Shown piece after piece: positions 1-64,000 of a DNA stretch of 64,000 nt. A program made the translations under genes and the position numbers. The notes beneath the pieces are model-generated. The model was not told the DNA's origin, ran no database searches, and saw only the letters and a program-made list of their open reading frames with translations. The stretch's first letter is position 1. Each line of letters begins with the position of its first letter. Source of the stretch: Thiogranum sp. (GTDB lineage Bacteria > Pseudomonadota > Gammaproteobacteria > DSM-19610); the NCBI GenBank assembly GCA_030148805.1, contig JASBSS010000031.1:1-64000 (forward strand). The letters are read 5' to 3'.

Positions 1-894
1 GGTCATGATGCCGTTGATCATGCCGCCCCAGGACGGCAGCAGGAGCATGATGGAAAAGGTGGCGGCGAGGGTCGAGGTCCAGTCCGGCAGCGCGGTCCAA
101 TGCAAATGATGCGCGCCCACCCACATATACAGAAACGACAGCGCCCAGAAATGGATGATCGACAGGCGATACGAATACACCGGCCGCCCCGCCTGCTTGG
201 GTACGAAATAATACATCATGCCGAGAAACGCCGCGGTGAGGAAAAAGCCCACGGCGTTATGGCCGTACCACCACTGCGTCATCGCGTCCTGCACGCCCGA
301 GAACAGGCTATAGGACTTGAGCGTGAACAACCCTACCGGTACAGCCAGGTTGTTGAAGATGTGCAAAATGGCGGTGGCCAGGATGAAGGCCATGTAAAAC
401 CAGTTGGCCACGTAGATATGCGGTTGCGAGCGACGTCGCAGCGTCTGCGCGTACAGCAGAAAGTACACCACCCAGGTGACGGCGATGAGGATGTCGATCG
501 GCCACTCGAACTCGGCGTATTCGCGCGACTGGGTATAACCGAACATGTAGCTGAGCGCGCCCAGTCCGACCGCCAGCTGCCAACCCCAGAAGGTGAAGCT
601 GGCCATCCAGTCGCTGTACAGACGCGTCTGGCAGGTGCGCTGGACGATGTAGTAGGACGTCGCGAACAGGGCGCAGCCGCCGAAACCGAAAATCACCAGC
701 GTGGTGTGCACCGGGCGCAGCCGGCCGAAAGTGATTTGTGGAATGTCGAAATTGAGAAACGGCCAGGCCAGTTCGGAGGCGATATACACGCCCGCCAACA
801 TGCCTAACAGCCCCCAGACCAGGGCCATAACGGCAAACTTCTTGATGATCTCGTAATTGTACTGCTGGGTATTGGCGAGCCCGGTGTGTGCCAT
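1..894 (-). CDS. ccoN: cbb3-type cytochrome c oxidase subunit I, N-terminal part (runs off left edge)
   Basis: This frame is open from an ATG at 894 to the left edge, giving about 298 residues of the catalytic subunit of a cbb3 oxidase. That enzyme is a proton-pumping inner-membrane complex reducing O2 with electrons from cytochrome c. The protein is strongly hydrophobic with many membrane segments. [13 protein letters not shown] carries a heme-ligand histidine, and [15 protein letters not shown] is the CuB/active-site segment typical of CcoN rather than CtaD. A GAGG about 8 bases upstream supports the start. The C-terminal third is outside the window, and ccoO/Q/P would be expected further left in the transcription direction. 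I saw no convincing FNR box upstream. It is a second terminal oxidase beside the aa3-type operon. Confidence 0.93.
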
Positions 895-1179
895 GATCGT
901 TGCCTCGTCGCGTGAGCGGATTGCTGCCCTCAAGCCGGGTTATAAAAACATGAAATTCTAATATACAAATGTACTGAAGGTAAAGACCGCAGCGTGTTTG
1001 CTCGCCCGTTCCCGGACGGAAAAACCGGAAGTTGGCCTAAGTCCCTGTATGAACATACAAGTGTAGCCCATGTGACGGCGCGGACAGACGCTGTCCGAGC
1101 CGCGTGGCGATGCATTATAGAGACCGACAGTTAAGCGGACGTTAAGTCGCGGGCCCGCCTCCGACGCCTCCAAGCCCGT

Positions 1180-2085
1180 TTACAGCGTAGGGTAGAAACG
1201 CAGATAGTGATCGACCAGCAAAAACGCGAACAATGCCATGAGGTAAATAATGGAATAGCCGAACGTCTTCATCGCCTGGGCACCGCTGTCGTCGCGCATC
1301 AAGGCCCAGGCGTGATAGAGAAATCCACCGCCGAGCGCCAGCGCCCCGAGCAGATACAGCAGCCCGCTCATGCGCGTGGCATAGGGCATCACCGTCACCA
1401 CCACCAGCAATACGGTGTAGAACAGCACCTGCAGGCGGGTGAACTCGACCCCGTGGGTCACCGGCAGCATCGGGATATCGGCCTTGGCGTACTCGTTGCG
1501 CCGGTGGATGGCCAGGGCCCAGAAATGCGGCGGCGTCCAGACGAAGATGATCAGGAACAGCAACAAGGCGTTGGGGTCGATCTGGCCGGTGACCGCGGTC
1601 CAGCCCAATACCGGCGGCGCGGCGCCGGCGGCCCCGCCGATGACGATGTTCTGCGGCGTGGCGCGCTTGAGATAAAGCGTATAGATCACCGCATAGCCGA
1701 TCAGCGAGGCAAATGTCAGAACCGCCGTCAGCAGGTTGACGAACTGTACCAGAATCCACATCGCGAGTCCGCCGAGCACGAGCGCGAACAGCAGACAATT
1801 GCGCCCGGTGAGATGACCGCTGGCCACCGGCCGGTTGGCGGTCCGCGACATGCGCGCGTCGACGTGACGGTCGACCAGATGGTTGATCGCGGCGGCCGAT
1901 GCCGCCGCCATGCCGATGCCGAGCGTACCGAACACCAGCGGCTGCCAGGGAACCATACCCGGGACCGAGAGAAACATGCCCACCAGCGCGGTAAATACGA
2001 TCAACGCGACGACTTTGAGTTTGCACACACCCAGATAGTCGCGCCAGGCGATTGCCGCGCCTGAGGCCATTGAATAGCTAGTCAT
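1180..2085 (-). CDS. ctaB: protoheme IX farnesyltransferase (heme O synthase)
   Basis: This 301-residue UbiA-superfamily membrane enzyme transfers a farnesyl group to protoheme IX to make heme O, the precursor of heme A for the aa3 oxidase encoded upstream. The allylic diphosphate/Mg site [13 protein letters not shown] lies at residues 68-80, followed by RTANRP. YTLYLKR (135-141) and [13 protein letters not shown] (150-162) are family signatures. Hydrophobic segments spaced through the protein fit about nine membrane helices. It is the last gene of the SURF1/Sco-like/ctaB unit, 47 bases after the Sco-like gene. That gap leaves no room for the heme A synthase (COX15/ctaA) that commonly sits beside ctaB. 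Confidence 0.95.
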
Positions 2086-2132
2086 TGTGCTCCACAGCGC
2101 TGTTGCCCCGCCCCTGCCGACGGGCGCTTATT

Positions 2133-2765
2133 TTACCCCAAGCCGGAGTATTTTAAGAGCCTTTCCAGGTCCTTGATCGCGCCGCCGGGGTCGTCATCCG
2201 GCGCGTAGACCATCATCAGATTGCCCAACGGATCCACCAGATACAGGTTGCCCGCCTGCAGCGGCGCCTGCGAGCCGGTGGCGAACGTGGAGAGCAAATC
2301 CGCATCGTCGCCGGCCGGCGGTAGCAACGCCGTCACCTGCCCGGGAAAATGCTGTGCGACCGCCTCCCGGGCGCGGGCGTCCTGGCCTTGGGCTTGCCAC
2401 AACATGAGACGTTGCAGCCGCTCGATGTTCTTGCCCTGCGTCAGACGGATCTGGCGCATCTTGTACAGCTGCTGCACACACGCCTTGCCGCAGGCACCGG
2501 CATGCAAATACACGAAAGTCCACTTCCCCTGTAGCCAGCCGCGTTCGACCGGCTCACCGGCCAGCGTTGGCAAGTGGAACGCCGGCAACGGTCGGACCGG
2601 TTTCACCAGGCTGCCGTGATTGCTGCTGGCGCTCGGTACCCAACCGGGAAACAAGAAGAACAGCAGCCACGCGCCAACCACCGGCGAGGCGAACAAGACG
2701 AACACCAACAGCAAAGAAATGCGGTTTCGCCGCAAGACGGCGGGATCAGGGGCTTGAGTCGTCAT
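2133..2765 (-). CDS. Sco-like membrane-anchored thioredoxin-fold cytochrome oxidase assembly protein
   Basis: The 210-residue protein has one N-terminal membrane anchor (about residues 17-40) and a periplasmic thioredoxin-like domain. HAGACGKAC places two cysteines at 92 and 96 (CxxxC), as in Sco copper chaperones. Near the C-terminus NLYLVDPLGNLMMVY matches the Sco strand after the copper-ligand histidine, but that histidine is absent here (APLQAGN precedes it). The protein may therefore be a disulfide reductase or a weaker copper binder acting on the CuA centre. It lies between SURF1 and ctaB, and its start overlaps the SURF1 stop by 20 bases, suggesting translational coupling. The family is commonly annotated only as hypothetical or cytochrome oxidase-associated, so the role rests on context. 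Confidence 0.8.
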   Translation of the reverse strand: MTTQAPDPAVLRRNRISLLLVFVLFASPVVGAWLLFFLFPGWVPSASSNHGSLVKPVRPLPAFHLPTLAGEPVERGWLQGKWTFVYLHAGACGKACVQQLYKMRQIRLTQGKNIERLQRLMLWQAQGQDARAREAVAQHFPGQVTALLPPAGDDADLLSTFATGSQAPLQAGNLYLVDPLGNLMMVYAPDDDPGGAIKDLERLLKYSGLG

Positions 2766-3492
2766 GCTCCTCCTGCTTTTTCAGATTGACGGCCAGATAG
2801 ATCACCACCAACGTAGCCGCCAGAGCGAACCACTGCACCGCATAACCCACATTCCGCTCCGGACCGAAGGTCTGACGCAGCGGATGCCACTGCCTGACAT
2901 AGCCGTCGGGCTGGTCAGGATCCAAAAGCAATACCATCGGCAGCAACCGGTAACCCAGCTGCGCGGACAAATGCGCGAGATCCACCCGCAGCACCCGATA
3001 GGGCCAGCCGCGGCGCGGCGTTTCCTCACCGAGGCGGAAACCTTTGGTGGAAACCCCGCGAATCCGGCCGCGCACCTCCCGCGGCGCGCCATCGACCGTG
3101 ACTTCCGGCAACCGGTCACGACTGCCGCCCAGCGGGATCCAGCCACGGTTGACCAGCACACCCACCGCCGCGCCCGCCAGCTTCAGCGGCGTCAGCACCT
3201 CGTAGCCGACCTGGCCATCATGCGTGCGATTGTCGAGCAGGAACTGATGGGCGCCGTCATAGCGCCCGCTGGCGCCCGCCGGCTGATACTCCAGCCCCTG
3301 CACCGAGCGCAGATTCGCGTCAAGTCTCAGTAGCGCGTGGTGCGAACCGGCCTGATACTCCGTCAACAGCGCACGCTTTTGGGCGGCCCGATCCAGCTGC
3401 CAGAAACCCAGGCTCAGCAGAATCCCGAATACCACCAGGGTAATCAGCGTCGGCCGCCAGGCGGGCCGGAATTCCACACTGCCAAAGCGCAT
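2746..3492 (-). CDS. SURF1 family cytochrome oxidase assembly protein
   Basis: SURF1 proteins help insert heme A into subunit I of cytochrome c oxidase. This one has 248 residues with the standard layout: an N-terminal membrane helix around 16-32, a periplasmic domain, and a C-terminal helix around 222-238 followed by a short charged tail. Family signatures visible are YQPAGASGRYD, the segment HQFLLDNRTHDGQVGYEVLTP, and VLVNRGWIPLG. It is the first gene of the minus-strand unit with the Sco-like gene and ctaB. The 138-base gap to the divergent DUF2909 gene should hold promoters for both. Confidence 0.93.
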   Translation of the reverse strand: MRFGSVEFRPAWRPTLITLVVFGILLSLGFWQLDRAAQKRALLTEYQAGSHHALLRLDANLRSVQGLEYQPAGASGRYDGAHQFLLDNRTHDGQVGYEVLTPLKLAGAAVGVLVNRGWIPLGGSRDRLPEVTVDGAPREVRGRIRGVSTKGFRLGEETPRRGWPYRVLRVDLAHLSAQLGYRLLPMVLLLDPDQPDGYVRQWHPLRQTFGPERNVGYAVQWFALAATLVVIYLAVNLKKQEEHDDSSP

Positions 3493-3630
3493 CCCGGCAG
3501 ATTACTGAGCGCCTGTAACAGCCGCAAGCGAAAATCGCTATACCGGCATAAGCAGGGCCACACGGCCCCGCCTTGGTCGGCACCGGCTTTGACTTTATAC
3601 TGCGACACACTTTCAGTTGCGGTGAATCCG

Positions 3631-3864
3631 ATGCTTATCAAATCCCTGATTGTGATGGTGCTGATCGCAATTATCGCCAGCCTGGCCATCGGCATGATTT
3701 TTCTGATCAAGGACAAAGGGCGCACCGAGCGCACCGCCAAGGCGCTGACCCTGCGTATCGTCCTCTCCGTATCGTTGTTCGCCCTGCTGATGCTGGGGAT
3801 TTTCACCGGCTATATCCAACCCCACGGCATTTATCCGCAGGCCCCGGCCCATAGCCAGCCTTGA
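3631..3864 (+). CDS. DUF2909 family small membrane protein
   Basis: This 77-residue protein has two hydrophobic helices (about 4-24 and 39-60) joined by a basic loop containing KDKGRTERTAKALTLR. That pattern is typical of DUF2909 proteins, which sit inside gammaproteobacterial cytochrome c oxidase clusters between subunit III and SURF1. Its biochemical role is unknown; location suggests a part in oxidase assembly or stability. I chose the ATG at 3631 because upstream codons in this frame are antisense to SURF1 and do not look like protein. The gene is opposite in direction to its neighbours and ends 13 bases before a two-way terminator shared with subunit III. Confidence 0.85.
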   Translation: MLIKSLIVMVLIAIIASLAIGMIFLIKDKGRTERTAKALTLRIVLSVSLFALLMLGIFTGYIQPHGIYPQAPAHSQP

Positions 3865-3877
3865 AAACGCCCAAAAA

Positions 3878-3900
3878 AAAGCGCCGCTTGGCGGCGCTTT
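3878..3900. terminator. bidirectional rho-independent terminator
   Basis: A 10-bp perfect inverted repeat (AAAGCGCCGC / GCGGCGCTTT) with a 3-base loop is preceded by an A-run and followed by T-rich sequence. It can therefore terminate transcription in both directions. It lies between the convergent DUF2909 gene and cytochrome oxidase subunit III. Confidence 0.9.
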
Positions 3901-3918
3901 GTTCTGCCTCGCCCCCAC

Positions 3919-4779
3919 CTACAGGATATAGACGAAAATAAACAGACCCAACCAGACCACGTCGACAAAGTGCCAGTACCAGGCCACCCCCTCGAAGGCG
4001 AAGTGGTGGTCCGGCGTAAAATGCCCTTTCATGCTACGCAGCATGATCACCGTCAGCATGATGGCACCGATGGTCACGTGGAACCCATGGAAGCCGGTCA
4101 ACATGAAGAACGTCGAACCGTAGATGCCCGAACCCAACGTCAGGTTGAGCTCGTGGTAGGCATGCATGTATTCCATGATCTGCAAACCCAGAAACGTGAA
4201 GCCCAAGGCCACGGTGGCCAGCAACCACAACACCAGGGGGGTGCGCTGGTTTTTCTTCAGGGCCCAGTGGGCGAAGGTCACCGTCACGCCGGAACTCAAC
4301 AGCAACAAGGTGTTGATGGCCGGTATCCCCCAAGCACCGATGGTCTCGAATTTGCCGCCGATATCCCCCGGCCCGTTGGTCGGCCACATCGCCTCGAAGC
4401 CGTTCCAGAGGAACTCGTTGGTGCCCGGATCCCCGCCGCCCAGCCACGGCACCGAGTAGATACGGGCGTAGAACAAGGCGCCGAAGAACGCCGCGAAAAA
4501 CATGACCTCGGAGAAAATGAACCAGCCCATCCCCCAACGGAAGGATCGGTCGACCTGCTCGTCGTACATGCCGGACTCGCTTTCGCGGATGACGGTCCCG
4601 AACCAGCCGAACATCATGAACAGAATGATGGCGAAACCGGCCACCATCAGGATCTCGCCGGCATTCCAGCCGTTCAGAAAATTGGCGACACCCACCAACA
4701 GCGCCGTCAGACCTATGGAACCGACTATGGGCCAGTACGTCCCGTGGGGTACGTAGTAACCGCCGTGTGCTTCGCTCAT
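3919..4779 (-). CDS. ctaE: cytochrome c oxidase subunit III
   Basis: This 286-residue integral membrane protein is the third core subunit of the aa3-type oxidase and stabilises turnover of the proton-pumping subunit I. It has about seven hydrophobic helices. Subunit III signatures are SEVMFFAAFFGALFYARI, LLLLSSGVTVTFAHWAL, the segment TGFHGFHVTIG, and the C-terminal AWYWHFVDVVWLGLFIFVYIL. It is the last gene of the ctaC-ctaD-ctaG-ctaE run and ends at the two-way terminator. The gap to ctaG is 24 bases. Confidence 0.96.
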   Translation of the reverse strand: MSEAHGGYYVPHGTYWPIVGSIGLTALLVGVANFLNGWNAGEILMVAGFAIILFMMFGWFGTVIRESESGMYDEQVDRSFRWGMGWFIFSEVMFFAAFFGALFYARIYSVPWLGGGDPGTNEFLWNGFEAMWPTNGPGDIGGKFETIGAWGIPAINTLLLLSSGVTVTFAHWALKKNQRTPLVLWLLATVALGFTFLGLQIMEYMHAYHELNLTLGSGIYGSTFFMLTGFHGFHVTIGAIMLTVIMLRSMKGHFTPDHHFAFEGVAWYWHFVDVVWLGLFIFVYIL

Positions 4780-4803
4780 TCCAACATCCTCATCTCTGGT
4801 GTT

Positions 4804-5343
4804 TTAATCCACTAACTTCTGTTTATCGAAAAACGTGTAGGCCAGCGTCACGGTTGAGATATCCTCCGGCAGATCCTTGTCCACCATGAATATCAAAGGC
4901 ATCTCGCGCTCCTCGCCGGCGGCGAACTTCTGTTCGGTGAAACAGAAACACTCCGTCTTCTTGAAGTGCAGGGCGGCCAGACCCGGGGTCACGCTGGGAA
5001 TCGCCTGGCCGACCATATCGGCCGCCGTGAGGTTGCGCGCCAGGAACGAGGTCTGCTTGACTTCGCCCGGATGGACGGTCATGCGCGCCACCGCCGGGCG
5101 GAAATCCCAGGGCATGGACTCGTTGACGCTGGCGAGAAACTCCACCGTCACCGTGCGCGAGGTATCCGGACTGACGTCGGCCACCTGTTGCGCCTGATTA
5201 CGGGGCTTCCCATTGAGCCCCGTCAGATCGCACAGCACGCCATACATCGGCACCAGCGCGAAGACGAACAACGACATCCCGCCGACGATGAACAACGTCT
5301 GGCGCAGGGTGCGCTTCTTGGCCTGTTCCACTTCCCGGCCCAT
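4804..5343 (-). CDS. ctaG: cytochrome c oxidase assembly protein CtaG/Cox11 (CuB insertion)
   Basis: CtaG/Cox11 delivers copper to the CuB site of subunit I. The 179-residue protein has a single N-terminal membrane helix (about 16-34) followed by a periplasmic immunoglobulin-like domain. The copper-binding motif ECFCF is at 131-135, preceded by HFKKT, and a further conserved cysteine sits at 38. DKDLPEDISTVTLAYTFF near the end is also a family signature. It lies between the 36-residue assembly protein (2 bases upstream) and ctaE. Confidence 0.95.
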   Translation of the reverse strand: MGREVEQAKKRTLRQTLFIVGGMSLFVFALVPMYGVLCDLTGLNGKPRNQAQQVADVSPDTSRTVTVEFLASVNESMPWDFRPAVARMTVHPGEVKQTSFLARNLTAADMVGQAIPSVTPGLAALHFKKTECFCFTEQKFAAGEEREMPLIFMVDKDLPEDISTVTLAYTFFDKQKLVD

Positions 5344-5345
5344 GC

Positions 5346-5456
5346 TCAGAACCCCTTTGCGGTTGCCCAGATGAAGCCCAGGTAGACGGCGATGGCCACC
5401 AGCCCCAGTACCAGGGCAAAGTTACGGGCGCGTTTTTTCTCTGCCGTACGATTCAT
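5346..5456 (-). CDS. 36-residue cytochrome oxidase small assembly protein
   Basis: Between ctaD and ctaG there is a complete short frame starting at ATG 5456. It begins MNRTAEKKRARN, continues with one hydrophobic helix (FALVLGLVAIAVYLGFIW) and ends ATAKGF, with the TGA two bases before the ctaG start. Tiny single-helix proteins of this form (basic N-terminus, one helix) are known at this position in beta- and gammaproteobacterial oxidase operons. Its detailed function is not settled, and it is too short for routine gene calling. Confidence 0.8.
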   Translation of the reverse strand: MNRTAEKKRARNFALVLGLVAIAVYLGFIWATAKGF

Positions 5457-5503
5457 AGTCCACTGGCGGGCGCCCACGCGCCCGCCCCTCCCTCTCAGGC
5501 CGC

Positions 5504-7081
5504 TTATTTGACTTCAGGCGCGGTGCTGAAGCTGTGATACGGCGGCGGCGAGGGCAACGTCCACTCCAACCCGTGCGCCCCTTCCCAGACCTGGTCGGTG
5601 GCCTTCTCACCCCCCTTGATGGTCTGGAAGACGATGTACACGAACAGCAGCTGCGTCAGCCCGAACGCGAAGCCGCCGATACTGGAAATCTCGTTAAAAC
5701 CGGCGAACTGCACCGAATAGTCCGGGATACGGCGCGGCATGCCCGCGAGCCCGAGAAAATGCTGCGGGAAGAACAGAATGTTCACCGAAATCGTCGACAG
5801 CCAGAAGTGAAGCTTGCCCAGCTTCTCGTTGTACATATGCCCGGTCCACTTCGGGATCCAGTAATAGCACGCCCCCATGATGGCGAACACCGCGCCGGTG
5901 ACCAGCACATAGTGGAAATGGGCGACGACGAAGTAGGTATCGTGATACTGGAAATCAACCGGGGCCATGGCCAGCATCAGGCCGGAAAACCCGCCGATGG
6001 TGAACATGATGACGAAACCGATCGCGAACAGCATCGGCGTTTCGAAGGTCATGGCACCACGCCACATGGTCGACACCCAGTTGAACACCTTCACCCCGGT
6101 GGGAACGGCGATCAGCATGGTGGCGTACATGAAGAACAGCTCGCCGGTCAGCGGCATGCCGACGGTGAACATGTGGTGCGCCCAGACGATGAACGACAGG
6201 AAGGCGATCGAGGCGGTCGCGTAGACCATCGAGCTGTAACCGAACAGCGGCTTGCGCGCGAAGGTGGGGATGATCTGCGAAACGATACCGAAGGCCGGCA
6301 GGATCAGAATGTACACCTCGGGATGGCCGAAGAACCAGAAAATATGCTGGAACATCACCGGGTCACCACCGCCGGCGGCATTGAAAAACGAGGTGTCGAA
6401 GAAGCGATCGGTCAACAGCATCGTCACCGCCCCGGCCAGCACCGGCATGGTGGCGATCAGCAGGTAGGCCGTGATCAGCCAGGTCCAGACGAACAACGGC
6501 ATCTTCATCATCGTCATGCCGGGCGCGCGCATGTTGACGATGGTGACGATGACATTGATCGCGCCCATGATGGAGGAGATACCCATCAGGTGCACCGAGA
6601 AAATCAGAAACGGAAATGCGTTGCCGGTCTGCATCACCAGGGGCGGATACATGGTCCAGCCACCGGCCGGCGCACCGCCCTCCATGAACAGCGTGCTCAG
6701 GAGAATGGCGAAAGCGAACGGCAGAATCCAGAAACTCCAGTTGTTCATGCGCGGCAGCGCCATGTCCGGCGCGCCGATCATCATCGGTATCAGCCAGTTG
6801 GCCAGGCCCACGAAGGCGGGCATGACGGCACCGAAGATCATGATCAACGCGTGCATGGTGGTCATGGAGTTGAAGAACTGCGGCTCGACGAACTGCAGGC
6901 CGGGCTCGAACAGCTCGGCGCGGATTACCATCGCCATGGCGCCGCCGACCATGAACATCAGCAACGAAAACAGCAGATAGAGGGTGCCGATATCCTTGTG
7001 GTTGGTGGTCGTTACCCAGCGCATCAGCCCGCTCGGGTGTTCTTCATGATGTGCATCATGTGTGGTGGTTGCGGTACTCAT
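5504..7081 (-). CDS. ctaD: cytochrome c oxidase subunit I (aa3-type)
   Basis: This is the catalytic subunit of a heme-copper oxidase, with 525 residues and about twelve membrane helices. Visible metal ligands are the low-spin heme histidine in TMHALIMIFG (His 77), the CuB histidine and cross-linked tyrosine in GHPEVYILILP (His 253, Tyr 257), the histidine pair in VWAHHMF (302-303), and the high-spin/low-spin heme ligands in VVAHFHYVL. The glutamate of GHPEV marks an A1-type D-channel. An AGAGGA lies just upstream of the start. It forms an operon with ctaC upstream and the small assembly protein and ctaG downstream. The enzyme needs heme A, but no COX15 gene lies in this window. Confidence 0.97.
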   Translation of the reverse strand: MSTATTTHDAHHEEHPSGLMRWVTTTNHKDIGTLYLLFSLLMFMVGGAMAMVIRAELFEPGLQFVEPQFFNSMTTMHALIMIFGAVMPAFVGLANWLIPMMIGAPDMALPRMNNWSFWILPFAFAILLSTLFMEGGAPAGGWTMYPPLVMQTGNAFPFLIFSVHLMGISSIMGAINVIVTIVNMRAPGMTMMKMPLFVWTWLITAYLLIATMPVLAGAVTMLLTDRFFDTSFFNAAGGGDPVMFQHIFWFFGHPEVYILILPAFGIVSQIIPTFARKPLFGYSSMVYATASIAFLSFIVWAHHMFTVGMPLTGELFFMYATMLIAVPTGVKVFNWVSTMWRGAMTFETPMLFAIGFVIMFTIGGFSGLMLAMAPVDFQYHDTYFVVAHFHYVLVTGAVFAIMGACYYWIPKWTGHMYNEKLGKLHFWLSTISVNILFFPQHFLGLAGMPRRIPDYSVQFAGFNEISSIGGFAFGLTQLLFVYIVFQTIKGGEKATDQVWEGAHGLEWTLPSPPPYHSFSTAPEVK

Positions 7082-7103
7082 TAATTCCTCTCCTTCACGA
7101 CCC

Positions 7104-8240
7104 TTATCGGGCTGCCTTTACGTCAGAAGGTTGAACCATGTCTCCGGTATCGTTACCCCAGGCATTACGCTCGTAGGTGACCACGGCGGCCAGTTCCACA
7201 TCGCTTAACTGGTTGGCGAAAGCGGCCATTGCGGTTCCCGGCTTGCCGTGCAAGACCATGGAGATATGCTCGCCGACCGGACCGGTCGCCACCTTGCTGC
7301 CCTTGAGCGCGGGGAACGCACCCGGCACGCCGGCACCGTTGGCCTGGTGGCAGGCCGCACAGCTGCTGTTGTAGACCTTTTCGCCGCGGGCCATCAGATC
7401 ATCCCGACTCCAGGTCCGCTGGGCGGCCTGTTTGTCGGCGCTGGCCGCGCCCTTTTGCTCGGCCACCCATTTCTCATAGTCGGCTTCATCCTTGGCGACC
7501 ACGACGATCGGCATGAAACCGTGATCCTTGCCGCACAACTCCGCGCATTGCCCGCGATAGGTCCCCGCCTTCTCGACCTTGAACCACATTTCGTTGATGA
7601 AGCCCGGGATCGCGTCTTTCTTCATGCCCAACGCCGGCACCCACCAGGCGTGGATCACGTCGTTGGCCGTGATCAGCAGGCGCACCTTCTTGTTGACCGG
7701 CACCACCAGCGGCTTGTCGACCTCGAGCAGGTAGTGCTCGTCTTTCTTGGCCTTGTTGTAGATCTGATCCTTGGGCGTGGACAGCGAGCTGATGAAGCTG
7801 ACGCCGTTGTCGACATAGTCATAGCCCCAGCGCCATTGATAGGCGGTGACCTTGATGCTGAGGTCGGCGTTGCTGGTGTCTTCCATCGCCACCAGCGCCT
7901 TGGTCGCCGGAATCGCCATGCCCACCAGAATCAAAAACGGGATGATGGTCCAGAGAATTTCCACGGTCGTGCTTTCATGGAACTGGGACGGTTGCACGCC
8001 GCGCGATTTGCGGTGCTTCACGATCGAAATGAACATGGCACCGAAAACCACGAAACCGATGCCGATACAGACCTGCAGAATCAGCATGTGCAGATCGTAG
8101 GCCTCGCGGCTGATGGGAGTCACACCGGTGGTAAGATTGAGACCGTAGTCGGCCGCCGCGCTTGTCGCTCCACCCAGCGCCGCGATCCCGGCCGCCGCTG
8201 TCAGGGCTCGTTTTGTTTTAGTTACCAACATTGCCAACAT
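7104..8240 (-). CDS. ctaC: cytochrome c oxidase subunit II with fused C-terminal cytochrome c domain
   Basis: Subunit II takes electrons from cytochrome c at its CuA centre. After a signal sequence (TKTKRALTAAAGIAALGG) there are two membrane helices and a cupredoxin domain with the CuA loop GQCAELCGKDHGFMP. A cytochrome c domain follows, with heme site SSCAACH and a later methionine ligand region, making this a caa3-like subunit. The frame opens at 8276, but GGAAGGAGAA directly before the ATG at 8240 favours that start (378 residues) or the ATG nine bases further in. It is 22 bases upstream of ctaD and probably co-transcribed with the DUF2244 gene 69 bases upstream. Confidence 0.95.
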   Translation of the reverse strand: MLAMLVTKTKRALTAAAGIAALGGATSAAADYGLNLTTGVTPISREAYDLHMLILQVCIGIGFVVFGAMFISIVKHRKSRGVQPSQFHESTTVEILWTIIPFLILVGMAIPATKALVAMEDTSNADLSIKVTAYQWRWGYDYVDNGVSFISSLSTPKDQIYNKAKKDEHYLLEVDKPLVVPVNKKVRLLITANDVIHAWWVPALGMKKDAIPGFINEMWFKVEKAGTYRGQCAELCGKDHGFMPIVVVAKDEADYEKWVAEQKGAASADKQAAQRTWSRDDLMARGEKVYNSSCAACHQANGAGVPGAFPALKGSKVATGPVGEHISMVLHGKPGTAMAAFANQLSDVELAAVVTYERNAWGNDTGDMVQPSDVKAAR

Positions 8241-8309
8241 TTCTCCTTCCAATACCTGAAAGCTGTTGTAGTGCAAAGCAGACTGCAGGGATTGTACGCC
8301 ATCTGTGGA

Positions 8310-8792
8310 CTACTCACAGGCGCGCACCGCCCGATTCAACTGCTCCGCCAGGAAACATTTTTCATCTTCTGTGAGACACCGCCCCACTTCCACGCTGCGC
8401 CCGTGAGAGCGCAGACACAGCCGCGACGGATGTCCCTTGATCGGCGCGTGTTCGTGTATCACCCGCACCCAGGCACGTTGAAACGACTGCCTCTGTTGCT
8501 GTCCCGCGGCGCGCGCGATGACGTCTACACGATCACCTTCGATGGAAATTTCCTGCCAATCCTTCGCCCGCCGTGCCACCACGTACAGGGCGATACCCAG
8601 CGCCAGCATCTCCAGACCGGCGAATGGCAGAATCAACCAGGCGCCTTTCAGCGCGAACGCGATTGCTATACTAAAGGACACCAACACCATGCCCAGATAA
8701 AAGCGCACGGCATCGCGCCATGATAATGAACAATTGGGTCGGATGAGGAACCGACGGGTGCAGGCAAAGTTGTCAAACTGGGTTGCGACCAC
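8310..8792 (-). CDS. DUF2244 domain membrane protein
   Basis: This is a 160-residue member of the uncharacterised DUF2244 family. The signature RRFLIRPNCSLSWRDAVRFY is followed by two adjacent hydrophobic helices (LGMVLVSFSIAIAFALKG and LPFAGLEMLALGIALYVV) and a cytoplasmic basic domain containing EISIEGDRVDVI. The frame is open to 8873, but the GTG at 8792 has AGAGGT six bases upstream and gives the usual family N-terminus, so I prefer it. The gene precedes ctaC in the same direction, an arrangement frequent in gammaproteobacteria. A link to oxidase biogenesis is inferred from context only. Confidence 0.8.
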   Translation of the reverse strand: MVATQFDNFACTRRFLIRPNCSLSWRDAVRFYLGMVLVSFSIAIAFALKGAWLILPFAGLEMLALGIALYVVARRAKDWQEISIEGDRVDVIARAAGQQQRQSFQRAWVRVIHEHAPIKGHPSRLCLRSHGRSVEVGRCLTEDEKCFLAEQLNRAVRACE

Positions 8793-8880
8793 CGGGTTAC
8801 CTCTATAACAACCTGGTCCGCGAGAAAAAACCGCAGTCCCACGCACTGCAGCGCATGCTACCTCAGCGGTCAAAAGAGGT

Positions 8881-8985
8881 GCAAAAAAAATTAAAATCTA
8901 CAGTCATAAAATTTAACTATATCTTGGGCTTAGATAATCGTTAATTAATTATATTCTTATATAATAAAAATTATAAAGCAGGTGA
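8881..8985. other. AT-rich segment in high-GC surroundings
   Basis: Runs such as TTAATTAATTATATT make this stretch strongly AT-rich. It lies 90-190 bases upstream of the DUF2244/ctaC start and probably marks a promoter with UP-element or a nucleoid-protein binding site. Confidence 0.55.
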
Positions 8986-9139
8986 CGCTTCCGTTGCCGT
9001 CAAGCCGGTCCCACCCACCCCCGTCCCGGGCACGGGACCCGATGCCAGGGTAACGCCTCTGCCATAATGTTCAAGTCGGCATAAGCACGGCCGAAAATAC
9101 AGTGATTCCGTCACACTTTTTGAATCCATATTGATTCAG

Positions 9140-9158
9140 GCACAGAACGATTCTGTGC
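9140..9158 (+). promoter_or_regulatory. 8-bp inverted repeat in the Sel1 gene leader
   Basis: GCACAGAA-CGA-TTCTGTGC is a perfect inverted repeat with a three-base centre, ending directly before the purine-rich ribosome site (AAGGAAAGGGG) of the Sel1 gene. It could be a repressor operator or an mRNA hairpin occluding translation. It does not match the LexA or Fur consensus. Confidence 0.55.
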
Positions 9159-9172
9159 AAGGAAAGGGGCCA

Positions 9173-9652
9173 ATGAATATCCTGCTCAAAGCACTCATCC
9201 TGTCAGGCACGCTCGCCATCGCCATGACGGCGAACGCCGATCCCGAGGCGGTGTTCGCGCGCAAACTCGCCCAGGCGGAAAGCGGCAATATCGAGGCCCA
9301 ATACGACGTGGGCTACCGTTACGAAAAGGGTCGCGGAGTGGAGGAGGACGACGAACTGGCCTTCAAATGGTACCTGAAAGCCGCGGAGCAGGGATTGGAC
9401 ACCGCGCAATACAAAGTGGGGATGTGCCTCCTGGAAGGCGCCGGCGTCGACGTCGACAAGGAACAGGGCCGCCTCTGGCTGGAGAAAGCCGCCACCCAAG
9501 GCTATCCGCCGGCGCAGTACCATCTGGGAAAATTCTACGCCAACGACCGGCACGACTACGCGCTGGCGTTGACCTGGCTGGAGAAGGCCCAGGAGAACGG
9601 CTACATGCCCGCCACCCGCGAGATCTTTCGGGTGAAAAAAGCCCTCAACTGA
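9173..9652 (+). CDS. exported Sel1-like (SLR/TPR) repeat protein
   Basis: The 159-residue protein has a cleavable signal peptide (MNILLKALILSGTLAIAMTA, probable cleavage after NA) and then three to four Sel1-like repeats. Repeat cores visible are AQYDVGYRYEKGRGV, AFKWYLKAAEQG, AQYKVGMCLLEGAGV, LWLEKAATQG and AQYHLGKFYA. SLR proteins are periplasmic or envelope adaptors for protein-protein contact; no partner can be named here. I chose the ATG at 9173 because of AAGGAAAGGGG upstream and the clean signal peptide. The gene stands alone and its 3' end overlaps that of convergent bioD by 8 bases. Confidence 0.88.
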   Translation: MNILLKALILSGTLAIAMTANADPEAVFARKLAQAESGNIEAQYDVGYRYEKGRGVEEDDELAFKWYLKAAEQGLDTAQYKVGMCLLEGAGVDVDKEQGRLWLEKAATQGYPPAQYHLGKFYANDRHDYALALTWLEKAQENGYMPATREIFRVKKALN

Positions 9653-10319
9653 GCGCCGGGTCGAAGCGCGCCCCGGCGATGGCGACATCGACCTGTCGCT
9701 GATAGGCCAACTCGCCCAGGCAGGGGGCGGGCAGGCGCGCGCGCAGGGCGGCGATATTGGCCTCCTGCCTCTCGCAGGCCGGGTCCAGCCGGTTGGCGAT
9801 CCAACCCGCGAAAGGTAACGGGGAAGCCTCTATCGCCCGGGCGCTCAACAGCGCATGGTTGAGACAGCCGAGTCGGATCGCGACCACCAGAATCACGGGC
9901 AGCCGGAGCGCGGCCGCCACGTCGGCCATGTCATGGGAGGCATCGATCGGCACCAGCCAACCGCCGACGCCTTCGACCACCACCCGATCGACCCCCTGCG
10001 AGAGCTCGGCCAGATGGCGCACGATGGTTTCGGTTTCGATCGCCACCCCAGCCGCCTCGGCGGCCAGATGGGGCGCGATGGCCGGCTCGAAGGCATAGGG
10101 ATTGACCAGCCGATAGGGGGCGGGGCGCGAGGCCTGCCGCTGGAGCTGCAAGGCGTCGTCGTTGAGCAGTCCGTCCGGCGTGGACTGGCAACCGCTGGCC
10201 ACCGGCTTCATCCCCGCCACGGTATGGCCCTGCGCCTGCAGATGGCGCATCAACGCCACGCTGACCAGGGTCTTGCCGACACCGGTGTCGGTGCCGGTCA
10301 CGAAGTAGCCCTGGGTCAT
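9645..10319 (-). CDS. bioD: dethiobiotin synthetase
   Basis: BioD closes the ureido ring of dethiobiotin from diaminopelargonate, CO2 and ATP. The 224-residue protein begins with the P-loop GTDTGVGKT (residues 9-17), followed by MKPVASGC and later VEGVGGWLVPI and LVVAIRLGCLNHALLS. These are all BioD landmarks. It is the last gene of the bioB-F-H-C-D operon, and its ATG overlaps the bioC stop (ATGA). No bioA is present in the window, so the preceding transaminase must be elsewhere. Confidence 0.96.
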   Translation of the reverse strand: MTQGYFVTGTDTGVGKTLVSVALMRHLQAQGHTVAGMKPVASGCQSTPDGLLNDDALQLQRQASRPAPYRLVNPYAFEPAIAPHLAAEAAGVAIETETIVRHLAELSQGVDRVVVEGVGGWLVPIDASHDMADVAAALRLPVILVVAIRLGCLNHALLSARAIEASPLPFAGWIANRLDPACERQEANIAALRARLPAPCLGELAYQRQVDVAIAGARFDPALS

Positions 10320-11161
10320 CGGCGCGCCACCTGCTCCAGCGCCACCCGGGCGACATCCTCGGTCCGCCAGGCGTGACCGTTGACGATCTCGTAGCTGGCC
10401 GGCAGCACGCCGTCGCGACGAAACTGCTCATAGGCCTGCAGCAGCCGCTGCACCCGCGCCTTACCGGTCAGCCCCCGCGGCCTGCCCGCGGTGACGTTGT
10501 GGGCGCCGATCTGCTTGAGCTCGCGCATCAGCTGCCACAGATCCGGGTAGGTCAGCGTCAGGCGCTCGACGTCCATGACCGGATCGGCAAAGCGCGTTTT
10601 CACCAACGCGTCGCCCACATCGTGCATATCGAGAAAGGCATTGACGTGCGAATAGCTGTCGACCTGCGACCAGCTGGCGCGCAGTTCACGCAGCGTATCG
10701 GGCCCGAAGGTGGTAAACAACAACAGTCCACCGGGGCGCAACAGGCGCCGCAGCTCACGAAACACCGCCTCGATATCGACGCACCACTGCAACATCAGGT
10801 TGGAGAAAACCAGGTCGAAACTGGCCGCGGCGAACGGCAGGCGCTCGGCGTCGGCGCACACACAGCGCGGCCGGCGCAGCCAGCGCCCGCGACGGGCCGC
10901 GCGCGCCAGCATCGGTTGGGCGATATCCACCGCGACCAGCTCGCAGGCGCGGTAGCGTTGCATCAGCGCGCCGATCGAGCCCCCCGTACCGCAGCCCAGA
11001 TCGAGCACGCGGCGCGGCTGGATGTTCATCAGATCGAGCCGCTCGAGCAGCCGCGCGGCCACCTCGCGCTGCAGCACCGCCGCCTGGTCGTAGGCTGCGG
11101 CGGCTTGCTCGAAACTGCGGCGCGTATGCCGCCTGTCGGGTAATTGGTCAACCGGATACAT
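10316..11161 (-). CDS. bioC: malonyl-ACP O-methyltransferase
   Basis: BioC methylates malonyl-ACP so that fatty acid synthesis can build the pimeloyl chain of biotin. The SAM-binding motif VLDLGCGTGGSIG lies about 60 residues from the start, followed by LVAVDIAQPML and later FDLVFSNLMLQWC and LRPGGLLLFTTFGPDTL, all typical of BioC. The open frame extends well upstream into bioH, but the ATG at 11161 gives the normal N-terminus (MYPVDQLPDRRHTRRSF; 281 residues). The start overlaps the bioH stop by 14 bases. Confidence 0.95.
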   Translation of the reverse strand: MYPVDQLPDRRHTRRSFEQAAAAYDQAAVLQREVAARLLERLDLMNIQPRRVLDLGCGTGGSIGALMQRYRACELVAVDIAQPMLARAARRGRWLRRPRCVCADAERLPFAAASFDLVFSNLMLQWCVDIEAVFRELRRLLRPGGLLLFTTFGPDTLRELRASWSQVDSYSHVNAFLDMHDVGDALVKTRFADPVMDVERLTLTYPDLWQLMRELKQIGAHNVTAGRPRGLTGKARVQRLLQAYEQFRRDGVLPASYEIVNGHAWRTEDVARVALEQVARR

Positions 11162-11927
11162 AGCGATGGGTGTCACCTTCTGCTTGCAACCACTGGCGCA
11201 CGCGCTCGGCGCAGGCCTGTGGATGGGATAAAAAGGGTGCGTGTCCGGCCTCGGGCAGCGTCTGTCGCACACCCGGCACGCGCGCCGATACCTGGGGCGG
11301 CACCAAGGTATCGCGCCCGCCGAACAACCAGTACAGCGGCACCGCCAGGGTAGCGACAGCCGCGCGCAAATCGCTGTGTTGCAGCAACCGCAGCCCGTCG
11401 GCCAGGGCTTGCGGCTGCGGATCGGGCCGCGCCCCGACCAACCCACGCAGACGTCGCAGCGCCGCGCCTTCGTGCTCGATGCCACGGACCTGCAAGGCGA
11501 GAAACCGCAACAAGGTCTGCCGGCAATTGTGCGCGAGCTGCGCGGCGAACTGATCGAACACCGCCGGCGCCACGGCATGGGGCCAGTCAGGCGCAGTGAC
11601 AAAACGCGGCGTGGCGGCCACCAGCACCAGGCCCCCGAAGCGCTGCGGCTGGCGGCGCGCCGCGTTCAGCGCCACCAGGCCCCCGAGCGACCAACCCAGC
11701 CAGCAGGCGCGCGGCGGCGCCTGCGCCAGCACCGCGTCCGACCAGGCATCCAGATGCGCGGCCGGCGCCGCGCGCTGCGCGCCGTGCCCGGGCAGCTCGA
11801 CCCGGTGCACGCGGAAATCCCTCGCCAGCAGATCCGCCCACTCCGACCACACGTCGGCGTGCATCCCCCAGCCAGGCACCATCACCAGATCCGGAGCGTC
11901 GCCGCGCCGCTCAGTCGTCATCGCCAC
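11148..11927 (-). CDS. bioH: pimeloyl-ACP methyl ester carboxylesterase
   Basis: BioH removes the methyl ester from pimeloyl-ACP methyl ester, ending chain synthesis. This 259-residue alpha/beta hydrolase has the oxyanion region MVPGWGMHADVW, the nucleophile elbow GWSLGG, an aspartate in LFGGRDTLVPP, and the catalytic histidine in AGHAPFLSHP. Its start overlaps the bioF stop by 17 bases, and it sits between bioF and bioC. Presence of both BioC and BioH indicates the E. coli-type pathway for pimelate. Confidence 0.95.
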   Translation of the reverse strand: MAMTTERRGDAPDLVMVPGWGMHADVWSEWADLLARDFRVHRVELPGHGAQRAAPAAHLDAWSDAVLAQAPPRACWLGWSLGGLVALNAARRQPQRFGGLVLVAATPRFVTAPDWPHAVAPAVFDQFAAQLAHNCRQTLLRFLALQVRGIEHEGAALRRLRGLVGARPDPQPQALADGLRLLQHSDLRAAVATLAVPLYWLFGGRDTLVPPQVSARVPGVRQTLPEAGHAPFLSHPQACAERVRQWLQAEGDTHRYVSG

Positions 11928-13077
11928 ATTCCCTGAGGCTGTCGGCCAGCGCTTGCAACAGACAATCCAGCTGGTCGCGTCGATGCGCGGCGGAAAGGGT
12001 CAGGCGCAGGCGCGCCGCGCCGCGCGCCACGGTGGGCGGACGAATGGCGGTGACCAGAAGATTGCGCCGGCGCAGCGCCTCGCTGAGCGCCAGCGCCCTG
12101 CCCGCCTCCCCCACCCACAGCGGCTGGATGGCCGTGGACGATGGCATCAGGGGCAATTCCAATTCGGCCGCACACCGACGGAAATAGTCGATGTGGTCGT
12201 TCAGCGCGGCACGCAGCGCATCGCCCCGGCGCACCAGCGACAAGGCGGTGCGCGTGGCCCAGGCCAGCGCCGGCGGCGAAGCGGTGGTATAGATGAAGGT
12301 GCGCGCCTGTTGGATCAAGGTCTCGATCAGCGCCTCGCTGCCGGCGACGAAGGCGCCGAAGGTCCCCAGCGCCTTGCCCAGCGTGGCCATCAGCACCAGA
12401 TTGTCCGCGCCGGCGCCCAGCTGCTCGCAACACCAGCCGCGCCCCTGCTCCCCCAGCACGCCGAAGCCATGGGCATCGTCGACCAGCAGCCAGGCCGCAT
12501 GGCGCCGCGCCAGCGCCTGCATCTCACCCAAGGGCGCGCGATCGCCGTCCATGCTGAAGACCGCGTCGCTGGCGATCAGCGCCTGACCAGGCGCCTTGGC
12601 CAATTTGCGCGCCAGCGCCCCCATGTCCCCGTGGGCATAACGCATCAGGCGGGCCCCACTGAGCCGCGCGGCGTCGAGCAATGAAGCGTGGTTCAGGCGA
12701 TCCTCGAGCACACTGTCGGTACGCCCGCAAAGCGCCGCCACCACGCCGAGATTGGCCATGTATCCGGTGGAGAACAGCAAGGCCCGCGGACGGCCGACGA
12801 AATCCGCCAGCTCTTCCTCCAGGGCCTGATGCGCATAGCTGTGCCCGCTGATCAGGTGCGCCGCGCCGCTGCCCACGCCGAAGCGCTCGGCACCTTCGCG
12901 CAGTGCCGCGATCACCTCCGGGTGACTGGCCAGCCCCAGATAGTCGTTGCTGCAAAATGACAGGAACTCGCGTCCGTCCATCCGCACCCGGACCGACTGG
13001 CGGCCTTCGAGGGTGCGGCGGGTGCGATACAGGCGCTGCTGTTTGCGCTTGCCGAGGGCCGCGGCCAGGTCCTGCAT
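11911..13077 (-). CDS. bioF: 8-amino-7-oxononanoate synthase
   Basis: BioF is a PLP enzyme condensing pimeloyl-ACP with alanine. The 388-residue protein has FCSNDYLGLASHP, GSGAAHLISGH, VFSMDGDRAPL, LLVDDAHGFGVLG and the PLP lysine in LMATLGKALGTFGAF, in the order usual for the alpha-oxoamine synthase family. It begins 6 bases after the bioB stop and overlaps bioH. It is part of the bioB-F-H-C-D operon. Confidence 0.96.
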   Translation of the reverse strand: MQDLAAALGKRKQQRLYRTRRTLEGRQSVRVRMDGREFLSFCSNDYLGLASHPEVIAALREGAERFGVGSGAAHLISGHSYAHQALEEELADFVGRPRALLFSTGYMANLGVVAALCGRTDSVLEDRLNHASLLDAARLSGARLMRYAHGDMGALARKLAKAPGQALIASDAVFSMDGDRAPLGEMQALARRHAAWLLVDDAHGFGVLGEQGRGWCCEQLGAGADNLVLMATLGKALGTFGAFVAGSEALIETLIQQARTFIYTTASPPALAWATRTALSLVRRGDALRAALNDHIDYFRRCAAELELPLMPSSTAIQPLWVGEAGRALALSEALRRRNLLVTAIRPPTVARGAARLRLTLSAAHRRDQLDCLLQALADSLRECGDDD

Positions 13078-13083
13078 GGCGCT

Positions 13084-14073
13084 TCAGACAGCCGTCAGCC
13101 CCAGGCGCGCGAACAGCGCCTGATCCTGGTCCGCATCCGGGTTCGGCGTGGTCAGGAGCTTTTCTCCATAGAAGATGGAATTGGCGCCGGCGTGAAAACA
13201 CAGCGCCTGGCACTCGTCGCTCATCGACTCGCGACCGGCCGACAGGCGCACCTGGGATTGCGGCATCAGAATGCGCGCCACGGCGATGGTGCGCACGAAC
13301 TCGAAGGGATCGAGCGCCGCCTGATCAGCCAGGGGAGTGCCCTCGACGCGCACCAGCAGATTCACCGGCACGCTCTCCGGGTGCGGCGACTGACAGGCGA
13401 GCTGTTGCAGCAGCGACGCGCGATCCGCCCGCGACTCGCCCATGCCGACGATCCCCCCGCAGCACACATGAATCCCGGCCTCGCGGACATGCTGCAACGT
13501 ATCCAGCCGCTCGGCATAGGTACGGGTACTGATGATCTCGCCATAGAATTCGGGCGAGGTATCCAGATTATGGTTGTAGTAATCCAGTCCGGCGTCCTTC
13601 AGACGGCGCGACTGTTCGGCGTCCAGCATGCCGAGTGTCACGCACGTCTCCAGACCCTCGGCGCGCACCCGCTCGACCAGCTCCAATACCCGCTCGAAGT
13701 TCCGCCCACGCGGATTGCGCCAGGCCGCACCCATGCAGAACCGGCTGGCGCCCGCCTGCTTGGCCTGTCTGGCCGCGGCGACCACCGCGTCCACGTCCAT
13801 GAGTTTCTCGGCGGCGACCGCCGCCTCGTGGTGCACGCTCTGCGGACAGTAGGCGCAGTCCTCGGGGCAGCCGCCGGTCTTGATGCTGAGCAAGGTGCTG
13901 ACCTGAACCGCGTTGGGATCGAAATGGCTGCGGTGGACCGATTGCGCGCGGAACAGCAGATCGTTGAACGGCAGCGCGAACAGCGCCTGGATCTCCTCCC
14001 GGGACCAGTCGCAACGAATGGCGCCCGAAAGCGGTGCGGACGAACAGGTTTCAGTGGCCGCTTGCATCGGCAT
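13084..14073 (-). CDS. bioB: biotin synthase
   Basis: BioB is a radical-SAM enzyme that inserts sulfur into dethiobiotin. The 329-residue protein carries the CxxxCxxC cluster motif in [13 protein letters not shown] (Cys 69, 73, 76), [31 protein letters not shown], and [20 protein letters not shown] and [17 protein letters not shown] follow near the end. It overlaps the end of the upstream 141-residue membrane protein gene by 23 bases, so the two are probably transcribed and translated together. It leads the classical biotin genes. Confidence 0.97.
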
Positions 14074-14476
14074 CCTCTTGTTGTAGTGGGAAATCCTGCC
14101 AGCGCTCGCGCCAGATGCGCATCAGATCGCGCAGCGACCAGGGCACCAGGATCAACGCCCCCAGAATCCAGGCGGCGAGGTAATAATCCCAGCCACCACC
14201 CGGGATGAAGGTGGCGGCGGCGACAAAAAAGCCCGTCACACCGTAGAAGCGGTAGGCGGCCTGCTGGGTGTAATAACCGACCCGCGGGTTGGGGTGATGC
14301 CGGTTCATGGCGTACACCAGCATCGAAAGACCCAGCCACAGCATGCCCAGCGGAATGGGCAGCAGGATGGCGATGATATTGCCGTAGTTGAACAAGGCCG
14401 CGGACGAGCGCGCCTTGCGTCCCGGCAGCGTATGCCCGCCACTGCCGACGGCGATCGAGAATTCCGAGTCCGACAT
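14051..14476 (-). CDS. uncharacterised 141-residue membrane protein, first gene of the biotin operon
   Basis: I do not recognise a named function. The protein has a polar N-terminus and three hydrophobic segments (around residues 30-57, 72-90 and 96-118), and ends in an acidic tail. A basic loop, [20 protein letters not shown], lies between helices one and two. Its 3' end overlaps bioB by 23 bases, and a BirA-like operator with an embedded -35 box lies 58-91 bases upstream of its start. It is therefore probably expressed with the biotin genes. A transport or envelope role is possible but unproven. Confidence 0.7.
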
Positions 14477-14533
14477 GGTCGATCAGTTACACTATATTAG
14501 TAGGAGCCGAACTATGCGGTGCCGACAGGCCCG

Positions 14534-14567
14534 CTGTCAACCAAGGAAGGTTGGTTTTGGTTTACAA
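14534..14567 (-). promoter_or_regulatory. BirA-like biotin operator overlapping a sigma-70 -35 box
   Basis: Read on the minus strand, an exact half-site TTGTAAACC (14567-14559) is followed after 16 bases by GGTTGACAG (14542-14534), a 7/9 match to GGTTTACAA. The known BirA operator is TTGTAAACC-spacer-GGTTTACAA. The second half contains TTGACA (14540-14535), a perfect -35 hexamer for leftward transcription, with CATAGT 18 bases on as a possible -10. BirA-biotinyl-AMP bound here would block the bio operon promoter. The site also overlaps the comF ribosome site and start. Confidence 0.65.
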
Positions 14568-15267
14568 CTGGTTAGATTTTACACGAACACGCCTATTCCC
14601 GGCCTCTTGCCGCCTCTGCCTGGCGCCCGGCGATGACGACCTCGCCCTCTGCGCGCCCTGTCTGGACGAATTACCCTGGCTCGGCCGGGCCTGTAGCCGT
14701 TGCGCCCGACCGCTGACTCCGGCGGCGGCCCAACCGGTTTGCGCCCAGTGCCGGGCACGGCCGCCGGCACTGGACGGCTGTCGGGCGCTGTTCGCCTATC
14801 AGCCGCCGGTGGACCGCTGGATCCAGGCGTTGAAATTCGACGCCGATCTCGCCCTGGCAGGTCTGCTTGGCCAATTATTGGCCAGGCGGATGGGCCCGGC
14901 CGAGGGCAGCTCACCGCGGCTGTTGGCGGTGCCGCTGCATCCCCGCCGCCTGCGCCAGCGGGGCTTCAACCAGGCGCAGGAGATCAGTCGGCCACTTTAT
15001 CGCGAGGGTTGGCGGCCATGCCGCTGTGGCTGCCGCCGCGTGCGCCACACGGGGGCGCAATCGAGCCTGGATGCGCGCCAGCGCGGCGACAATCTGCGTG
15101 GCGCGTTCTCGCTGCGCGGCGACGCGGTCACGGGCAGGCAGCTGCTGTTGATCGACGATGTCATGACCACCGGCGCCACCTTGAACGAATTGGCGCAAAC
15201 GCTGAAGGCGGCCGGCGCCGCCCGCGTGGACGCCTGGGTGATCGCGCGCACGCTGCGCCACGGCTGA
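14557..15267 (+). CDS. comF: ComF family phosphoribosyltransferase-like protein
   Basis: ComF/GntX proteins combine a zinc-finger-like N-terminus with a type I phosphoribosyltransferase fold and are linked to DNA uptake in competent bacteria. Cys pairs are visible in CRLCLAPGDDDLALCAPC and in CSRCARPL/PVCAQC. The PRPP-binding loop is LLLIDDVMTTGATLNE, preceded by VPLHPRRLRQRGFNQA. The frame has TTG codons at 14551 and 14557; GGAAGG ends at 14550, so TTG 14557 has the better spacing (236 residues). It is divergent from the bio operon, a common gammaproteobacterial arrangement. Its last 357 bases are antisense to the extended frame of the Tat protein gene. Confidence 0.9.
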   Translation: MVYNWLDFTRTRLFPASCRLCLAPGDDDLALCAPCLDELPWLGRACSRCARPLTPAAAQPVCAQCRARPPALDGCRALFAYQPPVDRWIQALKFDADLALAGLLGQLLARRMGPAEGSSPRLLAVPLHPRRLRQRGFNQAQEISRPLYREGWRPCRCGCRRVRHTGAQSSLDARQRGDNLRGAFSLRGDAVTGRQLLLIDDVMTTGATLNELAQTLKAAGAARVDAWVIARTLRHG

Positions 15268-16905
15268 GCCGGCGGCGCCGTGGCTCAGGCCAGCGGCTTC
15301 GAACACCAGCAAGCGGTCGAGCGCGGCGCTGTTGCCCAGACCGTGACCGGGGAAGAGGGATTCGAAATTGGCCCGATCGCCATTGAGCGCCATGTAGTTC
15401 AACAACAGCGTGTTGACCAGCAGATTGACATTGTTGGCCGCCGGCGAACTGGCGGTATCCACCGACCCGTCGGCGCGGAACCAGCCGATCTGCTGACGTT
15501 GCAGGGTCGTGACCAGGCCGTCGTCGATGATCCGCGGCGCGGAACCTGGATTGTAGACCAGGAAAAAAGCCGCGGCGGTGGAGGAATTGTCACCGGTCCA
15601 TACCCCCTTGCCGCGACCGTCGACGGAATTGTCGATCATCCCGTTGGAAGCCACCGAGCCGTCGCTGACCACGTAGATCATCAGCGGTTCGCCCCGGATC
15701 GCGGCATAGGCGAGACAGGCGCCGATACAGCGCCCGGCGCGCAGATCGCGCAGCTCGCCGGTGGCGCGCTCGCCGGTGTGATAATCGAATCCGCCCATGG
15801 CGATGGTGCCGGCACCGGCGTGACGGTCGACCACCATTTTCATCACCGAGGCGGTCTTCTGGAACTCGCCACGGTCGCTGCCGCTGAATTCCGCGCTGCT
15901 GAATATACCCGCCGGCCCGACGATATCGACATCGTTGGCCGGATCGACGTCGACCCCGGCGAAGCGATCGGCGATATCCGCGGCGTTGAGATAGCCACAA
16001 CGCACCAGATCCTTGACCACCAGGTCGGCGCCGTTGTTGACCACGGCGTCCAGCCCGGTGTTGACGTTGAACAGCTTTTGATCGCTGATGCGCGCGATCG
16101 ATTCCATGACCGGCACGACGTCATCGGGCCCGAGGATGGCGGTCAGGTTGCCGGTATCGACCATGCCCGTGACATCGCTCGGCCGGTCGACCTTGGTGGG
16201 GCGGATTTCCGGATCGATCAGCGTGCTCGGCGCCATGGAATTCCCGCCCGAATCGGAGTTGCGCGAACCGATCAGCGTCACCACGTCGCCCATGCCGCCG
16301 GCCCGGGCGATACCGTACATGGGGTTGTGCGGATTGTTGCCGGTGTCGTTGTCCGAGCGCGCCGGAATCACCGCGCCGTTGACGTTGCCCAGGGCGGGAC
16401 CGGCTTTTTCCAGAATGCCGCGCAGCAGCGCGCTGTCGGAATGAAAGGCCAGCCCCAGGGTGGTATCGGTGTGATCGCCGTTGCTGGTGGCCGTGGGCGT
16501 GGCCTCGGGCTGCCCAGGGATCTGGTCTCCTGGCAACCCCAGCTTGTTGTAGCCGGCGGTGCTCAGGGTGTCCAGCTGACTGTTGCGCCCGACCAGCACG
16601 TTGGAGCCGGCGAAGTTGGCGCCGCCGGCCAGGTCGAAACAAATGAAGGGGATCTTGCCGACCCCGCCCCCGCCGCCGATGCTGCAGCCGATGCTGGCCG
16701 CCAGCGTGGTCAGATCGCCGGAAAGCGCGGCCCGGGCGGCGCGCGGATGGGAGAACAGGCTGAATACCGAGGCCCCCATCAGCATTCCCGCGCCGGAGAG
16801 AAAACCCTGGCGCAGGAAATCGCGGCGGGTGACCGGTCGCGCGTGGTCGGCATGCCGCAACGGGGCGTTGGGGTGCAGAGCCTTCTTCAAACCTTTCATA
16901 GCCAT
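14911..16905 (-). CDS. Tat-exported DUF1501-like protein; C-terminus probably extended by a frameshift
   Basis: The protein starts with a twin-arginine signal (RRDFLRQGF at 27-35, then a hydrophobic stretch ending AARA) and is exported folded. The body (FDLAGGANFAGSNVLVG, VIPARSDNDTGNNPHNPMYG, AMGGFDYHTGERATGELRD) resembles DUF1501/sulfatase-like proteins found with heme-containing DUF1585/1592-type proteins. Convincing sequence ends near ALDRLLVFEA (about 15300). The frame then runs on without a stop through 357 bases antisense to comF, producing Arg/Ala-rich residues unlike the rest. Removing one G near 15291-15295 would give an ending LLVFEALA at the TGA 15287-15285. So the ORF end at 14911 is probably not native. 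It is the last gene of the minus-strand operon, 6 bases after the LamG gene. Confidence 0.75.
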   Translation of the reverse strand: MAMKGLKKALHPNAPLRHADHARPVTRRDFLRQGFLSGAGMLMGASVFSLFSHPRAARAALSGDLTTLAASIGCSIGGGGGVGKIPFICFDLAGGANFAGSNVLVGRNSQLDTLSTAGYNKLGLPGDQIPGQPEATPTATSNGDHTDTTLGLAFHSDSALLRGILEKAGPALGNVNGAVIPARSDNDTGNNPHNPMYGIARAGGMGDVVTLIGSRNSDSGGNSMAPSTLIDPEIRPTKVDRPSDVTGMVDTGNLTAILGPDDVVPVMESIARISDQKLFNVNTGLDAVVNNGADLVVKDLVRCGYLNAADIADRFAGVDVDPANDVDIVGPAGIFSSAEFSGSDRGEFQKTASVMKMVVDRHAGAGTIAMGGFDYHTGERATGELRDLRAGRCIGACLAYAAIRGEPLMIYVVSDGSVASNGMIDNSVDGRGKGVWTGDNSSTAAAFFLVYNPGSAPRIIDDGLVTTLQRQQIGWFRADGSVDTASSPAANNVNLLVNTLLLNYMALNGDRANFESLFPGHGLGNSAALDRLLVFEAAGLSHGAAGSAVAQRARDHPGVHAGGAGRLQRLRQFVQGGAGGHDIVDQQQLPARDRVAAQRERATQIVAALARIQARLRPRVAHAAAATAAWPPTLAIKWPTDLLRLVEAPLAQAAGMQRHRQQPR

Positions 16906-16911
16906 TGTCTC

Positions 16912-19497
16912 CTATTGCAGCAGCATCGCCGCGCTGCCCAGCACCGACCCACACAGGCCCTTGACCACCGCGCGGGTGCGGGCGGCGTCGCAGGCACCGC
17001 AGGCCGCGCCGTTGGTCATGCGCGCGAACAGGCTGGCGCTGTTGACCAGCGCGCCGCCGTTGTCGTAACCGATCAGCTCGATCTTGATCTGCTCTCGCGA
17101 CGGCGCGTCACTCAAGGCCACGGCACTGCCCGGAAGCCCCACCAACTGATCGTACAAAGCCGAGACCACCTGATTCTTCGCCACCGAGTCCCCGCTGCCG
17201 AAGGCCGTGGCCACATCGGCGTCAAAGGCGCTGAAGCCGGCGGGCGCGAAGAACGCCGTGCGGATGCCCGGGTTCTCCACCAAGGCATCGCAGTAGGACA
17301 ACGCCAGTTGGGTGATGGACATTTGCTGCGCCGCGAGGAATCCCTGGATCGTCTCGACCGCGGGCAGCGCCTGGCGCATGGTGAGAAACGCCGTCTGCAC
17401 GTCGGCGGGGTCGACGCCGGTGGCCGCGGCCATGGCGGCGTCGATTTCATCGAAGGTGCGCAGTCCGACTTGCGCGACCGCACCCGGGTCGGGCAGCGGC
17501 AGCGGCGTGGTGGAGGCGTTATCCACCGTCACATTGGTCGCTGAGCCAAGCCGCTCGAAGCTGAGATAGAACTCGTCGGCGTTGGCCGCATTGGGTCCGT
17601 TCTCCAGCGCGATGACCGTGCCCACCTCCGCCAGGCGCTGCCCCTGCTCGGGATCATAGGCACCGGCGGTGACACGGGTATCGAGCGTGGCGTAGGCCTG
17701 ACCGACGTCAGCCAGACGGCTGTTGATGCCGATCCGCAAGCCCTTGATGGCGATGTCGGGCGGCGCGAACGCCGGGTCCAGATTGATGAAAGTGGGCTTG
17801 CTGAACAGGTAGCTGTAGCTGTCGAATTGTTCCACCTGAAACATGACATAGCTGTTCGCCGGCACCCCGCCGATACCACCCACACCGAACAGGAGAAAGA
17901 ACTTCTCGCCCACGCCGGCGGCGAAATTCTGCTGGATCTGCTCCAGGGTCAAGGCCCGATTGTGGATCGCCATCAGCCGGATCACGCCCTGCCAGAGACG
18001 ATCGCTGGACACCTCGTTGCCCAACACCAGGGCGAAGCTGTCGTCCCAGTCGTTGAGGTTGCCGGGACTGATGTTGTCCGCATCTCCCGTGTAGGCGCCG
18101 TTGACGTAGATACGCCGGCCGTTGACCGGGTCGTAGGTCAGGACCACGTGTTGCAGCGTGGCCTGCAGGCGCTCGTCGGCGTCGGCCGTGGACAAGGCCG
18201 GCTCGCCATTGGCGTCGGCGCTACTGGAACGCTGCAGAAAATCATAGTTGTACTGGGTCTGACCCAGAGTGAAATTGCGCGCGCTGGTACCGGCCGAATA
18301 ACTGACGATCCGCGCGGGCCCTTCCTGCACGACATTGGCCGGCACCACCCAGGCCTCGATGCTGTATTCGCCGGTGGCCTTGATCAGGTCGTGCAACTTT
18401 TTGCTGTTGGCGGTAGAACCCTGCGCCTTGCCGTCGTTGATGCGAATGCCATAGCCACCCACCCAGTCGACGTCGCCGCTGAGGGTGAGGTTGAGCTCGG
18501 GGGCGACGCCGCTGAGATCGAGCACCGTGTTGCCGCTGCCGGTGCGAAATTCATACAGCGCGATGACGTCCTTTTCGTAGCGGTTCCCGCCGGCCGCCGC
18601 CACCCCGTCTTGCAGGGTCAGGGCGTTGCTGAACACCGTCGGCGCCTGTACCTGGTTGGCACTGATACCGCCGGCGAGCGCGGCGATGGCGTTCTGCATC
18701 TCGTTGGCATCGCTGGCGCAGTCGCTCCAGCAATTGTGGAACTCGTCGCGCAGACGCACCACCAGGCGCGACAGCGACGGATCGTTGAGATTGATTTTCG
18801 CCTGCGCGGCGCTGTAGGCATCGGCGAGCACGCCGCTGGCGAAAAACGGCGCCTGGGGCGTGGCCGAGGTATCGACGTGACAACCGGCGCAGTTGGCCGT
18901 CAGCAGCGGCCAGACGGTGGTGGCGAAACTCGTGTCGGCCACGTCGGCCGGAAAAGTCTTGGTCGAGCCGGGGCTCTTCGCCGGTGGCGCGACCAGCTGA
19001 ATCTGACGGCCGCCCGAGGAACTGCCCGCCGCCCAGTTCTCGATGTAGGCGGTGATCGCGGTCGCGCAGGCAGCCGCGTTCGACAACCAGCAGTTGTGCC
19101 CTCCCGCCACCTTGGTCACCAGGCGCGAGCTGGCCGGGCTGGCCAGGTCGACCAGCGGATTGGCCTGTGCGTAGGCCAGGTTGATATCGTCCTGGCGCAC
19201 GAACTGCGGCGACTGCTTGCCTTCGACATGACAGGCGCCGCAGCGGGTGTCGGCGCGCAGGTTTTCCCACAGCTCGGTCTGAAAGGCGCGGATATCGTCG
19301 GTCTGGGCATTCGGACCGGTGTAGCTCGAGGAGTTGACGTTGCCGCCGTTGCTGGTCGGCGGGTTGGTCTCGGTCGACGCACCGCCGCCGCAGGCATCGA
19401 GCAACAAGACCGTTGCGAGCAATGTCAGTAGGCGCAGCCACTGGCGCGCGGCTAACGCGCGATGGGCGGGAAAAAGACTTGGGTGGGGTATCGTCAT
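16912..19497 (-). CDS. di-heme c-type lipoprotein with LamG (concanavalin-like) domain
   Basis: The 861-residue protein has a lipoprotein signal (LLATVLLLDACGGG, Cys 36). Two c-heme motifs follow: RCGACH (86-90) and NCAGCH (203-207), each followed by sequence of the shape LVxLASPASSRLVTK, as in planctomycete-type cytochromes. Residues about 310-520 form a LamG jelly-roll (ALYEFRTGSGNTVLDLSG, YSIEAWVVPAN, HVVLTYDPVNGRRIYVNG). The C-terminal 300 residues are of unknown type. It is probably anchored in the outer membrane. It lies between the heme protein gene upstream and the Tat protein downstream, so the three likely act together, perhaps in electron transfer to a bound polymer or surface. The substrate is not visible. 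Confidence 0.78.
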   Translation of the reverse strand: MTIPHPSLFPAHRALAARQWLRLLTLLATVLLLDACGGGASTETNPPTSNGGNVNSSSYTGPNAQTDDIRAFQTELWENLRADTRCGACHVEGKQSPQFVRQDDINLAYAQANPLVDLASPASSRLVTKVAGGHNCWLSNAAACATAITAYIENWAAGSSSGGRQIQLVAPPAKSPGSTKTFPADVADTSFATTVWPLLTANCAGCHVDTSATPQAPFFASGVLADAYSAAQAKINLNDPSLSRLVVRLRDEFHNCWSDCASDANEMQNAIAALAGGISANQVQAPTVFSNALTLQDGVAAAGGNRYEKDVIALYEFRTGSGNTVLDLSGVAPELNLTLSGDVDWVGGYGIRINDGKAQGSTANSKKLHDLIKATGEYSIEAWVVPANVVQEGPARIVSYSAGTSARNFTLGQTQYNYDFLQRSSSADANGEPALSTADADERLQATLQHVVLTYDPVNGRRIYVNGAYTGDADNISPGNLNDWDDSFALVLGNEVSSDRLWQGVIRLMAIHNRALTLEQIQQNFAAGVGEKFFLLFGVGGIGGVPANSYVMFQVEQFDSYSYLFSKPTFINLDPAFAPPDIAIKGLRIGINSRLADVGQAYATLDTRVTAGAYDPEQGQRLAEVGTVIALENGPNAANADEFYLSFERLGSATNVTVDNASTTPLPLPDPGAVAQVGLRTFDEIDAAMAAATGVDPADVQTAFLTMRQALPAVETIQGFLAAQQMSITQLALSYCDALVENPGIRTAFFAPAGFSAFDADVATAFGSGDSVAKNQVVSALYDQLVGLPGSAVALSDAPSREQIKIELIGYDNGGALVNSASLFARMTNGAACGACDAARTRAVVKGLCGSVLGSAAMLLQ

Positions 19498-19521
19498 CGG
19501 TCTGTCTCCGGCGCTTGCGAC

Positions 19522-20751
19522 TCAGTTGCCCTTGCAGGCGTCGGCCGCATTGGCGAACAGATCTTTCATGTTGTAGCTGGTGTCGAAACCGCTGGCGGCC
19601 AGCAAGGTGCCCAGCGCGCTTTCGGAGGGCTCGGCAAGGCATACCGAACGATAGACCTTGATGCCCTGACAACGCGCGAAGGCAGCGCTTGCGGCCAGCT
19701 CCTGGCCAAGGGTCTTGGCACCAAAGCGCTGACCGGCAGGGATTTCGCTGCCCCAGCCGAGATTGGCGTTACGACCCTGGCGCCAATAGTTGTCCCAATG
19801 ATCGTCCGGCGTGACATAGCCATCGCGGAAATTGTCGGCGTTGATGAGATATTTTGGCTGCACCGCCCCGGGGGTGTATTCGAGACGTCCGCTGCTTTCA
19901 TTGTACTGGTAATAGGCGTAGGCCTGGGCCATCGGATCCATGCCGGCGTGACAACCCACGCAGCTGTTGAGAAAGATGCGACTGTCGCCGCCGGGGCTGC
20001 GACTGACATCCTGGCGGATACGGTCCGGCGGGGTGGTATTGTCCTTCAACGGCTCCAGATCCGTGCACAGGTGGTTCATCAAGGTGAAGCGGAACATGGC
20101 CCGGTTGGTGCCGGCGACGAAAAACGCCTCGGCCGCGGCACGGCTGGTGACCACCCCGGCCGTGGCGCTGGCGGGGATGCCTGTCAGACTCGATTGCACA
20201 TTGCTTTGCAGCACGCTGGGGTCGCTCAGGTCATAGTGCAGGTCTTCCAGATCCTGATAGTGCGCATTGTCGGCGGGCGAGTAGGCCGCCACGCCGGGCA
20301 GGCCGGCCGCGCCCTTGTAAAGCAGATCGGCGGAAAGCACCTGATTGAACGGCACGTCGTCGCGGATCATGCCGATCACGGTGGCGCTGTAGTCGTTGAG
20401 CGGCACGAACGCGGACTGATCCTCGTTGGTCCAGGGCGAGGCGAAGTTCTTCAACGTCACGGTGTAGAAGTTGAACGCCAGGGGGTTCTGCGCGGGGTCC
20501 ATGGCCAGCTGAGCCGCGGCGACACCACTGCCGCCATTGCTGAGGATGGCCTGCTCCATCGCGCCCAGAACCGCCTGGGTGGGAGCGACGCCTGTCAGCC
20601 GGTCGTGGATACGCTTGGCCTGTCGCCGTTCGGTGTCACCGGCCAGCGCACTGCCGGCCAACAGTAGCGCGGCCAGGCCAAGCGCGCACAGCGTCAGTCC
20701 CTTGCCGCCGTCTGACAACGCTGTGGCAGCGCGGTTGTCGGTAGAAATCAT
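19522..20751 (-). CDS. exported mono-heme protein related to DUF1585/1588-type (planctomycete-like) proteins
   Basis: The 409-residue protein has an N-terminal signal (LTLCALGLAALLLAGSALA) and one c-heme site, NSCVGCHAGMDPMAQAYAYY (CVGCH at 264-268). The section FFVAGTNRAMFRFTLMNHLC before it is a recognisable feature of this group. The shape Cys-x-x-Cys-His-x-x-Met-Asp-Pro resembles the DUF1588/DUF1585 heme-containing proteins common in Planctomycetes. It is the first gene of the minus-strand operon with the LamG lipoprotein and the Tat protein. A sigma-54-type promoter (20811-20796) lies about 45-60 bases upstream of its ATG. Function unknown. Confidence 0.75.
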   Translation of the reverse strand: MISTDNRAATALSDGGKGLTLCALGLAALLLAGSALAGDTERRQAKRIHDRLTGVAPTQAVLGAMEQAILSNGGSGVAAAQLAMDPAQNPLAFNFYTVTLKNFASPWTNEDQSAFVPLNDYSATVIGMIRDDVPFNQVLSADLLYKGAAGLPGVAAYSPADNAHYQDLEDLHYDLSDPSVLQSNVQSSLTGIPASATAGVVTSRAAAEAFFVAGTNRAMFRFTLMNHLCTDLEPLKDNTTPPDRIRQDVSRSPGGDSRIFLNSCVGCHAGMDPMAQAYAYYQYNESSGRLEYTPGAVQPKYLINADNFRDGYVTPDDHWDNYWRQGRNANLGWGSEIPAGQRFGAKTLGQELAASAAFARCQGIKVYRSVCLAEPSESALGTLLAASGFDTSYNMKDLFANAADACKGN

Positions 20752-20795
20752 TGGGCGCCTCTTTCATCTTGTGTGGTGCGAGCTTCCCGGCCGAT

Positions 20796-20811
20796 TGCAA
20801 TAACCGGTCCA
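20796..20811 (-). promoter_or_regulatory. sigma-54 (-24/-12) promoter candidate for the minus-strand heme operon
   Basis: On the minus strand the sequence TGGACCGGTTATTGCA matches TGGCACG-N4-TTGCW with the invariant GG and GC at the required spacing and two mismatches. The predicted start of transcription falls roughly 35 bases before the ATG at 20751. Confidence 0.6.
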
Positions 20812-21043
20812 GCACTTTCCCTGTGAAGTCTGCAGCGACCTTAAAACCGCCCGCCGGGCGATTCCGTGACGCCGTCCCCAAATATCGGCATGCCCCTAGG
20901 TATATGAATGGCTGTGGATAACCGGGCAGGAAGCGGGGAGGATTCTGCGACCAAACGCACAGATGGGGGTCGAGGGTCTGCCTATAGTCGCGTGAGACAG
21001 GCTGCCGGTTTACTGTCGGAAGGACCCGCGTGGTGTCTGCGAC

Positions 21044-21104
21044 TGGCGACAAAGCCCGGGCTAAACGCTTCATCTATAAGGTGTCGCCATTGGCATTGGC
21101 GACA
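21044..21104. promoter_or_regulatory. repeat cluster, candidate enhancer-binding-protein site
   Basis: TGGCGACA occurs at 21044-21051 and again at 21097-21104, where it pairs with TGTCGCCA (21082-21089) to form a perfect 8-bp inverted repeat around a 7-base centre. The longer form GGCGACAAA occurs at 21045-21053 and 21098-21106. The same 9-mer (as TTTGTCGCC) occurs at 28415-28423 upstream of the third operon's sigma-54-type promoter. The position 10-70 bases upstream of the -24 element suits a sigma-54 activator. Confidence 0.55.
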
Positions 21105-21114
21105 AATGTCCGGC

Positions 21115-21130
21115 AGGCCCGATCCTTGCT
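21115..21130 (+). promoter_or_regulatory. sigma-54 (-24/-12) promoter candidate for the HzsA-like operon
   Basis: AGGCCCGATCCTTGCT matches TGGCACG-N4-TTGCW with GG and GC at exact spacing, TTGC intact and two mismatches. Transcription would start near 21140, just before the GAGGAG ribosome site at 21146-21151. Confidence 0.6.
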
Positions 21131-21158
21131 TACGCCTTTGGGCCTGAGGAGCAGACTT

Positions 21159-21185
21159 ATGTATCGGCGGCGCCAACCATCATGA
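21159..21185 (+). CDS. 8-codon leader frame coupled to the HzsA-like gene
   Basis: A good ribosome site (GAGGAG, 21146-21151) is seven bases from an ATG at 21159 that encodes MYRRRQPS and stops at TGA 21183-21185. This stop overlaps the ATG (21182) of the large lipoprotein gene as ATGA. The large gene has no ribosome site of its own, so its translation may depend on the leader. It is equally possible that the short frame has no regulatory role beyond coupling. Confidence 0.45.
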   Translation: MYRRRQPS

Positions 21186-23872
21186 TCAGCGGAACTATCT
21201 TCTCCACCGAACAGACCGCGACCCGTATCGTTCTGAGAGCGGCCGCGGGGTTGTGTTGCCTGGCGCTACAGGCCTGCGGCGGCGGGGGCAGCGGCGGTCT
21301 CGACCCGCTGGTGGAGGACTTCGGCATCGCCTATGTCCGCCAGCCGGTACCCGAGAACGACGACGAGGATCTGCGCGATCCCACGGCCTTTCACCCTGGC
21401 GGCGATCTGATATTCCGTGATCTGGCCTCACCCGGCGCCGCCGAGCGCAATGTGACCGCGTCGGTGACCGGCGGCCTGGGCGACGTGCGCGACCTGGAGG
21501 TCTCCTACGACGGCAGCAAACTGCTGTTCTCGCTGCGACTTCCCGACATCGAAGGGGCGGCGCCGGAAGACCAGCCGACCTGGAACCTGTGGGAATACGA
21601 CATCGCCAGCGACAGCTTGCGCCGCCTGATCGACTCCGACATCATCGCCGAGGACGGCCAGGATATCGCGCCCCACTATCTGCCGGACGGCCGGATCATT
21701 TTCTCCTCCACCCGGCAGCGCACGGCCAAGGCCCTGCTGACCGATGAAGGCAAACCCCAGTTCTCGGCGCTGGACGAAAACGAGAACGTCCCCGCCTTCG
21801 TGCTGCATGTCCTGGATGCCCGCAATCCACCCGTCCAGGCCAACGACATTCAGCAGGTCTCATTCAACCAGAGCCACGACCTGGATCCCCTCGTGCTGGA
21901 TGACGGCAGCATCGTGTTTTCCCGCTGGGACAACATGGGCAGCCGCGACGGAGTCCACCTCTACAGCATGTATCCCGACGGCACCCGGTTGCGGTTGGTC
22001 TACGGCGCCAACAGCCACGCCACGGGGACCAACGGCGCCATGGTCGACTTTACCGACGTACGCCAGACGTTGGACGGTCGAATCCTCGCCCTCGTGAAAC
22101 AGTCGCGGGGCAGCTTCCAAGGCGGCGACATCGTCACCATCGACAGCAACAACTATATCGACAACACGCAACCGACCGCCGTCAACGCCGGCATCCTCAG
22201 CGGGCCCGCCCAGGTCTCGGTGTCCTTCGGCCAGACCACCACCGACGGCACGCCTTCACCCGGCGGCCGCTTCAACAGCTTCTATCCGCTGGCCGACGGT
22301 ACCGGTCGCATTCTCATCAGCTGGAGTCAATGCCGCTTGATGGTGGACGCGCGCATCGTACCCTGCACCCCCAGCCTGCTGGCCGATCCGGCGGCGGTAC
22401 AAGCCCCGCCGCTGTATGGCGTCTATCTGTACGATCCGGCGGCACAGACGCAACAACCGATATTCGCCCCGCAGGAAGGCCTGCTCTACAGGGACGTGGT
22501 GGCCGCTCAACCCAAGGCCCTGCCCCCGATCTATTTCGATCAGCAAGGGCCGGCGACGGCGGACTACGATCTCGATCCGGCGCTGGTCGCGCAGCAGGTA
22601 GGCATTCTGAATATCCGCAGCGTCTACGATTTCGACGGCACGTTTAACAACCTGGGTAGCGGCAAGCCCGACATTGCCACGCTGGCCGACCCCCAGACCA
22701 CGGTGGCGGACGAACGCCCGGCGCGCTTCCTGCGAATCGTCAAGGCGGTGGGTATCCCGGACGCCGATCTGGTAAACGTCCGGGGCGCCGATTTTGGTCG
22801 CAGCAGGCAACAGCTGATGCGCGAAATCATCGGCTACGCGCCGATCGAACCCGACGGCTCGGTGCGGATCAAAGTGCCTGCCAATATTCCTTTCGCCATT
22901 AGCGTACTCAATAAAGACGGCAAACGCATTACCGGCCGCCATCAGAGCTGGTTGCAACTGCGGCCCGGCGAGATTATGAATTGCGCCGGTTGTCACAACC
23001 CCAACACCGGCACCTCGCACGGGCGCGCCGATGCATTCACCGCACTTTATGCAGGCGCCCCCTTCGATGGCTACGTTTTCCCTAACACCGAAACCGTCTT
23101 CGCCAACACAGGCGAAACCATGGCCGAAGCTCGCAGCCGCATGGACCCAACGGCGTCAAATCCCAGCGTGGACATCCACTATCTGGATCCGTGGACCGAC
23201 GAAGTCGCCGCCGGCCGGCTCAAGGATACTGCGTTCGACTATAATTACGCCGACCTGGACCCAGCGCTGAACGCGCCGGCCAGCACCGATTGCCAGGCCG
23301 CCTGGACACCTTTGTGCCGCACCGTCATCAATTACGAAACCCACATTCATCCGCTCTGGAATCTTCCCCGGGGCGCCGGCGCCGACACCTGCATCAACTG
23401 TCACTCGGACAGCGATGCCATGGGCAATCCTCAGGTTCCGGCCGGCCAGCTCGACCTCGGCGACGGCATTTCCGATCAGAACGCCAACCACTTCAAGTCA
23501 TACCGGGAGCTGCTTTTCAACGACAACGAGCAAATCATCGATGTGGGCAGCGGCTTGCTGATCGACCGCCTGGTACAGGATACCGACGGCGCGGGCAACC
23601 CGTTGTTCCAGACCGACGCGGACGGCAATTTGATTCTCGACGGCGGCGGAAACCCGATTCCGGTCATGGTTCCGGTCACCGTCTCACCCAGCATGCGGGT
23701 TGGCGGTGCGATTGCCAGCAGCCGTTTCTTCGACATGTTCAGCAACCCGGCCGATCCGCGCAATGCGGTAACCAACCACGTGGGATTCCTGACACCCGAG
23801 GAACTCAAACTGCTGGCGGAATGGCTGGACATTGGCGGTCAGTACTACAACAATCCCTTCGACATCCCTTGA
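21182..23872 (+). CDS. HzsA-related di-heme lipoprotein with beta-propeller (hydrazine synthase alpha-like)
   Basis: The 896-residue protein has a lipoprotein signal (CCLALQACGGG) and an N-terminal TolB/PD40-type beta-propeller (repeats such as DVRDLEVSYDGSKLLFS, YLPDGRIIFSSTRQ, LDDGSIVFSRWDNMG). A middle domain contains MREIIGYAPIEPDGSVRIKV and NCAGCHNPNTGTSHGR (CAGCH 601-605). A second c-heme site is CINCHSDSD (737-741). This order of propeller, middle domain and two hemes follows the HzsA-related family, named for the alpha subunit of anammox hydrazine synthase. No beta/gamma HZS subunits are present, so hydrazine synthesis is not implied. It starts a plus-strand operon running to ApbE. 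The ATG at 21182 overlaps a short leader frame and lacks its own ribosome site. Confidence 0.8.
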   Translation: MISGTIFSTEQTATRIVLRAAAGLCCLALQACGGGGSGGLDPLVEDFGIAYVRQPVPENDDEDLRDPTAFHPGGDLIFRDLASPGAAERNVTASVTGGLGDVRDLEVSYDGSKLLFSLRLPDIEGAAPEDQPTWNLWEYDIASDSLRRLIDSDIIAEDGQDIAPHYLPDGRIIFSSTRQRTAKALLTDEGKPQFSALDENENVPAFVLHVLDARNPPVQANDIQQVSFNQSHDLDPLVLDDGSIVFSRWDNMGSRDGVHLYSMYPDGTRLRLVYGANSHATGTNGAMVDFTDVRQTLDGRILALVKQSRGSFQGGDIVTIDSNNYIDNTQPTAVNAGILSGPAQVSVSFGQTTTDGTPSPGGRFNSFYPLADGTGRILISWSQCRLMVDARIVPCTPSLLADPAAVQAPPLYGVYLYDPAAQTQQPIFAPQEGLLYRDVVAAQPKALPPIYFDQQGPATADYDLDPALVAQQVGILNIRSVYDFDGTFNNLGSGKPDIATLADPQTTVADERPARFLRIVKAVGIPDADLVNVRGADFGRSRQQLMREIIGYAPIEPDGSVRIKVPANIPFAISVLNKDGKRITGRHQSWLQLRPGEIMNCAGCHNPNTGTSHGRADAFTALYAGAPFDGYVFPNTETVFANTGETMAEARSRMDPTASNPSVDIHYLDPWTDEVAAGRLKDTAFDYNYADLDPALNAPASTDCQAAWTPLCRTVINYETHIHPLWNLPRGAGADTCINCHSDSDAMGNPQVPAGQLDLGDGISDQNANHFKSYRELLFNDNEQIIDVGSGLLIDRLVQDTDGAGNPLFQTDADGNLILDGGGNPIPVMVPVTVSPSMRVGGAIASSRFFDMFSNPADPRNAVTNHVGFLTPEELKLLAEWLDIGGQYYNNPFDIP

Positions 23873-23920
23873 GCCAGAACAAAAAATGGAATTGACCCGG
23901 AATCGAAAGGACGCCACCGC

Positions 23921-24703
23921 ATGAACCCGGCACTGGACCGAGCCTGGATGTTGGCTGTCCTGCTCGCCTGTCTGCTGGTGATGGCGCCTCCGGCGCACGC
24001 CGGTTGGTGGCAGGGTCTGTTCGCCGATCGCGAGCCGCTGAGCGTCGAGGTCGCCGACCCCTACATCGAACTGCACACCGGCGCCGGCCGCGGCTATCCT
24101 GTCTTCCACGTCGAGGAACGAGGCGCGCACATCGATATCCTGAAGCGCAAAACCGACTGGTTCAAAGTGCGCACCGCCCGGGGGAAGGAGGGCTGGGTGT
24201 ATCGCGGACAACTGGAGCGCACGCTGACACCGAGCGGCGCGCAGATGCATATCGCCGAGGCGACACAGAAGGAGTTCGCCTTCCACCGCTGGGAAGCCGG
24301 CGCCACCGGCGGCGACTTCGAAGGCGCCGATGTCATGTCGATTTACGGCGGCTACTCCCTGACGCCAAAATTTTCCGTCGAGGTGTCGCTGGCGAAGATC
24401 TTCGCTCGCTTTTCCTCAGGCGAAAGCGCCGATGTCAGCTTGAACATCCACCCCTTTCCCGAGTGGCGCTTTTCGCCCTTCTTCGCCCTCGGAACCGGTC
24501 TGATCCACTCCAACCCCGACACCACGCTGGTGCAGGAATCGGATCGCACCGACCAACTGGCGCACGTGGGTCTGGGCTTGCGGGTGTATCTGGCCAGACG
24601 TTTCATCTTCCGCGTACAGTACAAGAACTACCTCATATTTCAGAGCACCGACGACAACCAGGAGATCAATGAATGGAAAGCAGGATTTGCCGTATTTTTC
24701 TGA
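23921..24703 (+). CDS. exported protein with bacterial SH3 domain and outer-membrane beta-barrel-like domain
   Basis: The 260-residue protein has a signal peptide (LLVMAPPAHA) and an SH3b domain in its first third (YIELHTGAGRGYPVFHVEERG, then TDWFKVRTARGKEGWVYRGQL). The remainder has alternating aromatic strands ending in WKAGFAVFF, the terminal-Phe pattern of outer-membrane beta-barrels. SH3b domains often bind peptidoglycan or peptides. The 3' end overlaps the next gene by 31 bases. Its likely role is an outer-membrane anchor or pore for the redox proteins of this operon. Confidence 0.72.
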   Translation: MNPALDRAWMLAVLLACLLVMAPPAHAGWWQGLFADREPLSVEVADPYIELHTGAGRGYPVFHVEERGAHIDILKRKTDWFKVRTARGKEGWVYRGQLERTLTPSGAQMHIAEATQKEFAFHRWEAGATGGDFEGADVMSIYGGYSLTPKFSVEVSLAKIFARFSSGESADVSLNIHPFPEWRFSPFFALGTGLIHSNPDTTLVQESDRTDQLAHVGLGLRVYLARRFIFRVQYKNYLIFQSTDDNQEINEWKAGFAVFF

Positions 24704-25323
24704 ACGGCGCCTGGCCGCTGACGGCGCTGCTATGCCTGACGTCGGTGGCGGCGGCGGCAGCGCCGGCCGAGCAGGTGGTGCGCCCGGAAATCGAGCGCCG
24801 CGACATTCACGAAGCCGACATCGACACCGAGGATTTCGAAATCGGGGCCTTTTTCGGCGCCATGAACGTCGAAGACTTCGGCACCAATCCGGTCTACGGA
24901 CTGCGCCTGACCTATCACGTAACCGAGAACCTGTTTGCCGAGGCGGCCTACGGCCACAGCAACACCAGCGAAACCAGCTTCGAGCGCCTCAGCGGTTCGG
25001 CGAAACTGCTCAGTGGCGATGACCGCAAGCTGGACTACCTGAATCTTTCCGTGGGCTACAGCCTGTTGCCCGGCGAGGCTTTCATCGGCAGCCGCTATGC
25101 CTTCAGCAGCGACTTCTACCTGATCGCCGGTGCCGGCGGCACGCGCTTCGCCGGCGAGGACAACTTCACCTGGAATTTCGGCTTTGGTTACAAACTGCTG
25201 CTCAATGACTGGCTGGCGATACGCCTCGATGCCCGCGACCACGTGTTCAGCCTGGATCTGCTGGGGGATTCGCAAACCAATCACAACCTGGAGTTCACCG
25301 GCGGCGTGTCGATGTTTTTCTGA
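24673..25323 (+). CDS. outer-membrane beta-barrel protein
   Basis: The 216-residue protein has a signal peptide (LTALLCLTSVAAAAA) followed by alternating hydrophobic strands and ends in GGVSMFF, with the C-terminal phenylalanine used by the BAM machinery. The mature N-terminus (EIERRDIHEADIDTEDFEIG) is acidic, and the barrel begins around FFGAMNVEDFGTNPVYGLRL. It overlaps the SH3/barrel gene by 31 bases, so the two are probably made together. No ligand is predictable. A similar barrel beside TlpA/DUF4266/DUF3570/ApbE genes recurs in other gammaproteobacteria as far as I recall. Confidence 0.72.
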   Translation: MESRICRIFLNGAWPLTALLCLTSVAAAAAPAEQVVRPEIERRDIHEADIDTEDFEIGAFFGAMNVEDFGTNPVYGLRLTYHVTENLFAEAAYGHSNTSETSFERLSGSAKLLSGDDRKLDYLNLSVGYSLLPGEAFIGSRYAFSSDFYLIAGAGGTRFAGEDNFTWNFGFGYKLLLNDWLAIRLDARDHVFSLDLLGDSQTNHNLEFTGGVSMFF

Positions 25324-25429
25324 ACTGTGAGCCAGATCGCGTTTTCCGGCCACGGGCCGGCCGACAACTTGCAGGCCGGGCGCAGCCACGAGGTCGCGCA
25401 TGCCCGGACAGGTTCAAAGGAGAGATAGC

Positions 25430-25936
25430 ATGAAATTATTCAGTCTGACACCCCGCCTCTACGTCATCGCCTTGATCGTGATGCTGGCTAGCGTGGCCGC
25501 CACGGCGGATATCAAACAGGCCGCAGCCCCGGACTTCACCCTGAAAAGCGCCAGCGGGGAGAACCTCCGTCTGAGCGAATTGCGTGGCGAAGTGGTGATG
25601 ATCAACTTCTGGGCTTCGTGGTGCGGACCGTGTCGCCAGGAAATGCCGTTGCTCGAGGAGCTATACAATCAGTACAGCCCGATGGGTTTCACCATTGTGG
25701 GAGTGAACGTGGAGGAAGACTCCAGCAAGGCGCGGGAAATGCTCAAGGACATTCCGGTGAATTTTCCGGTCGTGTTCGACAACAAGAGCACCGTGAGCAG
25801 GCTCTATGACGTGGTCGCCATGCCCAGCACCGTACTGGTCGACCGCGACGGCAATATCCGGTATCTTCATCGCGGTTATAAGCCGGGTTACGAGGAAACC
25901 TATCAGCAACAGGTGCGCGCACTGATCAGGGAGTAA
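25430..25936 (+). CDS. TlpA/ResA-like exported thioredoxin
   Basis: This 168-residue protein has a signal or anchor sequence (YVIALIVMLASVAATA) and a TlpA-type thioredoxin fold. Visible parts are APDFTLKSASGENLRLSEL, NFWASWCGPCRQEMPLLEEL (WCGPC at 64-68) and the cis-proline VVAMPSTVLVDRDG. Such proteins reduce disulfides in the periplasm, often on apocytochromes or metal-binding Cys pairs. The ATG at 25430 follows AAAGGAGAG. It lies 2 bases upstream of the DUF4266 lipoprotein, whose Cys-containing tail is an obvious possible client, though that is inference. Confidence 0.9.
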   Translation: MKLFSLTPRLYVIALIVMLASVAATADIKQAAAPDFTLKSASGENLRLSELRGEVVMINFWASWCGPCRQEMPLLEELYNQYSPMGFTIVGVNVEEDSSKAREMLKDIPVNFPVVFDNKSTVSRLYDVVAMPSTVLVDRDGNIRYLHRGYKPGYEETYQQQVRALIRE

Positions 25937-25938
25937 CA

Positions 25939-26166
25939 GTGAAATTCAGCGGACAGCTATTGGCGATCCTGGGGGCGGTGTCGCTCAGCGCCTGCAGCGG
26001 CGTCGAGCCCTGGGTGAAACCCTACGAACGGGCCCATCTGGCGGACCCTATCATGAGCTTCAGTCGCAATCCGGTGGCGGATGACTTTGCCAGCCATGTC
26101 TACCAGGTCAGGGAAGGCGCCCGCGGCGCGGAAGGCGGACATGGAGGCGGCTGTGGCTGCAACTGA
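25939..26166 (+). CDS. DUF4266 small lipoprotein with Gly/Cys C-terminal tail
   Basis: This 75-residue protein starts with GTG and has a lipobox (AVSLSACSG, Cys 19). The core EPWVKPYERAHLADPIMSF and NPVADDFASHVYQVREG is the DUF4266 signature. It ends GGHGGGCGCN, placing two cysteines and a histidine in a flexible glycine tail, suited to metal binding or covalent attachment. DUF4266 genes regularly accompany DUF3570, ApbE and TlpA genes. Overlap with the DUF3570 start (26 bases) and a 2-base gap to TlpA indicate tight coupling. Function unknown. Confidence 0.85.
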   Translation: MKFSGQLLAILGAVSLSACSGVEPWVKPYERAHLADPIMSFSRNPVADDFASHVYQVREGARGAEGGHGGGCGCN

Positions 26167-27337
26167 GCGCCGCGCGCCGACGTTTCTTCGGGCGGCACGC
26201 GCCGCGGCGGCAACCACGCCACTGGCGCTGTTGCTGGTCTCGCCTTCCCTCGACGCCGGCGTGCTCGCCGAGGACCGGACCGATGCGCTCTATCATTCCT
26301 ACGACGGCGGCGGCGTGCAGGTCACCGGACCATCGCTGCTGGTGCGCAAGGGCGACAACAAGCAGTTTTCCGGGGCGCTCAACTATTATGTCGACAACAT
26401 CTCCAGCGCCTCGGTCGACGTGGTCACCCAGGGCAGTCCCTACAGCGAGAAGCGCAGCGAATGGTCGGGCAGCGTCGATTATCTGCACGCCGACACCACC
26501 ATGACCGCCGGCTACACCCGCAGCGACGAAAGCGACTATCAGGCCAATACCTTCAGTTTCAGCATCAGTCAGAGCATGTTTGGCGAGCTGACGACCGTCA
26601 CGCTCGGCTATTCCCGCGGCTTCGACGACATTTCCAGTAACGTGGACGCCGCGGTCGACGAAAGCGCCGATCACCAGAATTATCACGTGTCGCTTTCCCA
26701 GGTGCTGAGCAAGAATCTGCTGCTCAGCCTCAACTACGACGCGGTGACCGACGAGGGTTTCCTTCGCAACCCCTATCGCCGCGTCTATGTGCTGGACGAC
26801 CCCAACGACCCCAACGGTCTGGCCAACTTCAATACCCCCGAGCGTTATCCCAGCACCCGCACCAGCAATGCGTTGTCGGCCAATTTTCTTTACTACCTGC
26901 CTTACCGTGCCTCGCTTAAGCTCGGTTATCGCTACTACGCCGACGATTGGGATATCAGCGCCCATACCGTCGATCTTCGCTATACTCATCCGCTCGGCAG
27001 CCGCTGGCTGTTCGACGTCGGCGCGCGTTACTACCAACAGACGCGCGCCGATTTCTACGCCGATCTGTTCCAGCGGCCCGACCAGCAGAACTTCATGGCG
27101 CGCGACAAGGAACTGAGTGAGTTCAAGGACTACAGCCTCGGCTTTGGCGTGACCTACAATCTGCTGAAAAAGCCCTATGGCTTCATCGACAAGGCCACGC
27201 TCAATTTCAACTATGACCGCATCTGGTTCAAGTACGACGACTTCTCCGACGTCAGCGGCGGCGGCCCGGCGGCGCAGGCGCCACTGTACGAGTTCGACGC
27301 CGACGTGATGCGCTTCTACGGATCGATCTGGTATTGA
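26141..27337 (+). CDS. DUF3570 outer-membrane beta-barrel protein
   Basis: The frame is open from 26081, but the ATG at 26141 gives a plausible exported protein of 398 residues (MEAAVAATERRAPTF, then a hydrophobic signal ending SLDA). The family signature LAEDRTDALYHSYDGGGVQV follows. The rest is a series of amphipathic strands rich in Tyr (VSLSQVLSKNLLLSLNYDAV, LKLGYRYYADDWDISAHTV) and ends in MRFYGSIWY, as in a large barrel of about 20 strands. DUF3570 proteins are of unknown function but genetically linked to ApbE flavin transferases. The stop overlaps the ApbE TTG start. Confidence 0.82.
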   Translation: MEAAVAATERRAPTFLRAARAAAATTPLALLLVSPSLDAGVLAEDRTDALYHSYDGGGVQVTGPSLLVRKGDNKQFSGALNYYVDNISSASVDVVTQGSPYSEKRSEWSGSVDYLHADTTMTAGYTRSDESDYQANTFSFSISQSMFGELTTVTLGYSRGFDDISSNVDAAVDESADHQNYHVSLSQVLSKNLLLSLNYDAVTDEGFLRNPYRRVYVLDDPNDPNGLANFNTPERYPSTRTSNALSANFLYYLPYRASLKLGYRYYADDWDISAHTVDLRYTHPLGSRWLFDVGARYYQQTRADFYADLFQRPDQQNFMARDKELSEFKDYSLGFGVTYNLLKKPYGFIDKATLNFNYDRIWFKYDDFSDVSGGGPAAQAPLYEFDADVMRFYGSIWY

Positions 27338-28365
27338 GAGCGCGGCGGTCTCTGGGCGCCCTGGCCGCACTGTGCGCCCTGCTTGCCCTGGCTGTGCCTC
27401 ACGCGCGGGCCGGCTGGCGGCACGAAGAAGCCGACATCATGGGCACCCGCATCAGCGTCGAGCTGTTTCACGAAGACGCAGCGGTGGCCCGCCAGGGCGT
27501 GGCGCGCGTCATGGCGCAGATGCGCCGTATCGACCGCGACATGAGTCCATGGATCGAAAGCAGCGAACTCGCCCGACTGAACCGCGAAGCGGCTACCCAT
27601 CCGGTGGTGGTCAGCCAGGAGCTGTTCGATCTGATCACCACCTCGTTGCACTACTCGCGCCTGACCCGGGGCGCGTTCGATATCACCTTTGCCAGCGTCG
27701 GTTTTCTCTACGATTATCGCCGCGGCGTCCACCCGGACGAGGCGCAGCGCAGCGCCGCCACCGACCTGATCAACTATCGCAATCTGATCCTCGACCCCAA
27801 GGCCCACAGCATCGCCTACAGCAAAGCCGGGGTACGCATCGACCTCGGCGGCATCGCCAAGGGGTACGCGGTGGACCGCTGCATCGAACAGCTGCAATCG
27901 CTCGGCATCCGCCAGGCACTGGTGACTGCCGGCGGCGACAGCCGCATGATCGGCGAGCGCTGGCAGGGCCGTCCCTGGAAGATCGGCGTCCAGGATCCGC
28001 GCGATCCCGACAAACTGGTGGCGATCATTCCCCTGGAGAATGTGGCGGTGTCCACCTCGGGAGACTACCAGCGCTATTTCGAGGAAAACGGCGTACGTTA
28101 TCACCACATCATCAATCCCGCCTCCGGCGACTCGGCGCGCGGGATGCGCAGCGCCACCCTCATCGGACCCGACGCGACGACCACCGACGCCTTGTCGACC
28201 AGCGTCTTCGTGCTCGGCGTCGAAGCCGGGCTGGCGCTGGTCAACCGGTTGCCGGACATCGATGCCATTGTGGTCGACGCCCAGGGCCGCCTGCACTATT
28301 CCGACGGACTGCTGCCGGCTGACGAGACTCGGGACGTCAAAACTCCGGCGACCGCGCCCCGCTGA
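27334..28365 (+). CDS. apbE: FAD:protein FMN transferase (ApbE family), exported
   Basis: ApbE covalently attaches FMN from FAD to Ser/Thr of periplasmic proteins. The 343-residue protein has a signal peptide (LAALCALLALAVPHARA) and the family landmarks EADIMGTRISVEL, DRDMSPWIESSELARLN, RIDLGGIAKGYAVDR, VTAGGDSRMIG and HHIINPASGDSA. TTDALSTSVFVLG completes the Mg site. It starts at TTG overlapping the DUF3570 stop (TTGA) and ends the operon. The acceptor protein is not obvious. No canonical D-x-x-[ST]-G-A-[ST] motif is seen in the operon, but a degenerate one exists in the first protein of the next operon. Confidence 0.93.
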   Translation: MRARRSLGALAALCALLALAVPHARAGWRHEEADIMGTRISVELFHEDAAVARQGVARVMAQMRRIDRDMSPWIESSELARLNREAATHPVVVSQELFDLITTSLHYSRLTRGAFDITFASVGFLYDYRRGVHPDEAQRSAATDLINYRNLILDPKAHSIAYSKAGVRIDLGGIAKGYAVDRCIEQLQSLGIRQALVTAGGDSRMIGERWQGRPWKIGVQDPRDPDKLVAIIPLENVAVSTSGDYQRYFEENGVRYHHIINPASGDSARGMRSATLIGPDATTTDALSTSVFVLGVEAGLALVNRLPDIDAIVVDAQGRLHYSDGLLPADETRDVKTPATAPR

Positions 28366-28681
28366 CTGGCTGACCCGACCACGGGGGGCCCCGTCACGGA
28401 CGCGTTTGCGTCGCTTTGTCGCCGAAACCCCACAATTTTCTCCGCCGATACGGCGCTCGACCCGGGGCTTGCGCCCAAGCGCTTGATTTTCAGCGGCTGG
28501 CACAGAGATTGCCTTATCCGGGGAATAAAGAGACACCCAAGCAGCACACCGGGGCGGTGCACGCGTGGACGGATCTGTGATCCGCCTCACGTTTACGCCG
28601 TGATACGGATTCCGGAAGCGGACACCGGCTGCCGATGATACTAGGACCGGCTGACATCACACCACGGTCGCAGGAGAGCGC
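28366..28681. other. 316-base control region of the TPR/ExbBD operon
   Basis: No gene is visible. The region contains TTTGTCGCC at 28415-28423, also found upstream of the HzsA-like operon, and a near-perfect sigma-54 promoter at 28498-28513. The roughly 160-base leader that follows contains a small GGATC-TGT-GATCC hairpin near 28570. Confidence 0.6.
28498..28513 (+). promoter_or_regulatory. sigma-54 (-24/-12) promoter for the TPR/ExbBD operon
   Basis: TGGCACAGAGATTGCC matches the consensus TGGCACG-N4-TTGCW at all key positions (TGGCAC and TTGC intact, exact spacing). It is the best sigma-54 match in the window. The half-site TTTGTCGCC is about 75 bases upstream, a normal place for an activator. 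Confidence 0.72.
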
Positions 28682-29209
28682 ATGCACAGGTTATACAGAG
28701 GATTGCTGGCCGCACTGGTGTTGTGGCCATGGCTGCCAGCGGCGGCTGAAACGCCACCCCAGGCGCACCAGGGCGTGCAGGACGCCGTCCAGAGCCTCAA
28801 GCAGCAGGTGCTCGAACTCAACCGCGACCTGTTCCTGCTGGAGGAGGAGCTGCTGTTCCCCACCAACACCCAGGTCTCGGTGTTCGTGTCCATGGACGTG
28901 GGCGAATTCTTCCAGCTCGATTCGGTGCAATTGAAAATCGACGGCAAGGAGGTCGCCGACTATCTGTATACCCCGCGCGAACTCGACGCGCTGGCTCGCG
29001 GTGGCGTACAGCGGCTGCACATCGGCAACCTGCGCAACGGCGAGCACGAGCTGGTGGCCTTCTTCACCGGCAAGGGCCCCAAGGGGCGCGACTATCGCCG
29101 CGGCGCCACCACCACCATCACCAAAGGCTTGGGACCGAAGTACGTGGAACTGCGCATCGTCGACCAAACGCGTAACTATCAGCCCGAATTTGCCGTCAAG
29201 GAGTGGTAA
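28682..29209 (+). CDS. conserved periplasmic protein, first gene of the TPR/ExbBD operon
   Basis: The 175-residue protein has a signal peptide (LLAALVLWPWLPAAA), a short coiled-coil (QSLKQQVLELNRDLFLLEEE) and a beta-rich domain beginning TNTQVSVFVSMDVGEFFQLD. It contains GRDYRRGATTTITKG (Asp 137, Gly-Ala-Thr 141-143), resembling the D-x-x-x-G-A-[ST] shape of FMN-acceptor motifs but lacking the usual Ser/Thr before the glycine. Members of this family are sometimes mislabelled AraC-type regulators; there is no DNA-binding domain here. It overlaps the next start as TAATG. The context suggests an envelope adaptor. Confidence 0.72.
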   Translation: MHRLYRGLLAALVLWPWLPAAAETPPQAHQGVQDAVQSLKQQVLELNRDLFLLEEELLFPTNTQVSVFVSMDVGEFFQLDSVQLKIDGKEVADYLYTPRELDALARGGVQRLHIGNLRNGEHELVAFFTGKGPKGRDYRRGATTTITKGLGPKYVELRIVDQTRNYQPEFAVKEW

Positions 29210-31065
29210 TGGCCGGGCGGACGCTGCTGCTGTGCTTGCTGGGGTTGGCGTCCCTGTCCGCGATCCATGCGTCGGCCGCCGACAAACCCCATCAGGTCCT
29301 GGACCTGGACTACGGCGAAGTGCTGTTCCATTTCTATCAGGAAGACTACTTCACCGCCATCACCCACCTGATGGCGGCGAGCGAGCGTGAACGCCTGCCT
29401 CACCATCGCCAGGAAGCCGAAATGCTGCTCGGCGGCCTGCAGCTTTCCTATGGCATGCTCGATCAGGCGCAGACGCGCTTTGAGCGCCTGCTGGACACGG
29501 ACTCCGACCCGGCCCTGCGCGATCGGGTCTGGTATTACCTGGCCAAGGTCAACTATCAGCGTGGTCACTACCGCAAAGCCCAGCGGGCGCTGGAACAGAT
29601 CGGCGACCACGGCGCGCCTGCCCTGGGCGCTGAACGCGCCCTGTTGGCGGCCAATATCAGCATGGCATTGGGCGAGAATGCCCACGCCGCGCAGTCGCTG
29701 CGGGGGGTGCGCGCGCCCGCCGGCTGGAAGGAGTATCTGGAAATCAACCGGGGGATCGCGCTGCTACGGGCCGGCAATGTCGCCGCCGGACGCGCGGTGC
29801 TCGACGACCTGGGCAAGCAACCCGCCGCCGGCGAGGAACTGCGCGCGCTGCGCGATCGCGCCAATCTCGGCCTCGGTTACCAATTGCTGCGCCACGGCGA
29901 TCCGCAGGGCGCGAGAACCTATCTCAACCGCGTACGCATGCAGGGTCCGTTCGTGCAGGCGGCGCTGTTGGGCGCGGGCTGGGCTGACGCCGAGCAGGGC
30001 GATTTCCAAGCGGCGCTGACACCCTGGATGGCGCTGAGCAAAATCGGCGGCCACCAGCCCGCGGCGCAGGAAGCGCGCCTGGCGGTTCCCTACGCCCTGG
30101 CGAAGCTGGGCGACGGCGAACAGGCGGCGGCCTATTACGAACTGGCGCTCGACTATTACGAGCGCGAGCAGAAAAACATCGACCTGGCGATCGAAAATGC
30201 CCGTAGCGGCACCTTGATCGCCCGGCTGGCCCAGGCCGACACCGGCACTTCCGGCGGCTGGCTGCATGACAACCCGACCCTGCGGGACGTGCCGTCGGGC
30301 CGTTATCTGGTGGAGGTACTTTCCGGCAACGGTTTCCAGGAGTCGTTGAAGGATTATCGCGACCTTGGCTACCTGGCCGGCGCGCTCAACCGCTGGCTGG
30401 ATAAGATCGCCATCTACCACGACATGGTGGACATGCGCCGTCTGGCCTATGAGCGGCGGGCGCCGAAAGTGCGCCAACGGCTCGCGCGCCAGGAAGTGAC
30501 CGAGCTGAAACGACGCTGGTTGCAATTCAACACCCACATCGACGCGGCGCGAGAAGAAAACGACCCCCTGCAACTGGCCACCACGCAGGAAAATCAACAT
30601 TGGGCGCGACTGGCGGACATCCAAACGCGTCTGGATGCCCTGCCCCAGACCTCGGCGTATGCGCAGATGCGGGAAAAAGCCGCCTGGCTGAAAGGCGTTT
30701 TATATTGGCAGATACAGGCGGACTACCCGATACGTCGGTGGGAGAATCACAAACAGGTGCGCGCCATCGAGCCGCTCCTGGATGAGGCGAGCGCCAAGCA
30801 AACGGCGATCACCCGGGCACTGGCGCAGGCGAGAGCCGGATTCAGCGGCTACGACGAGCGCATCAGAACCTTGCACGCGCGTATTCTGGCGCTGTTGCCT
30901 CGTATCGAGGCCGCGCGGCACGCCTCCGGCCAGCATCTGCAGCGGCTGGCCCTGGAAGAACTCGAAACGCGCAAGCAGCGACTGGTCAGCTACCGCAGCC
31001 AGGCGCGCTACGCGCTTGCGCGCAGCTATGACCAGCTCGCCAGCACCCCCGGAGAGCACCCTTGA
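29209..31065 (+). CDS. large exported TPR-repeat protein
   Basis: This 618-residue protein has a signal peptide (LCLLGLASLSAIHASA) and many helical TPR-like hairpins, for example EVLFHFYQEDYFTAITHLMA, VWYYLAKVNYQRGHYRKAQR and the segment NLGLGYQLLRHGDPQGARTYL. The C-terminal third is long helical sequence, probably coiled coil (WARLADIQTRLDALPQ, LALEELETRKQRLVSYRSQA). TPR arrays in ExbBD-linked operons act as periplasmic scaffolds. The ATG at 29209 has AAGGAG five bases upstream. The 3' end overlaps the following lipoprotein start (TTGA). Confidence 0.8.
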   Translation: MAGRTLLLCLLGLASLSAIHASAADKPHQVLDLDYGEVLFHFYQEDYFTAITHLMAASERERLPHHRQEAEMLLGGLQLSYGMLDQAQTRFERLLDTDSDPALRDRVWYYLAKVNYQRGHYRKAQRALEQIGDHGAPALGAERALLAANISMALGENAHAAQSLRGVRAPAGWKEYLEINRGIALLRAGNVAAGRAVLDDLGKQPAAGEELRALRDRANLGLGYQLLRHGDPQGARTYLNRVRMQGPFVQAALLGAGWADAEQGDFQAALTPWMALSKIGGHQPAAQEARLAVPYALAKLGDGEQAAAYYELALDYYEREQKNIDLAIENARSGTLIARLAQADTGTSGGWLHDNPTLRDVPSGRYLVEVLSGNGFQESLKDYRDLGYLAGALNRWLDKIAIYHDMVDMRRLAYERRAPKVRQRLARQEVTELKRRWLQFNTHIDAAREENDPLQLATTQENQHWARLADIQTRLDALPQTSAYAQMREKAAWLKGVLYWQIQADYPIRRWENHKQVRAIEPLLDEASAKQTAITRALAQARAGFSGYDERIRTLHARILALLPRIEAARHASGQHLQRLALEELETRKQRLVSYRSQARYALARSYDQLASTPGEHP

Positions 31066-33845
31066 AACCGCGGCTGTCAGCATGGTGGATGTCGCTGGCG
31101 CTGACCGGTTGCGGATCGATCGCCGGCTTCGGCGATTACAACCAGCAGACGGTCGGCTCGCTGCATCGGGTGGAGATCCCCCCGGTACAACCCCGCGCCG
31201 CGGAGAAAAATCGCGCCACCGCCATCCACCACTATGAAGCGTTTTTAGAGGAATCGCCGGACAGCCGGTTCGTACCCGAGGCGCTGCGTCGCCTGGCCGA
31301 TCTCAATCTGGCCGTGGAGCAGCAAGCGCTGGCCGAAGGCCAGCCGCCGCCAGACGGCTCGCGCGCCGCCGAGCTGTACGCAGAGCTGCTACGGCGTTTT
31401 CCCGAGGCCCAGCACAACGACACCGCGCTGTATCAATTGGCCCGTGCGCGCGAACAAAGCGGTGACCTGCAGCCGGCGATGGAGGCGCTCACGCGCTTCA
31501 CCGCCCAGTACCGCGACAGCGATCGCTACGACGAGGCGCAGTTCCGCCGCGGCGAGTATCTGTTCGTCCAGCGTGATTACGGCGCGGCCGAACAAGCCTA
31601 TCAAGCGGTGATCGCGCAAGGCACCGGGTCGGCGTACCACCAACAGGCGCTCTACAAGAGCGGCTGGGCGCGCTTCAAGCAGAACCACTATCGCGCCGCA
31701 CTGGATGCCTTCATCCGCCTGCTGGACGAAACCATCGCCGACGTCGATGGCGGCGAATTGCCGGCGTCGCTAAGCCGCAGCGACCGCGAACGCATCGACG
31801 ATACCTTGCGCGCCATCAGCCTCAGCTTCTCCTATCTGGGCGACACCACTCAGATCAGCGATTATTTTTCGACCAAGGGTACACGCGCCTATGAGCCGCT
31901 GGTCTATGCACGGCTGGCGGCCCTGCACCTGGGCAAGGAGCGTTTCAGCGACGCGGCCGCTGTCTACCGCCTGTTTTCCGAAACCCATCCGCAGCATCGC
32001 GAGGCACCTCTATTTCTCTCACGCGTCATAGACGTCTACAAGCAGGCGGGCTTCGGCGACAAGGTGTTGCAGGAAAAACAAGCCTTCATCGAGCGCTATC
32101 AACCGGCAGCGACCTACTGGCGGCAACACGATGCCGACGCCTCGCCGCAGGTAATGGCACAGGTACAGCGCCACCTGCGCGACGTTGCGCGCCACTACCA
32201 CGCGCTGGCGCAGGCGAACCACGAGGCGCGCACCTACGCCCAGGCAGGGCGATGGTACCGGCTGTTCCTGCAGGCGTTCCCGCGCAGCGACCAAACGCCT
32301 TTGATGAACTTTCTCTACGCCGAGCTTCTGACCAGCGCCGGCCAACAGGGCGAGGCCGCGCGCCAGTACGAACAGACCGCCTATGCCTACGGCAGGCACG
32401 ACAAGGCGGCCGAAGCCGGTTACGCCGCCTTGCTCGCCTACGCCAAACACGAAGCCCAATTGACAGGCGCGCAGAAGGCAAGCTGGCACCTGGCGGGGAT
32501 CCACAGTGCGCTGCGCTTCAGCGAGCAGTTCAGCACCCACCCGCAGGCCATGGCGGTGCGCACCCGGGCCGCGCAACAGCTTTATGCCGGCGGCGATTTC
32601 GCCGCGGCCATCACCGCCGCCCGGCCCGTCATCGACAATCCGCAAGCCGGGGCCAAACTGCAACTTTCAGCCTGGACGGTCACGGCTCACGCCGAGTTCG
32701 ATCAGGGCGACTATCAGCGCGCGGAACTCGCCTACGGCGAGGTGCTGGCGCGGACCGCGCGCGCAGCGCCGCAGCGCGACAAATTGGCCGACAAACTGGC
32801 CGCCTGTATCTACAAACAGGGCGAAGCGGAGAAAGCCGCCGGCAATCTGGACGGCGCCGCCGAGCATTTTCTGCGCATTGCACAAGCCGCACCCGGCTCT
32901 TCGCTCATCGCCACGGCACAGTATGACGCCGCGGCGGCGTATATCGCGCTGCAACGGTGGCCCGCGGCCATCGGCATTCTGGAGAAATGGCGCGGCGACT
33001 ATCCGCGACACCCGCTGCAACAGGACGCAACCCGCAAACTGGCGGCTCTCTATCGCGAGAACAACCAGCCGGTGCGCGCCGCCGCGGAGTTCGAACGCCT
33101 GGCGGAAACCGAGAGCGATCCGGCGCTCAAGCGCGAGGCGGCCCTGACCACCGCCACCCTCTACCGCGACGCCGGGCGCGACCGACAGGCGATCGAGGCC
33201 TACGCGCGCTTCGTCCAGCGCTATCCCCGACCGGTGGAAGCGGCGATGGAAGCCGGCCACCAACTGGTGCGGTTGTACGGCGCCGCCGGGCAAACCGATC
33301 AGCAGCGACACTGGCGCCAGAAGCTGATCGCCGCCGACCGCGGCGCCGGCGGCGAGCGCAGCGCGCGTACCCGCTTTCTCGCCGCCCACGCACAACTGGC
33401 GCTGACCGAACCCCAGGGACAAGGCTACCGTCAGATCGCGCTGAAAGAGCCGTTGAAACGGAATCTGGCACGCAAGAAAAAGCTGCTGCAGGCCGCTATC
33501 GAGGGCTACAAGGCCGCTGCTGCCTACGAAGTCACCGAAGTCACGACCGAGGCGACCTTCCGCATCGGCGAGCTGTATCGTGACTTCGCCGGTGCGCTGT
33601 TGAGCTCCGAGCGTCCACGCGGGTTGAATACCGAGGAGCTTGAGCAATACAACCTGCTGCTGGAAGACCAGGCCTATCCGTTCGAGGAAAAAGCCATTGC
33701 CGTGCACGAGAACAACGCCCAGCGTATCGCCGCGGGTATCTATGACCCCTGGATACGCAAGAGCATGCAGGCGCTGGCCCGGCTGTTGCCGGTGCGTTAT
33801 GCCAAGCCGGAAGAAGGAGAACGTTTTGTCGCCGTTCTGGAGTAA
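31062..33845 (+). CDS. large TPR-repeat lipoprotein
   Basis: The 927-residue protein begins at a TTG overlapping the previous stop. It carries a lipobox (MSLALTGCGS, Cys about 17) and is then almost wholly tandem tetratricopeptide repeats (ALYQLARAREQSGDLQPAME, ALYKSGWARFKQNHYRAALD, ATYWRQHDADASPQVMAQVQ and many more). It resembles the oversized TPR lipoproteins of gliding-motility-like or TonB2-like systems, where they contact outer-membrane partners. The next gene starts within its last 20 bases. Function as a scaffold is inferred. Confidence 0.8.
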   Translation: MKPRLSAWWMSLALTGCGSIAGFGDYNQQTVGSLHRVEIPPVQPRAAEKNRATAIHHYEAFLEESPDSRFVPEALRRLADLNLAVEQQALAEGQPPPDGSRAAELYAELLRRFPEAQHNDTALYQLARAREQSGDLQPAMEALTRFTAQYRDSDRYDEAQFRRGEYLFVQRDYGAAEQAYQAVIAQGTGSAYHQQALYKSGWARFKQNHYRAALDAFIRLLDETIADVDGGELPASLSRSDRERIDDTLRAISLSFSYLGDTTQISDYFSTKGTRAYEPLVYARLAALHLGKERFSDAAAVYRLFSETHPQHREAPLFLSRVIDVYKQAGFGDKVLQEKQAFIERYQPAATYWRQHDADASPQVMAQVQRHLRDVARHYHALAQANHEARTYAQAGRWYRLFLQAFPRSDQTPLMNFLYAELLTSAGQQGEAARQYEQTAYAYGRHDKAAEAGYAALLAYAKHEAQLTGAQKASWHLAGIHSALRFSEQFSTHPQAMAVRTRAAQQLYAGGDFAAAITAARPVIDNPQAGAKLQLSAWTVTAHAEFDQGDYQRAELAYGEVLARTARAAPQRDKLADKLAACIYKQGEAEKAAGNLDGAAEHFLRIAQAAPGSSLIATAQYDAAAAYIALQRWPAAIGILEKWRGDYPRHPLQQDATRKLAALYRENNQPVRAAAEFERLAETESDPALKREAALTTATLYRDAGRDRQAIEAYARFVQRYPRPVEAAMEAGHQLVRLYGAAGQTDQQRHWRQKLIAADRGAGGERSARTRFLAAHAQLALTEPQGQGYRQIALKEPLKRNLARKKKLLQAAIEGYKAAAAYEVTEVTTEATFRIGELYRDFAGALLSSERPRGLNTEELEQYNLLLEDQAYPFEEKAIAVHENNAQRIAAGIYDPWIRKSMQALARLLPVRYAKPEEGERFVAVLE

Positions 33846-34431
33846 AACGCTGGGCGCATGTCTGGCGCTCGCCTTGGTGCCGCTGAGCGGCTGCAGCCAT
33901 ACGCCCGGGCGCGGGAAACCGGCCGCCAGCGCCGAGCCGGCGGCGCTGCCAACGGCCTACGAACAAGCGCTGCACCTGATGCGCGATGGCGAGTACGCCG
34001 CGGCCATCGCTCCACTGCGGGCGTTCAGCGCGTCCCATCCCGACATGGCCGGTCCTTATGTCAATCTGGGCATCGCCTATGGACGCACCGGGCAGGCCGA
34101 GGCGGCGCTACAGGCGCTCGACCAGGCACTGACGTTGAATCAGGACAATGCTGCGGCACAGTTGCAACGCGGCATCCTGTATCGCGAGCAAGGTCACTTC
34201 CAGGCCGCCCTGGAGGCTTATCAGCAGGCGCTGAAGCTGCGTCCCGATTATGCCCTGGCGCACCGCAATCTGGGCATTCTTTACGATCTGTACCTGCAGC
34301 AACCGACGTTGGCGCTACGCCATTACAAGCGCTATCTGGCCCTTGCCGGCGACGACGACAAGACGGTGAGCGGCTGGGTCATCGATCTGGAGCGCCGCGC
34401 GGGCGCGGCGACCGCGAGCGTCACGCCATGA
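33826..34431 (+). CDS. TPR lipoprotein
   Basis: The frame is open far upstream, but TTG 33826 has GGAG six bases before it and yields a clean lipoprotein signal (LGACLALALVPLSGCSH), giving 201 residues. Three to four TPR motifs follow: ALHLMRDGEYAAAIAPLRAF, PYVNLGIAYGRTGQAEAALQ, AQLQRGILYREQGHFQAALE and AHRNLGILYDLYLQQPTLAL. It overlaps the end of the larger TPR lipoprotein and the start of the following small gene (ATGA). It probably assembles with the other TPR proteins of the operon at the outer membrane. Confidence 0.82.
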   Translation: MSPFWSKTLGACLALALVPLSGCSHTPGRGKPAASAEPAALPTAYEQALHLMRDGEYAAAIAPLRAFSASHPDMAGPYVNLGIAYGRTGQAEAALQALDQALTLNQDNAAAQLQRGILYREQGHFQAALEAYQQALKLRPDYALAHRNLGILYDLYLQQPTLALRHYKRYLALAGDDDKTVSGWVIDLERRAGAATASVTP

Positions 34432-34715
34432 ACCGCGGCGCACCCCGCAGCTCAGCGACCGCCTGCGCACTCCTGGCAGTGCTGCTGGCGACGGCCGCAC
34501 CGGCCGCGCAGCAGCTCGACATGGAGGGTATGTCGGTGACCGGCAACAGCGAATTGCCCAAGGCGCTGTTCATCGTGCCCTGGAAGGATCCGCAAGCCGG
34601 CCTGTCGCCGGAACGCCCGGTGAACAGCCTGATCGACGAGGCGTTACAGCCGGTCGACCCGGAGGTGTTTCGCCGGGAACTGGATTATTTCGACACAGTT
34701 CGCAAAAAGGACTAA
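34428..34715 (+). CDS. small exported protein of unknown function
   Basis: A 95-residue frame starts at ATG 34428, overlapping the preceding stop (ATGA). It has a signal peptide (CALLAVLLATAAPAA) and a short mature region with MSVTGNSELPKALFIVPWKD and FRRELDYFDTVRKKD. The segment ELPKALFIVPWK looks like a conserved core. I do not recognise a domain. Its fixed place between the TPR lipoprotein and the ExbB-like gene suggests a structural part of the same complex. Confidence 0.7.
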   Translation: MNRGAPRSSATACALLAVLLATAAPAAQQLDMEGMSVTGNSELPKALFIVPWKDPQAGLSPERPVNSLIDEALQPVDPEVFRRELDYFDTVRKKD

Positions 34716-34720
34716 AGAAA

Positions 34721-34736
34721 CGGGGTCTTAGCCCCG
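34721..34736 (+). other. intercistronic hairpin before the ExbB-like gene
   Basis: CGGGG-TCTTAG-CCCCG forms a small GC stem within the 52-base gap between the small exported protein and the ExbB-like gene. There is no T-run, so it is more likely an mRNA processing or stability element than a terminator. Confidence 0.4.
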
Positions 34737-34767
34737 ACTAACAGGAGATACTTCTAAGGAGCCCAGC

Positions 34768-35415
34768 ATGGAAATCTATTCGAGCCTCGTCAATTTCTTC
34801 CAGGCCGGCGGCCTGTTCATGTACCCCATCGTCGCCGTTCTCGCGCTCGGCGTGGCGATAGCGGTGGAGCGCTACGTTTACCTGACCGCGGCGCGCACCA
34901 CCAACCAGCGTATCTGGAAGCAGGTGATGCCGCTACTGATCAAAGGCGACTATCGCCAGGCAGCCGCGCTGACGGAGAAGTCCAAGACCGCGTTGAGCCG
35001 CATTCTGCGCTACGGACTGGACCGGGCCGGCGCCAACGTGCGCCGCGACGACGTCGAAGTGGCCATGGAAGAAGGCCTGATGGAGACGGTTCCCCGGCTG
35101 GAGAAACGCACCCACTATCTGGCGACCTTTGCCAACATCGCTACCCTGCTGGGACTGCTCGGCACCATCATGGGACTGATCCAGGCCTTCACCGCGGTGG
35201 CCAACGCCAATCCGGCGGAGAAAGCCGACATGCTGTCGGCGAGCATCTCGGTGGCGATGAACACTACCGCCTTCGGCTTGATGGCGGCGATACCGTTGCT
35301 GTTGATCTACACCGTTTTGCAGACCAAGACCACCGAGCTGGTCGACAGCCTGGAAATGGCGTCGGTCAAGTTCCTCAACATTCTCACCGAGCAGCGCCAG
35401 GGGGCCGGCGCCTGA
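34768..35415 (+). CDS. MotA/TolQ/ExbB-family proton channel protein
   Basis: This 215-residue membrane protein has the ExbB/TolQ layout: helix one at about 14-35 (GGLFMYPIVAVLALGVAIAV), a cytoplasmic domain, then two long helices (LATFANIATLLGLLGTIMGL and NTTAFGLMAAIPLLLIYTVL). GLLGTIMGLIQAF and the Thr residues of MNTTAFGL are the usual ion-path signatures. With the two ExbD-like proteins that follow it would form a proton-driven motor in the inner membrane. Given the AgmX/PglI partner, it is closer in context to the AglR/TolQ-like motor of Myxococcus gliding systems than to a standard iron-uptake ExbB. Confidence 0.9.
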   Translation: MEIYSSLVNFFQAGGLFMYPIVAVLALGVAIAVERYVYLTAARTTNQRIWKQVMPLLIKGDYRQAAALTEKSKTALSRILRYGLDRAGANVRRDDVEVAMEEGLMETVPRLEKRTHYLATFANIATLLGLLGTIMGLIQAFTAVANANPAEKADMLSASISVAMNTTAFGLMAAIPLLLIYTVLQTKTTELVDSLEMASVKFLNILTEQRQGAGA

Positions 35416-35948
35416 TGAAACGCCGTTGGCGCAAACAGCACCTCAGCCAGCCCGGCGAGGTCAACATCACGGCCTTCATGAACCTGATGGTGATTCTGGT
35501 ACCGTTCCTGTTGATCACGGCGGTGTTCTCGCGCATCACCATTCTCGACCTGGACCTGCCGCCGGCGGCCGATTCGCAGCAGGACGCGAACAAAGAACCG
35601 CCGGAGGCGCTGCAACTCGAGGTGATCGTGCGCAAGAACCTGGTCGCGGTCGGCGACCGCAAACGCGGCCGCCTCAAGCTGTTCAACGTCGACGCCCAGG
35701 GCCGCTATCTGGAGGAGATCTCGGCGCTGTTGCAACAGATCAAGGCACGGGTGCCGGAGAAAACCGATATCACCTTGTTGCTGGAAACCGATACGCCCTA
35801 CCAGCGGGTGGTGGAGATGATGGACACGCTGCGGGTCGCCAAAGTGCTGCGCGATGGCGAAAGCGTCAACGCCGAGTTGTTTCCGGCCATTTCCATCGGC
35901 GACGCGCCGGCTAGGGATCTGCGCACCGCCGACGGGAGAAACCCATGA
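35415..35948 (+). CDS. ExbD/TolR-family protein lacking the channel aspartate
   Basis: The 177-residue protein has a short basic N-terminus, one membrane helix and a periplasmic domain, as in ExbD/TolR. The helix reads ITAFMNLMVILVPFLLIT. At the place where ExbD, TolR and MotB have the essential proton-carrying Asp there is Asn (residue 23). The periplasmic part (LQLEVIVRKNLVAVGDRKRG, ITLLLETDTPYQRVVEMMDT) is of TolR type. The start overlaps the ExbB-like stop by one base. It probably pairs with the second ExbD-like subunit, which does have the Asp. Confidence 0.86.
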   Translation: MKRRWRKQHLSQPGEVNITAFMNLMVILVPFLLITAVFSRITILDLDLPPAADSQQDANKEPPEALQLEVIVRKNLVAVGDRKRGRLKLFNVDAQGRYLEEISALLQQIKARVPEKTDITLLLETDTPYQRVVEMMDTLRVAKVLRDGESVNAELFPAISIGDAPARDLRTADGRNP

Positions 35949-36451
35949 AACAATCGCGCCGCGCCAAGCGCATGGAACGTCATCACAAGCGCCATAAAGG
36001 CGCGCCGGCATTCAACCTGGTCTCGCTGATGGACATCTTCACCATTCTGGTGTTCTTCCTGTTGGTGAACTCAGGCGAAGGCGAGGTGCTGCCCAGCACG
36101 CGCAGCGTCGACCTGCCCGAATCGGTGGCCGAACAGAAGCCGCGCGAAAACGTGGTCGTAATGATCACAGCACAGGATATTCTGGTACAGGGCGAGCGCG
36201 TGGCTTCGGTCGCGGCACTCGAAACCGACGACAGCCTGCGTATCGCGCCCCTCGAACAAGCCCTGCGGCAACAGAGCCAACGCCGCGTATTGGTGGATGC
36301 GCGTGGCAACAGCGTGGCACCGGAGGTCACCATCATGGGCGGCAAGGACATCCCCTATCACTTGCTGAAGAAGGTCATGGCCAGTTGCACCCAGGCCGGC
36401 TATGGAAAGATCTCGCTGGCCGTGCTGCAAAAAACCGTGCAACCCGGCTAG
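35945..36451 (+). CDS. ExbD/TolR-family protein with intact channel aspartate
   Basis: This 168-residue protein has a very basic N-terminus (RRAKRMERHHKRHK), one membrane helix LVSLMDIFTILVFFLLV with the conserved Asp at residue 30, and a periplasmic domain containing NVVVMITAQDILVQGE and RRVLVDARGNSV. It overlaps the first ExbD-like gene by 4 bases (ATGA). Two ExbD paralogues with one ExbB-like protein is the arrangement of AglQ/AglS with AglR in Myxococcus; here only this copy can conduct protons. Confidence 0.9.
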   Translation: MKQSRRAKRMERHHKRHKGAPAFNLVSLMDIFTILVFFLLVNSGEGEVLPSTRSVDLPESVAEQKPRENVVVMITAQDILVQGERVASVAALETDDSLRIAPLEQALRQQSQRRVLVDARGNSVAPEVTIMGGKDIPYHLLKKVMASCTQAGYGKISLAVLQKTVQPG

Positions 36452-36463
36452 GATCGCTCCCCC

Positions 36464-37420
36464 ATGGTCTATTCGCATTCACTTTCTCTGCCCTGGTCGA
36501 TTTCGAGCGAGGACGAACGTCGCTTCCGCAGGATTCTGACCGTCACGCTACTGCTGACCCTGGCGCTGGGGATCGTCCTGCCGCTGCTGCCGGTGCTGCG
36601 CGCCCCGGTCGAACAGACGGTGGATCTGCCGCCGCGCGTGGCCAAGCTGGTGTTCGAAAAACGCACCGAACCCAAGCCCAAGCCAAAGCCAAAGCCAAAG
36701 CCGGTGGAAAACAAACCCCAGCCCAAACCGGAAACCAGGAAAACGCCCAAGCCGCCGCAGAAGAAGGCACCGACCCAAACCGTCAAGAAACCGCAGCCAC
36801 AGCGACCGCCGGTCGATGCGATCGAGCAGGCCCGCAAGAAGGCTTCCAACGCCGGGCTGCTGGCGCTACAGGACTCGCTCGCCGACCTGCGCGAGCAGGA
36901 TGTCGACAGCCTCAAGGGCACCCGCCGCCTGAGCAACAACGGCGCGGTGGCCAAGCAGACCGAGCGCGCCCTGGTAACCTCCAAGGTCGCCAGTGGCAGC
37001 CGCGGCATCAATACCGCGAACATGAGCCGCGATGCCGGTTCCACGCAACTGGTCGCGCGCAGCGCCACGCAAGTGCGCAGCAATATTGTCGACACGTCGC
37101 TGCACAAGAACCCGCGCCAGGCGCGCACGGCCGGGCGCAGTCAGGAAGACATCCAGATCGTCTTCGATCGCAATAAAGGCTCGATTTTCAACATCTACAA
37201 CCGCGCACTGCGCAAAGACCCCAGCCTCGCCGGCAAGGTGGTGTTCGAGCTGACCATCGCGCCCTCGGGACAGGTCACCGCAATCCGCGTGATCTCCAGC
37301 GATCTCGGCGACACGGCGCTGGAACGCAAACTGCTGGCGCGCATCAAGATGATCAATTTCGGCGCCAAACCCGTGGACGCGGTCACCCTGACCTATCCGA
37401 TCGACTTCCTGCCGGCGTAA
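36464..37420 (+). CDS. TonB-like protein with AgmX/PglI C-terminal domain
   Basis: The 318-residue protein has one N-terminal membrane helix (ILTVTLLLTLALGIVLPLLP), a Lys-Pro-rich periplasm-spanning linker (KPKPKPK tracts encoded by 6-base repeats around 36673-36705) and a C-terminal domain. That domain begins IQIVFDRNKGSIFNIYNRAL and continues KVVFELTIAPSGQVTAIRVI, which is the AgmX/PglI domain known from Myxococcus gliding proteins. It should transmit energy from the ExbBD-like motor to outer-membrane components. It is the last gene of the operon, 12 bases after the second ExbD. Confidence 0.88.
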   Translation: MVYSHSLSLPWSISSEDERRFRRILTVTLLLTLALGIVLPLLPVLRAPVEQTVDLPPRVAKLVFEKRTEPKPKPKPKPKPVENKPQPKPETRKTPKPPQKKAPTQTVKKPQPQRPPVDAIEQARKKASNAGLLALQDSLADLREQDVDSLKGTRRLSNNGAVAKQTERALVTSKVASGSRGINTANMSRDAGSTQLVARSATQVRSNIVDTSLHKNPRQARTAGRSQEDIQIVFDRNKGSIFNIYNRALRKDPSLAGKVVFELTIAPSGQVTAIRVISSDLGDTALERKLLARIKMINFGAKPVDAVTLTYPIDFLPA

Positions 37421-37427
37421 GCGCCGC

Positions 37428-37451
37428 CGTTCAGACGTTCAGACGTTCAGA
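37428..37451. repeat. three tandem 8-base repeats at the ubiA stop
   Basis: CGTTCAGA is repeated three times in perfect tandem. The ubiA stop codon (minus strand) falls inside the array at 37441-37439. Slippage would change the distance to the next gene but not UbiA itself. Confidence 0.85.
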
Positions 37452-38326
37452 CGCGCAAGGTAATCCAGCGCGATACCGGCGAAAACCGCAGCCCCGAACC
37501 AGTTGTTGTTGAGAAACGCGCGCAGGCAGGCCTGGGGCTGACGTTCTCGGATCAGATATTGCTGGTACAGCGCCAGCGACGCGGCCAGCAACAGGCCAAA
37601 ATAAAAATAAACACCCAGGCCCGCCGCGTTGCCCGCGAACACCAACGCCAGAAGCAGCAGCACCTGCACCAACGCGATGATCGCGCGATCGGCCTCGCCA
37701 AACAGAATCGCCGTCGACTTGACGCCGATTTTCAGGTCTTCCTCGCGGTCGGCCATCGCGTACATGGTATCGTAGGCGGTGGCCCAGAGCACATTGGCGA
37801 GGAACAACAGCCAGGCTTCGCGCGGCAGCTCACCGGTCTGCGCCGCGAAAGCCATCGGTATCGCCCATCCGAACGCCGCGCCCAGATAGACCTGGGGCCA
37901 ATGCGTGTAGCGCTTCATGAAGGGATAGGTGGCGGCAAGAAACAGCGCCACCAGCGACAGCCAGACGGTCAATCGATTCAGCAGCAACACCAGACCCAGT
38001 GCCAGCAGGCAGAGTCCGGCGAACAACAGCAACGCCTCTTTGCCCGACACCCGGCCGGCGGCGATCGGCCGCTCGCGGGTACGCGCCACGTGGGGATCGA
38101 AATCGCGATCGGCGTAGTCGTTGATCACACAGCCGGCCGAGCGCATCAACACCACACCGGCGACGAATACCACCAGCACCAACGGATTGGGCGACCCCTG
38201 GCCCGCGATCCATAGCGCCCACAGGGTCGGCCACAACAGCAGCAGGATGCCGATGGGTTTGTGCAATCGCATCAAATAGGCATACTGCAACAGGCGTTGC
38301 GACAGCGGTGGGCGCGAAACTGGCAA
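37439..38326 (-). CDS. ubiA: 4-hydroxybenzoate polyprenyltransferase
   Basis: UbiA attaches the polyprenyl tail to 4-hydroxybenzoate in ubiquinone synthesis. The protein (295 residues from the preferred start) has about nine helices and both Asp-rich sites: [19 protein letters not shown] and [40 protein letters not shown] is the usual N-terminal signature. The frame opens at a TTG at 38356, but the TTG at 38326 has GGGGA just upstream and gives a normal family N-terminus, so I prefer it. ubiC, supplying 4-hydroxybenzoate, is nearby in the same direction with one plus-strand gene between. Confidence 0.94.
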
Positions 38327-38355
38327 TGGATCCCCGTTTTTTCTATGGTAGGACA

Positions 38356-38952
38356 ATGAAATCTGTCACTCTGGCTCTGTCCCTGTCGCTATATGTTACC
38401 TGTTCGCCGGTGCTGGCGCGAAACAGCGACGTGGCGCCGAGTGCTTTTTTCAGCTGTATCGACTACCACTGCCGTCACGGCCTGCAGGTGCAGCTCGACG
38501 CCACCCAATGGCAGGCCGTAGCGCGGCTGTTCACGCCCGAGCGCTCGCCGGCCGAGGAGCGCGAGCAGCTGCGCAAAGCCGTGGCCTTGCTCGAACAGGA
38601 GGTCGGCGCACTCACCGGCACCTGGCGCGATCTGGCCGGCAACGTGGCTGGCGCCGGGGAGCCGGGCCAACTGGACTGCATCGCCGAGTCTAAAAACACC
38701 ACCACCTATCTTCGCCTGCTCCAGCAGGCGGGCCTGCTCAAATGGCATGTGGTGGAAGCACGCCAGGTGCGCCACCCGCTGATTTTCAACGTGCACTGGA
38801 CGGCGGTGATCCGCGAGCGGCGCAGCGGACAGCGCTACGCGGTGGACAGCTGGTTCCTGGACAACGGCAAGCCCCCCTACATCCAGGCCTTCGAGGGCTG
38901 GAAATCAGGCCGCGCCTTCGATAGCGGGCAGGAAGACCTCGGTCACCAGTAG
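38356..38952 (+). CDS. exported protein with possible papain/transglutaminase-like Cys-His-Asp triad
   Basis: The 198-residue protein has a signal peptide ([20 protein letters not shown], cleavage after ARA-like site). The mature part contains [17 protein letters not shown] (Cys 108), [11 protein letters not shown] (His 147) and [11 protein letters not shown] (Asp 164). The Cys-His-Asp order and spacing resembles papain-fold and transglutaminase-like enzymes, so a periplasmic hydrolase is possible, but I recognise no named family. The ATG at 38356 follows TAGGAC. It is divergent from ubiA and its 3' end overlaps the ubiC 3' end by 48 bases. Confidence 0.72.
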
Positions 38953-39480
38953 CGGCTTGCCACCCAGGCGGAAGACCGATCGACGCCCCCACAACGCTTC
39001 CGGCCGGATGCCGAGGCCGCCGCTCGCCGCGGCATACAGGGCATGCCCCGGCGTGATCCGCGCCAGCTCCACCGCCGCCCGCTGCAGGGCGGGATCGGCA
39101 AACAGAAACGCGCCCAGGGGGCGCTCGCCCAGGCGGATCAATCGCCGCTGCGCGCCACTGAGCGTGCGAATCGGTATCACGGTGCGCGCAAACACCCAGG
39201 GAATCTCGTCGCACAGCAACTGTACCTGGCGGACCCAGCCCAGCGTGGTCGGACGCAGCGACAGGGCCTGGACCTCGTCGCGGTAGGGCCGCTGCCAACC
39301 CTCGCTCACCACCTGCACTCTGAAGCACCCCTCACAACGCTGGCGAATGCGGTCGGTCAAGGAGCCGGCATCCAGCAGCCAGGGCCGCAAGGCGCACGGG
39401 AGGCGACTGCGCAACCAGCGCGTGTGCACCGCCCACTGCGAGGCTCGCCGGATACTGCCGGGCGCGGGGGACATCGACAT
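38905..39480 (-). CDS. ubiC: chorismate lyase
   Basis: UbiC converts chorismate to 4-hydroxybenzoate and pyruvate, the first committed step of ubiquinone synthesis. The 191-residue protein shows family landmarks WLLDAGSLTDRIRQRCEG, FRVQVVSEGWQRPYRDE, ARTVIPIRTLSGAQRRLIR, LGERPLGAFLF and [20 protein letters not shown], with the arginine and glutamate used for product binding. Length matches the family. It lies upstream of ubiA in the same direction, but the two are separated by a plus-strand gene, so co-transcription is uncertain. Confidence 0.92.
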   Translation of the reverse strand: MSMSPAPGSIRRASQWAVHTRWLRSRLPCALRPWLLDAGSLTDRIRQRCEGCFRVQVVSEGWQRPYRDEVQALSLRPTTLGWVRQVQLLCDEIPWVFARTVIPIRTLSGAQRRLIRLGERPLGAFLFADPALQRAAVELARITPGHALYAAASGGLGIRPEALWGRRSVFRLGGKPLLVTEVFLPAIEGAA

Positions 39481-39644
39481 CGCTAGCCTATGGCCTACTC
39501 AGGGAAAACGCGGATTATGTCACAGATCGCAGCGCCGCTGACCGTATGGCCCATCGGCTTTTTTCAGATGTGAAGCCCTTCGCTGAACTTCAGCGCACGC
39601 CGCCGAATACTGACCCTCACTCGACATTCCCCGCGGAGCCCGCC

Positions 39645-41156
39645 ATGACCACAGGCGCCTTTGAACACCTGAGAAACCTCGGCCCAGACCTTGGGCGCAA
39701 GCCCGTTGCCCGCGCCCTGCGCCTGCCCGGTTTGCGTCTCGCCGTCCTGGTCGGCCTGCACCTGGCCGGCTGCCTGTTGGTACTGGCCGCCCCGCTGGCG
39801 ACGCTGGGCGCGGGCAGCCTGGCGTTGCTCCTGCTGGCGCGGGCTCAGGGCCCCTTGGATCTGTTCCTGTCCGCGGGTCTGGCGGGATTCGCGGGCCTGT
39901 GCGCCTACCTCACGCTCCAACTGCAGCAATTGCGGGTGGGCGCGCCGGGCGGCGTGCCGGTGTCCGCCGCCATGGCCCCGCGCCTGTTCGCCAGCCTCGC
40001 CCATCGGGTCGCCCATTTCCGGCTGCGCCGGGTGCACCAGGTCCTGCTCACCGACCAGCCCGAGTTGCGTATTGTCGCCACCGCCCGGTTTCCCCTGCCA
40101 CTGTTTCACCGCTATCACCTCTGCGTCGGCGCGCCGTTGACCTTCTTCTTCAGCCCCAGCCAGTTCACGCTGGCGCTGGCGGCGGCCGCGGACGCGGCCG
40201 CCAAAAGCCAGTCGAGCCTGCGCGGGCGGTTGCTGCAAGCCAATAGCGACTGGCAGTCCGTCCTGAACGCGCTGGGAAACCGCGACACGCTGCTGAGGCG
40301 GGTGCTGCAACGGCCGCTGGCGGCGGTCAGCGGTCTTGCCGACAGCTTGAGCGGAACGTTGAAAACGGATTGGAGACTGGATCAGGGACGCTGGCTACGC
40401 GCACACGGCGACGAAACGGACGTGGCGGACTACCTGGCCTCGCAGCTGGTGGCGGCCGCCTTCATGGACAAGCAGTACTGGCCCATGGTTCTCAAGGGCG
40501 CCGAGCGCTGCCCCGCCCCGGTGGTAAAAGCCTTCAGCCATCTGCCGGTGCTACTGGAAAAAACCCTCAGCCCCGCGCGCGCGGAGCGCTGGCTGTTGCA
40601 GGCCCAAGGCCCCCGTGGGGGAGATGGCGCGGTTCGCGATCTGCTGGCGGAACTGCGGCTGGACCAGCTACGCTGGCGAGGTCTGCCAAAGCCGGCGGTA
40701 TTCGACAAATTATTCAAATCCGCTGACGTGCTCAAGCGCCTCGACGGCTGGTGGCAACAGCAGATCGAACCGCGCTGGCGCCAGCGGCATACGGATTTCC
40801 AGGAAGATCTGGCACGCTTCACCCAATTGCACCAACGGGCGCGGGAAAACCGGCTGCGCGGCGACTCGGCGCTTCGCTATATCAAGCTGTGCGCCGGTTT
40901 TCTCAAGCCCGCCGAGGCGCTCGGCATGTACACCCGGGTCAGCGAGGCCAACCGCGACGATGCGAAAGTCTGTTTCGCCGCCGGCCTGGCTATCCTGCGA
41001 GCCGGCGGCGGCGACCAGGGGGTCCAGGCACTTCAGCGCGCCGCCGACCTGGAGCCCGCCCTCACCCATCGCGCCCAGGCACTGATCCACCAGCACCGGC
41101 AATCCTGGCGGGCGCACGACCCCCAATTCCGGTCCAGCGAGCGCAACACGGCCTAG
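39645..41156 (+). CDS. membrane protein resembling an M48 peptidase without its active site, with C-terminal TPR
   Basis: The 503-residue protein has two or three N-terminal hydrophobic segments. A domain then follows the course of M48 (HtpX-like) peptidases: VHQVLLTDQPELRIVATAR, YHLCVGAPLTFFFSPSQFTL, then SDWQSVLNALG. In true M48 enzymes the middle segment continues into AHExGH; here the matching place reads ALAAAADAAAKSQ, so the zinc-binding HExxH is gone. The C-terminus has a TPR-like part (LRYIKLCAGFLKPAEALGMY, VCFAAGLAILRAGGGDQGVQ). It may be a pseudopeptidase regulator or adaptor. GGAG before ATG 39645 decides the start. Confidence 0.68.
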   Translation: MTTGAFEHLRNLGPDLGRKPVARALRLPGLRLAVLVGLHLAGCLLVLAAPLATLGAGSLALLLLARAQGPLDLFLSAGLAGFAGLCAYLTLQLQQLRVGAPGGVPVSAAMAPRLFASLAHRVAHFRLRRVHQVLLTDQPELRIVATARFPLPLFHRYHLCVGAPLTFFFSPSQFTLALAAAADAAAKSQSSLRGRLLQANSDWQSVLNALGNRDTLLRRVLQRPLAAVSGLADSLSGTLKTDWRLDQGRWLRAHGDETDVADYLASQLVAAAFMDKQYWPMVLKGAERCPAPVVKAFSHLPVLLEKTLSPARAERWLLQAQGPRGGDGAVRDLLAELRLDQLRWRGLPKPAVFDKLFKSADVLKRLDGWWQQQIEPRWRQRHTDFQEDLARFTQLHQRARENRLRGDSALRYIKLCAGFLKPAEALGMYTRVSEANRDDAKVCFAAGLAILRAGGGDQGVQALQRAADLEPALTHRAQALIHQHRQSWRAHDPQFRSSERNTA

Positions 41157-41173
41157 CTTCAGAGCAACGGCGT

Positions 41174-42100
41174 TCAGCGCCCACGCTTCTCGACGTACAT
41201 GCGCTGATCGGCCTCTTCCCAGGCGCCCGTCAGACCCACGGCCGGGTCGCGCATCGCCAGGCCCACCGAGGCCGACGCCTGCACCGATGTCAGCGACTCC
41301 CGCACCCGCTCGAGCAGCGCATTGGCGCCGTCGCGGTTACACTCGACGCTGAGGATGCCGAATTCGTCGCCACCCAGCCGGGCGACGATATCCGAGGGAC
41401 GTGCGGCATCGCGCAATGCCAGACTCACCATCTTTATCAACTTGTCACCGGCGGCGTGACCTTCCCGATCGTTGACGCCTTTCAGGTCATTGATGTCGAC
41501 AATGATGATGGCCGCGGGATGGCCATAGCGCCGGCAGCGCTCCTCCTCGGTGGCCAGCAAACGGTCCCAGCCGCGGCGATTGTAGAGCAAGGTCAAGGCG
41601 TCGGTCAGCGCCTCGGCTTCCAACCTTTCGGCCTTGCGCGCTTGCTCGTTCATTTTCAGCTCGGTCTGCAACACCGTGCTCAGCAGTGCCCCCAACAGTT
41701 CGACCATCTCCTGCTCCTCGACAATCGAGTCGGGTTGCGTGGCGGGGTGGATCGCGCACAGGGTGCCGAACAGGCTGCCGTTCTCAAGCAACAACGGAAT
41801 CCCCACATAGGACTGGATCTCGACCTGACGCCCGATCGGCGCGGCGGCATAGGCGGGAACCGCCGCCGAACGCGGCGCGATGCGCGGTCCGTTGCCTTTC
41901 ACCATCTCTGAGCAAAACGAATCCGCCCAGCGGAAAACCTTGCCGGGCTCGACCCCGTAGCCCTGGTCCTCCGACTGGAGCACGATCCAATCCTCGCCCT
42001 CGGTTCTGGTCACCATCCAGAGGTCAAACCCCAGTTTACGTTGAAGAAAAGCGAGAACCGCGCGTCCGGCCGATTCGAAGTCCGCAAACACCTCCGTCAT
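41174..42100 (-). CDS. GAF-GGDEF diguanylate cyclase
   Basis: The 308-residue protein has an N-terminal GAF-like sensor (WMVTRTEGEDWIVLQSEDQG, YVGIPLLLENGSLFGTLCAI), a linker helix and a C-terminal GGDEF domain. The active site is intact (ARLGGDEFGILSVE), and five residues upstream is RPSD, an RxxD inhibitory site for c-di-GMP feedback. It should make c-di-GMP in response to a cytoplasmic or redox signal sensed by the GAF domain. It is convergent with the M48-like gene and stands alone. No c-di-GMP riboswitch was found in the window. Confidence 0.93.
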   Translation of the reverse strand: MTEVFADFESAGRAVLAFLQRKLGFDLWMVTRTEGEDWIVLQSEDQGYGVEPGKVFRWADSFCSEMVKGNGPRIAPRSAAVPAYAAAPIGRQVEIQSYVGIPLLLENGSLFGTLCAIHPATQPDSIVEEQEMVELLGALLSTVLQTELKMNEQARKAERLEAEALTDALTLLYNRRGWDRLLATEEERCRRYGHPAAIIIVDINDLKGVNDREGHAAGDKLIKMVSLALRDAARPSDIVARLGGDEFGILSVECNRDGANALLERVRESLTSVQASASVGLAMRDPAVGLTGAWEEADQRMYVEKRGR

Positions 42101-42262
42101 GCAATAGGCTCCATGCTCTCACCTGGGCCGGGCGCAGGCGGATTGTGAAAATTATGTTAATTGTGGCACATCCGATACAAGCTTGTCAGTCGCAGTCCGA
42201 CAACGCGGCCGCGACGGCATCGCCCTCACCCTCGGGGAAAACGCCTGTTAAGCGTCGGGAGA

Positions 42263-43009
42263 CTAACGATATTCAGGATTCGGATGATCGAATCTGCAGC
42301 CGGCGCTCCACGCGCGCGCCTGGTTACCGTGCGCCGGAATCCCCCCGACCGCGCGCAACAGCCGCGCCATATGCAACAGATTCCAGGTCATGAAGGTCAC
42401 GTTCCGTTGGGTGAAATCGTTCTCGGGACCGCCCGAGCCGGCGTCCGCGTAGGATGGCCCGGGGCCCGCTTCGCCGATCCAGCCAGCATCGGCCTGCGGC
42501 GGGATCGCATAGCCGAGATGCTGTAATGCGTAGAGCACGGTCATGGCGCAGTGCTTGGCACCGTCCTCGTTTCCGGTGACCACACACCCCGCGACCCGTC
42601 CGTAATAGAGATATTGCCCCTGTTCGTTGAGTTCGCCCGATTCTCCATACAGGCGCTCGATGACACGGCGGCAAACGGAACTTTCCTCGCCCAGCCAGAT
42701 CGGCGTGCCGAGCACACAGATATCGGCCGCCAACACCTGCTGGCGCAACTGCGGCCATTCGTCGCGCTCGAAACCGTGCGCGGTCATATCCGGATACACG
42801 CCCGGTGGCAGCACATAATTCACCGCGCGCACCAGTTGGGTGGACACTCCGTTGGCCTCCATGATGGCCTGACTGACTTTCATCAATTCGCCGGTATGAG
42901 AGAGATTCCCGGTAGGTTTGAGGGTGCAATTGATCAGCAACGCCTTGAGACCCGAAAAATCGAAATCGTGTTGTTCGCACAACTCCCTCTGTTTGTCGCT
43001 CAGCGCCAT
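42263..43009 (-). CDS. flavodoxin-fold NAD(P)H-dependent reductase
   Basis: This 248-residue protein belongs to the flavodoxin-like NADPH-dependent FMN reductase group. The phosphate-binding loop is LLINCTLKPTGNLSHTGELM, and ICVLGTPIWLGEESSVCRRV and CVVTGNEDGAKHCAMTVLYA form the flavin and partner-binding loops. It probably reduces quinones or another small acceptor with FMN; the actual substrate cannot be read from sequence. The ATG at 43009 has AAGGAG upstream. It is monocistronic. Confidence 0.85.
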   Translation of the reverse strand: MALSDKQRELCEQHDFDFSGLKALLINCTLKPTGNLSHTGELMKVSQAIMEANGVSTQLVRAVNYVLPPGVYPDMTAHGFERDEWPQLRQQVLAADICVLGTPIWLGEESSVCRRVIERLYGESGELNEQGQYLYYGRVAGCVVTGNEDGAKHCAMTVLYALQHLGYAIPPQADAGWIGEAGPGPSYADAGSGGPENDFTQRNVTFMTWNLLHMARLLRAVGGIPAHGNQARAWSAGCRFDHPNPEYR

Positions 43010-43187
43010 GGTGTTCTCCTTTGTTGCTGGCCGAGAGTGGGATGACGCCGCGCATGTACACCTGCTAAAGCCGCAGCAGCCTGTCCGCCGACCGCATCCG
43101 CCTCTGCCTGACTTTAAGCATAGACAACGATTTCATTGCTGTCTGGGAACGGGCTCGCGCCCTGGAGAGCCCCGCGTTGACCTGACG

Positions 43188-43568
43188 TCATTCAGGCAAG
43201 GGCTTCAGAGTGCCGATGTTCTGTTCCCAGTTTTTACCGTCGAACGGCGTGATGTGCACAGAGCGAATCGTCGCCTCATCCAGGCAACGGACATTGACGC
43301 TGACACCATCGGGATGCGAGCGTGGGATGTAAAACGACTTGATGCCGCAGATACCACAAAACAGATGCTTCGCCTCGTGCGTGTCGAAGCTGTAGCGGAC
43401 CAGCTGGTCCTCTCCCTGGAGTAGACGAAAGTCGCTCTTGGGAACGATCAGATGCAGATAGCCGGATTTGGCGCAAATGGAACAGTTGCACTCGGTCGCC
43501 ATTATGTCCGCGGCGGCTTCAACCTCGAAGCGCACCGCGCCGCAATGACATCCTCCTGAATGGATCAT
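43188..43568 (-). CDS. GFA/CENP-V family zinc protein
   Basis: The 126-residue protein has the fold named for glutathione-dependent formaldehyde-activating enzyme. The zinc-binding cysteines lie in GGCHCGAVRFEVE, ECNCSICAKSGYLHLIVP and HLFCGICGIKSFYIPRS, in the normal order. Family members bind zinc and small thiols, but most have no established reaction, so the old name should not be taken literally. It is a single gene between the flavodoxin-like and sodC genes, all on the minus strand. Confidence 0.9.
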   Translation of the reverse strand: MIHSGGCHCGAVRFEVEAAADIMATECNCSICAKSGYLHLIVPKSDFRLLQGEDQLVRYSFDTHEAKHLFCGICGIKSFYIPRSHPDGVSVNVRCLDEATIRSVHITPFDGKNWEQNIGTLKPLPE

Positions 43569-43653
43569 CCTGAGATACCGGGTCGCCGCTCAGCCGATGG
43601 GCGAAACCCTTGCCGAGGCCGAGCACGGCGGCGACCGGAAGCCGGCCTTGGTG

Positions 43654-44178
43654 CTATTTGATGACACCGCAAGCCATGCGCGCCCCGCCACCGCCGAGTG
43701 GTGCCGGACTGTCGGAGTGGTTGTCCCCACCGGCGTGGATCATCAGCGAGCGGCCTTTCAGGTCCGCCAGCTTCACCCTTGGGGCGAGCACCGGTTGCGT
43801 AGCCTTGCCATCGGCGTCGACGTACAACGGCGGCAAATCGCCCAGATGCCCGTCGCCCCAGGGTGTGCCATGCTTATTGGTGCCCTTCGGATCGGCGTGT
43901 CCGCCCGCGGCCAGCCCGGCCACCATCTTGCCGTTCTTCTCTTTGGGCATGCAGGACGGATTTTGATGGATATGAAAACCGTGCAGCCCGGGGGTAAGAC
44001 CGCTCAGATCGGGGGTGAAAACCGTCCCATAAGGGGTTTCACTGACCGCGATGGTGCCCGCCTCGGCCCCCACGCCGTCTGCGTTGACCAGATTCATCGG
44101 CACCGACGTGCCGGCAAAGGCGTTGGCTGCCGCCAGCCCCAGAACGACAGCGTAACAAGCATGCTTCCGGTGATGCAT
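43654..44178 (-). CDS. sodC: periplasmic Cu/Zn superoxide dismutase
   Basis: SodC converts superoxide to peroxide and O2 in the periplasm. The 174-residue precursor has a signal peptide ([15 protein letters not shown]) and the copper ligands in [12 protein letters not shown], zinc ligands around [20 protein letters not shown], and the last copper histidine in [10 protein letters not shown]. The Cys pair for the structural disulfide is in NPSC and ARMACGVIK. It is transcribed after the LysE gene with an 87-base gap, so it probably has its own promoter. Confidence 0.96.
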
Positions 44179-44265
44179 GGTATCCTCCTAAAGTGAATTC
44201 ATTATTGTTTGGCCACCCCTGCAGCCGGTGGTGAGAGGCCATTGTCCCATGGCCAAGCATTACCC

Positions 44266-44880
44266 TCAAGCAACCAGCGCCACCAGACCACCGATCACGA
44301 TCAACACCAGGGCCGCCAGGCGATGGACGATTTTTCTGGGGGCTTCGCGCGCCAACATGACTCTGGCCCGGTCGCCCAGATACGCGTAGATCAGTTTTGA
44401 GCCACAGGCTGCCAAAACCAGTGCCAGCATCACCAGTCCGGTATCGACAAAGGTGACACGACGCAGATCGACAAAGGCCGGGAGCAGCCCCAGATAGAAC
44501 CAGATAGCCTTCTGGTCGCCCAGGGTCAGCACCAGTCCGGCGAGAAAATCTGACCCCAGAGATCCACTCCTGGCATGGTGCTCCTGCGCTGCAGGCGAAC
44601 GGATACGCCACAGATTGATACCGAGCCATATCAGATAGATGCCGGCGGCGTATTTCACCAGCGGAAGTACGACGGTCAGCTTCTGATTGAGGAGACTCCA
44701 GCCGTATATGGCCAACAGGATGAAGACTAGATCGCCAACGATGATGCCCGCGATGGTCGCCAGCCCGTGAGTGAAACCGCCGCCCGCGGAGCGCACAGCG
44801 ACCAATAGCGAGCTGGCGCCTGGCACCAGCGCCAACACCAGCATAGTGACGAACAACGCAAATGTGGTTTCCAGCGTCAT
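44266..44880 (-). CDS. LysE/RhtB family exporter
   Basis: This 204-residue inner-membrane protein has about six helices and the family N-terminus ALVPGASSLLVAVRSAGGGF, where the proline-glycine turn is characteristic. GINLWRIRSPAAQEHHARSG is the central cytoplasmic loop, followed by FLAGLVLTLGDQKAIWFYLG. Members export amino acids or similar small solutes using the proton gradient; the substrate is unknown. The frame is open to 44916, but the ATG at 44880 (MTLETTFALFVTM) is the normal family start. Confidence 0.9.
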   Translation of the reverse strand: MTLETTFALFVTMLVLALVPGASSLLVAVRSAGGGFTHGLATIAGIIVGDLVFILLAIYGWSLLNQKLTVVLPLVKYAAGIYLIWLGINLWRIRSPAAQEHHARSGSLGSDFLAGLVLTLGDQKAIWFYLGLLPAFVDLRRVTFVDTGLVMLALVLAACGSKLIYAYLGDRARVMLAREAPRKIVHRLAALVLIVIGGLVALVA

Positions 44881-44920
44881 CGCGAAACTCTGGCCGCACT
44901 CGGCCGGCCCACCCACCCGT

Positions 44921-45259
44921 TCAAACGAGGCTTATACTGGTGTGGCCGCCGGGGGCCACGATATCGAACAGCAGCTCGCAGTATTCGCACGTCTCGTTCG
45001 GAGGCGTGGGATCGTCCGCACAACTGCAACCGGCAATGACGCCGCGAGAAAAAATACCCGCTTTCACCCGTATCCCCGATACCGAAGCTCGCGCATTCAG
45101 AAGCATCACCTCGAACCCCTCGCCGAGCGCGAAGTCGCTTCGTGACAAACCTTGCTGCAATGGCAGAGCCTGGGCTTCCAGCGCTTCGACTTCCGCCTTG
45201 AACACGCCGGCGAACGCAGGCGTTCCCCAGGCGGACAATGATTGTTTCAACACGACCAT
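44921..45259 (-). CDS. conserved 112-residue protein with Cys-rich centre, function unknown
   Basis: I recognise this as a conserved gammaproteobacterial protein without assigned function. The N-terminal half is helical (AFAGVFKAEVEALEAQALPL, then QQGLSRSDFALGEGFEVMLL). The C-terminal half is beta-rich and holds IRVKAGIFSRGVIAGCSCAD and ETCEYCELLFDI, that is Cys-x-Cys followed by Cys-x-x-Cys, suggesting a metal or redox site. There is no signal peptide, so it is cytoplasmic. It is upstream of LysE in the same direction with a 40-base gap. Confidence 0.75.
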   Translation of the reverse strand: MVVLKQSLSAWGTPAFAGVFKAEVEALEAQALPLQQGLSRSDFALGEGFEVMLLNARASVSGIRVKAGIFSRGVIAGCSCADDPTPPNETCEYCELLFDIVAPGGHTSISLV

Positions 45260-45678
45260 GGGAGCAAAAAGCCCGAACGGCAGTCGTTATACGCACGGAT
45301 CGGCCGCCGTCCCCGGCGTACCCAGCCAGGTCCGCGCACCGTCCCGACCCCGCGATTCATGGAAACCCATCCCGCATCCGACCGTCGCTCGCCGATCCTC
45401 ACCCCGAAACCGCCACCTTGGTATGCGCCGGGGATGCCGCCGTCCCCCTTTTTGTCAATGGCAGTATTACACCTTACCAAGCCCCGCCGGCGCATCCCAG
45501 TGTCGCCCCATACGACCTTTGTTTTCCGATTCCTGGCATTAACCGCTAAAGAAATACGGGTTTGCACCGCTAACGTCGCCGAGCCGGAAGTTCCACAATG
45601 GGGACAGGGTAGTTGGGAAGCGACCCGCGAGCCCTAGTCAACTATTTGATTAATAAGAAATTCTACAGGCTGGTGAGA
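45260..45678. other. 419-base intergenic region
   Basis: This divergent gap precedes the FG-GAP surface protein. Several frames stay open (one crosses 45242-45637), but their translations are Pro/Arg-rich and resemble no family, and codon use is unlike neighbouring genes. I see no tRNA, riboswitch, sigma-54 box or clear terminator. It should contain promoters for both flanking genes. Confidence 0.5.
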
Positions 45679-48045
45679 ATGATGAATAAAGACAGGCACG
45701 TAATGCGAGCCGGGCCGAGTGGCCGAATTTTCCAATCGGCGCTGTCGGCGGCCGGCACGGCCTGGCTGATCGGCGCCGCCGCCCCCGGCATGGCCTCGGC
45801 CGCGGCCCGTTTCGAGCACACCGCGCCAGCCAACGTCATCACCAGCCTGATCGCGGCACCGACCTTCGGCGACCTGGACAACGACGGCGACCTGGACGCG
45901 CTGGTGGGCGAAGCCCTGGGCACGATAATATTGTTTCGCAATCAGGGCGCCAATGCCAGTGCACCGGTGTTCGAACGGCAGAATGGCACCACCATTGTCA
46001 ATCCGCTGGTCAACGAGGATGTGGGTGATTACTCGACCCCGGTGTTGGTCGACATCGACGCCGACGGGGACTTGGACCTGTTCGTGGGCAACGGCGCCGG
46101 CGCCATCAGCTTTTATCAAAACACCGGCAGCAGCGGCACTGCGGTGTTCAGCGCGCTCAGCGGGGCGGCCAATCCGCTGAACGCGGTCGCGGTCGGCGGC
46201 AGGGCCGCGCCCGCTTTCGCCGACATCGACAACGACGGTGATCTGGATGCCTTCATCGGTGACGCCACCGGCGTGATCCACTATTACCGCAATGACGGCA
46301 CGCCGAACGCGCCGCTCTTTGTCGCGCTCAGCGGTGCCGGCAATCCCTTTGACGGCGTGGATGTCGGCGTCAATGCCTCGCCGGCCTTCGCCGATATCGA
46401 CGCCGACGGCGACCTGGACACCTTCGTCGGCAAGGCCGCCGGCACGGTCGACTATTTTCAGAACGACGGCAGTGCCGCCGCGCCCGTGCTGGTCGCCGTC
46501 ACCGGCGCCGGCAATCCGCTGGACGGTTTTGTCATCGGTGCCGACGTGAAGCCAGTATTCGTGGATATCGATACCGACGGGGATCTGGATGCGATCATCG
46601 GCGGCGCCGCTGGCGGCAGCAGCGCCTTGTATCGCAACGTCGGGACCGCCACGGCGCCGCAATTCGCCTCCCCTTACGTAGTCGAGGTCGGCGGTAACGC
46701 ACTACCGGCGCTGGCGGATATCGACGCCGATGGCGACCTCGATATGTTTGTTGGAAAATTCGACGGTACCGTTCAGTTTTATCGCAATACCGGCGGCGCT
46801 ACGGCGGCCACCTTCACGCCCGCCGACGGCACGGTGATTGTCAACCCGCTGGCGATGATCAGCATCAACGCGGGCGGTGGCCTTGCGGCACCGGCGTTGA
46901 TCGATATCGACAACGACGGCGATCTGGATGCCTTTGTCGGCTCGCTGGACGGTCTGGTGACCTATTATCAGAATGTCGGCAGCAATATTGCACCGGATTT
47001 TCAGGCCGCCGACGGTGTCAGCATCGTGAATCCCCTCGCCGCGGTGGCGGTGGCCAATCTCTCCGCGCCAGCGTTCGCGGATATCGACGACGACGGTGAT
47101 GCCGATGCCTTCGTGGGCGATTTTAACGGCAATGTGTCATTTTTCCGCAACGACGGAACCTCAACCGCACCGGCTTTCGTGGCCGTGACCGGCGCCGGGA
47201 ACCCCTTCAATGGCATCAACGTGGATACCCAGGCCTTACCCGCTTTCGTGGATATCGACGGCGACGGCGACCTGGACGCATTTATCGGTGAAGCTTTTGG
47301 GAACGTGCGCCTCTACCTCAACACCGGCACGCGCAGTGCGGCTGTGTTTTCCGCCGCCGACGGCAACTCGATCATCAACCCCCTGGATAACTTCCATTTC
47401 GCCCCGGGTAGCGCCGCACCGGCGTGGGGAGATATCGATGGCGACGGCGATTTCGATGTGCTCATCGGTGACGGCGACGGACGTGTGCAGCAGTTTGAAA
47501 ATCATGCCATCGAACGTATTAACCTGCTCGCCCAGGGTAGCTTGTCGATGGCGGCGCGCACCCCCGGCGCGCAGATGCTGACGGGCACGCTGACCACCGG
47601 TCCGGTAAACAATCCGCCCCCGGGAGTGACCTTCCCGTTCGGCCAGGTGAGTTACAAGATGAGCACCGCGGCGGCCGGCGACACCGCCACGGTTCGGTTG
47701 CGCTTCAGTGAGCCGCTGCCGGCCAGCTTCGAGCTGCGCAAAATCGACCAGGCCGGGAATAGCAGCCTGATCTCCGCCGCGGCCTGGACGGTGGTCGACA
47801 CCAATACCGTGGATCTGACGCTGACCGACGGTGGCGCCTTGGACGCCGACGGTAGCGCTAACGGCATTATCGACGACCCGGTCGCGGTGGCGGTGGTATC
47901 CGCCGGCTCCGGCGGCGCCGGATCGGGCGGTGGTGGCGGTGGCGGTGGCTGTACGCTAGCCGCCCGCGCCATACCCGACCCGTTGCTGGTCATGGTACTG
48001 GGACTCGCCGGCTTTGCCCTCGGGGGGCGCCGCCGGCAGCGCTAA
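45679..48045 (+). CDS. surface protein with ten FG-GAP/VCBS-like repeats and JDVT-CTERM-like sorting tail
   Basis: The 788-residue protein has a signal peptide (LSAAGTAWLIGAAAPGMASA) and ten repeats of about 55-70 residues. Each carries a calcium-loop core such as DIDADGDLDLFVG, followed by an aromatic-Asn-turn such as YYRNDGT. This is the seven-bladed beta-propeller repeat of integrin-like FG-GAP/VCBS proteins. The C-terminus is a glycine run then CTLAARAIPDPLLVMVLGLA and RRRQR: a Cys, a helix and an Arg cluster, matching the JDVT-CTERM sorting signal processed by the MrtJ-type protease. I chose ATG 45679; the frame is open from 45613. No sorting protease is in the window. Confidence 0.85.
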   Translation: MMNKDRHVMRAGPSGRIFQSALSAAGTAWLIGAAAPGMASAAARFEHTAPANVITSLIAAPTFGDLDNDGDLDALVGEALGTIILFRNQGANASAPVFERQNGTTIVNPLVNEDVGDYSTPVLVDIDADGDLDLFVGNGAGAISFYQNTGSSGTAVFSALSGAANPLNAVAVGGRAAPAFADIDNDGDLDAFIGDATGVIHYYRNDGTPNAPLFVALSGAGNPFDGVDVGVNASPAFADIDADGDLDTFVGKAAGTVDYFQNDGSAAAPVLVAVTGAGNPLDGFVIGADVKPVFVDIDTDGDLDAIIGGAAGGSSALYRNVGTATAPQFASPYVVEVGGNALPALADIDADGDLDMFVGKFDGTVQFYRNTGGATAATFTPADGTVIVNPLAMISINAGGGLAAPALIDIDNDGDLDAFVGSLDGLVTYYQNVGSNIAPDFQAADGVSIVNPLAAVAVANLSAPAFADIDDDGDADAFVGDFNGNVSFFRNDGTSTAPAFVAVTGAGNPFNGINVDTQALPAFVDIDGDGDLDAFIGEAFGNVRLYLNTGTRSAAVFSAADGNSIINPLDNFHFAPGSAAPAWGDIDGDGDFDVLIGDGDGRVQQFENHAIERINLLAQGSLSMAARTPGAQMLTGTLTTGPVNNPPPGVTFPFGQVSYKMSTAAAGDTATVRLRFSEPLPASFELRKIDQAGNSSLISAAAWTVVDTNTVDLTLTDGGALDADGSANGIIDDPVAVAVVSAGSGGAGSGGGGGGGGCTLAARAIPDPLLVMVLGLAGFALGGRRRQR

Positions 48046-48401
48046 GGCAGGGCGACTATGGGTTTCTCCCAGATCGCCAGCACAATGCAGCCGGTTTCGC
48101 TCACCACCGCGTGACGCGACCCGGGGCCGTTGATCAGCAGGGTGCCCACTCCGTAGCGACCGTATTGATCCTGCTGGGAACCCTGAAGGACCAGGATATG
48201 CTCGTAGCCGGTGTGTCGATGCTCGGGGACGCGCGCGCCAGGGGCATAGCGCAACAGCGCGGCGGATGCCGTTGCCTCGGCATCGCCATACAGACGATGG
48301 ATCTCCACACCCGCGTGAAACGGTTTCCAGGCGACGAAATCGAGCTCGCCGCTGCCGGTGAACAGCTGCGACAACACCCGTCTGAGGCTCGCCTCAGCCA
48401 T
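48042..48401 (-). CDS. cupin domain protein (ChrR-cupin type)
   Basis: The 119-residue protein has a single cupin: [20 protein letters not shown] gives the His-x-His and Glu ligands, and [16 protein letters not shown] the last His. It resembles the cupin half of ChrR anti-sigma proteins without the zinc-binding half. It ends the eight-gene amide operon and its start overlaps the upstream hydrolase by 8 bases, so it may be a small metal enzyme or sensor for that pathway. The frame is open to 48584, but only the part from ATG 48401 is cupin-like. Its 3' end overlaps that of the FG-GAP gene by 4 bases. Confidence 0.82.
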
Positions 48402-49068
48402 AGGCCGACTCCAGGGCGCGGATGACCTGTTCGCTGCCCGCCACCCACCCCACAATCCCGCCCTGCGCGGTGACCATCCCCAGCGTTGCCTGCTTGAAGG
48501 CGGGAAAGTAGCTTTCGGTCGCATCCTCCACCAGCAGACATTCGTAGCCGCGGTCGTTGGCTTCGCGCAGCGTCGTCTGCACACAGACTTCCGTGGTCAC
48601 GCCGGCGACCAACAGATGCGTGATCTCCCGTAGCTGAAGATAGCTGTGCAACTGCGTGGCATAAAACGCCCCCTTGCCCGGTTTGGTCAATTCCAGCTCG
48701 CCCGCGCGCGGTTGCAACGCCGGAACGATTTGGTTACCGGGCTCGCCGTCGATCAGCAGACGCCCCATCGGACCCGGGTCGCCGATGCCAAGCGCGCCTC
48801 GTCCGCGGCGGCGTTTCGCCGGCGGGCAATCGGAAAGATCCGCCTGGTGCGCCTCGCGGGTGTGAATGATCGGCAGACCGAGGCGCCGGGCGCAGTCGAG
48901 CAGCCTGCGCACGACGGGAACGATGTTCTGCAACGGCGTCACATCGTTGCCCAACGCCGAACCGAACCCGCCCGGCTCGACGAAGTCGCGCTGCATATCG
49001 ATGACCACCAGCGCCGGCGGGCGCTCGGGAAGCGGGTAAGCGTAGGGACGCGCCGGTATCTGATCCAT
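48394..49068 (-). CDS. isochorismatase-fold cysteine hydrolase
   Basis: The 224-residue enzyme has the Asp-Lys-Cys triad of this superfamily: [17 protein letters not shown] (Asp), [13 protein letters not shown] (Lys) and [20 protein letters not shown] (nucleophile Cys). The family hydrolyses amides such as ureidoacrylate (RutB), N-carbamoylsarcosine, biuret and triuret. The presence of a second member (50596-51276) in the same operon suggests two steps of one pathway. Its own substrate is not predictable. The ATPase gene ends 14 bases upstream of its start. Confidence 0.9.
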
Positions 49069-49081
49069 GGACAGACCCCGC

Positions 49082-50599
49082 TCAGTGACCAGCCATGTGC
49101 TGACCGATGAGCGTCAGGTCGGCGGCCGCGGGCGTCGTCTCGTAGACCAGTCGCCCCCCCGCCATGACCAACAACCGGTCGGCCAGTTCGAGAATCTCCT
49201 CCAGATCCTCGCTCACCAGCAGGACGGCCGCACCCTGATTGCGGGCGCTCATGATGCGCTCACGGACCTCCGCGACAGCGGCGAAATCCAATCCGAAACA
49301 GGGATTGGCCACGATCAGGACACTCACGTCGCCGGACAACTCCCGGGCCAGGACCGCGCGCTGTACGTTCCCCCCCGACAACTGACCGATGGGCATCGCG
49401 GGAACGGGGGGACTGACCGAAAACCGCTCGATCAGCGCCGCAGCGCGGGCACCGATCGCGGCCCGGTTCAACCAGCCGCCGCAACGCGCATAGGGCGCTC
49501 GGTCGAACTCCCGCAACGCCAGGTTTTCGGCAATCGTCATGCCGGGCACGCAGGCATTGCGCAGCGGCTCTTCCGGCAGGCAACGAAAGTGGTGCCGTCT
49601 GATCTCTTCGCGCGTGGCGCGAAAGCGCTCGGCTTGCACGCGCATGCAACCGGCGCCGATATCACGCTGACCGCACAAGGCCTGCACCAGTTCGCGCTGG
49701 CCGTTGCCCGAAACACCGGCGATACCGACGATCTCACCGCCGGCCACCGACAACGACAGCCCCCGCACCGCCGGCTCGCCATTGTCGTCAAGCACCGTCA
49801 ATCGCTCGAGGTCCAGGACCTGTTCTCGCACCGCCACCTCGCGCCGCGTAGACGGCATCCTCTTTGGGTCACACCCGAGCATCATGCCGGCGAGCGCCGC
49901 TGGGGTCGTTCCGGCCACGGTGGTGGTCCCGGCCGCCCGCCCCTTGCGCAATACGGTCACCTCATCGGCGTAGTGCATGACTTCGCGGAACTTGTGGGTG
50001 ATGATCAGTACGCTGAGATCCGTCTCCCGGGTCATCGCCTTGATCCGGCCCAACACCTCGTCGGCCTCGTCGGGCGTCAACACCGAAGTCGGCTCGTCCA
50101 GGATCAGGATACGGCAGTCCAACGTGAGTTGCTTGAGGATTTCGACCTTTTGTTTTTCCCCCGCCGAGAGCGAATTGATAGCGGCATCCAAGGGCACCTG
50201 GAAGGGTAGCGCGTCCAGTTTCTCCCGCAGTCGCCGGGTTTCGGCGCGCCAGTCGATGCGCGCGGGCAGGCACGGACGCGCCAGCACCAGGTTTTCCGCC
50301 ACGCTCATGTTCGGGATCAGGGTGAAATGCTGATAGACCATCCCGATGCCCAGCCGATGGGCCTCGTGGGGGTTGTCGATCGACTGCTCCTGCTCGTCGA
50401 TCAGAAACTGCCCCTCGCTGGGACGATGATAGCCCATGATGCATTTCACCAGGGTACTCTTGCCGGCGCCGTTTTCACCCAGCAGGGCGTGGAAGCTTCC
50501 CCGGCGCAGGCGCAGGGACACGCCCTCCAACGCCCGCAGGTGACCAAAGCGTTTGCTGATGTTCACCCCTTCGAGGGCATAACGGGGGCGTCCGCTCAC
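49082..50599 (-). CDS. BMP-type ABC transporter ATP-binding protein (two fused ATPase domains)
   Basis: This 505-residue protein has two ATPase domains as in RbsA/NupO-type systems. The first has [26 protein letters not shown] and [15 protein letters not shown]; the second has the degenerate P-loop [14 protein letters not shown] and signature [15 protein letters not shown]. It powers the two permeases encoded upstream with the BMP-family binding protein. The GTG start at 50599 overlaps the stop of the biuret-hydrolase-like gene (GTGA); codons upstream in the frame are not protein-like. BMP-type transporters generally carry nucleosides or purines, but here the operon contains amide hydrolases. 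Confidence 0.93.
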
Positions 50600-51276
50600 G
50601 TAAACGCCGCCAACAGGTGCCGGCTGTCGCTGACCGCGCCGAACACACCGCCCTGCATCTTGATCATCTGCAGCGCGGCCAGGTGATTGGCCCGCTCGGT
50701 GGCGCCGCAACAGTCCTCCAGCAAGACACACTCATAGCCGCGGTCGTTGGCCTCGCGCATCGTGGTGTGCACGCACACATCGGTGGTGATGCCGGTGAGC
50801 AGCAGGTTGGCGATGCCGCGGCGGCGCAGCAGCAGATCCAGGTCCGTGGCGTAGAACGCCCCCTTGCCGGGTTTGTCGATGATCGGTTCGCCGTCGACGG
50901 GGGCCAGTTCCGGGATGATCTCCCACCCCGGCTCCCCCCTGACCAGGATCCGACCACAGGGGCCGGGGTCACCGATACCGGCGCCCACGCTCCGGCTGCG
51001 CCACTGCTTGTTGGCGGGCAGATCGCTGAGATCACGCCGATGGCCTTCGCGCGTGTGAATGACCGTGAAGCCCTCGGCGCGCGCCAGGGCCAACACCGCC
51101 TTGATCGGTTCGATGGGCGCGCGGGTCAGGGCGAGATCGTAACCCATGCTGTCCACGTAACCGCCGACACCGCAGAAGTCGGTCTGCATGTCGATCACCA
51201 GCAAGGCGGTGTTCGCCGAGCGCAGCTCGCCATTGTAGGGCCAGGGGTAGGGTTCAGCGTGGAGGTATCGGTTCAT
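50596..51276 (-). CDS. biuret-hydrolase-like isochorismatase-fold amidohydrolase
   Basis: The 226-residue enzyme carries the Asp-Lys-Cys triad ([55 protein letters not shown]). The features [10 protein letters not shown] at the N-terminus, [24 protein letters not shown]-type loop [31 protein letters not shown] and LEDCCGATE recall bacterial biuret hydrolase (BiuH) from memory. Biuret hydrolase makes allophanate and ammonia. RutB and other carbamoyl hydrolases are alternatives. It sits between the permease and ATPase genes of an ABC transporter, which strongly suggests that its substrate is what is imported. Confidence 0.78.
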
Positions 51277-51289
51277 GACTCACCTGAGG

Positions 51290-52210
51290 TTATCGAGTGA
51301 AGGCACCCGGCATGCCGGTCAGCGTGCGGCGCGAGGAGGAAGTGGCGATCATAATCAGCAGGGTGAGCACATAGGGCGCGGCGTTGAACAGATAGTAGCC
51401 CCAGGTGATGCCGACCGATTGCAACGCCGGCCCGAGCGCTGCGGCGCCCCCGAACAGGAGCGAGGCGTAAAAACACGAAACCGGATTCCAGCGCGCGAAG
51501 ATCACCAGGGCGACGGCCATCAGGCCCTGGCCGCTGGAGAGGCCCTCGTTCCAGCTGCCGGGATAATAGAGCGACAGGAACGAGCCGCCCACGCCGGCCA
51601 GAAAACCGCCGGCCACGGTGCTGAAGAATCGCACCCGATTGACATCCAGCCCCATCGCCAGCGCCGCGTCGGTGCTCTCACCCACGGTGCGCACCATCAG
51701 CCCCCAACGCGCATTGCGAAAGAACCAGCCCATCGCCGGGGCCAGCAGCGCGCCGATGACAAACAGCACATTGATCTCCAGCGCCGCGCGCACCACCGGC
51801 GACCCGCTCCAGCCGCCCAGGGCGATCGCGGGCAGGCGTGGCGCGGTGGGTTGAATAAACGCCTTGCCAAGAAAAAAGGCCAGTCCGGTGCCGAACAACA
51901 TCAGGGCGATACCGACGGCGATGTCGTTGACATTGCGCTGCTGGCAGAGCAGCGCATGCAACGCCCCCAGCAGCGCGCCCGCCAGGCCGGCGGCCAGCAC
52001 CCCGAGCCACGCCGATCCGCTGAGATAGGAGATCGCGTAACCGCTCATCGCGCCCATCACCAGGTTGCCTTCCAGGCCGAGATTGATCCGCCCGCTTTTT
52101 TCCGTGAGACATTCACCCAGGCTGACAAAAAGAAAAGGCGTCCCGACCCGTATCGCGCCCCCTAGCACGGCGATCAACACCCCGAGCAGCCCGGCATGCT
52201 CGCCGCTCAT
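51290..52210 (-). CDS. BMP-type ABC transporter permease (second permease)
   Basis: This 306-residue protein has eight or so helices and the BPD_transp_2 signature. GECLTEKSGRINLGLEGNLV and GYAISYLSGSAWLGVLAAGL near the start, and MGLDVNRVRFFSTVAGGFLA, are typical of the NupQ/YufQ-like permease. The ATG at 52210 overlaps the previous permease stop (ATGA), giving a normal length; the longer open frame is spurious. It works with the first permease, the ATPase and the BMP lipoprotein-type binding protein. Confidence 0.92.
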   Translation of the reverse strand: MSGEHAGLLGVLIAVLGGAIRVGTPFLFVSLGECLTEKSGRINLGLEGNLVMGAMSGYAISYLSGSAWLGVLAAGLAGALLGALHALLCQQRNVNDIAVGIALMLFGTGLAFFLGKAFIQPTAPRLPAIALGGWSGSPVVRAALEINVLFVIGALLAPAMGWFFRNARWGLMVRTVGESTDAALAMGLDVNRVRFFSTVAGGFLAGVGGSFLSLYYPGSWNEGLSSGQGLMAVALVIFARWNPVSCFYASLLFGGAAALGPALQSVGITWGYYLFNAAPYVLTLLIMIATSSSRRTLTGMPGAFTR

Positions 52211-53250
52211 CGCGTCACTCCCGGGCGCTGGGAGAGAGGGGTGCGACCGTAGAGCGACTCGCTCGCCAGAATCACCAGGAAGATAATGCCCTGTAGCACC
52301 AGCACGGTGGCATCCGGCAGATCGTGGCTGCGTTGCAACAGGCCGCCGCTGGCGCGGATGCCGCCGAGCAGGAGCGCCACCGGAATGATGGCCAGCGGAT
52401 TGTGCCGCGCCAGAAAGGCCACCAGGATACCGGCGTAACCATAGCCGGCGTTGACCGAGCTGCTCAGGCGGCCGTGCACGGCAGCGACCTCCAGCATCCC
52501 GGCCACTCCCGCCGCGGCACCCCCCAACAGGCAGGCCAGGATCACCAGGCGGCCGACCGGCAGGCCGGCTAGGTAGGCCGCCCGCGGGTTGCCGCCGATC
52601 ACATCCATGGCGAAGCCCATGGTGCTGCGTCTGACCACCAGCCATAGCGTCAGGCAGGCAAGCAGGCCATAGGCCAAGCCCCAGTGCACGGAGCTCTCGG
52701 CGATGTTGCCGATCATGTTGTCGCTGCCTATCGGAACGCTGGCCGGCTTGTTGAGACTGGCGGGGTCGCGTAGCGGGCCGATCACCAGAAAGTTCAGGAT
52801 CGCGATGGCAATGTAGTTGAACAGCAGCGAGCTGATCGTTTCATTGACCCCGCGATAGTGGCGCAGGGCGCCGACGGCGGCCACCCACAGGCCGCCACAA
52901 GCCATCGCCGCCAGCAGCATCAGGCCGATCACCGCCACGGGGGCGAACACACCGTTGAGGCCGATGCCGACGAGCGCCGCGGCCAGCGCCCCGACCACCA
53001 CGGCACCCTCGCCGCCGATCACAATCAAGCCCACGCGCGCCGGCAAGGCCGTGCACATCGCCGTGAGCATCAGCGGCGAGGCGCGCACCAGGGTGTTCTG
53101 CCATGAGAACCAGCTGCCGAATGCGCCGCGATAAATGCTGTGATACACCTGCAGCGGGTTGTGTCCCGCCAGCGCGACGAACACGCCGAACAGCAGCAAC
53201 GAGACCACCAAAGCCGCCAGCGGGATCAACAGCGGCTCGAGCAGACGCAT
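52207..53250 (-). CDS. BMP-type ABC transporter permease (first permease)
   Basis: This 347-residue NupP/YufP-like permease has about ten helices. Signatures are SPLMLTAMCTALPARVGLIV, the segment VIGGEGAVVVGALAAALVG, GVNETISSLLFNYIAI and FAMDVIGGNPRAAYLAGLPV. ATG 53250 gives the normal N-terminus (MRLLEPLLIPLAALVVSLLL); the upstream part of the frame belongs to the binding protein in another frame. It lies 22 bases after the binding protein gene and overlaps the second permease start. Confidence 0.92.
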   Translation of the reverse strand: MRLLEPLLIPLAALVVSLLLFGVFVALAGHNPLQVYHSIYRGAFGSWFSWQNTLVRASPLMLTAMCTALPARVGLIVIGGEGAVVVGALAAALVGIGLNGVFAPVAVIGLMLLAAMACGGLWVAAVGALRHYRGVNETISSLLFNYIAIAILNFLVIGPLRDPASLNKPASVPIGSDNMIGNIAESSVHWGLAYGLLACLTLWLVVRRSTMGFAMDVIGGNPRAAYLAGLPVGRLVILACLLGGAAAGVAGMLEVAAVHGRLSSSVNAGYGYAGILVAFLARHNPLAIIPVALLLGGIRASGGLLQRSHDLPDATVLVLQGIIFLVILASESLYGRTPLSQRPGVTR

Positions 53251-53272
53251 ACGATCGCCACCCGTCGGGTCA

Positions 53273-54385
53273 TCAGCCCTTGGTCGTACCGATAACACCT
53301 TCCACCAGCCAGTCCATGCTCTCGAGCGTGATGTCCGTCTGCCCGTGCTCGACCCCTTCGGCGATGACGAGCTTGCCGGTGTTGTCTTTGATCGGCCCCT
53401 TGTAGACGACCATGGAGCCGTCCATGAATTTTTGCCGCACGGCGTCCGCCGCCTGTTTCGCGGCGGCGGAGACGGCCGGACCATAACCGGAGCTTTTGAC
53501 GATGCCCTCGCGCAGCCCGCCGCGCACCAGGTTCGGGATTTCGGCGTTGGCGCGGATCAATTCGGCATAATCGATGTAGACCTTGGCCCAGTTCCACTCC
53601 GAGCCGGTGAGAAAACCCCTGGGCGCGAGCGCCGACTGGTCGGTGTGGTAGCCGCAACAGTACACGCCGCGCTTTTCCGCCGTCTCTACCACCACTTTCG
53701 GGCTGTCCACATGACAGGTCAGCACATCGATACCCTGATCGACCATGCTGTTGGCCGACTCGGCCTCCTTCACCGGATTCGACCAGCCGCCGGTGAACAC
53801 CACCTGCGTGGTGATCTGCGGATTCACGCTGCGCGCGCCCAGGGTGAAGCTGTTGATGTTGCGCAGCACCTGCGGAATCGGGATCGCGGCGATGTAGCCC
53901 AGCTTGCCGGTCTTGCTCGCGTGCCCGGCGACGATTCCCGCGAGATAGACCGGCTCGTCGATATAGCCGAAATAGCTGCCGACGTTCCTGGGGTGCTTAC
54001 TCGCATCCCACAGCCCGCCACAATGCAGAAACTTCACTTCGGGATATTTTCTCGCCACTTTCAGAATATGCGGATCGAAATAGCCGAAGGAGGTGGGAAA
54101 CAACACCTGCGCGCCATCCAGGTTGATCATGCTTTCCATGGTCTTGACCACTTCGATGGTCTCCGGCACGTTCTCCTCGTCCACGGCTTTCACCCAGTCG
54201 AGCCTGGCCACCGCTGACTTGCCTTCGAAGTGCGACTGGTTGTACCCATAGTCGTCGCGCGGACCGACATAGATGAATCCCATGCGTACTTTCGACTGGG
54301 CCCAGGCGGCGCGCGACCCCAGCCCCGCCACCGCCGACGCGGCGCCGGCCGCGACGATACCTTTCAACAAGCTACGACGCTTCAT
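53273..54385 (-). CDS. BMP family ABC transporter substrate-binding protein
   Basis: This 370-residue periplasmic binding protein has a Tat-like signal (MKRRSLLKGIVAAGAASAVA, ending RAAWA). The BMP/PnrA fold is shown by VRMGFIYVGPRDDYGYNQSH, FPTSFGYFDPHILKVARKYP, GSYFGYIDEPVYLAGIVAGH, TGKLGYIAAIPIPQVLRNIN and ANSMVDQGIDVLTCHVDSPK. The FGY...DEPVYLAG segment is the Med/BMP family mark. Most members bind nucleosides or purines; some bind other small molecules. It follows the Tsx-like porin gene and precedes the permeases. Operon context points to a ureide or amide ligand. Confidence 0.92.
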   Translation of the reverse strand: MKRRSLLKGIVAAGAASAVAGLGSRAAWAQSKVRMGFIYVGPRDDYGYNQSHFEGKSAVARLDWVKAVDEENVPETIEVVKTMESMINLDGAQVLFPTSFGYFDPHILKVARKYPEVKFLHCGGLWDASKHPRNVGSYFGYIDEPVYLAGIVAGHASKTGKLGYIAAIPIPQVLRNINSFTLGARSVNPQITTQVVFTGGWSNPVKEAESANSMVDQGIDVLTCHVDSPKVVVETAEKRGVYCCGYHTDQSALAPRGFLTGSEWNWAKVYIDYAELIRANAEIPNLVRGGLREGIVKSSGYGPAVSAAAKQAADAVRQKFMDGSMVVYKGPIKDNTGKLVIAEGVEHGQTDITLESMDWLVEGVIGTTKG

Positions 54386-54446
54386 GCTGTTCTCCTTTGT
54401 TGGCCCGCTGGGCGCGTTTAGTGGCCCACCGGGCGCGGCGATTGAC

Positions 54447-55223
54447 TTACCAGATCCACTTGAGCATCGCCTGCGCGACATCTTCGTCCACGCCCTTGAT
54501 GCCGAACTTGTTACGCCAGATCTGATACTCGATACCGGCCTGCAGCGTGCCGGGGGAGCCGAAGAACTTGCCCACATCCAGCAATAGGCGCGGCGCGGTG
54601 ATGATGTTGTCCTCTTTCGGATCGTTCCCCCAGGCATAATCGAAAAAACCCTCGAACGACCACGAGGTGCTACCGATCGCGAACGGCAGCAGCCACACCA
54701 GCGTCACCTGACTGCCGATGTCGTTCCCCGAGCCATTCTCCTGACGGACGTAGTAGTTGATCTGCGCCACCGGCATTTTGGGAATCGTCAGATCGACCGC
54801 CAGGCCATAGAGATAGTTGGTGAAACCGTTGCCCATCTCCAGGGTGCTGGTGAGCAGGACGTCCTTGATCGGACCGGCGGACAGATCCCGGCCGCTGAGC
54901 GCGCTCAGGCTCAGGCGCGGCGACAACTCGGCATACAACTCGGTGCCGGTATCATCCCCCTGGCGGTCGGCGTTGGTGACGTCCAGAAAAAAGAAATTGT
55001 CACCGTACTTCCAGCCGTTGACGTGCTCGAGCGTGATCACCGAGCGGGTGGAGTCGCCCAGCTCGTACTGGGTGCCGTAAAGATACTGGACGTTGGTGGA
55101 GCTCCAGTTGGCACTACCGGCTTGGGCCACCGGTAGCGCCAGAGTTAGGAAAACGGCGCCGATCGCCCGGGCGCAGGCCCGGCTTGGGGACGAGGCCCCG
55201 GGAACAGGTACGTACTGACTCAT
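54447..55223 (-). CDS. Tsx-like outer-membrane channel
   Basis: This 258-residue protein has a signal peptide (IGAVFLTLALPVAQAG) and a 12-strand barrel pattern. WSSTNVQYLYGTQYELGDST at the start, ITLEHVNGWKYGDNFFFLDV, and the end YQIWRNKFGIKGVDEDVAQA followed by MLKWIW match the Tsx/OmpK nucleoside-channel group. It would admit the substrate for the BMP transporter through the outer membrane. It is the first gene of the eight-gene operon, preceded by the palindromic operator at 55262-55287. Confidence 0.85.
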   Translation of the reverse strand: MSQYVPVPGASSPSRACARAIGAVFLTLALPVAQAGSANWSSTNVQYLYGTQYELGDSTRSVITLEHVNGWKYGDNFFFLDVTNADRQGDDTGTELYAELSPRLSLSALSGRDLSAGPIKDVLLTSTLEMGNGFTNYLYGLAVDLTIPKMPVAQINYYVRQENGSGNDIGSQVTLVWLLPFAIGSTSWSFEGFFDYAWGNDPKEDNIITAPRLLLDVGKFFGSPGTLQAGIEYQIWRNKFGIKGVDEDVAQAMLKWIW

Positions 55224-55555
55224 AGTGGATGCTCCGATTGTTATCTGCTCTGTTCTATTGAATGCAATGTTGTATACAACATTGCATGTAACATGCCAGT
55301 TGTAATGCGGAGCCGGAGAATGACGATTACGAGAAAGTTACCTATTGTTTTTCATGGAACTTTACAATATAAACAGCCATGGGCAACGATGCTCTCCAGT
55401 GCCGGGACCCACGCAGTCGTGCCTTTATTCTGTGCGCTCTGGTATAACATTGCCTCGGCGTGGTGCGGTGGCCCTGGGCCCGGCGGCGGCGCGGCGGGCC
55501 GGATCGCGTTGCGCAGCGCCGCGGATGTTTTTTGCAGTGGGGTAAGGAGACCGGT
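55224..55555. other. 332-base divergent control region of the amide-uptake operon
   Basis: The region separates the Tsx-like gene from the GntR regulator. It contains the 26-bp palindrome at 55262-55287 and an AT-rich stretch up to about 55375 suitable for promoters. The remainder toward the regulator is GC-rich and carries no gene that I can support. Confidence 0.6.
55262..55287. promoter_or_regulatory. perfect 26-bp palindromic operator, candidate GntR/FCD site
   Basis: ATGCAATGTTGTA is followed directly by its exact reverse complement. The core TTGTATACAA is the shape of operators used by FadR/VanR-subfamily GntR proteins, and the regulator gene is adjacent. The site is 39 bases upstream of the Tsx-like start, where binding would block transcription. 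Confidence 0.8.
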
Positions 55556-56266
55556 TTGAACAAAAGACACCTTTCAGGGCAGCAGATCTACCAGCGCCTG
55601 CGCGAAATGATCATGGATTTCGATCTCTCCCCGGGCAGTCGCGTGACCGAGCAGGAACTGGCCGACCGTTTCAAGGTCAGCCGCACCCCGGTGCGTCAGG
55701 CGTTGCAACGGTTGGAAGCCGAGGGCCACGTGCGGATACGGCCCAAGCAAGGCTGTTTCATTCGCGCGGTGGATATCGAAAGCATCAGCGCGCACTACGA
55801 CGTGCGCATCGCGCTGGAGACCATGGCGGTGGAACTGGCCTGCCGTCACATGCCCGACGCCGAGCTGGAAGCGCTGGCCGAGTACTGGGATCCCGACAAC
55901 CGTCTGTCGGCCGCAGGCCGCTCCCCGCACATCAGCGTGACGGAGGAATCGTTTCATCTGCGTATCGCCGAGGGTAGCGGCAACCCGGTCCTGGCGCACT
56001 ATCTCCAGGACGTGAACGATCACATCCGCATCATTCGCCGGCTCGGGTTCCCGGACGAGCAGAGTATCCAGGATACTTACGAGGAGCATCACGCCATCTG
56101 CCGGCTGCTCCTGGCGCGCGACGCCACGGCGGCGCGCGAGATGATGGCCGAGCACATCCGCAAAAGTCAAAGCATCGCCCGCAAGGTCACCCTCGATCAG
56201 CTGGAGCAACATCGCAGGCGCAGCGCCAAACCCAGGCGCACGGCCCGCCGTCAGGCCGTGCGCTGA
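55556..56266 (+). CDS. GntR family regulator with FCD ligand-binding domain
   Basis: This 236-residue regulator has an N-terminal winged helix (QIYQRLREMIMDFDLSPGSR, LADRFKVSRTPVRQALQRLE, GHVRIRPKQGCFIRAV) and an all-helical FCD domain with metal-ligand histidines in EESFHLRIAEGSGN, TYEEHHAICRLLL and MAEHIRKS. TTG 55556 has AGGAG six bases upstream and gives the proper N-terminus. It most likely represses the divergent eight-gene operon through the palindrome and responds to an imported metabolite. The acetamidase gene follows tail to tail. Confidence 0.92.
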   Translation: MNKRHLSGQQIYQRLREMIMDFDLSPGSRVTEQELADRFKVSRTPVRQALQRLEAEGHVRIRPKQGCFIRAVDIESISAHYDVRIALETMAVELACRHMPDAELEALAEYWDPDNRLSAAGRSPHISVTEESFHLRIAEGSGNPVLAHYLQDVNDHIRIIRRLGFPDEQSIQDTYEEHHAICRLLLARDATAAREMMAEHIRKSQSIARKVTLDQLEQHRRRSAKPRRTARRQAVR

Positions 56267-56274
56267 GTCGCCGA

Positions 56275-57663
56275 TCAGGGCGCGGTGTCGGCGAACACCC
56301 GCTTTTCGATCACGCCATGGACACCCCAGTTGCCGTCGACCACCTGGGTCACGCCGAAATCGGCCGCCACCGACATCAATGATATCGCCTCGTCCTCGCT
56401 CAGCCCCTTGGCGGTCATGAGGAAATGACGCATCTTCCTGAAGGCGTCGCGCATCGCGTTGTCGATGGAAGATTTGGAGTAGATCTCGCTCTGCGCCTTC
56501 TCCCCTAGTTCCTGCAGATAATTGGCGTAGCTGAAGCCGTGCACCACCCATTCGGAGTCGGTCTCCAGCAACGGATAGTCCAGACCTTCCAGCGAGGTGC
56601 CGGCGAGCGAATCCTTCTTGTGCAGGATGACCTGGACCACGCCGGTGAGCGAGGTTTCGATGGCCGTACCCGCCAGCTCCGAATCGCCCTGGGCCGCGTG
56701 CGGATCGCCGGCGCTCAGCAACGCCCCCTTCACCGCGACCGGATAATACATGGTGCCGCCTTTGCCGATGCGCCAATCGTCGATATTGCCGCCGAAATAC
56801 CCGGGCGGTATGGAGTCGACGAAGTCCGCCTCGGCCGGCGCCACGCCCATGGTGCCGAAATGAGGTCTGATGGGCACCCGCACGCCGGTCAGCACATCGG
56901 TGTTCTTGGTGATGGTGCTGTGATCGACCGGCACCCCGGGATAATCGATCTTCTCGTGCAACACGCCGTCGGGATCGGTCTGGGGCACCCAGCGGTAGTT
57001 GTAGACGGCCTTGGCCCAGTCCCGGTTGCCGGTGGCGTCGATTTCATAGATGGTGATCACCTCGCGCGGCTTCGGCTCCTCGAGCATGTCGTTGTAGTGA
57101 TAGCCCCACCAGGCCGCGGCGTTGCTGCCGAAGGTCTTGCCGGCATACTTGGGGTTGCCCGACGGGCGCGGCTGCACGTCCAGAATCCGCACCTCCAGCA
57201 CGTCGCCGGGTTCGGCGCCACAGACATACACCGGACCGGTCAGCACGTGCACGCCAAAACCCTCGCCGGCACCGCGGCCGTAGATCGATGCGTCCATCGG
57301 CCCGGCGCCGCGGCGGTCAACGCCCTTGTCGCCCTTTTTCCATTTGAATACGCTCTCGGCGCCGGCGTCGCCCGAGACCATGCGCTCGGCATCGTCGTTG
57401 GCGTGGTGGGTGAGCGTCTCCAGGGTGACGAAATCGCCGGAATTGACCACCGCCCGCGGCTGCCGCCCCTTGCTGAAATACCCCCAATGAACCGTTTCGC
57501 TGTTCGCCGCGAGGTAATGATGGGTTGCGCTCGTCGGCTTACTGGAGCATTTCACCTCGGCTTGCGCCGCGCTCACCCCGGCGTCCGTGAGAAACGGGAG
57601 CAGGGCGAGACCATAGGCGAAAGACCGGCTGGACGGTCGCTGGAAGTTGCTTTTGTTGTACAC
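56275..57663 (-). CDS. exported acetamidase/formamidase family protein (FmdA/AmdA)
   Basis: This 462-residue protein belongs to the FmdA/AmdA amidase family that hydrolyses formamide, acetamide or similar short amides. Family landmarks are ETVHWGYFSKGRQPRAVVNS, PVYVCGAEPGDVLEVRILDV, HFGTMGVAPAEADFVDSIPP, GYFGGNIDDWRIGKGGTMYY and GDPHAAQGDSELAGTAIE. Unlike the cytoplasmic FmdA proteins it has a clear signal peptide (LALLPFLTDAGVSAAQA), so it acts in the periplasm. The GTG at 57663 has GAGGTGA seven bases upstream; the ORF upstream of it is Pro/Arg-rich and unlikely. Its location beside the amide operon suggests release of ammonia from amides before uptake. Confidence 0.88.
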   Translation of the reverse strand: MYNKSNFQRPSSRSFAYGLALLPFLTDAGVSAAQAEVKCSSKPTSATHHYLAANSETVHWGYFSKGRQPRAVVNSGDFVTLETLTHHANDDAERMVSGDAGAESVFKWKKGDKGVDRRGAGPMDASIYGRGAGEGFGVHVLTGPVYVCGAEPGDVLEVRILDVQPRPSGNPKYAGKTFGSNAAAWWGYHYNDMLEEPKPREVITIYEIDATGNRDWAKAVYNYRWVPQTDPDGVLHEKIDYPGVPVDHSTITKNTDVLTGVRVPIRPHFGTMGVAPAEADFVDSIPPGYFGGNIDDWRIGKGGTMYYPVAVKGALLSAGDPHAAQGDSELAGTAIETSLTGVVQVILHKKDSLAGTSLEGLDYPLLETDSEWVVHGFSYANYLQELGEKAQSEIYSKSSIDNAMRDAFRKMRHFLMTAKGLSEDEAISLMSVAADFGVTQVVDGNWGVHGVIEKRVFADTAP

Positions 57664-58042
57664 GTTACTGTCACCTCGGTATGGGTTGTTATGTCGGGAA
57701 CAACCGGCTAGCAAGCTCTGCGCCAGCCCCGCCAGGCGGCTGTGGTGACAGGCTGGAGGAGATTGAAAACTCAACGTAAATGCTATTTGCGCGCGTCCAA
57801 GCCACGGCGCCCGCCAAAGGTGCCGATGCGCGCTCGAAGGGCGGTCCGGCGACAGGTGGTGCGCAACCCCGGTGCAGGACTGGTTGGGTTCTCGCGGCCA
57901 CGCAGGGCCGTTGCACCTGCCTGGTCATCGGCAACCCGTTCTGGTGAGCGCCGGCGCGATTTCCTTGACCGCACCCCCCAATCGCACCCCCCAATCGCAC
58001 CCCCCAGTCGCACCCCCCAGTCGCACCGATAAGCGCCGCGTG
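57664..58042. other. 379-base intergenic region containing tandem repeats
   Basis: This region lies upstream of the amidase and downstream of the YkvA gene, both on the minus strand. It contains the 13-base tandem array at 57970-58027. The open frames here are low-complexity and I do not support any of them. A promoter for the amidase is expected in 57664-57780. Confidence 0.6.
57970..58027. repeat. 13-base tandem repeat array
   Basis: Four full copies of CGCACCCCCCAAT (the last two with AGT for AAT) are followed by a six-base partial copy. The array lies between the YkvA gene and the amidase and is not coding. Confidence 0.9.
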
Positions 58043-58426
58043 CTACCCGCTGGCCAGTTGCCATAGCCAGAACGCCACCGAGAGCAGCGCGACCCCCCAG
58101 ATGAGAACAATCACCGCCGCAGCCCGCCGGCTGCGCGGCATTTCGAACGCCTGACGGGCCGCCGCCTCTTTGCACTGCGCCCACAGATCCGCAGGAATCA
58201 GGCGGATCGCCAGCCAAATCCCCAGCGGCAGCAACAACAGATCGTCCAGGTAACCCAGTATCGGAATGAAGTCGGGGATCAGGTCGATCGGACTCAGCGC
58301 GTAGGCGACGACGAGGGCGATCAGGACTTTCGCCAACCGCGGAACCCGCGGGTCTTTCATCGCCAGATAAAGCGCGCGGATATGCTGTTTCAGCGCAGCC
58401 GCCCAGGTTTTCAGCGTCGCCGCCAT
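58043..58426 (-). CDS. YkvA family (DUF1232) membrane protein
   Basis: The 127-residue protein has the DUF1232 core ALYLAMKDPRVPRLAKVLIA, then ALSPIDLIPDFIPILGYLDD, the signature from which the family is easily recognised. Two further hydrophobic stretches follow (LLLLPLGIWLAIRLI, AAVIVLIWGVALLSVAFWLW). Function is unknown. The frame is open to 58471; ATG 58426 gives the usual N-terminus. It stands alone, with the repeat array immediately downstream. Confidence 0.88.
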   Translation of the reverse strand: MAATLKTWAAALKQHIRALYLAMKDPRVPRLAKVLIALVVAYALSPIDLIPDFIPILGYLDDLLLLPLGIWLAIRLIPADLWAQCKEAAARQAFEMPRSRRAAAVIVLIWGVALLSVAFWLWQLASG

Positions 58427-58572
58427 CAGGCCACCGATCCCGTCACCACGCGCCCCTCGCCCCGTCCCCAACGCACTGCCGTCGGTCAGCCCGGTGCGGG
58501 CTTGCGCCGCGTGCCGGTGTCATTCCCGGCCTGGCCCAGGCCACCCGCCCCGCATCCCGACCCATTCGACCG

Positions 58573-59391
58573 CTACGCCTGATCCAGAACGTGCGTCAGC
58601 ACGGTATCGATCGCGCGCATCACGCCAGCCGACTTGCTGGCGTCCAGCACATCGGCGTGCGGCGAGGCGAAGCGCCCGGCATCGTTATCGAAATATTCCC
58701 CCGTGGCGCTCCTGAATTCATCCGCCAGCGCGGCACGCACCAGGATGTCAGCCCCTTTGCGGACATCGCCGCCCGCCAGGCCGAAACCCTCGCGAACCAT
58801 CTTGGTCCCCAACAGCGAGCCGGGATTGACCGCCACGACAACCGGGCCCTCAGCGCCCAACGCGAGCCCCGTCCGGCGCGACCACATCAGCAACGCCAGC
58901 TTGCTCTGGGCATAGGCGGCATAGTCATCGGCCAGTCGACGCCGGCCGCCCAGCGCCGCCTCGTCGACCGGGGACTGGGCCGCGGAAGCCACGTTGACCA
59001 CCCGCCCGTCCGGGCCGATCAAGGGCAACAGCCTGCGCGTCAACAACACCGGCGCCAGCGTATTGACCGCAAAGCGCACGTCCAGCCCGTCCTCGGTGAT
59101 GGGATCGGGGGCGCGAAACACCCCCGCGTTGTTGATCAACACATCCAGGCGCGCATGCCGGGCGGCGAGCGCGCGCGCCAACGCCTCCACCTCGCGCAGG
59201 CGCGACAGATCGGCGCGATAACCTTCCACCTGGCCGCGCCGCGCTGTCCGGGAAAGGGCTTCCTCCACCGCCGCGAGCTTATCGGCATTGCGCCCGTGCA
59301 GCAGCACGCGGTGACCCAGCGCCACCAGCATCGCCGCCGTCTCCAGCCCGATTCCGTCGGTCGATCCGGTGATCAGAAGGGTTTTTGGCAT
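58573..59391 (-). CDS. short-chain dehydrogenase/reductase
   Basis: This 272-residue SDR oxidoreductase has the cofactor-binding TGSTDGIGLETA, the NNAG motif in VLINNAGVFRAPDPI, a Ser in VVNVASAAQSPVD and the active-site YxxxK in YAAYAQSKLALLMW. It resembles the retinol-dehydrogenase-like or WW-domain-like SDRs that act on lipophilic alcohols and ketones, but the substrate cannot be assigned. The open frame extends upstream to 59943; ATG 59391 gives the normal Rossmann start (MPKTLLITGS). It follows the zinc-ADH-like gene in the same direction. Confidence 0.9.
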   Translation of the reverse strand: MPKTLLITGSTDGIGLETAAMLVALGHRVLLHGRNADKLAAVEEALSRTARRGQVEGYRADLSRLREVEALARALAARHARLDVLINNAGVFRAPDPITEDGLDVRFAVNTLAPVLLTRRLLPLIGPDGRVVNVASAAQSPVDEAALGGRRRLADDYAAYAQSKLALLMWSRRTGLALGAEGPVVVAVNPGSLLGTKMVREGFGLAGGDVRKGADILVRAALADEFRSATGEYFDNDAGRFASPHADVLDASKSAGVMRAIDTVLTHVLDQA

Positions 59392-59483
59392 CCGTCCGCT
59401 CTTGTCCTTGCACCCGTTAGCGCGCAGCCACACCGTCGGCGCGTGCGCCCCATTGCGTGGAGATTCAACGGCAAGACATCGCC

Positions 59484-60521
59484 CTACCAGCCTTCCAGAA
59501 CCAGCTTGCCGATGGATCGACCGGACTCCAGCTCGGCGTGCGCCCGCTTCAGGTTGGCCGCGTTGATCACGCCCAGATTCTTTCCCAGCGTGGTCTGGAC
59601 ATACCCGTCGTCGATCAGCTCGGAAACCCGGTTCAGCAGCTCCCCCTGCATCTCCATGTCCGCGGTCTGGAACATCGAACGCGCGAACATGAACTCGATG
59701 TGCAGCGACTGGCTTTTCGGTTTCAACTGCATGACATCCAGGGCGCCGGGGTCGTCGATCAAGGCGATCTTGCCGAACGGCGCCAACAGTTCGGGATAGC
59801 GGTCGAAATAACCGGCGGTTCCGTTCAGGCTGGCGACATGCGTGACCGGCCCGAGCCGGACCTTGGCGATCAACGCTTCGATCTGCGGCGGCAGGGGCCG
59901 GCTGTGGTCGATCACATACTGGGCTCCCAAGCGCTGCACCCACGTCCGGGTAGGATCACGCGAGGCGGTGGCGATCACCGTCGCGCCGGTGATCGCCCTG
60001 ACCAGCTGCACCAGGATCGAACCCACACCCCCCGCCGCGCCGACCACCAGAATCACCTCATCGCTTTTCTCCCGCGAGCCCGGCGCCTGGCGGCCTATCG
60101 CGAGATGCTCGAACAACAGCTCCCAGGCGGTGATGCTGGTCAGGGGCAGGGCGGCCGCCTCGGCATCGGTGAGGCTGGCGGGCGCGTGGCCGACGAGACG
60201 CTCGTCGACCAACTGGTACTGCGCATTGCAGCCGGGGCGATTGAGATCGCCGGCATAGAAGACCCGGTCGCCCGGCTTGAAGCGCGACACCGACAGGCCG
60301 GTCTCGACCACCTCGCCCACCGCGTCCCAGCCGATCACCTTGAATTCGCCCGTCGGCGGCGCGGCCTTGCGGCGGACCTTGTAGTCGACGGGATTGACCG
60401 CGATCGCCCTGACCTCGACCAGCAGGTCGTGGCCGGTCGCCACGGGCTGCGGCAGATCCAGATCCAGTAGCGCGGCGGGATCACTGATGGGCAGGGACTT
60501 TTCGTAACCAACCGCCTTCAT
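59484..60521 (-). CDS. zinc-binding-type alcohol dehydrogenase family (quinone-oxidoreductase-like)
   Basis: The 345-residue protein is a medium-chain dehydrogenase of the NADPH:quinone-reductase-like group. It begins MKAVGYEKSLPI, then VRAIAVNPVDYKVR, IGWDAVGEVVETG, FKPGDRVFYAGDL and the dinucleotide site VVGAAGGVGSILVQL. It lacks the catalytic and structural zinc cysteines of true alcohol dehydrogenases, as usual for this subgroup. It may detoxify enones or quinones. It is 24 bases downstream of the SRPBCC gene and likely co-transcribed with it. Confidence 0.9.
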   Translation of the reverse strand: MKAVGYEKSLPISDPAALLDLDLPQPVATGHDLLVEVRAIAVNPVDYKVRRKAAPPTGEFKVIGWDAVGEVVETGLSVSRFKPGDRVFYAGDLNRPGCNAQYQLVDERLVGHAPASLTDAEAAALPLTSITAWELLFEHLAIGRQAPGSREKSDEVILVVGAAGGVGSILVQLVRAITGATVIATASRDPTRTWVQRLGAQYVIDHSRPLPPQIEALIAKVRLGPVTHVASLNGTAGYFDRYPELLAPFGKIALIDDPGALDVMQLKPKSQSLHIEFMFARSMFQTADMEMQGELLNRVSELIDDGYVQTTLGKNLGVINAANLKRAHAELESGRSIGKLVLEGW

Positions 60522-60545
60522 GGGGTGCGCCTCGTTGCTGCTCTC

Positions 60546-61004
60546 TCAACCGTTGTCGGGGATTTCCGGCTCGACCAGCCTGGCGAGCTGCTCCAGCGAC
60601 TCCTGCCAGCCCAGATAACACATCTCGACGGGGATCACCGCGGGAATCCCTTCCTGGACGATGCTGAGATCCGTGCCACAGGATACGGTTTCCAGCTCGA
60701 CCGACACAAGCATCTGACCGGGAAGGCCCGGGTCGTCGAAGCCGTCTGTGTAGCGAATCCGCTCATTGGGCACCAGCTCCAGATACTGGACGGTGAACGC
60801 GTGCTCGCTGCCAGTCCCGAAGTTGGTGAAAGACATCCGGTAACCCCCGCCGACGCGCACGCCCATTTCGTGGACCCTGCCGGTGAATCCATACGGCGGC
60901 AACCAACGTTCCAACGCGCTCTTGTCTGTGAAGGCCTTGTAGACCCGCTGCGCGGGTGCCCGCAACACCCGGTGCAAACGGACGGTACCTGTTTCCTGTT
61001 TCAT
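60546..61004 (-). CDS. SRPBCC/AHSA1-like domain protein
   Basis: The 152-residue protein has the START-like SRPBCC fold typical of the AHSA1 group: TVRLHRVLRAPAQRVYKAFT, DKSALERWLPPYGFTGRVHE, RIRYTDGFDD and GWQESLEQLARLVEPEIP. Such proteins bind hydrophobic ligands or partner proteins, and no enzymatic function is evident. The ATG at 61004 with AGGGG upstream gives the usual N-terminus. It precedes the zinc-ADH-like gene in the same direction. Confidence 0.88.
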   Translation of the reverse strand: MKQETGTVRLHRVLRAPAQRVYKAFTDKSALERWLPPYGFTGRVHEMGVRVGGGYRMSFTNFGTGSEHAFTVQYLELVPNERIRYTDGFDDPGLPGQMLVSVELETVSCGTDLSIVQEGIPAVIPVEMCYLGWQESLEQLARLVEPEIPDNG

Positions 61005-61185
61005 GACGATCCCCTCTTGATGTTCATGGATTCGCACCAGCAATCATCCGCTCACTGGTGGCCCGGGTACTCGGCCGGCAATCGCCGCTTGCGCTTGCCC
61101 GCCGCCCCTACCCAGCGTCGAACGGGGCGCCGCGCATTCGACAATCGGGGGAACAAAATCCCGCACCGGAGCCGACCGACCGGCC

Positions 61186-61209
61186 GCAGCGGCGCAGCGG
61201 CGCAGCGGC
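61186..61209. repeat. three tandem 8-base repeats
   Basis: GCAGCGGC occurs three times in perfect tandem in the 230-base gap between the PhzF-like and SRPBCC genes. It is non-coding and similar in size to the triplicate at 37428-37451. Confidence 0.8.
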
Positions 61210-61234
61210 ATAAAGGGAACGGATCAGGCCGCCG

Positions 61235-62026
61235 TCAAGCCCCGGTTTCGATCTCCGCCTCCATGAAAGTGACTGCGTGCCCCGACAAGAGGACGCGATC
61301 GCCTTTAAGCTGGCACAGAAGGTCGCCGCCGCGCCTGGAAACCTGTCGCGCCTGGAGGTACGTCTTTCCCAGCCTGTCCGACCAGTAGGGGGTCAGCTCA
61401 CAGTGTGCCGAACCGGTGACTGGATCCTCGGGAATACCGTATTTGGGGGCGAAGAAGCGGCTGACGAAATCCACCTCGGCGCCGGGCGCGGTGACGATCA
61501 CACCACGCAGGTCCAACGCGTGCAGCCGGGCGAAATCGGGTGCGATGGCGCGTACCGCCGCTTCGCTGTCCAGCACGGCGACATAGTCATCCCCCGCCAG
61601 AACCTCCCGCGGACGCACACCCAACCCTGCGAGCAGGTTGGCGGGAGGAACGCAGGGGCTGACGGGAACGGCCGGGAAGTCCATCACCAGCCTGTCCCCC
61701 TCCCGGGTGACCGTCAGCTCGCCGCTGCGCGTGGCGAAGCGCACCGAGGACTGCGGATAGCCGAGAATGGCGAACACCACATGGGCCGCGGCCAGGGTGG
61801 CATGACCGCAAAGATCGACCTCCCTGACCGGCGTGAACCAGCGCAGATCGAATCCCTTTTCGTTGGCGACGAAGAACGTCGTTTCCGCCAGATTGTTTTC
61901 CTCGGCGATGGCCTGCAGCAACCCGTCGTCCAACCACCGGTCGAGCGGACAGACCGCCGCCGGGTTGCCCTCGAACAGTCGGCCGGCAAAGGCGTCGATT
62001 TGATATAGTTTGATTTTCATCGGCAA
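61235..62026 (-). CDS. PhzF family isomerase
   Basis: The 263-residue protein has the PhzF/diaminopimelate-epimerase-like fold. LYQIDAFAGRLFEGNPAAVC is the family N-terminus, and NNLAETTFFV carries the catalytic Glu. CGHATLAAAHVVF and EDPVTGSAHCELTPYW form the other conserved loops. Members include true phenazine enzymes and many of unknown function, and no other phenazine genes are here, so the reaction is open. ATG 62020 (MKIKLYQ) is an alternative start two codons in. Confidence 0.92.
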   Translation of the reverse strand: MPMKIKLYQIDAFAGRLFEGNPAAVCPLDRWLDDGLLQAIAEENNLAETTFFVANEKGFDLRWFTPVREVDLCGHATLAAAHVVFAILGYPQSSVRFATRSGELTVTREGDRLVMDFPAVPVSPCVPPANLLAGLGVRPREVLAGDDYVAVLDSEAAVRAIAPDFARLHALDLRGVIVTAPGAEVDFVSRFFAPKYGIPEDPVTGSAHCELTPYWSDRLGKTYLQARQVSRRGGDLLCQLKGDRVLLSGHAVTFMEAEIETGA

Positions 62027-62176
62027 ACACGTCCCGGCATTGGCGCTCGCCAGGTCGGACGAACCCGTGCCTCCAGCGCCTCGTCACTCGCTCAGTCGAT
62101 TTTGCGATACCCGTCGAAAAAATCAAGCAGCCGGCAGATCGACCGGTGACCGGAACGGACGAAACCGATAGACGCC

Positions 62177-62866
62177 CTACAGGGCGTATTCCACCGCCTT
62201 GCGGGCGTGGATGGCCGTGGTGTCGAACAACCTGACGTCCGTATCGTCCTGGGTCACCAACAGTCCAATTTCGGTACAACCGAGGATGACCGCTTGCGCC
62301 CCGCGGCGGGCAAGCTCGTCGATGATACGCAGGTATTGCGCCTTCGACCCGGAGCGCGTCTGACCCAGACAGAGTTCGCGATAGATCACCTGGTGGACGA
62401 TCCGGCGATCTTCCTCATTGGGAACCAGCACCTCGAGCCCGTGCGACTCGCTCAGGCGCCCCTTGTAAAAGTCCTGTTCCATGGTGAACGCCGTGCCCAG
62501 CAATCCGACAGTCCGGATGCCTTCGTTCACCAGGACTTCCGCCGTCGCATCCGCGATATGCAGCACCGGGATTTGAATCGCCTTTTCCACTTGCGGCGTG
62601 ACCCTATGCATCGTGTTGGTACAGATGACCAGGAAATCGGCACCCGCGGACTGGACGCTGAGCGCCGCTTGCGAGAGCATTTCACCCACGGCCTCCCAAT
62701 CGCCCTCGTGCTGCAGCTTCTCCAACGGTTCGAAGTCGACGCTGTGCATGACGATCCTGGCCGAGTGCAGACCACCCAGGGCCTTCCTGACGCCCTCGTT
62801 GATGGCGCGGTAGTAACACACCGTGCTCTCCCAGCTCATGCCACCCAAAAGACCAATCGTCTTCAT
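62177..62866 (-). CDS. aspartate/glutamate racemase family protein
   Basis: The 229-residue protein belongs to the Asp/Glu racemase group, close to YgeA. TIGLLGGMSWESTVCYYRAI is the family N-terminus; the paired catalytic cysteines are in FLVICTNTMHRV and AVILGCTEIGLLV. It would interconvert L- and D-amino acids, probably aspartate or a broad set, without PLP. ATG 62866 gives the normal start; the frame continues to 62893. It lies between the OMT and PhzF-like genes in the same direction. Confidence 0.93.
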   Translation of the reverse strand: MKTIGLLGGMSWESTVCYYRAINEGVRKALGGLHSARIVMHSVDFEPLEKLQHEGDWEAVGEMLSQAALSVQSAGADFLVICTNTMHRVTPQVEKAIQIPVLHIADATAEVLVNEGIRTVGLLGTAFTMEQDFYKGRLSESHGLEVLVPNEEDRRIVHQVIYRELCLGQTRSGSKAQYLRIIDELARRGAQAVILGCTEIGLLVTQDDTDVRLFDTTAIHARKAVEYAL

Positions 62867-62911
62867 GTCGTCAGACAACCCGATCCCATTCACACCCCCA
62901 AAGTTGCGTGC

Positions 62912-64000
62912 TCATTGCTTCGGCTTCACCACGAGTATCTTGGCAAACGACTGCAGGCTGATCCGCTCTTCCAGGGCCAGGCCACTCCTCTCGAACAACC
63001 TGATCCATTCACCAAGCGTTCTTTCCCGGCCTCGCGTGCCCATGAACATCTGCATGTCAAACGCCGATCCGGCGAAGTCGGCCCCGCGTTCGGCCATCAC
63101 CAGCTCCATAATGGCAATTCGCGCACCGGTCCCGCCGCAGGCGCATGCCACACTGGCCAGACCCTTCACGCAGGCCTCGTCGTCGAACCCGTGCAGGACA
63201 CCGCCAAGGAGGTAGAGATCCCGGTCGCTCGTCGCCTTCGGCAGCTCCCCGAACAGATCGCCGACCTGAAAGCTCAACCGTGCCAGTGCCGGCTCCTCCC
63301 GTCCGGCCCAGTAACGCTGGGCGGCGTGAACGACCTGGGCGCGATCCACCACCAGGGCGTTCAACCGCGAATGGCGTTTGAGGATCGTAAGCGATTTGCT
63401 GCCCTTGGACCCGCCGACGTCAATGAGGCGCGCGAAACGACCCCAATCGAAGTCCCGGGCGAAGCTGTCCCCGCTCAAGGCCTCCACGCTATCCATGGCC
63501 CGGGCAAACAGCGCGTCAAACTCCGGGTGCTCATCCATGTAATCGTACAGCTCACGACCGTGAGCATGAACGAACGGGACGCCCCCTTCACGCACGCTTT
63601 TCTCCAGATGTTCGTACCAGGGCCGGCTCATCTCATCAGCGTTATGCATCAGAATCATCGCCTGAACACTATCAGGGGTATCTGGACGCAGCGGAGCCGA
63701 GAGACGGTTGTTGGCGAAAACGCGTGGCGAAACCTCCTCGAAAACGCCCATCGCCGCCAGCATTCGAAGCACCCGGTAGAGCGCATCAGGCTGCGCCGAG
63801 GCGCGGGCGGCAATCCGATCGACGTCGAGGCGTTCATCTGCCAGGATACCGGCGATGTTCAGCCTCGCGGCGACGTAGAGCACCCGCGATTGCCAGAAAG
63901 CCGAACCCAGCTGCATCAGCCGGAATGGGGCCGGCGTAAGCCTGTCGGGAATCTTCTGCAGCCAGGCGGAAAACTTCATCAAACCCGCGAATCGCCGCAC
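62912..64000 (-). CDS. SAM-dependent O-methyltransferase (may continue past the right edge)
   Basis: This is a plant/bacterial-type O-methyltransferase of the acetylserotonin or hydroxyneurosporene methyltransferase kind: an N-terminal winged helix for dimerisation (AARLNIAGILADERLDVDRI, RVLRMLAAMGVFEEVSPRVF) and a C-terminal SAM-binding domain with RLIDVGGSKGSKSLTIL. The catalytic-region sequence YLLGGVLHGFDDEACVKGLA follows. The frame reaches the window edge with a GTG at 64000; the first ATG at 63979 gives 355 residues and is a reasonable start. Substrate unknown. The racemase gene follows in the same direction. Confidence 0.85.
   Translation of the reverse strand: MRRFAGLMKFSAWLQKIPDRLTPAPFRLMQLGSAFWQSRVLYVAARLNIAGILADERLDVDRIAARASAQPDALYRVLRMLAAMGVFEEVSPRVFANNRLSAPLRPDTPDSVQAMILMHNADEMSRPWYEHLEKSVREGGVPFVHAHGRELYDYMDEHPEFDALFARAMDSVEALSGDSFARDFDWGRFARLIDVGGSKGSKSLTILKRHSRLNALVVDRAQVVHAAQRYWAGREEPALARLSFQVGDLFGELPKATSDRDLYLLGGVLHGFDDEACVKGLASVACACGGTGARIAIMELVMAERGADFAGSAFDMQMFMGTRGRERTLGEWIRLFERSGLALEERISLQSFAKILVVKPKQ

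Follow-up and report, generated by a model that had tools for sequence, protein, structure and literature searches.

Our analysis points to two layers of control over a pair of divergent heme-protein operons in Thiogranum sp. As read from the sequence, GlrR and sigma-54 probably act through a box at 21034-21051 and three promoters, and this layer lies above an older CRP-type sigma-70 layer. The window, i.e. the whole stretch of 64,000 nucleotides that was analyzed, belongs to a 3.78-Mb draft genome, and the congeners with which it was compared are MAGs of Thiogranum or Thiohalobacter. The divergent gene pair, encoding a mono-heme protein of 409 aa and a di-heme protein of HZS_alpha-like type, was found across Gammaproteobacteria. 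All features are collected in Table 1, where the extent of the operons around the divergent region is as predicted. Because of the domains and CxxCH motifs, the gene cluster can be read as encoding a cell-surface redox machinery; in PMC8238504 the set of thioredoxin, DUF4266, DUF3570 and ApbE is presented as a system for flavin-based electron transfer outside the cytoplasm. At the start of the right operon a short frame, MYRRRQPS-stop (21159-21185), follows a GAGGAG and overlaps the ATG at 21182 as ATGA, and it is possible that this frame is a leader with coupled translation.

Table 1. Features of the divergent region, the surrounding operons and the glrR locus; positions are those of the window unless a locus is named
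Feature	Position	Strand	Remark
664-aa protein, twin-arginine-like signal; left operon	14911..16905	-	domain search: no match
LamG-domain protein, two CxxCH; left operon	16912..19497	-	PF13385
409-aa secreted-type protein, one CxxCH; left operon gene 1	19522..20751	-	divergent arrangement class-wide
Left sigma-54 promoter TGGACCGGTTATTGCA; predicted start near 20785	20796..20811	-	10/12 consensus, GG-N10-GC
-10-like element TAAGGT (congeners TATATT or TAGATT)	20838..20843	-	class-II spacing
CRP-type site of leftward sigma-70 promoter; degenerate here CGTGACGCCGTCCCCA, congeners TGTGAACCAGTCCACA	20865..20880	-	columns 0.85
CRP-type site TGCGACCAAACGCACA of rightward sigma-70 promoter	20946..20961	+	centre -41.5 from TATAGT
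-10 element TATAGT of rightward class-II sigma-70 promoter	20983..20988	+	CTATAGTC columns agree 0.94
GlrR (QseF) box TGTCTGCGACTGGCGACA, TGTC-N10-GACA; candidate shared enhancer	21034..21051	.	fits published boxes; conserved half-sites
Inverted pair TGTCGCCA-N7-TGGCGACA; two GlrR-like half-sites, spacing 5 bp too long	21082..21104	.	perfect 8+8 repeat
Right sigma-54 promoter AGGCCCGATCCTTGCT; predicted start near 21141	21115..21130	+	10/12 consensus, GG-N10-GC
HZS_alpha-like protein, CxxCH at residues 601 and 737; right operon gene 1	21182..23872	+	PF18582
Right operon remainder: two outer-membrane barrel proteins, thioredoxin-like, DUF4266-like (25939-26166), DUF3570, ApbE	23921..28365	+	
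Weaker GlrR-type box TGTCGCCGAAACCCCACA, fits TGTN12ACA; 63 bp from third -24 element	28417..28434	+	
Third sigma-54 promoter TGGCACAGAGATTGCC, between apbE and the 28682 gene	28498..28513	+	absent from the original prediction
Third unit: conserved 175-aa protein, two TPR proteins, 285-aa protein, ExbB, two ExbD, TonB	28682..37420	+	
glrR-linked box/promoter region	L225:3782-3966, contig C6; also L227-L243	-	

The original prediction proposed two opposed sigma-54 promoters with a shared enhancer, built on two -24/-12 matches with invariant GG/GC spacing. Both matches are present as described, and phylogenetic footprinting of 12 orthologous regions, the genus and sister-genus loci that hold the full region, supports the arrangement. 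Single 10/12 matches are not unusual (9 in the window vs 8.0 ± 3.0 in shuffles); a divergent pair this good in a 430-bp intergenic region occurred in 1 of 2000 shuffles, and the pair therefore exceeds chance. Both sites have GG and GC intact in all 12 regions, even though protein identity has fallen to about 63% or lower. Against a regional background of 0.62 in the 12-region alignment, column agreement was 0.83 for the left site and 0.86 for columns 21117-21132, which cover most of the right one. Neither site is found in most of the 73 other gammaproteobacterial divergent regions. The genome encodes rpoN. Since both promoters deviate from TGGCAC at the -24 element, they may be weak.

The predicted enhancer is the 18-bp element at 21034-21051 and not the inverted pair at 21082-21104 to which the original prediction had pointed, because the half-sites of the former are conserved (column agreement 0.96 and 0.92 vs the background of 0.62 in the 12 regions) and the halves of the latter fall below background (0.47 and 0.58). 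The sequence TGGCGACA that had been singled out at 21044 is indeed there (21044-21051); rather than a complete element, it is the right half of the TGTC-N10-GACA box, which is 63 bp away from the -24 element on the right and 222 bp from that on the left. Of the inverted pair, only the closest relatives retain the right half, GCGACA. In 130 of 1000 shuffles a perfect inverted repeat of 8+8 arose when gaps of up to 20 were allowed, and a genome search for TGTCGC-N11-GCGACA with one mismatch allowed gave no enrichment (35 matches vs 39 for the reversed control), so the palindrome by itself is not beyond chance, and a genome-wide regulon based on it was rejected. The inverted pair is thus probably not the enhancer. 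That it serves another, unspecified activator, as originally modeled, would be in keeping with a perfect repeat adjoining the right promoter, and is nevertheless very improbable given how common such repeats are in shuffles, the missing conservation and enrichment, and the short distance, about 48 bp, between the repeat centre and the predicted right start.

TGTCN10GACA is the published site of QseF/GlrR (PMC8745638), also given as TGTN12ACA (PMC6075780); our definition of the box is taken from these later papers and directly from E. coli, i.e. from the three sites upstream of glmY read from the K-12 genome (TGTCTGTAAATCACGACA, TGTCGCTTTCTGGCGACA and TGTCTCTTTTTAGCGACA). With a matrix from the glmY sites alone, the box at 21034 ranks first of the ~64,000 positions in the window (14.6 bits). 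A second matrix was made only from genus boxes downstream of glrR, with nothing from the window among the training boxes, and again the 21034 box came first, at 16.7 bits with the runner-up at 12.4. As the genus training boxes were chosen by the E. coli matrix, neither matrix depends on the window, although they are not entirely independent of one another. Boxes scoring 13 bits or more were found in 8 of the 12 genus regions (0.07 expected) and in 11 of the 73 other regions (1.2 expected; never more than 4 in 200 shuffles). In three genus regions there are two boxes, spaced 19 bp apart, and in some congeners (L038, L040 and L049) the boxes are displaced by one or more positions. The intergenic region studied here has a single full box, compared with the three of E. 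coli glmY.

The absence of an activator gene from the window was confirmed, as all 20 Sigma54_activat matches in the genome, 16 of them strong bEBPs, are on other contigs. One of these is a GlrR-like response regulator (L225:3956-5320, contig C6) with a receiver domain, AAA+ and a Fis-type HTH, which shares 58.6% identity with E. coli GlrR over 444 aa, with the next bEBP at 43%. Its HTH is 61% identical to that of E. coli GlrR and the recognition helix, RNRTEFYKLL, is the same. The best NCBIfam model is GlrR by about 213 bits; the score of 626 bits does not reach the NF011695 cut-off of 763, and therefore we call the protein GlrR-like. The activator had been expected to be an orphan, and here the prediction failed for the best candidate, which has a kinase gene beside it: the order on C6 is glrK, a small gene and glrR, where the GlrK homologue is 31% identical and the 157-aa gene in the qseG position has no detected similarity. 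With 16 strong enhancer-binding proteins encoded and the GlrR-like protein below the curated cut-off, real sigma-54 promoters could be served by another of these proteins; we consider this unlikely, as the GlrR recognition helix is found in none of the other 15, whose HTH identity is at best 45% (over 40 aa), and TGTC-N10-GACA boxes and sigma-54 promoters lie directly behind glrR in most congeners. A PrsR (PEP-CTERM-box) regulator that scores well above the curated cut-off is also encoded in the genome (L003, contig C30:492299-492796). Identity of the box with that of PrsR was rejected, the conserved element here ending in GCGACA and the recognition helix of PrsR being different.

The assignment to a GlrR-like protein agrees with the distribution of the gene. 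GlrR is present in 16 of the 17 genus and sister-genus genomes compared (G000-G017), the exception being G005, which is 79% complete. Among genomes from outside the genus, a box is present in this region in 3 of the 6 that have GlrR and in 0 of the 15 that do not (one-sided Fisher p = 0.015, a test of few points that ignores phylogeny and hinges on the fixed E-value at which GlrR was scored as present). Behind glrR most congeners have one or two TGTC-N10-GACA boxes and usually a sigma-54 promoter, before ybgC-tolQ. In many of them this unit holds a small EF-hand-like protein (DSDxNGYVSRVEAR) and a terminator; no such reading frame was seen behind glrR in this genome or in G014. A GlmY-like small RNA at this place was rejected, as there was no Rfam match and many congeners carry the EF-hand-like gene instead.

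The third sigma-54 promoter is kept in all 15 genus and sister-genus genomes that hold the downstream gene, and in one of these it matches the consensus at 12/12. The weaker box ahead of it ranks fourth in the window with the E. coli matrix and eighth with the genus matrix. Better boxes are found upstream of the third promoter in five congeners (G001, G008, G003, G002 and G017), and several of the third-promoter regions scanned with the matrix are without a good box. Since a third conserved sigma-54 promoter and a weaker GlrR-type box precede the TPR/ExbB/ExbD/TonB operon, the cluster as a whole, ~22 kb, has the appearance of a single GlrR regulon.

The lower layer, which the original prediction did not include, is visible as CRP-type sites. 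The centre of the right one is at -41.5 or -42.5 from a TATAGT-like -10 element in 12 of 12 congeners, which is the class-II position; in this genome it has 8 of 10 TGTGA-N6-TCACA positions, and the column agreement is 0.73. The left site has 8-9 of 10 positions in most congeners, with a -10-like element at matching spacing in most of the 12 regions, less clear than on the right. A sigma-70 promoter with a -35 match was searched for in the region and none was found, as expected of an activator-dependent promoter. Sites resembling TGTGA-N6-TCACA are in excess class-wide (mean best 8.44 vs 7.05 in shuffles), no excess was found for an FNR box, which was rejected, and a CRP/Vfr-like protein (L166) is encoded among several other members of the family. 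Many of the 73 non-genus intergenic regions have a single central CRP-like site, TGTGAnnGnnTTAACA, with -10-like sequences on both sides, as if one site served both directions. CRP-type control of two divergent sigma-70 promoters is likely the ancestral state. One could go further and let the CRP-type promoters alone drive the region, with sigma-54 matches that are decayed or bound without activation; the class-II spacing throughout the class and the lack of sigma-54 sites in most relatives would fit. We regard this as improbable, because neither sigma-54 site has lost its GG or GC in any of the 12 congeners in spite of the protein divergence, and the enhancer is conserved together with them.

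In the preferred reading, with GlrR and sigma-54 above the CRP-type layer, we infer binding, phosphorylation, activation, signals, start sites and the CRP-family protein involved as follows. The envelope-sensing kinase GlrK would phosphorylate GlrR (QseF), both being encoded on another contig, and the phosphorylated GlrR would bind TGTC-N10-GACA at 21034-21051. By DNA looping from this box it could activate E-sigma-54 at the right (21115-21130) and left (20796-20811) promoters, and the third promoter at 28498 would respond to it as well, so that with an active kinase the heme-protein, DUF3570/ApbE and TPR/TonB operons are expected to rise together. In the lower, class-wide layer a CRP-family activator at class-II positions would drive the two divergent sigma-70 promoters. 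To this the Thiogranum lineage would have added, or kept, the GlrR box, the pair of opposed sigma-54 promoters and the third one downstream, thereby linking the genes to envelope sensing. In a second, Woeseiaceae-like lineage (L061, L114, L141 and L142) a strong sigma-54 site that reads TGGCACAGCACTTGCT, or differs from it by one base, is directed toward the left gene, and in 3 of the 4 loci a GlrR box precedes this site by 167-168 bp. As this lineage has both a sigma-54 site and GlrR boxes, the GlrR/sigma-54 layer may have been added (or kept) more than once.

The mechanism would be ordinary and the regulon new. GlrR (QseF) is known, in the literature that we found, almost only for glmY and rpoE in enterobacteria, and here an enhancer legible base by base would link it to a gene cluster of sulfur-oxidising bacteria. 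The time at which the HZS_alpha-like, DUF3570/ApbE and TonB genes are expressed thus becomes open to testing, and one lineage shows the sigma-54 layer added to (or kept over) an older CRP-type divergent promoter. Tentatively, GlrK-GlrR might ancestrally control a gammaproteobacterial surface redox machine of heme, DUF3570/ApbE, TPR and TonB proteins, the sRNA-centred role at glmY in enterobacteria being a derived use. If true, extracytoplasmic electron transfer would be among the other targets of GlrR.

The closest known system is the E. coli glmY promoter (PMC6075780), which has in common with the region described here the TGTC-N10-GACA box, a sigma-54 -24/-12 promoter, a homologous response regulator with the kinase gene beside it and an additional sigma-70 promoter. 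There the target is a small RNA, with three boxes and overlapping promoters, whereas here protein operons would be controlled from one full box, the promoters being divergent and the CRP-type sigma-70 promoters separate from them. E. coli rpoE P2 (PMC6075780) is also a GlrR-dependent sigma-54 promoter of a protein gene, concerned with envelope homeostasis, although the target is another one and is transcribed in one direction only. PrsR and the PEP-CTERM box (Haft 2006, PMC1569441) likewise involve a response-regulator bEBP, and the activator motif is on average 63 bp from the sigma-54 motif; however, PrsR motif 1 (17 nt) ends in TTTACA and not in GACA, and its targets are PEP-CTERM genes. The DUF3570/DUF4266/thioredoxin/ApbE set of the flavinylation clusters of Meheust 2021 (PMC8238504) is also present in the right operon, but here DUF3570 is without the [ST]GA[ST] flavinylation motif. 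In this protein (26081-27337) SSAS stands in place of the [ST]GA[ST] of flavinylated members and the motif is absent elsewhere in the protein; only 1 of 49 relatives matched at this position has ISGA, yet apbE is retained. A further difference from the Meheust clusters is that the set is here joined to HZS_alpha-like and LamG heme proteins and to a TonB unit.
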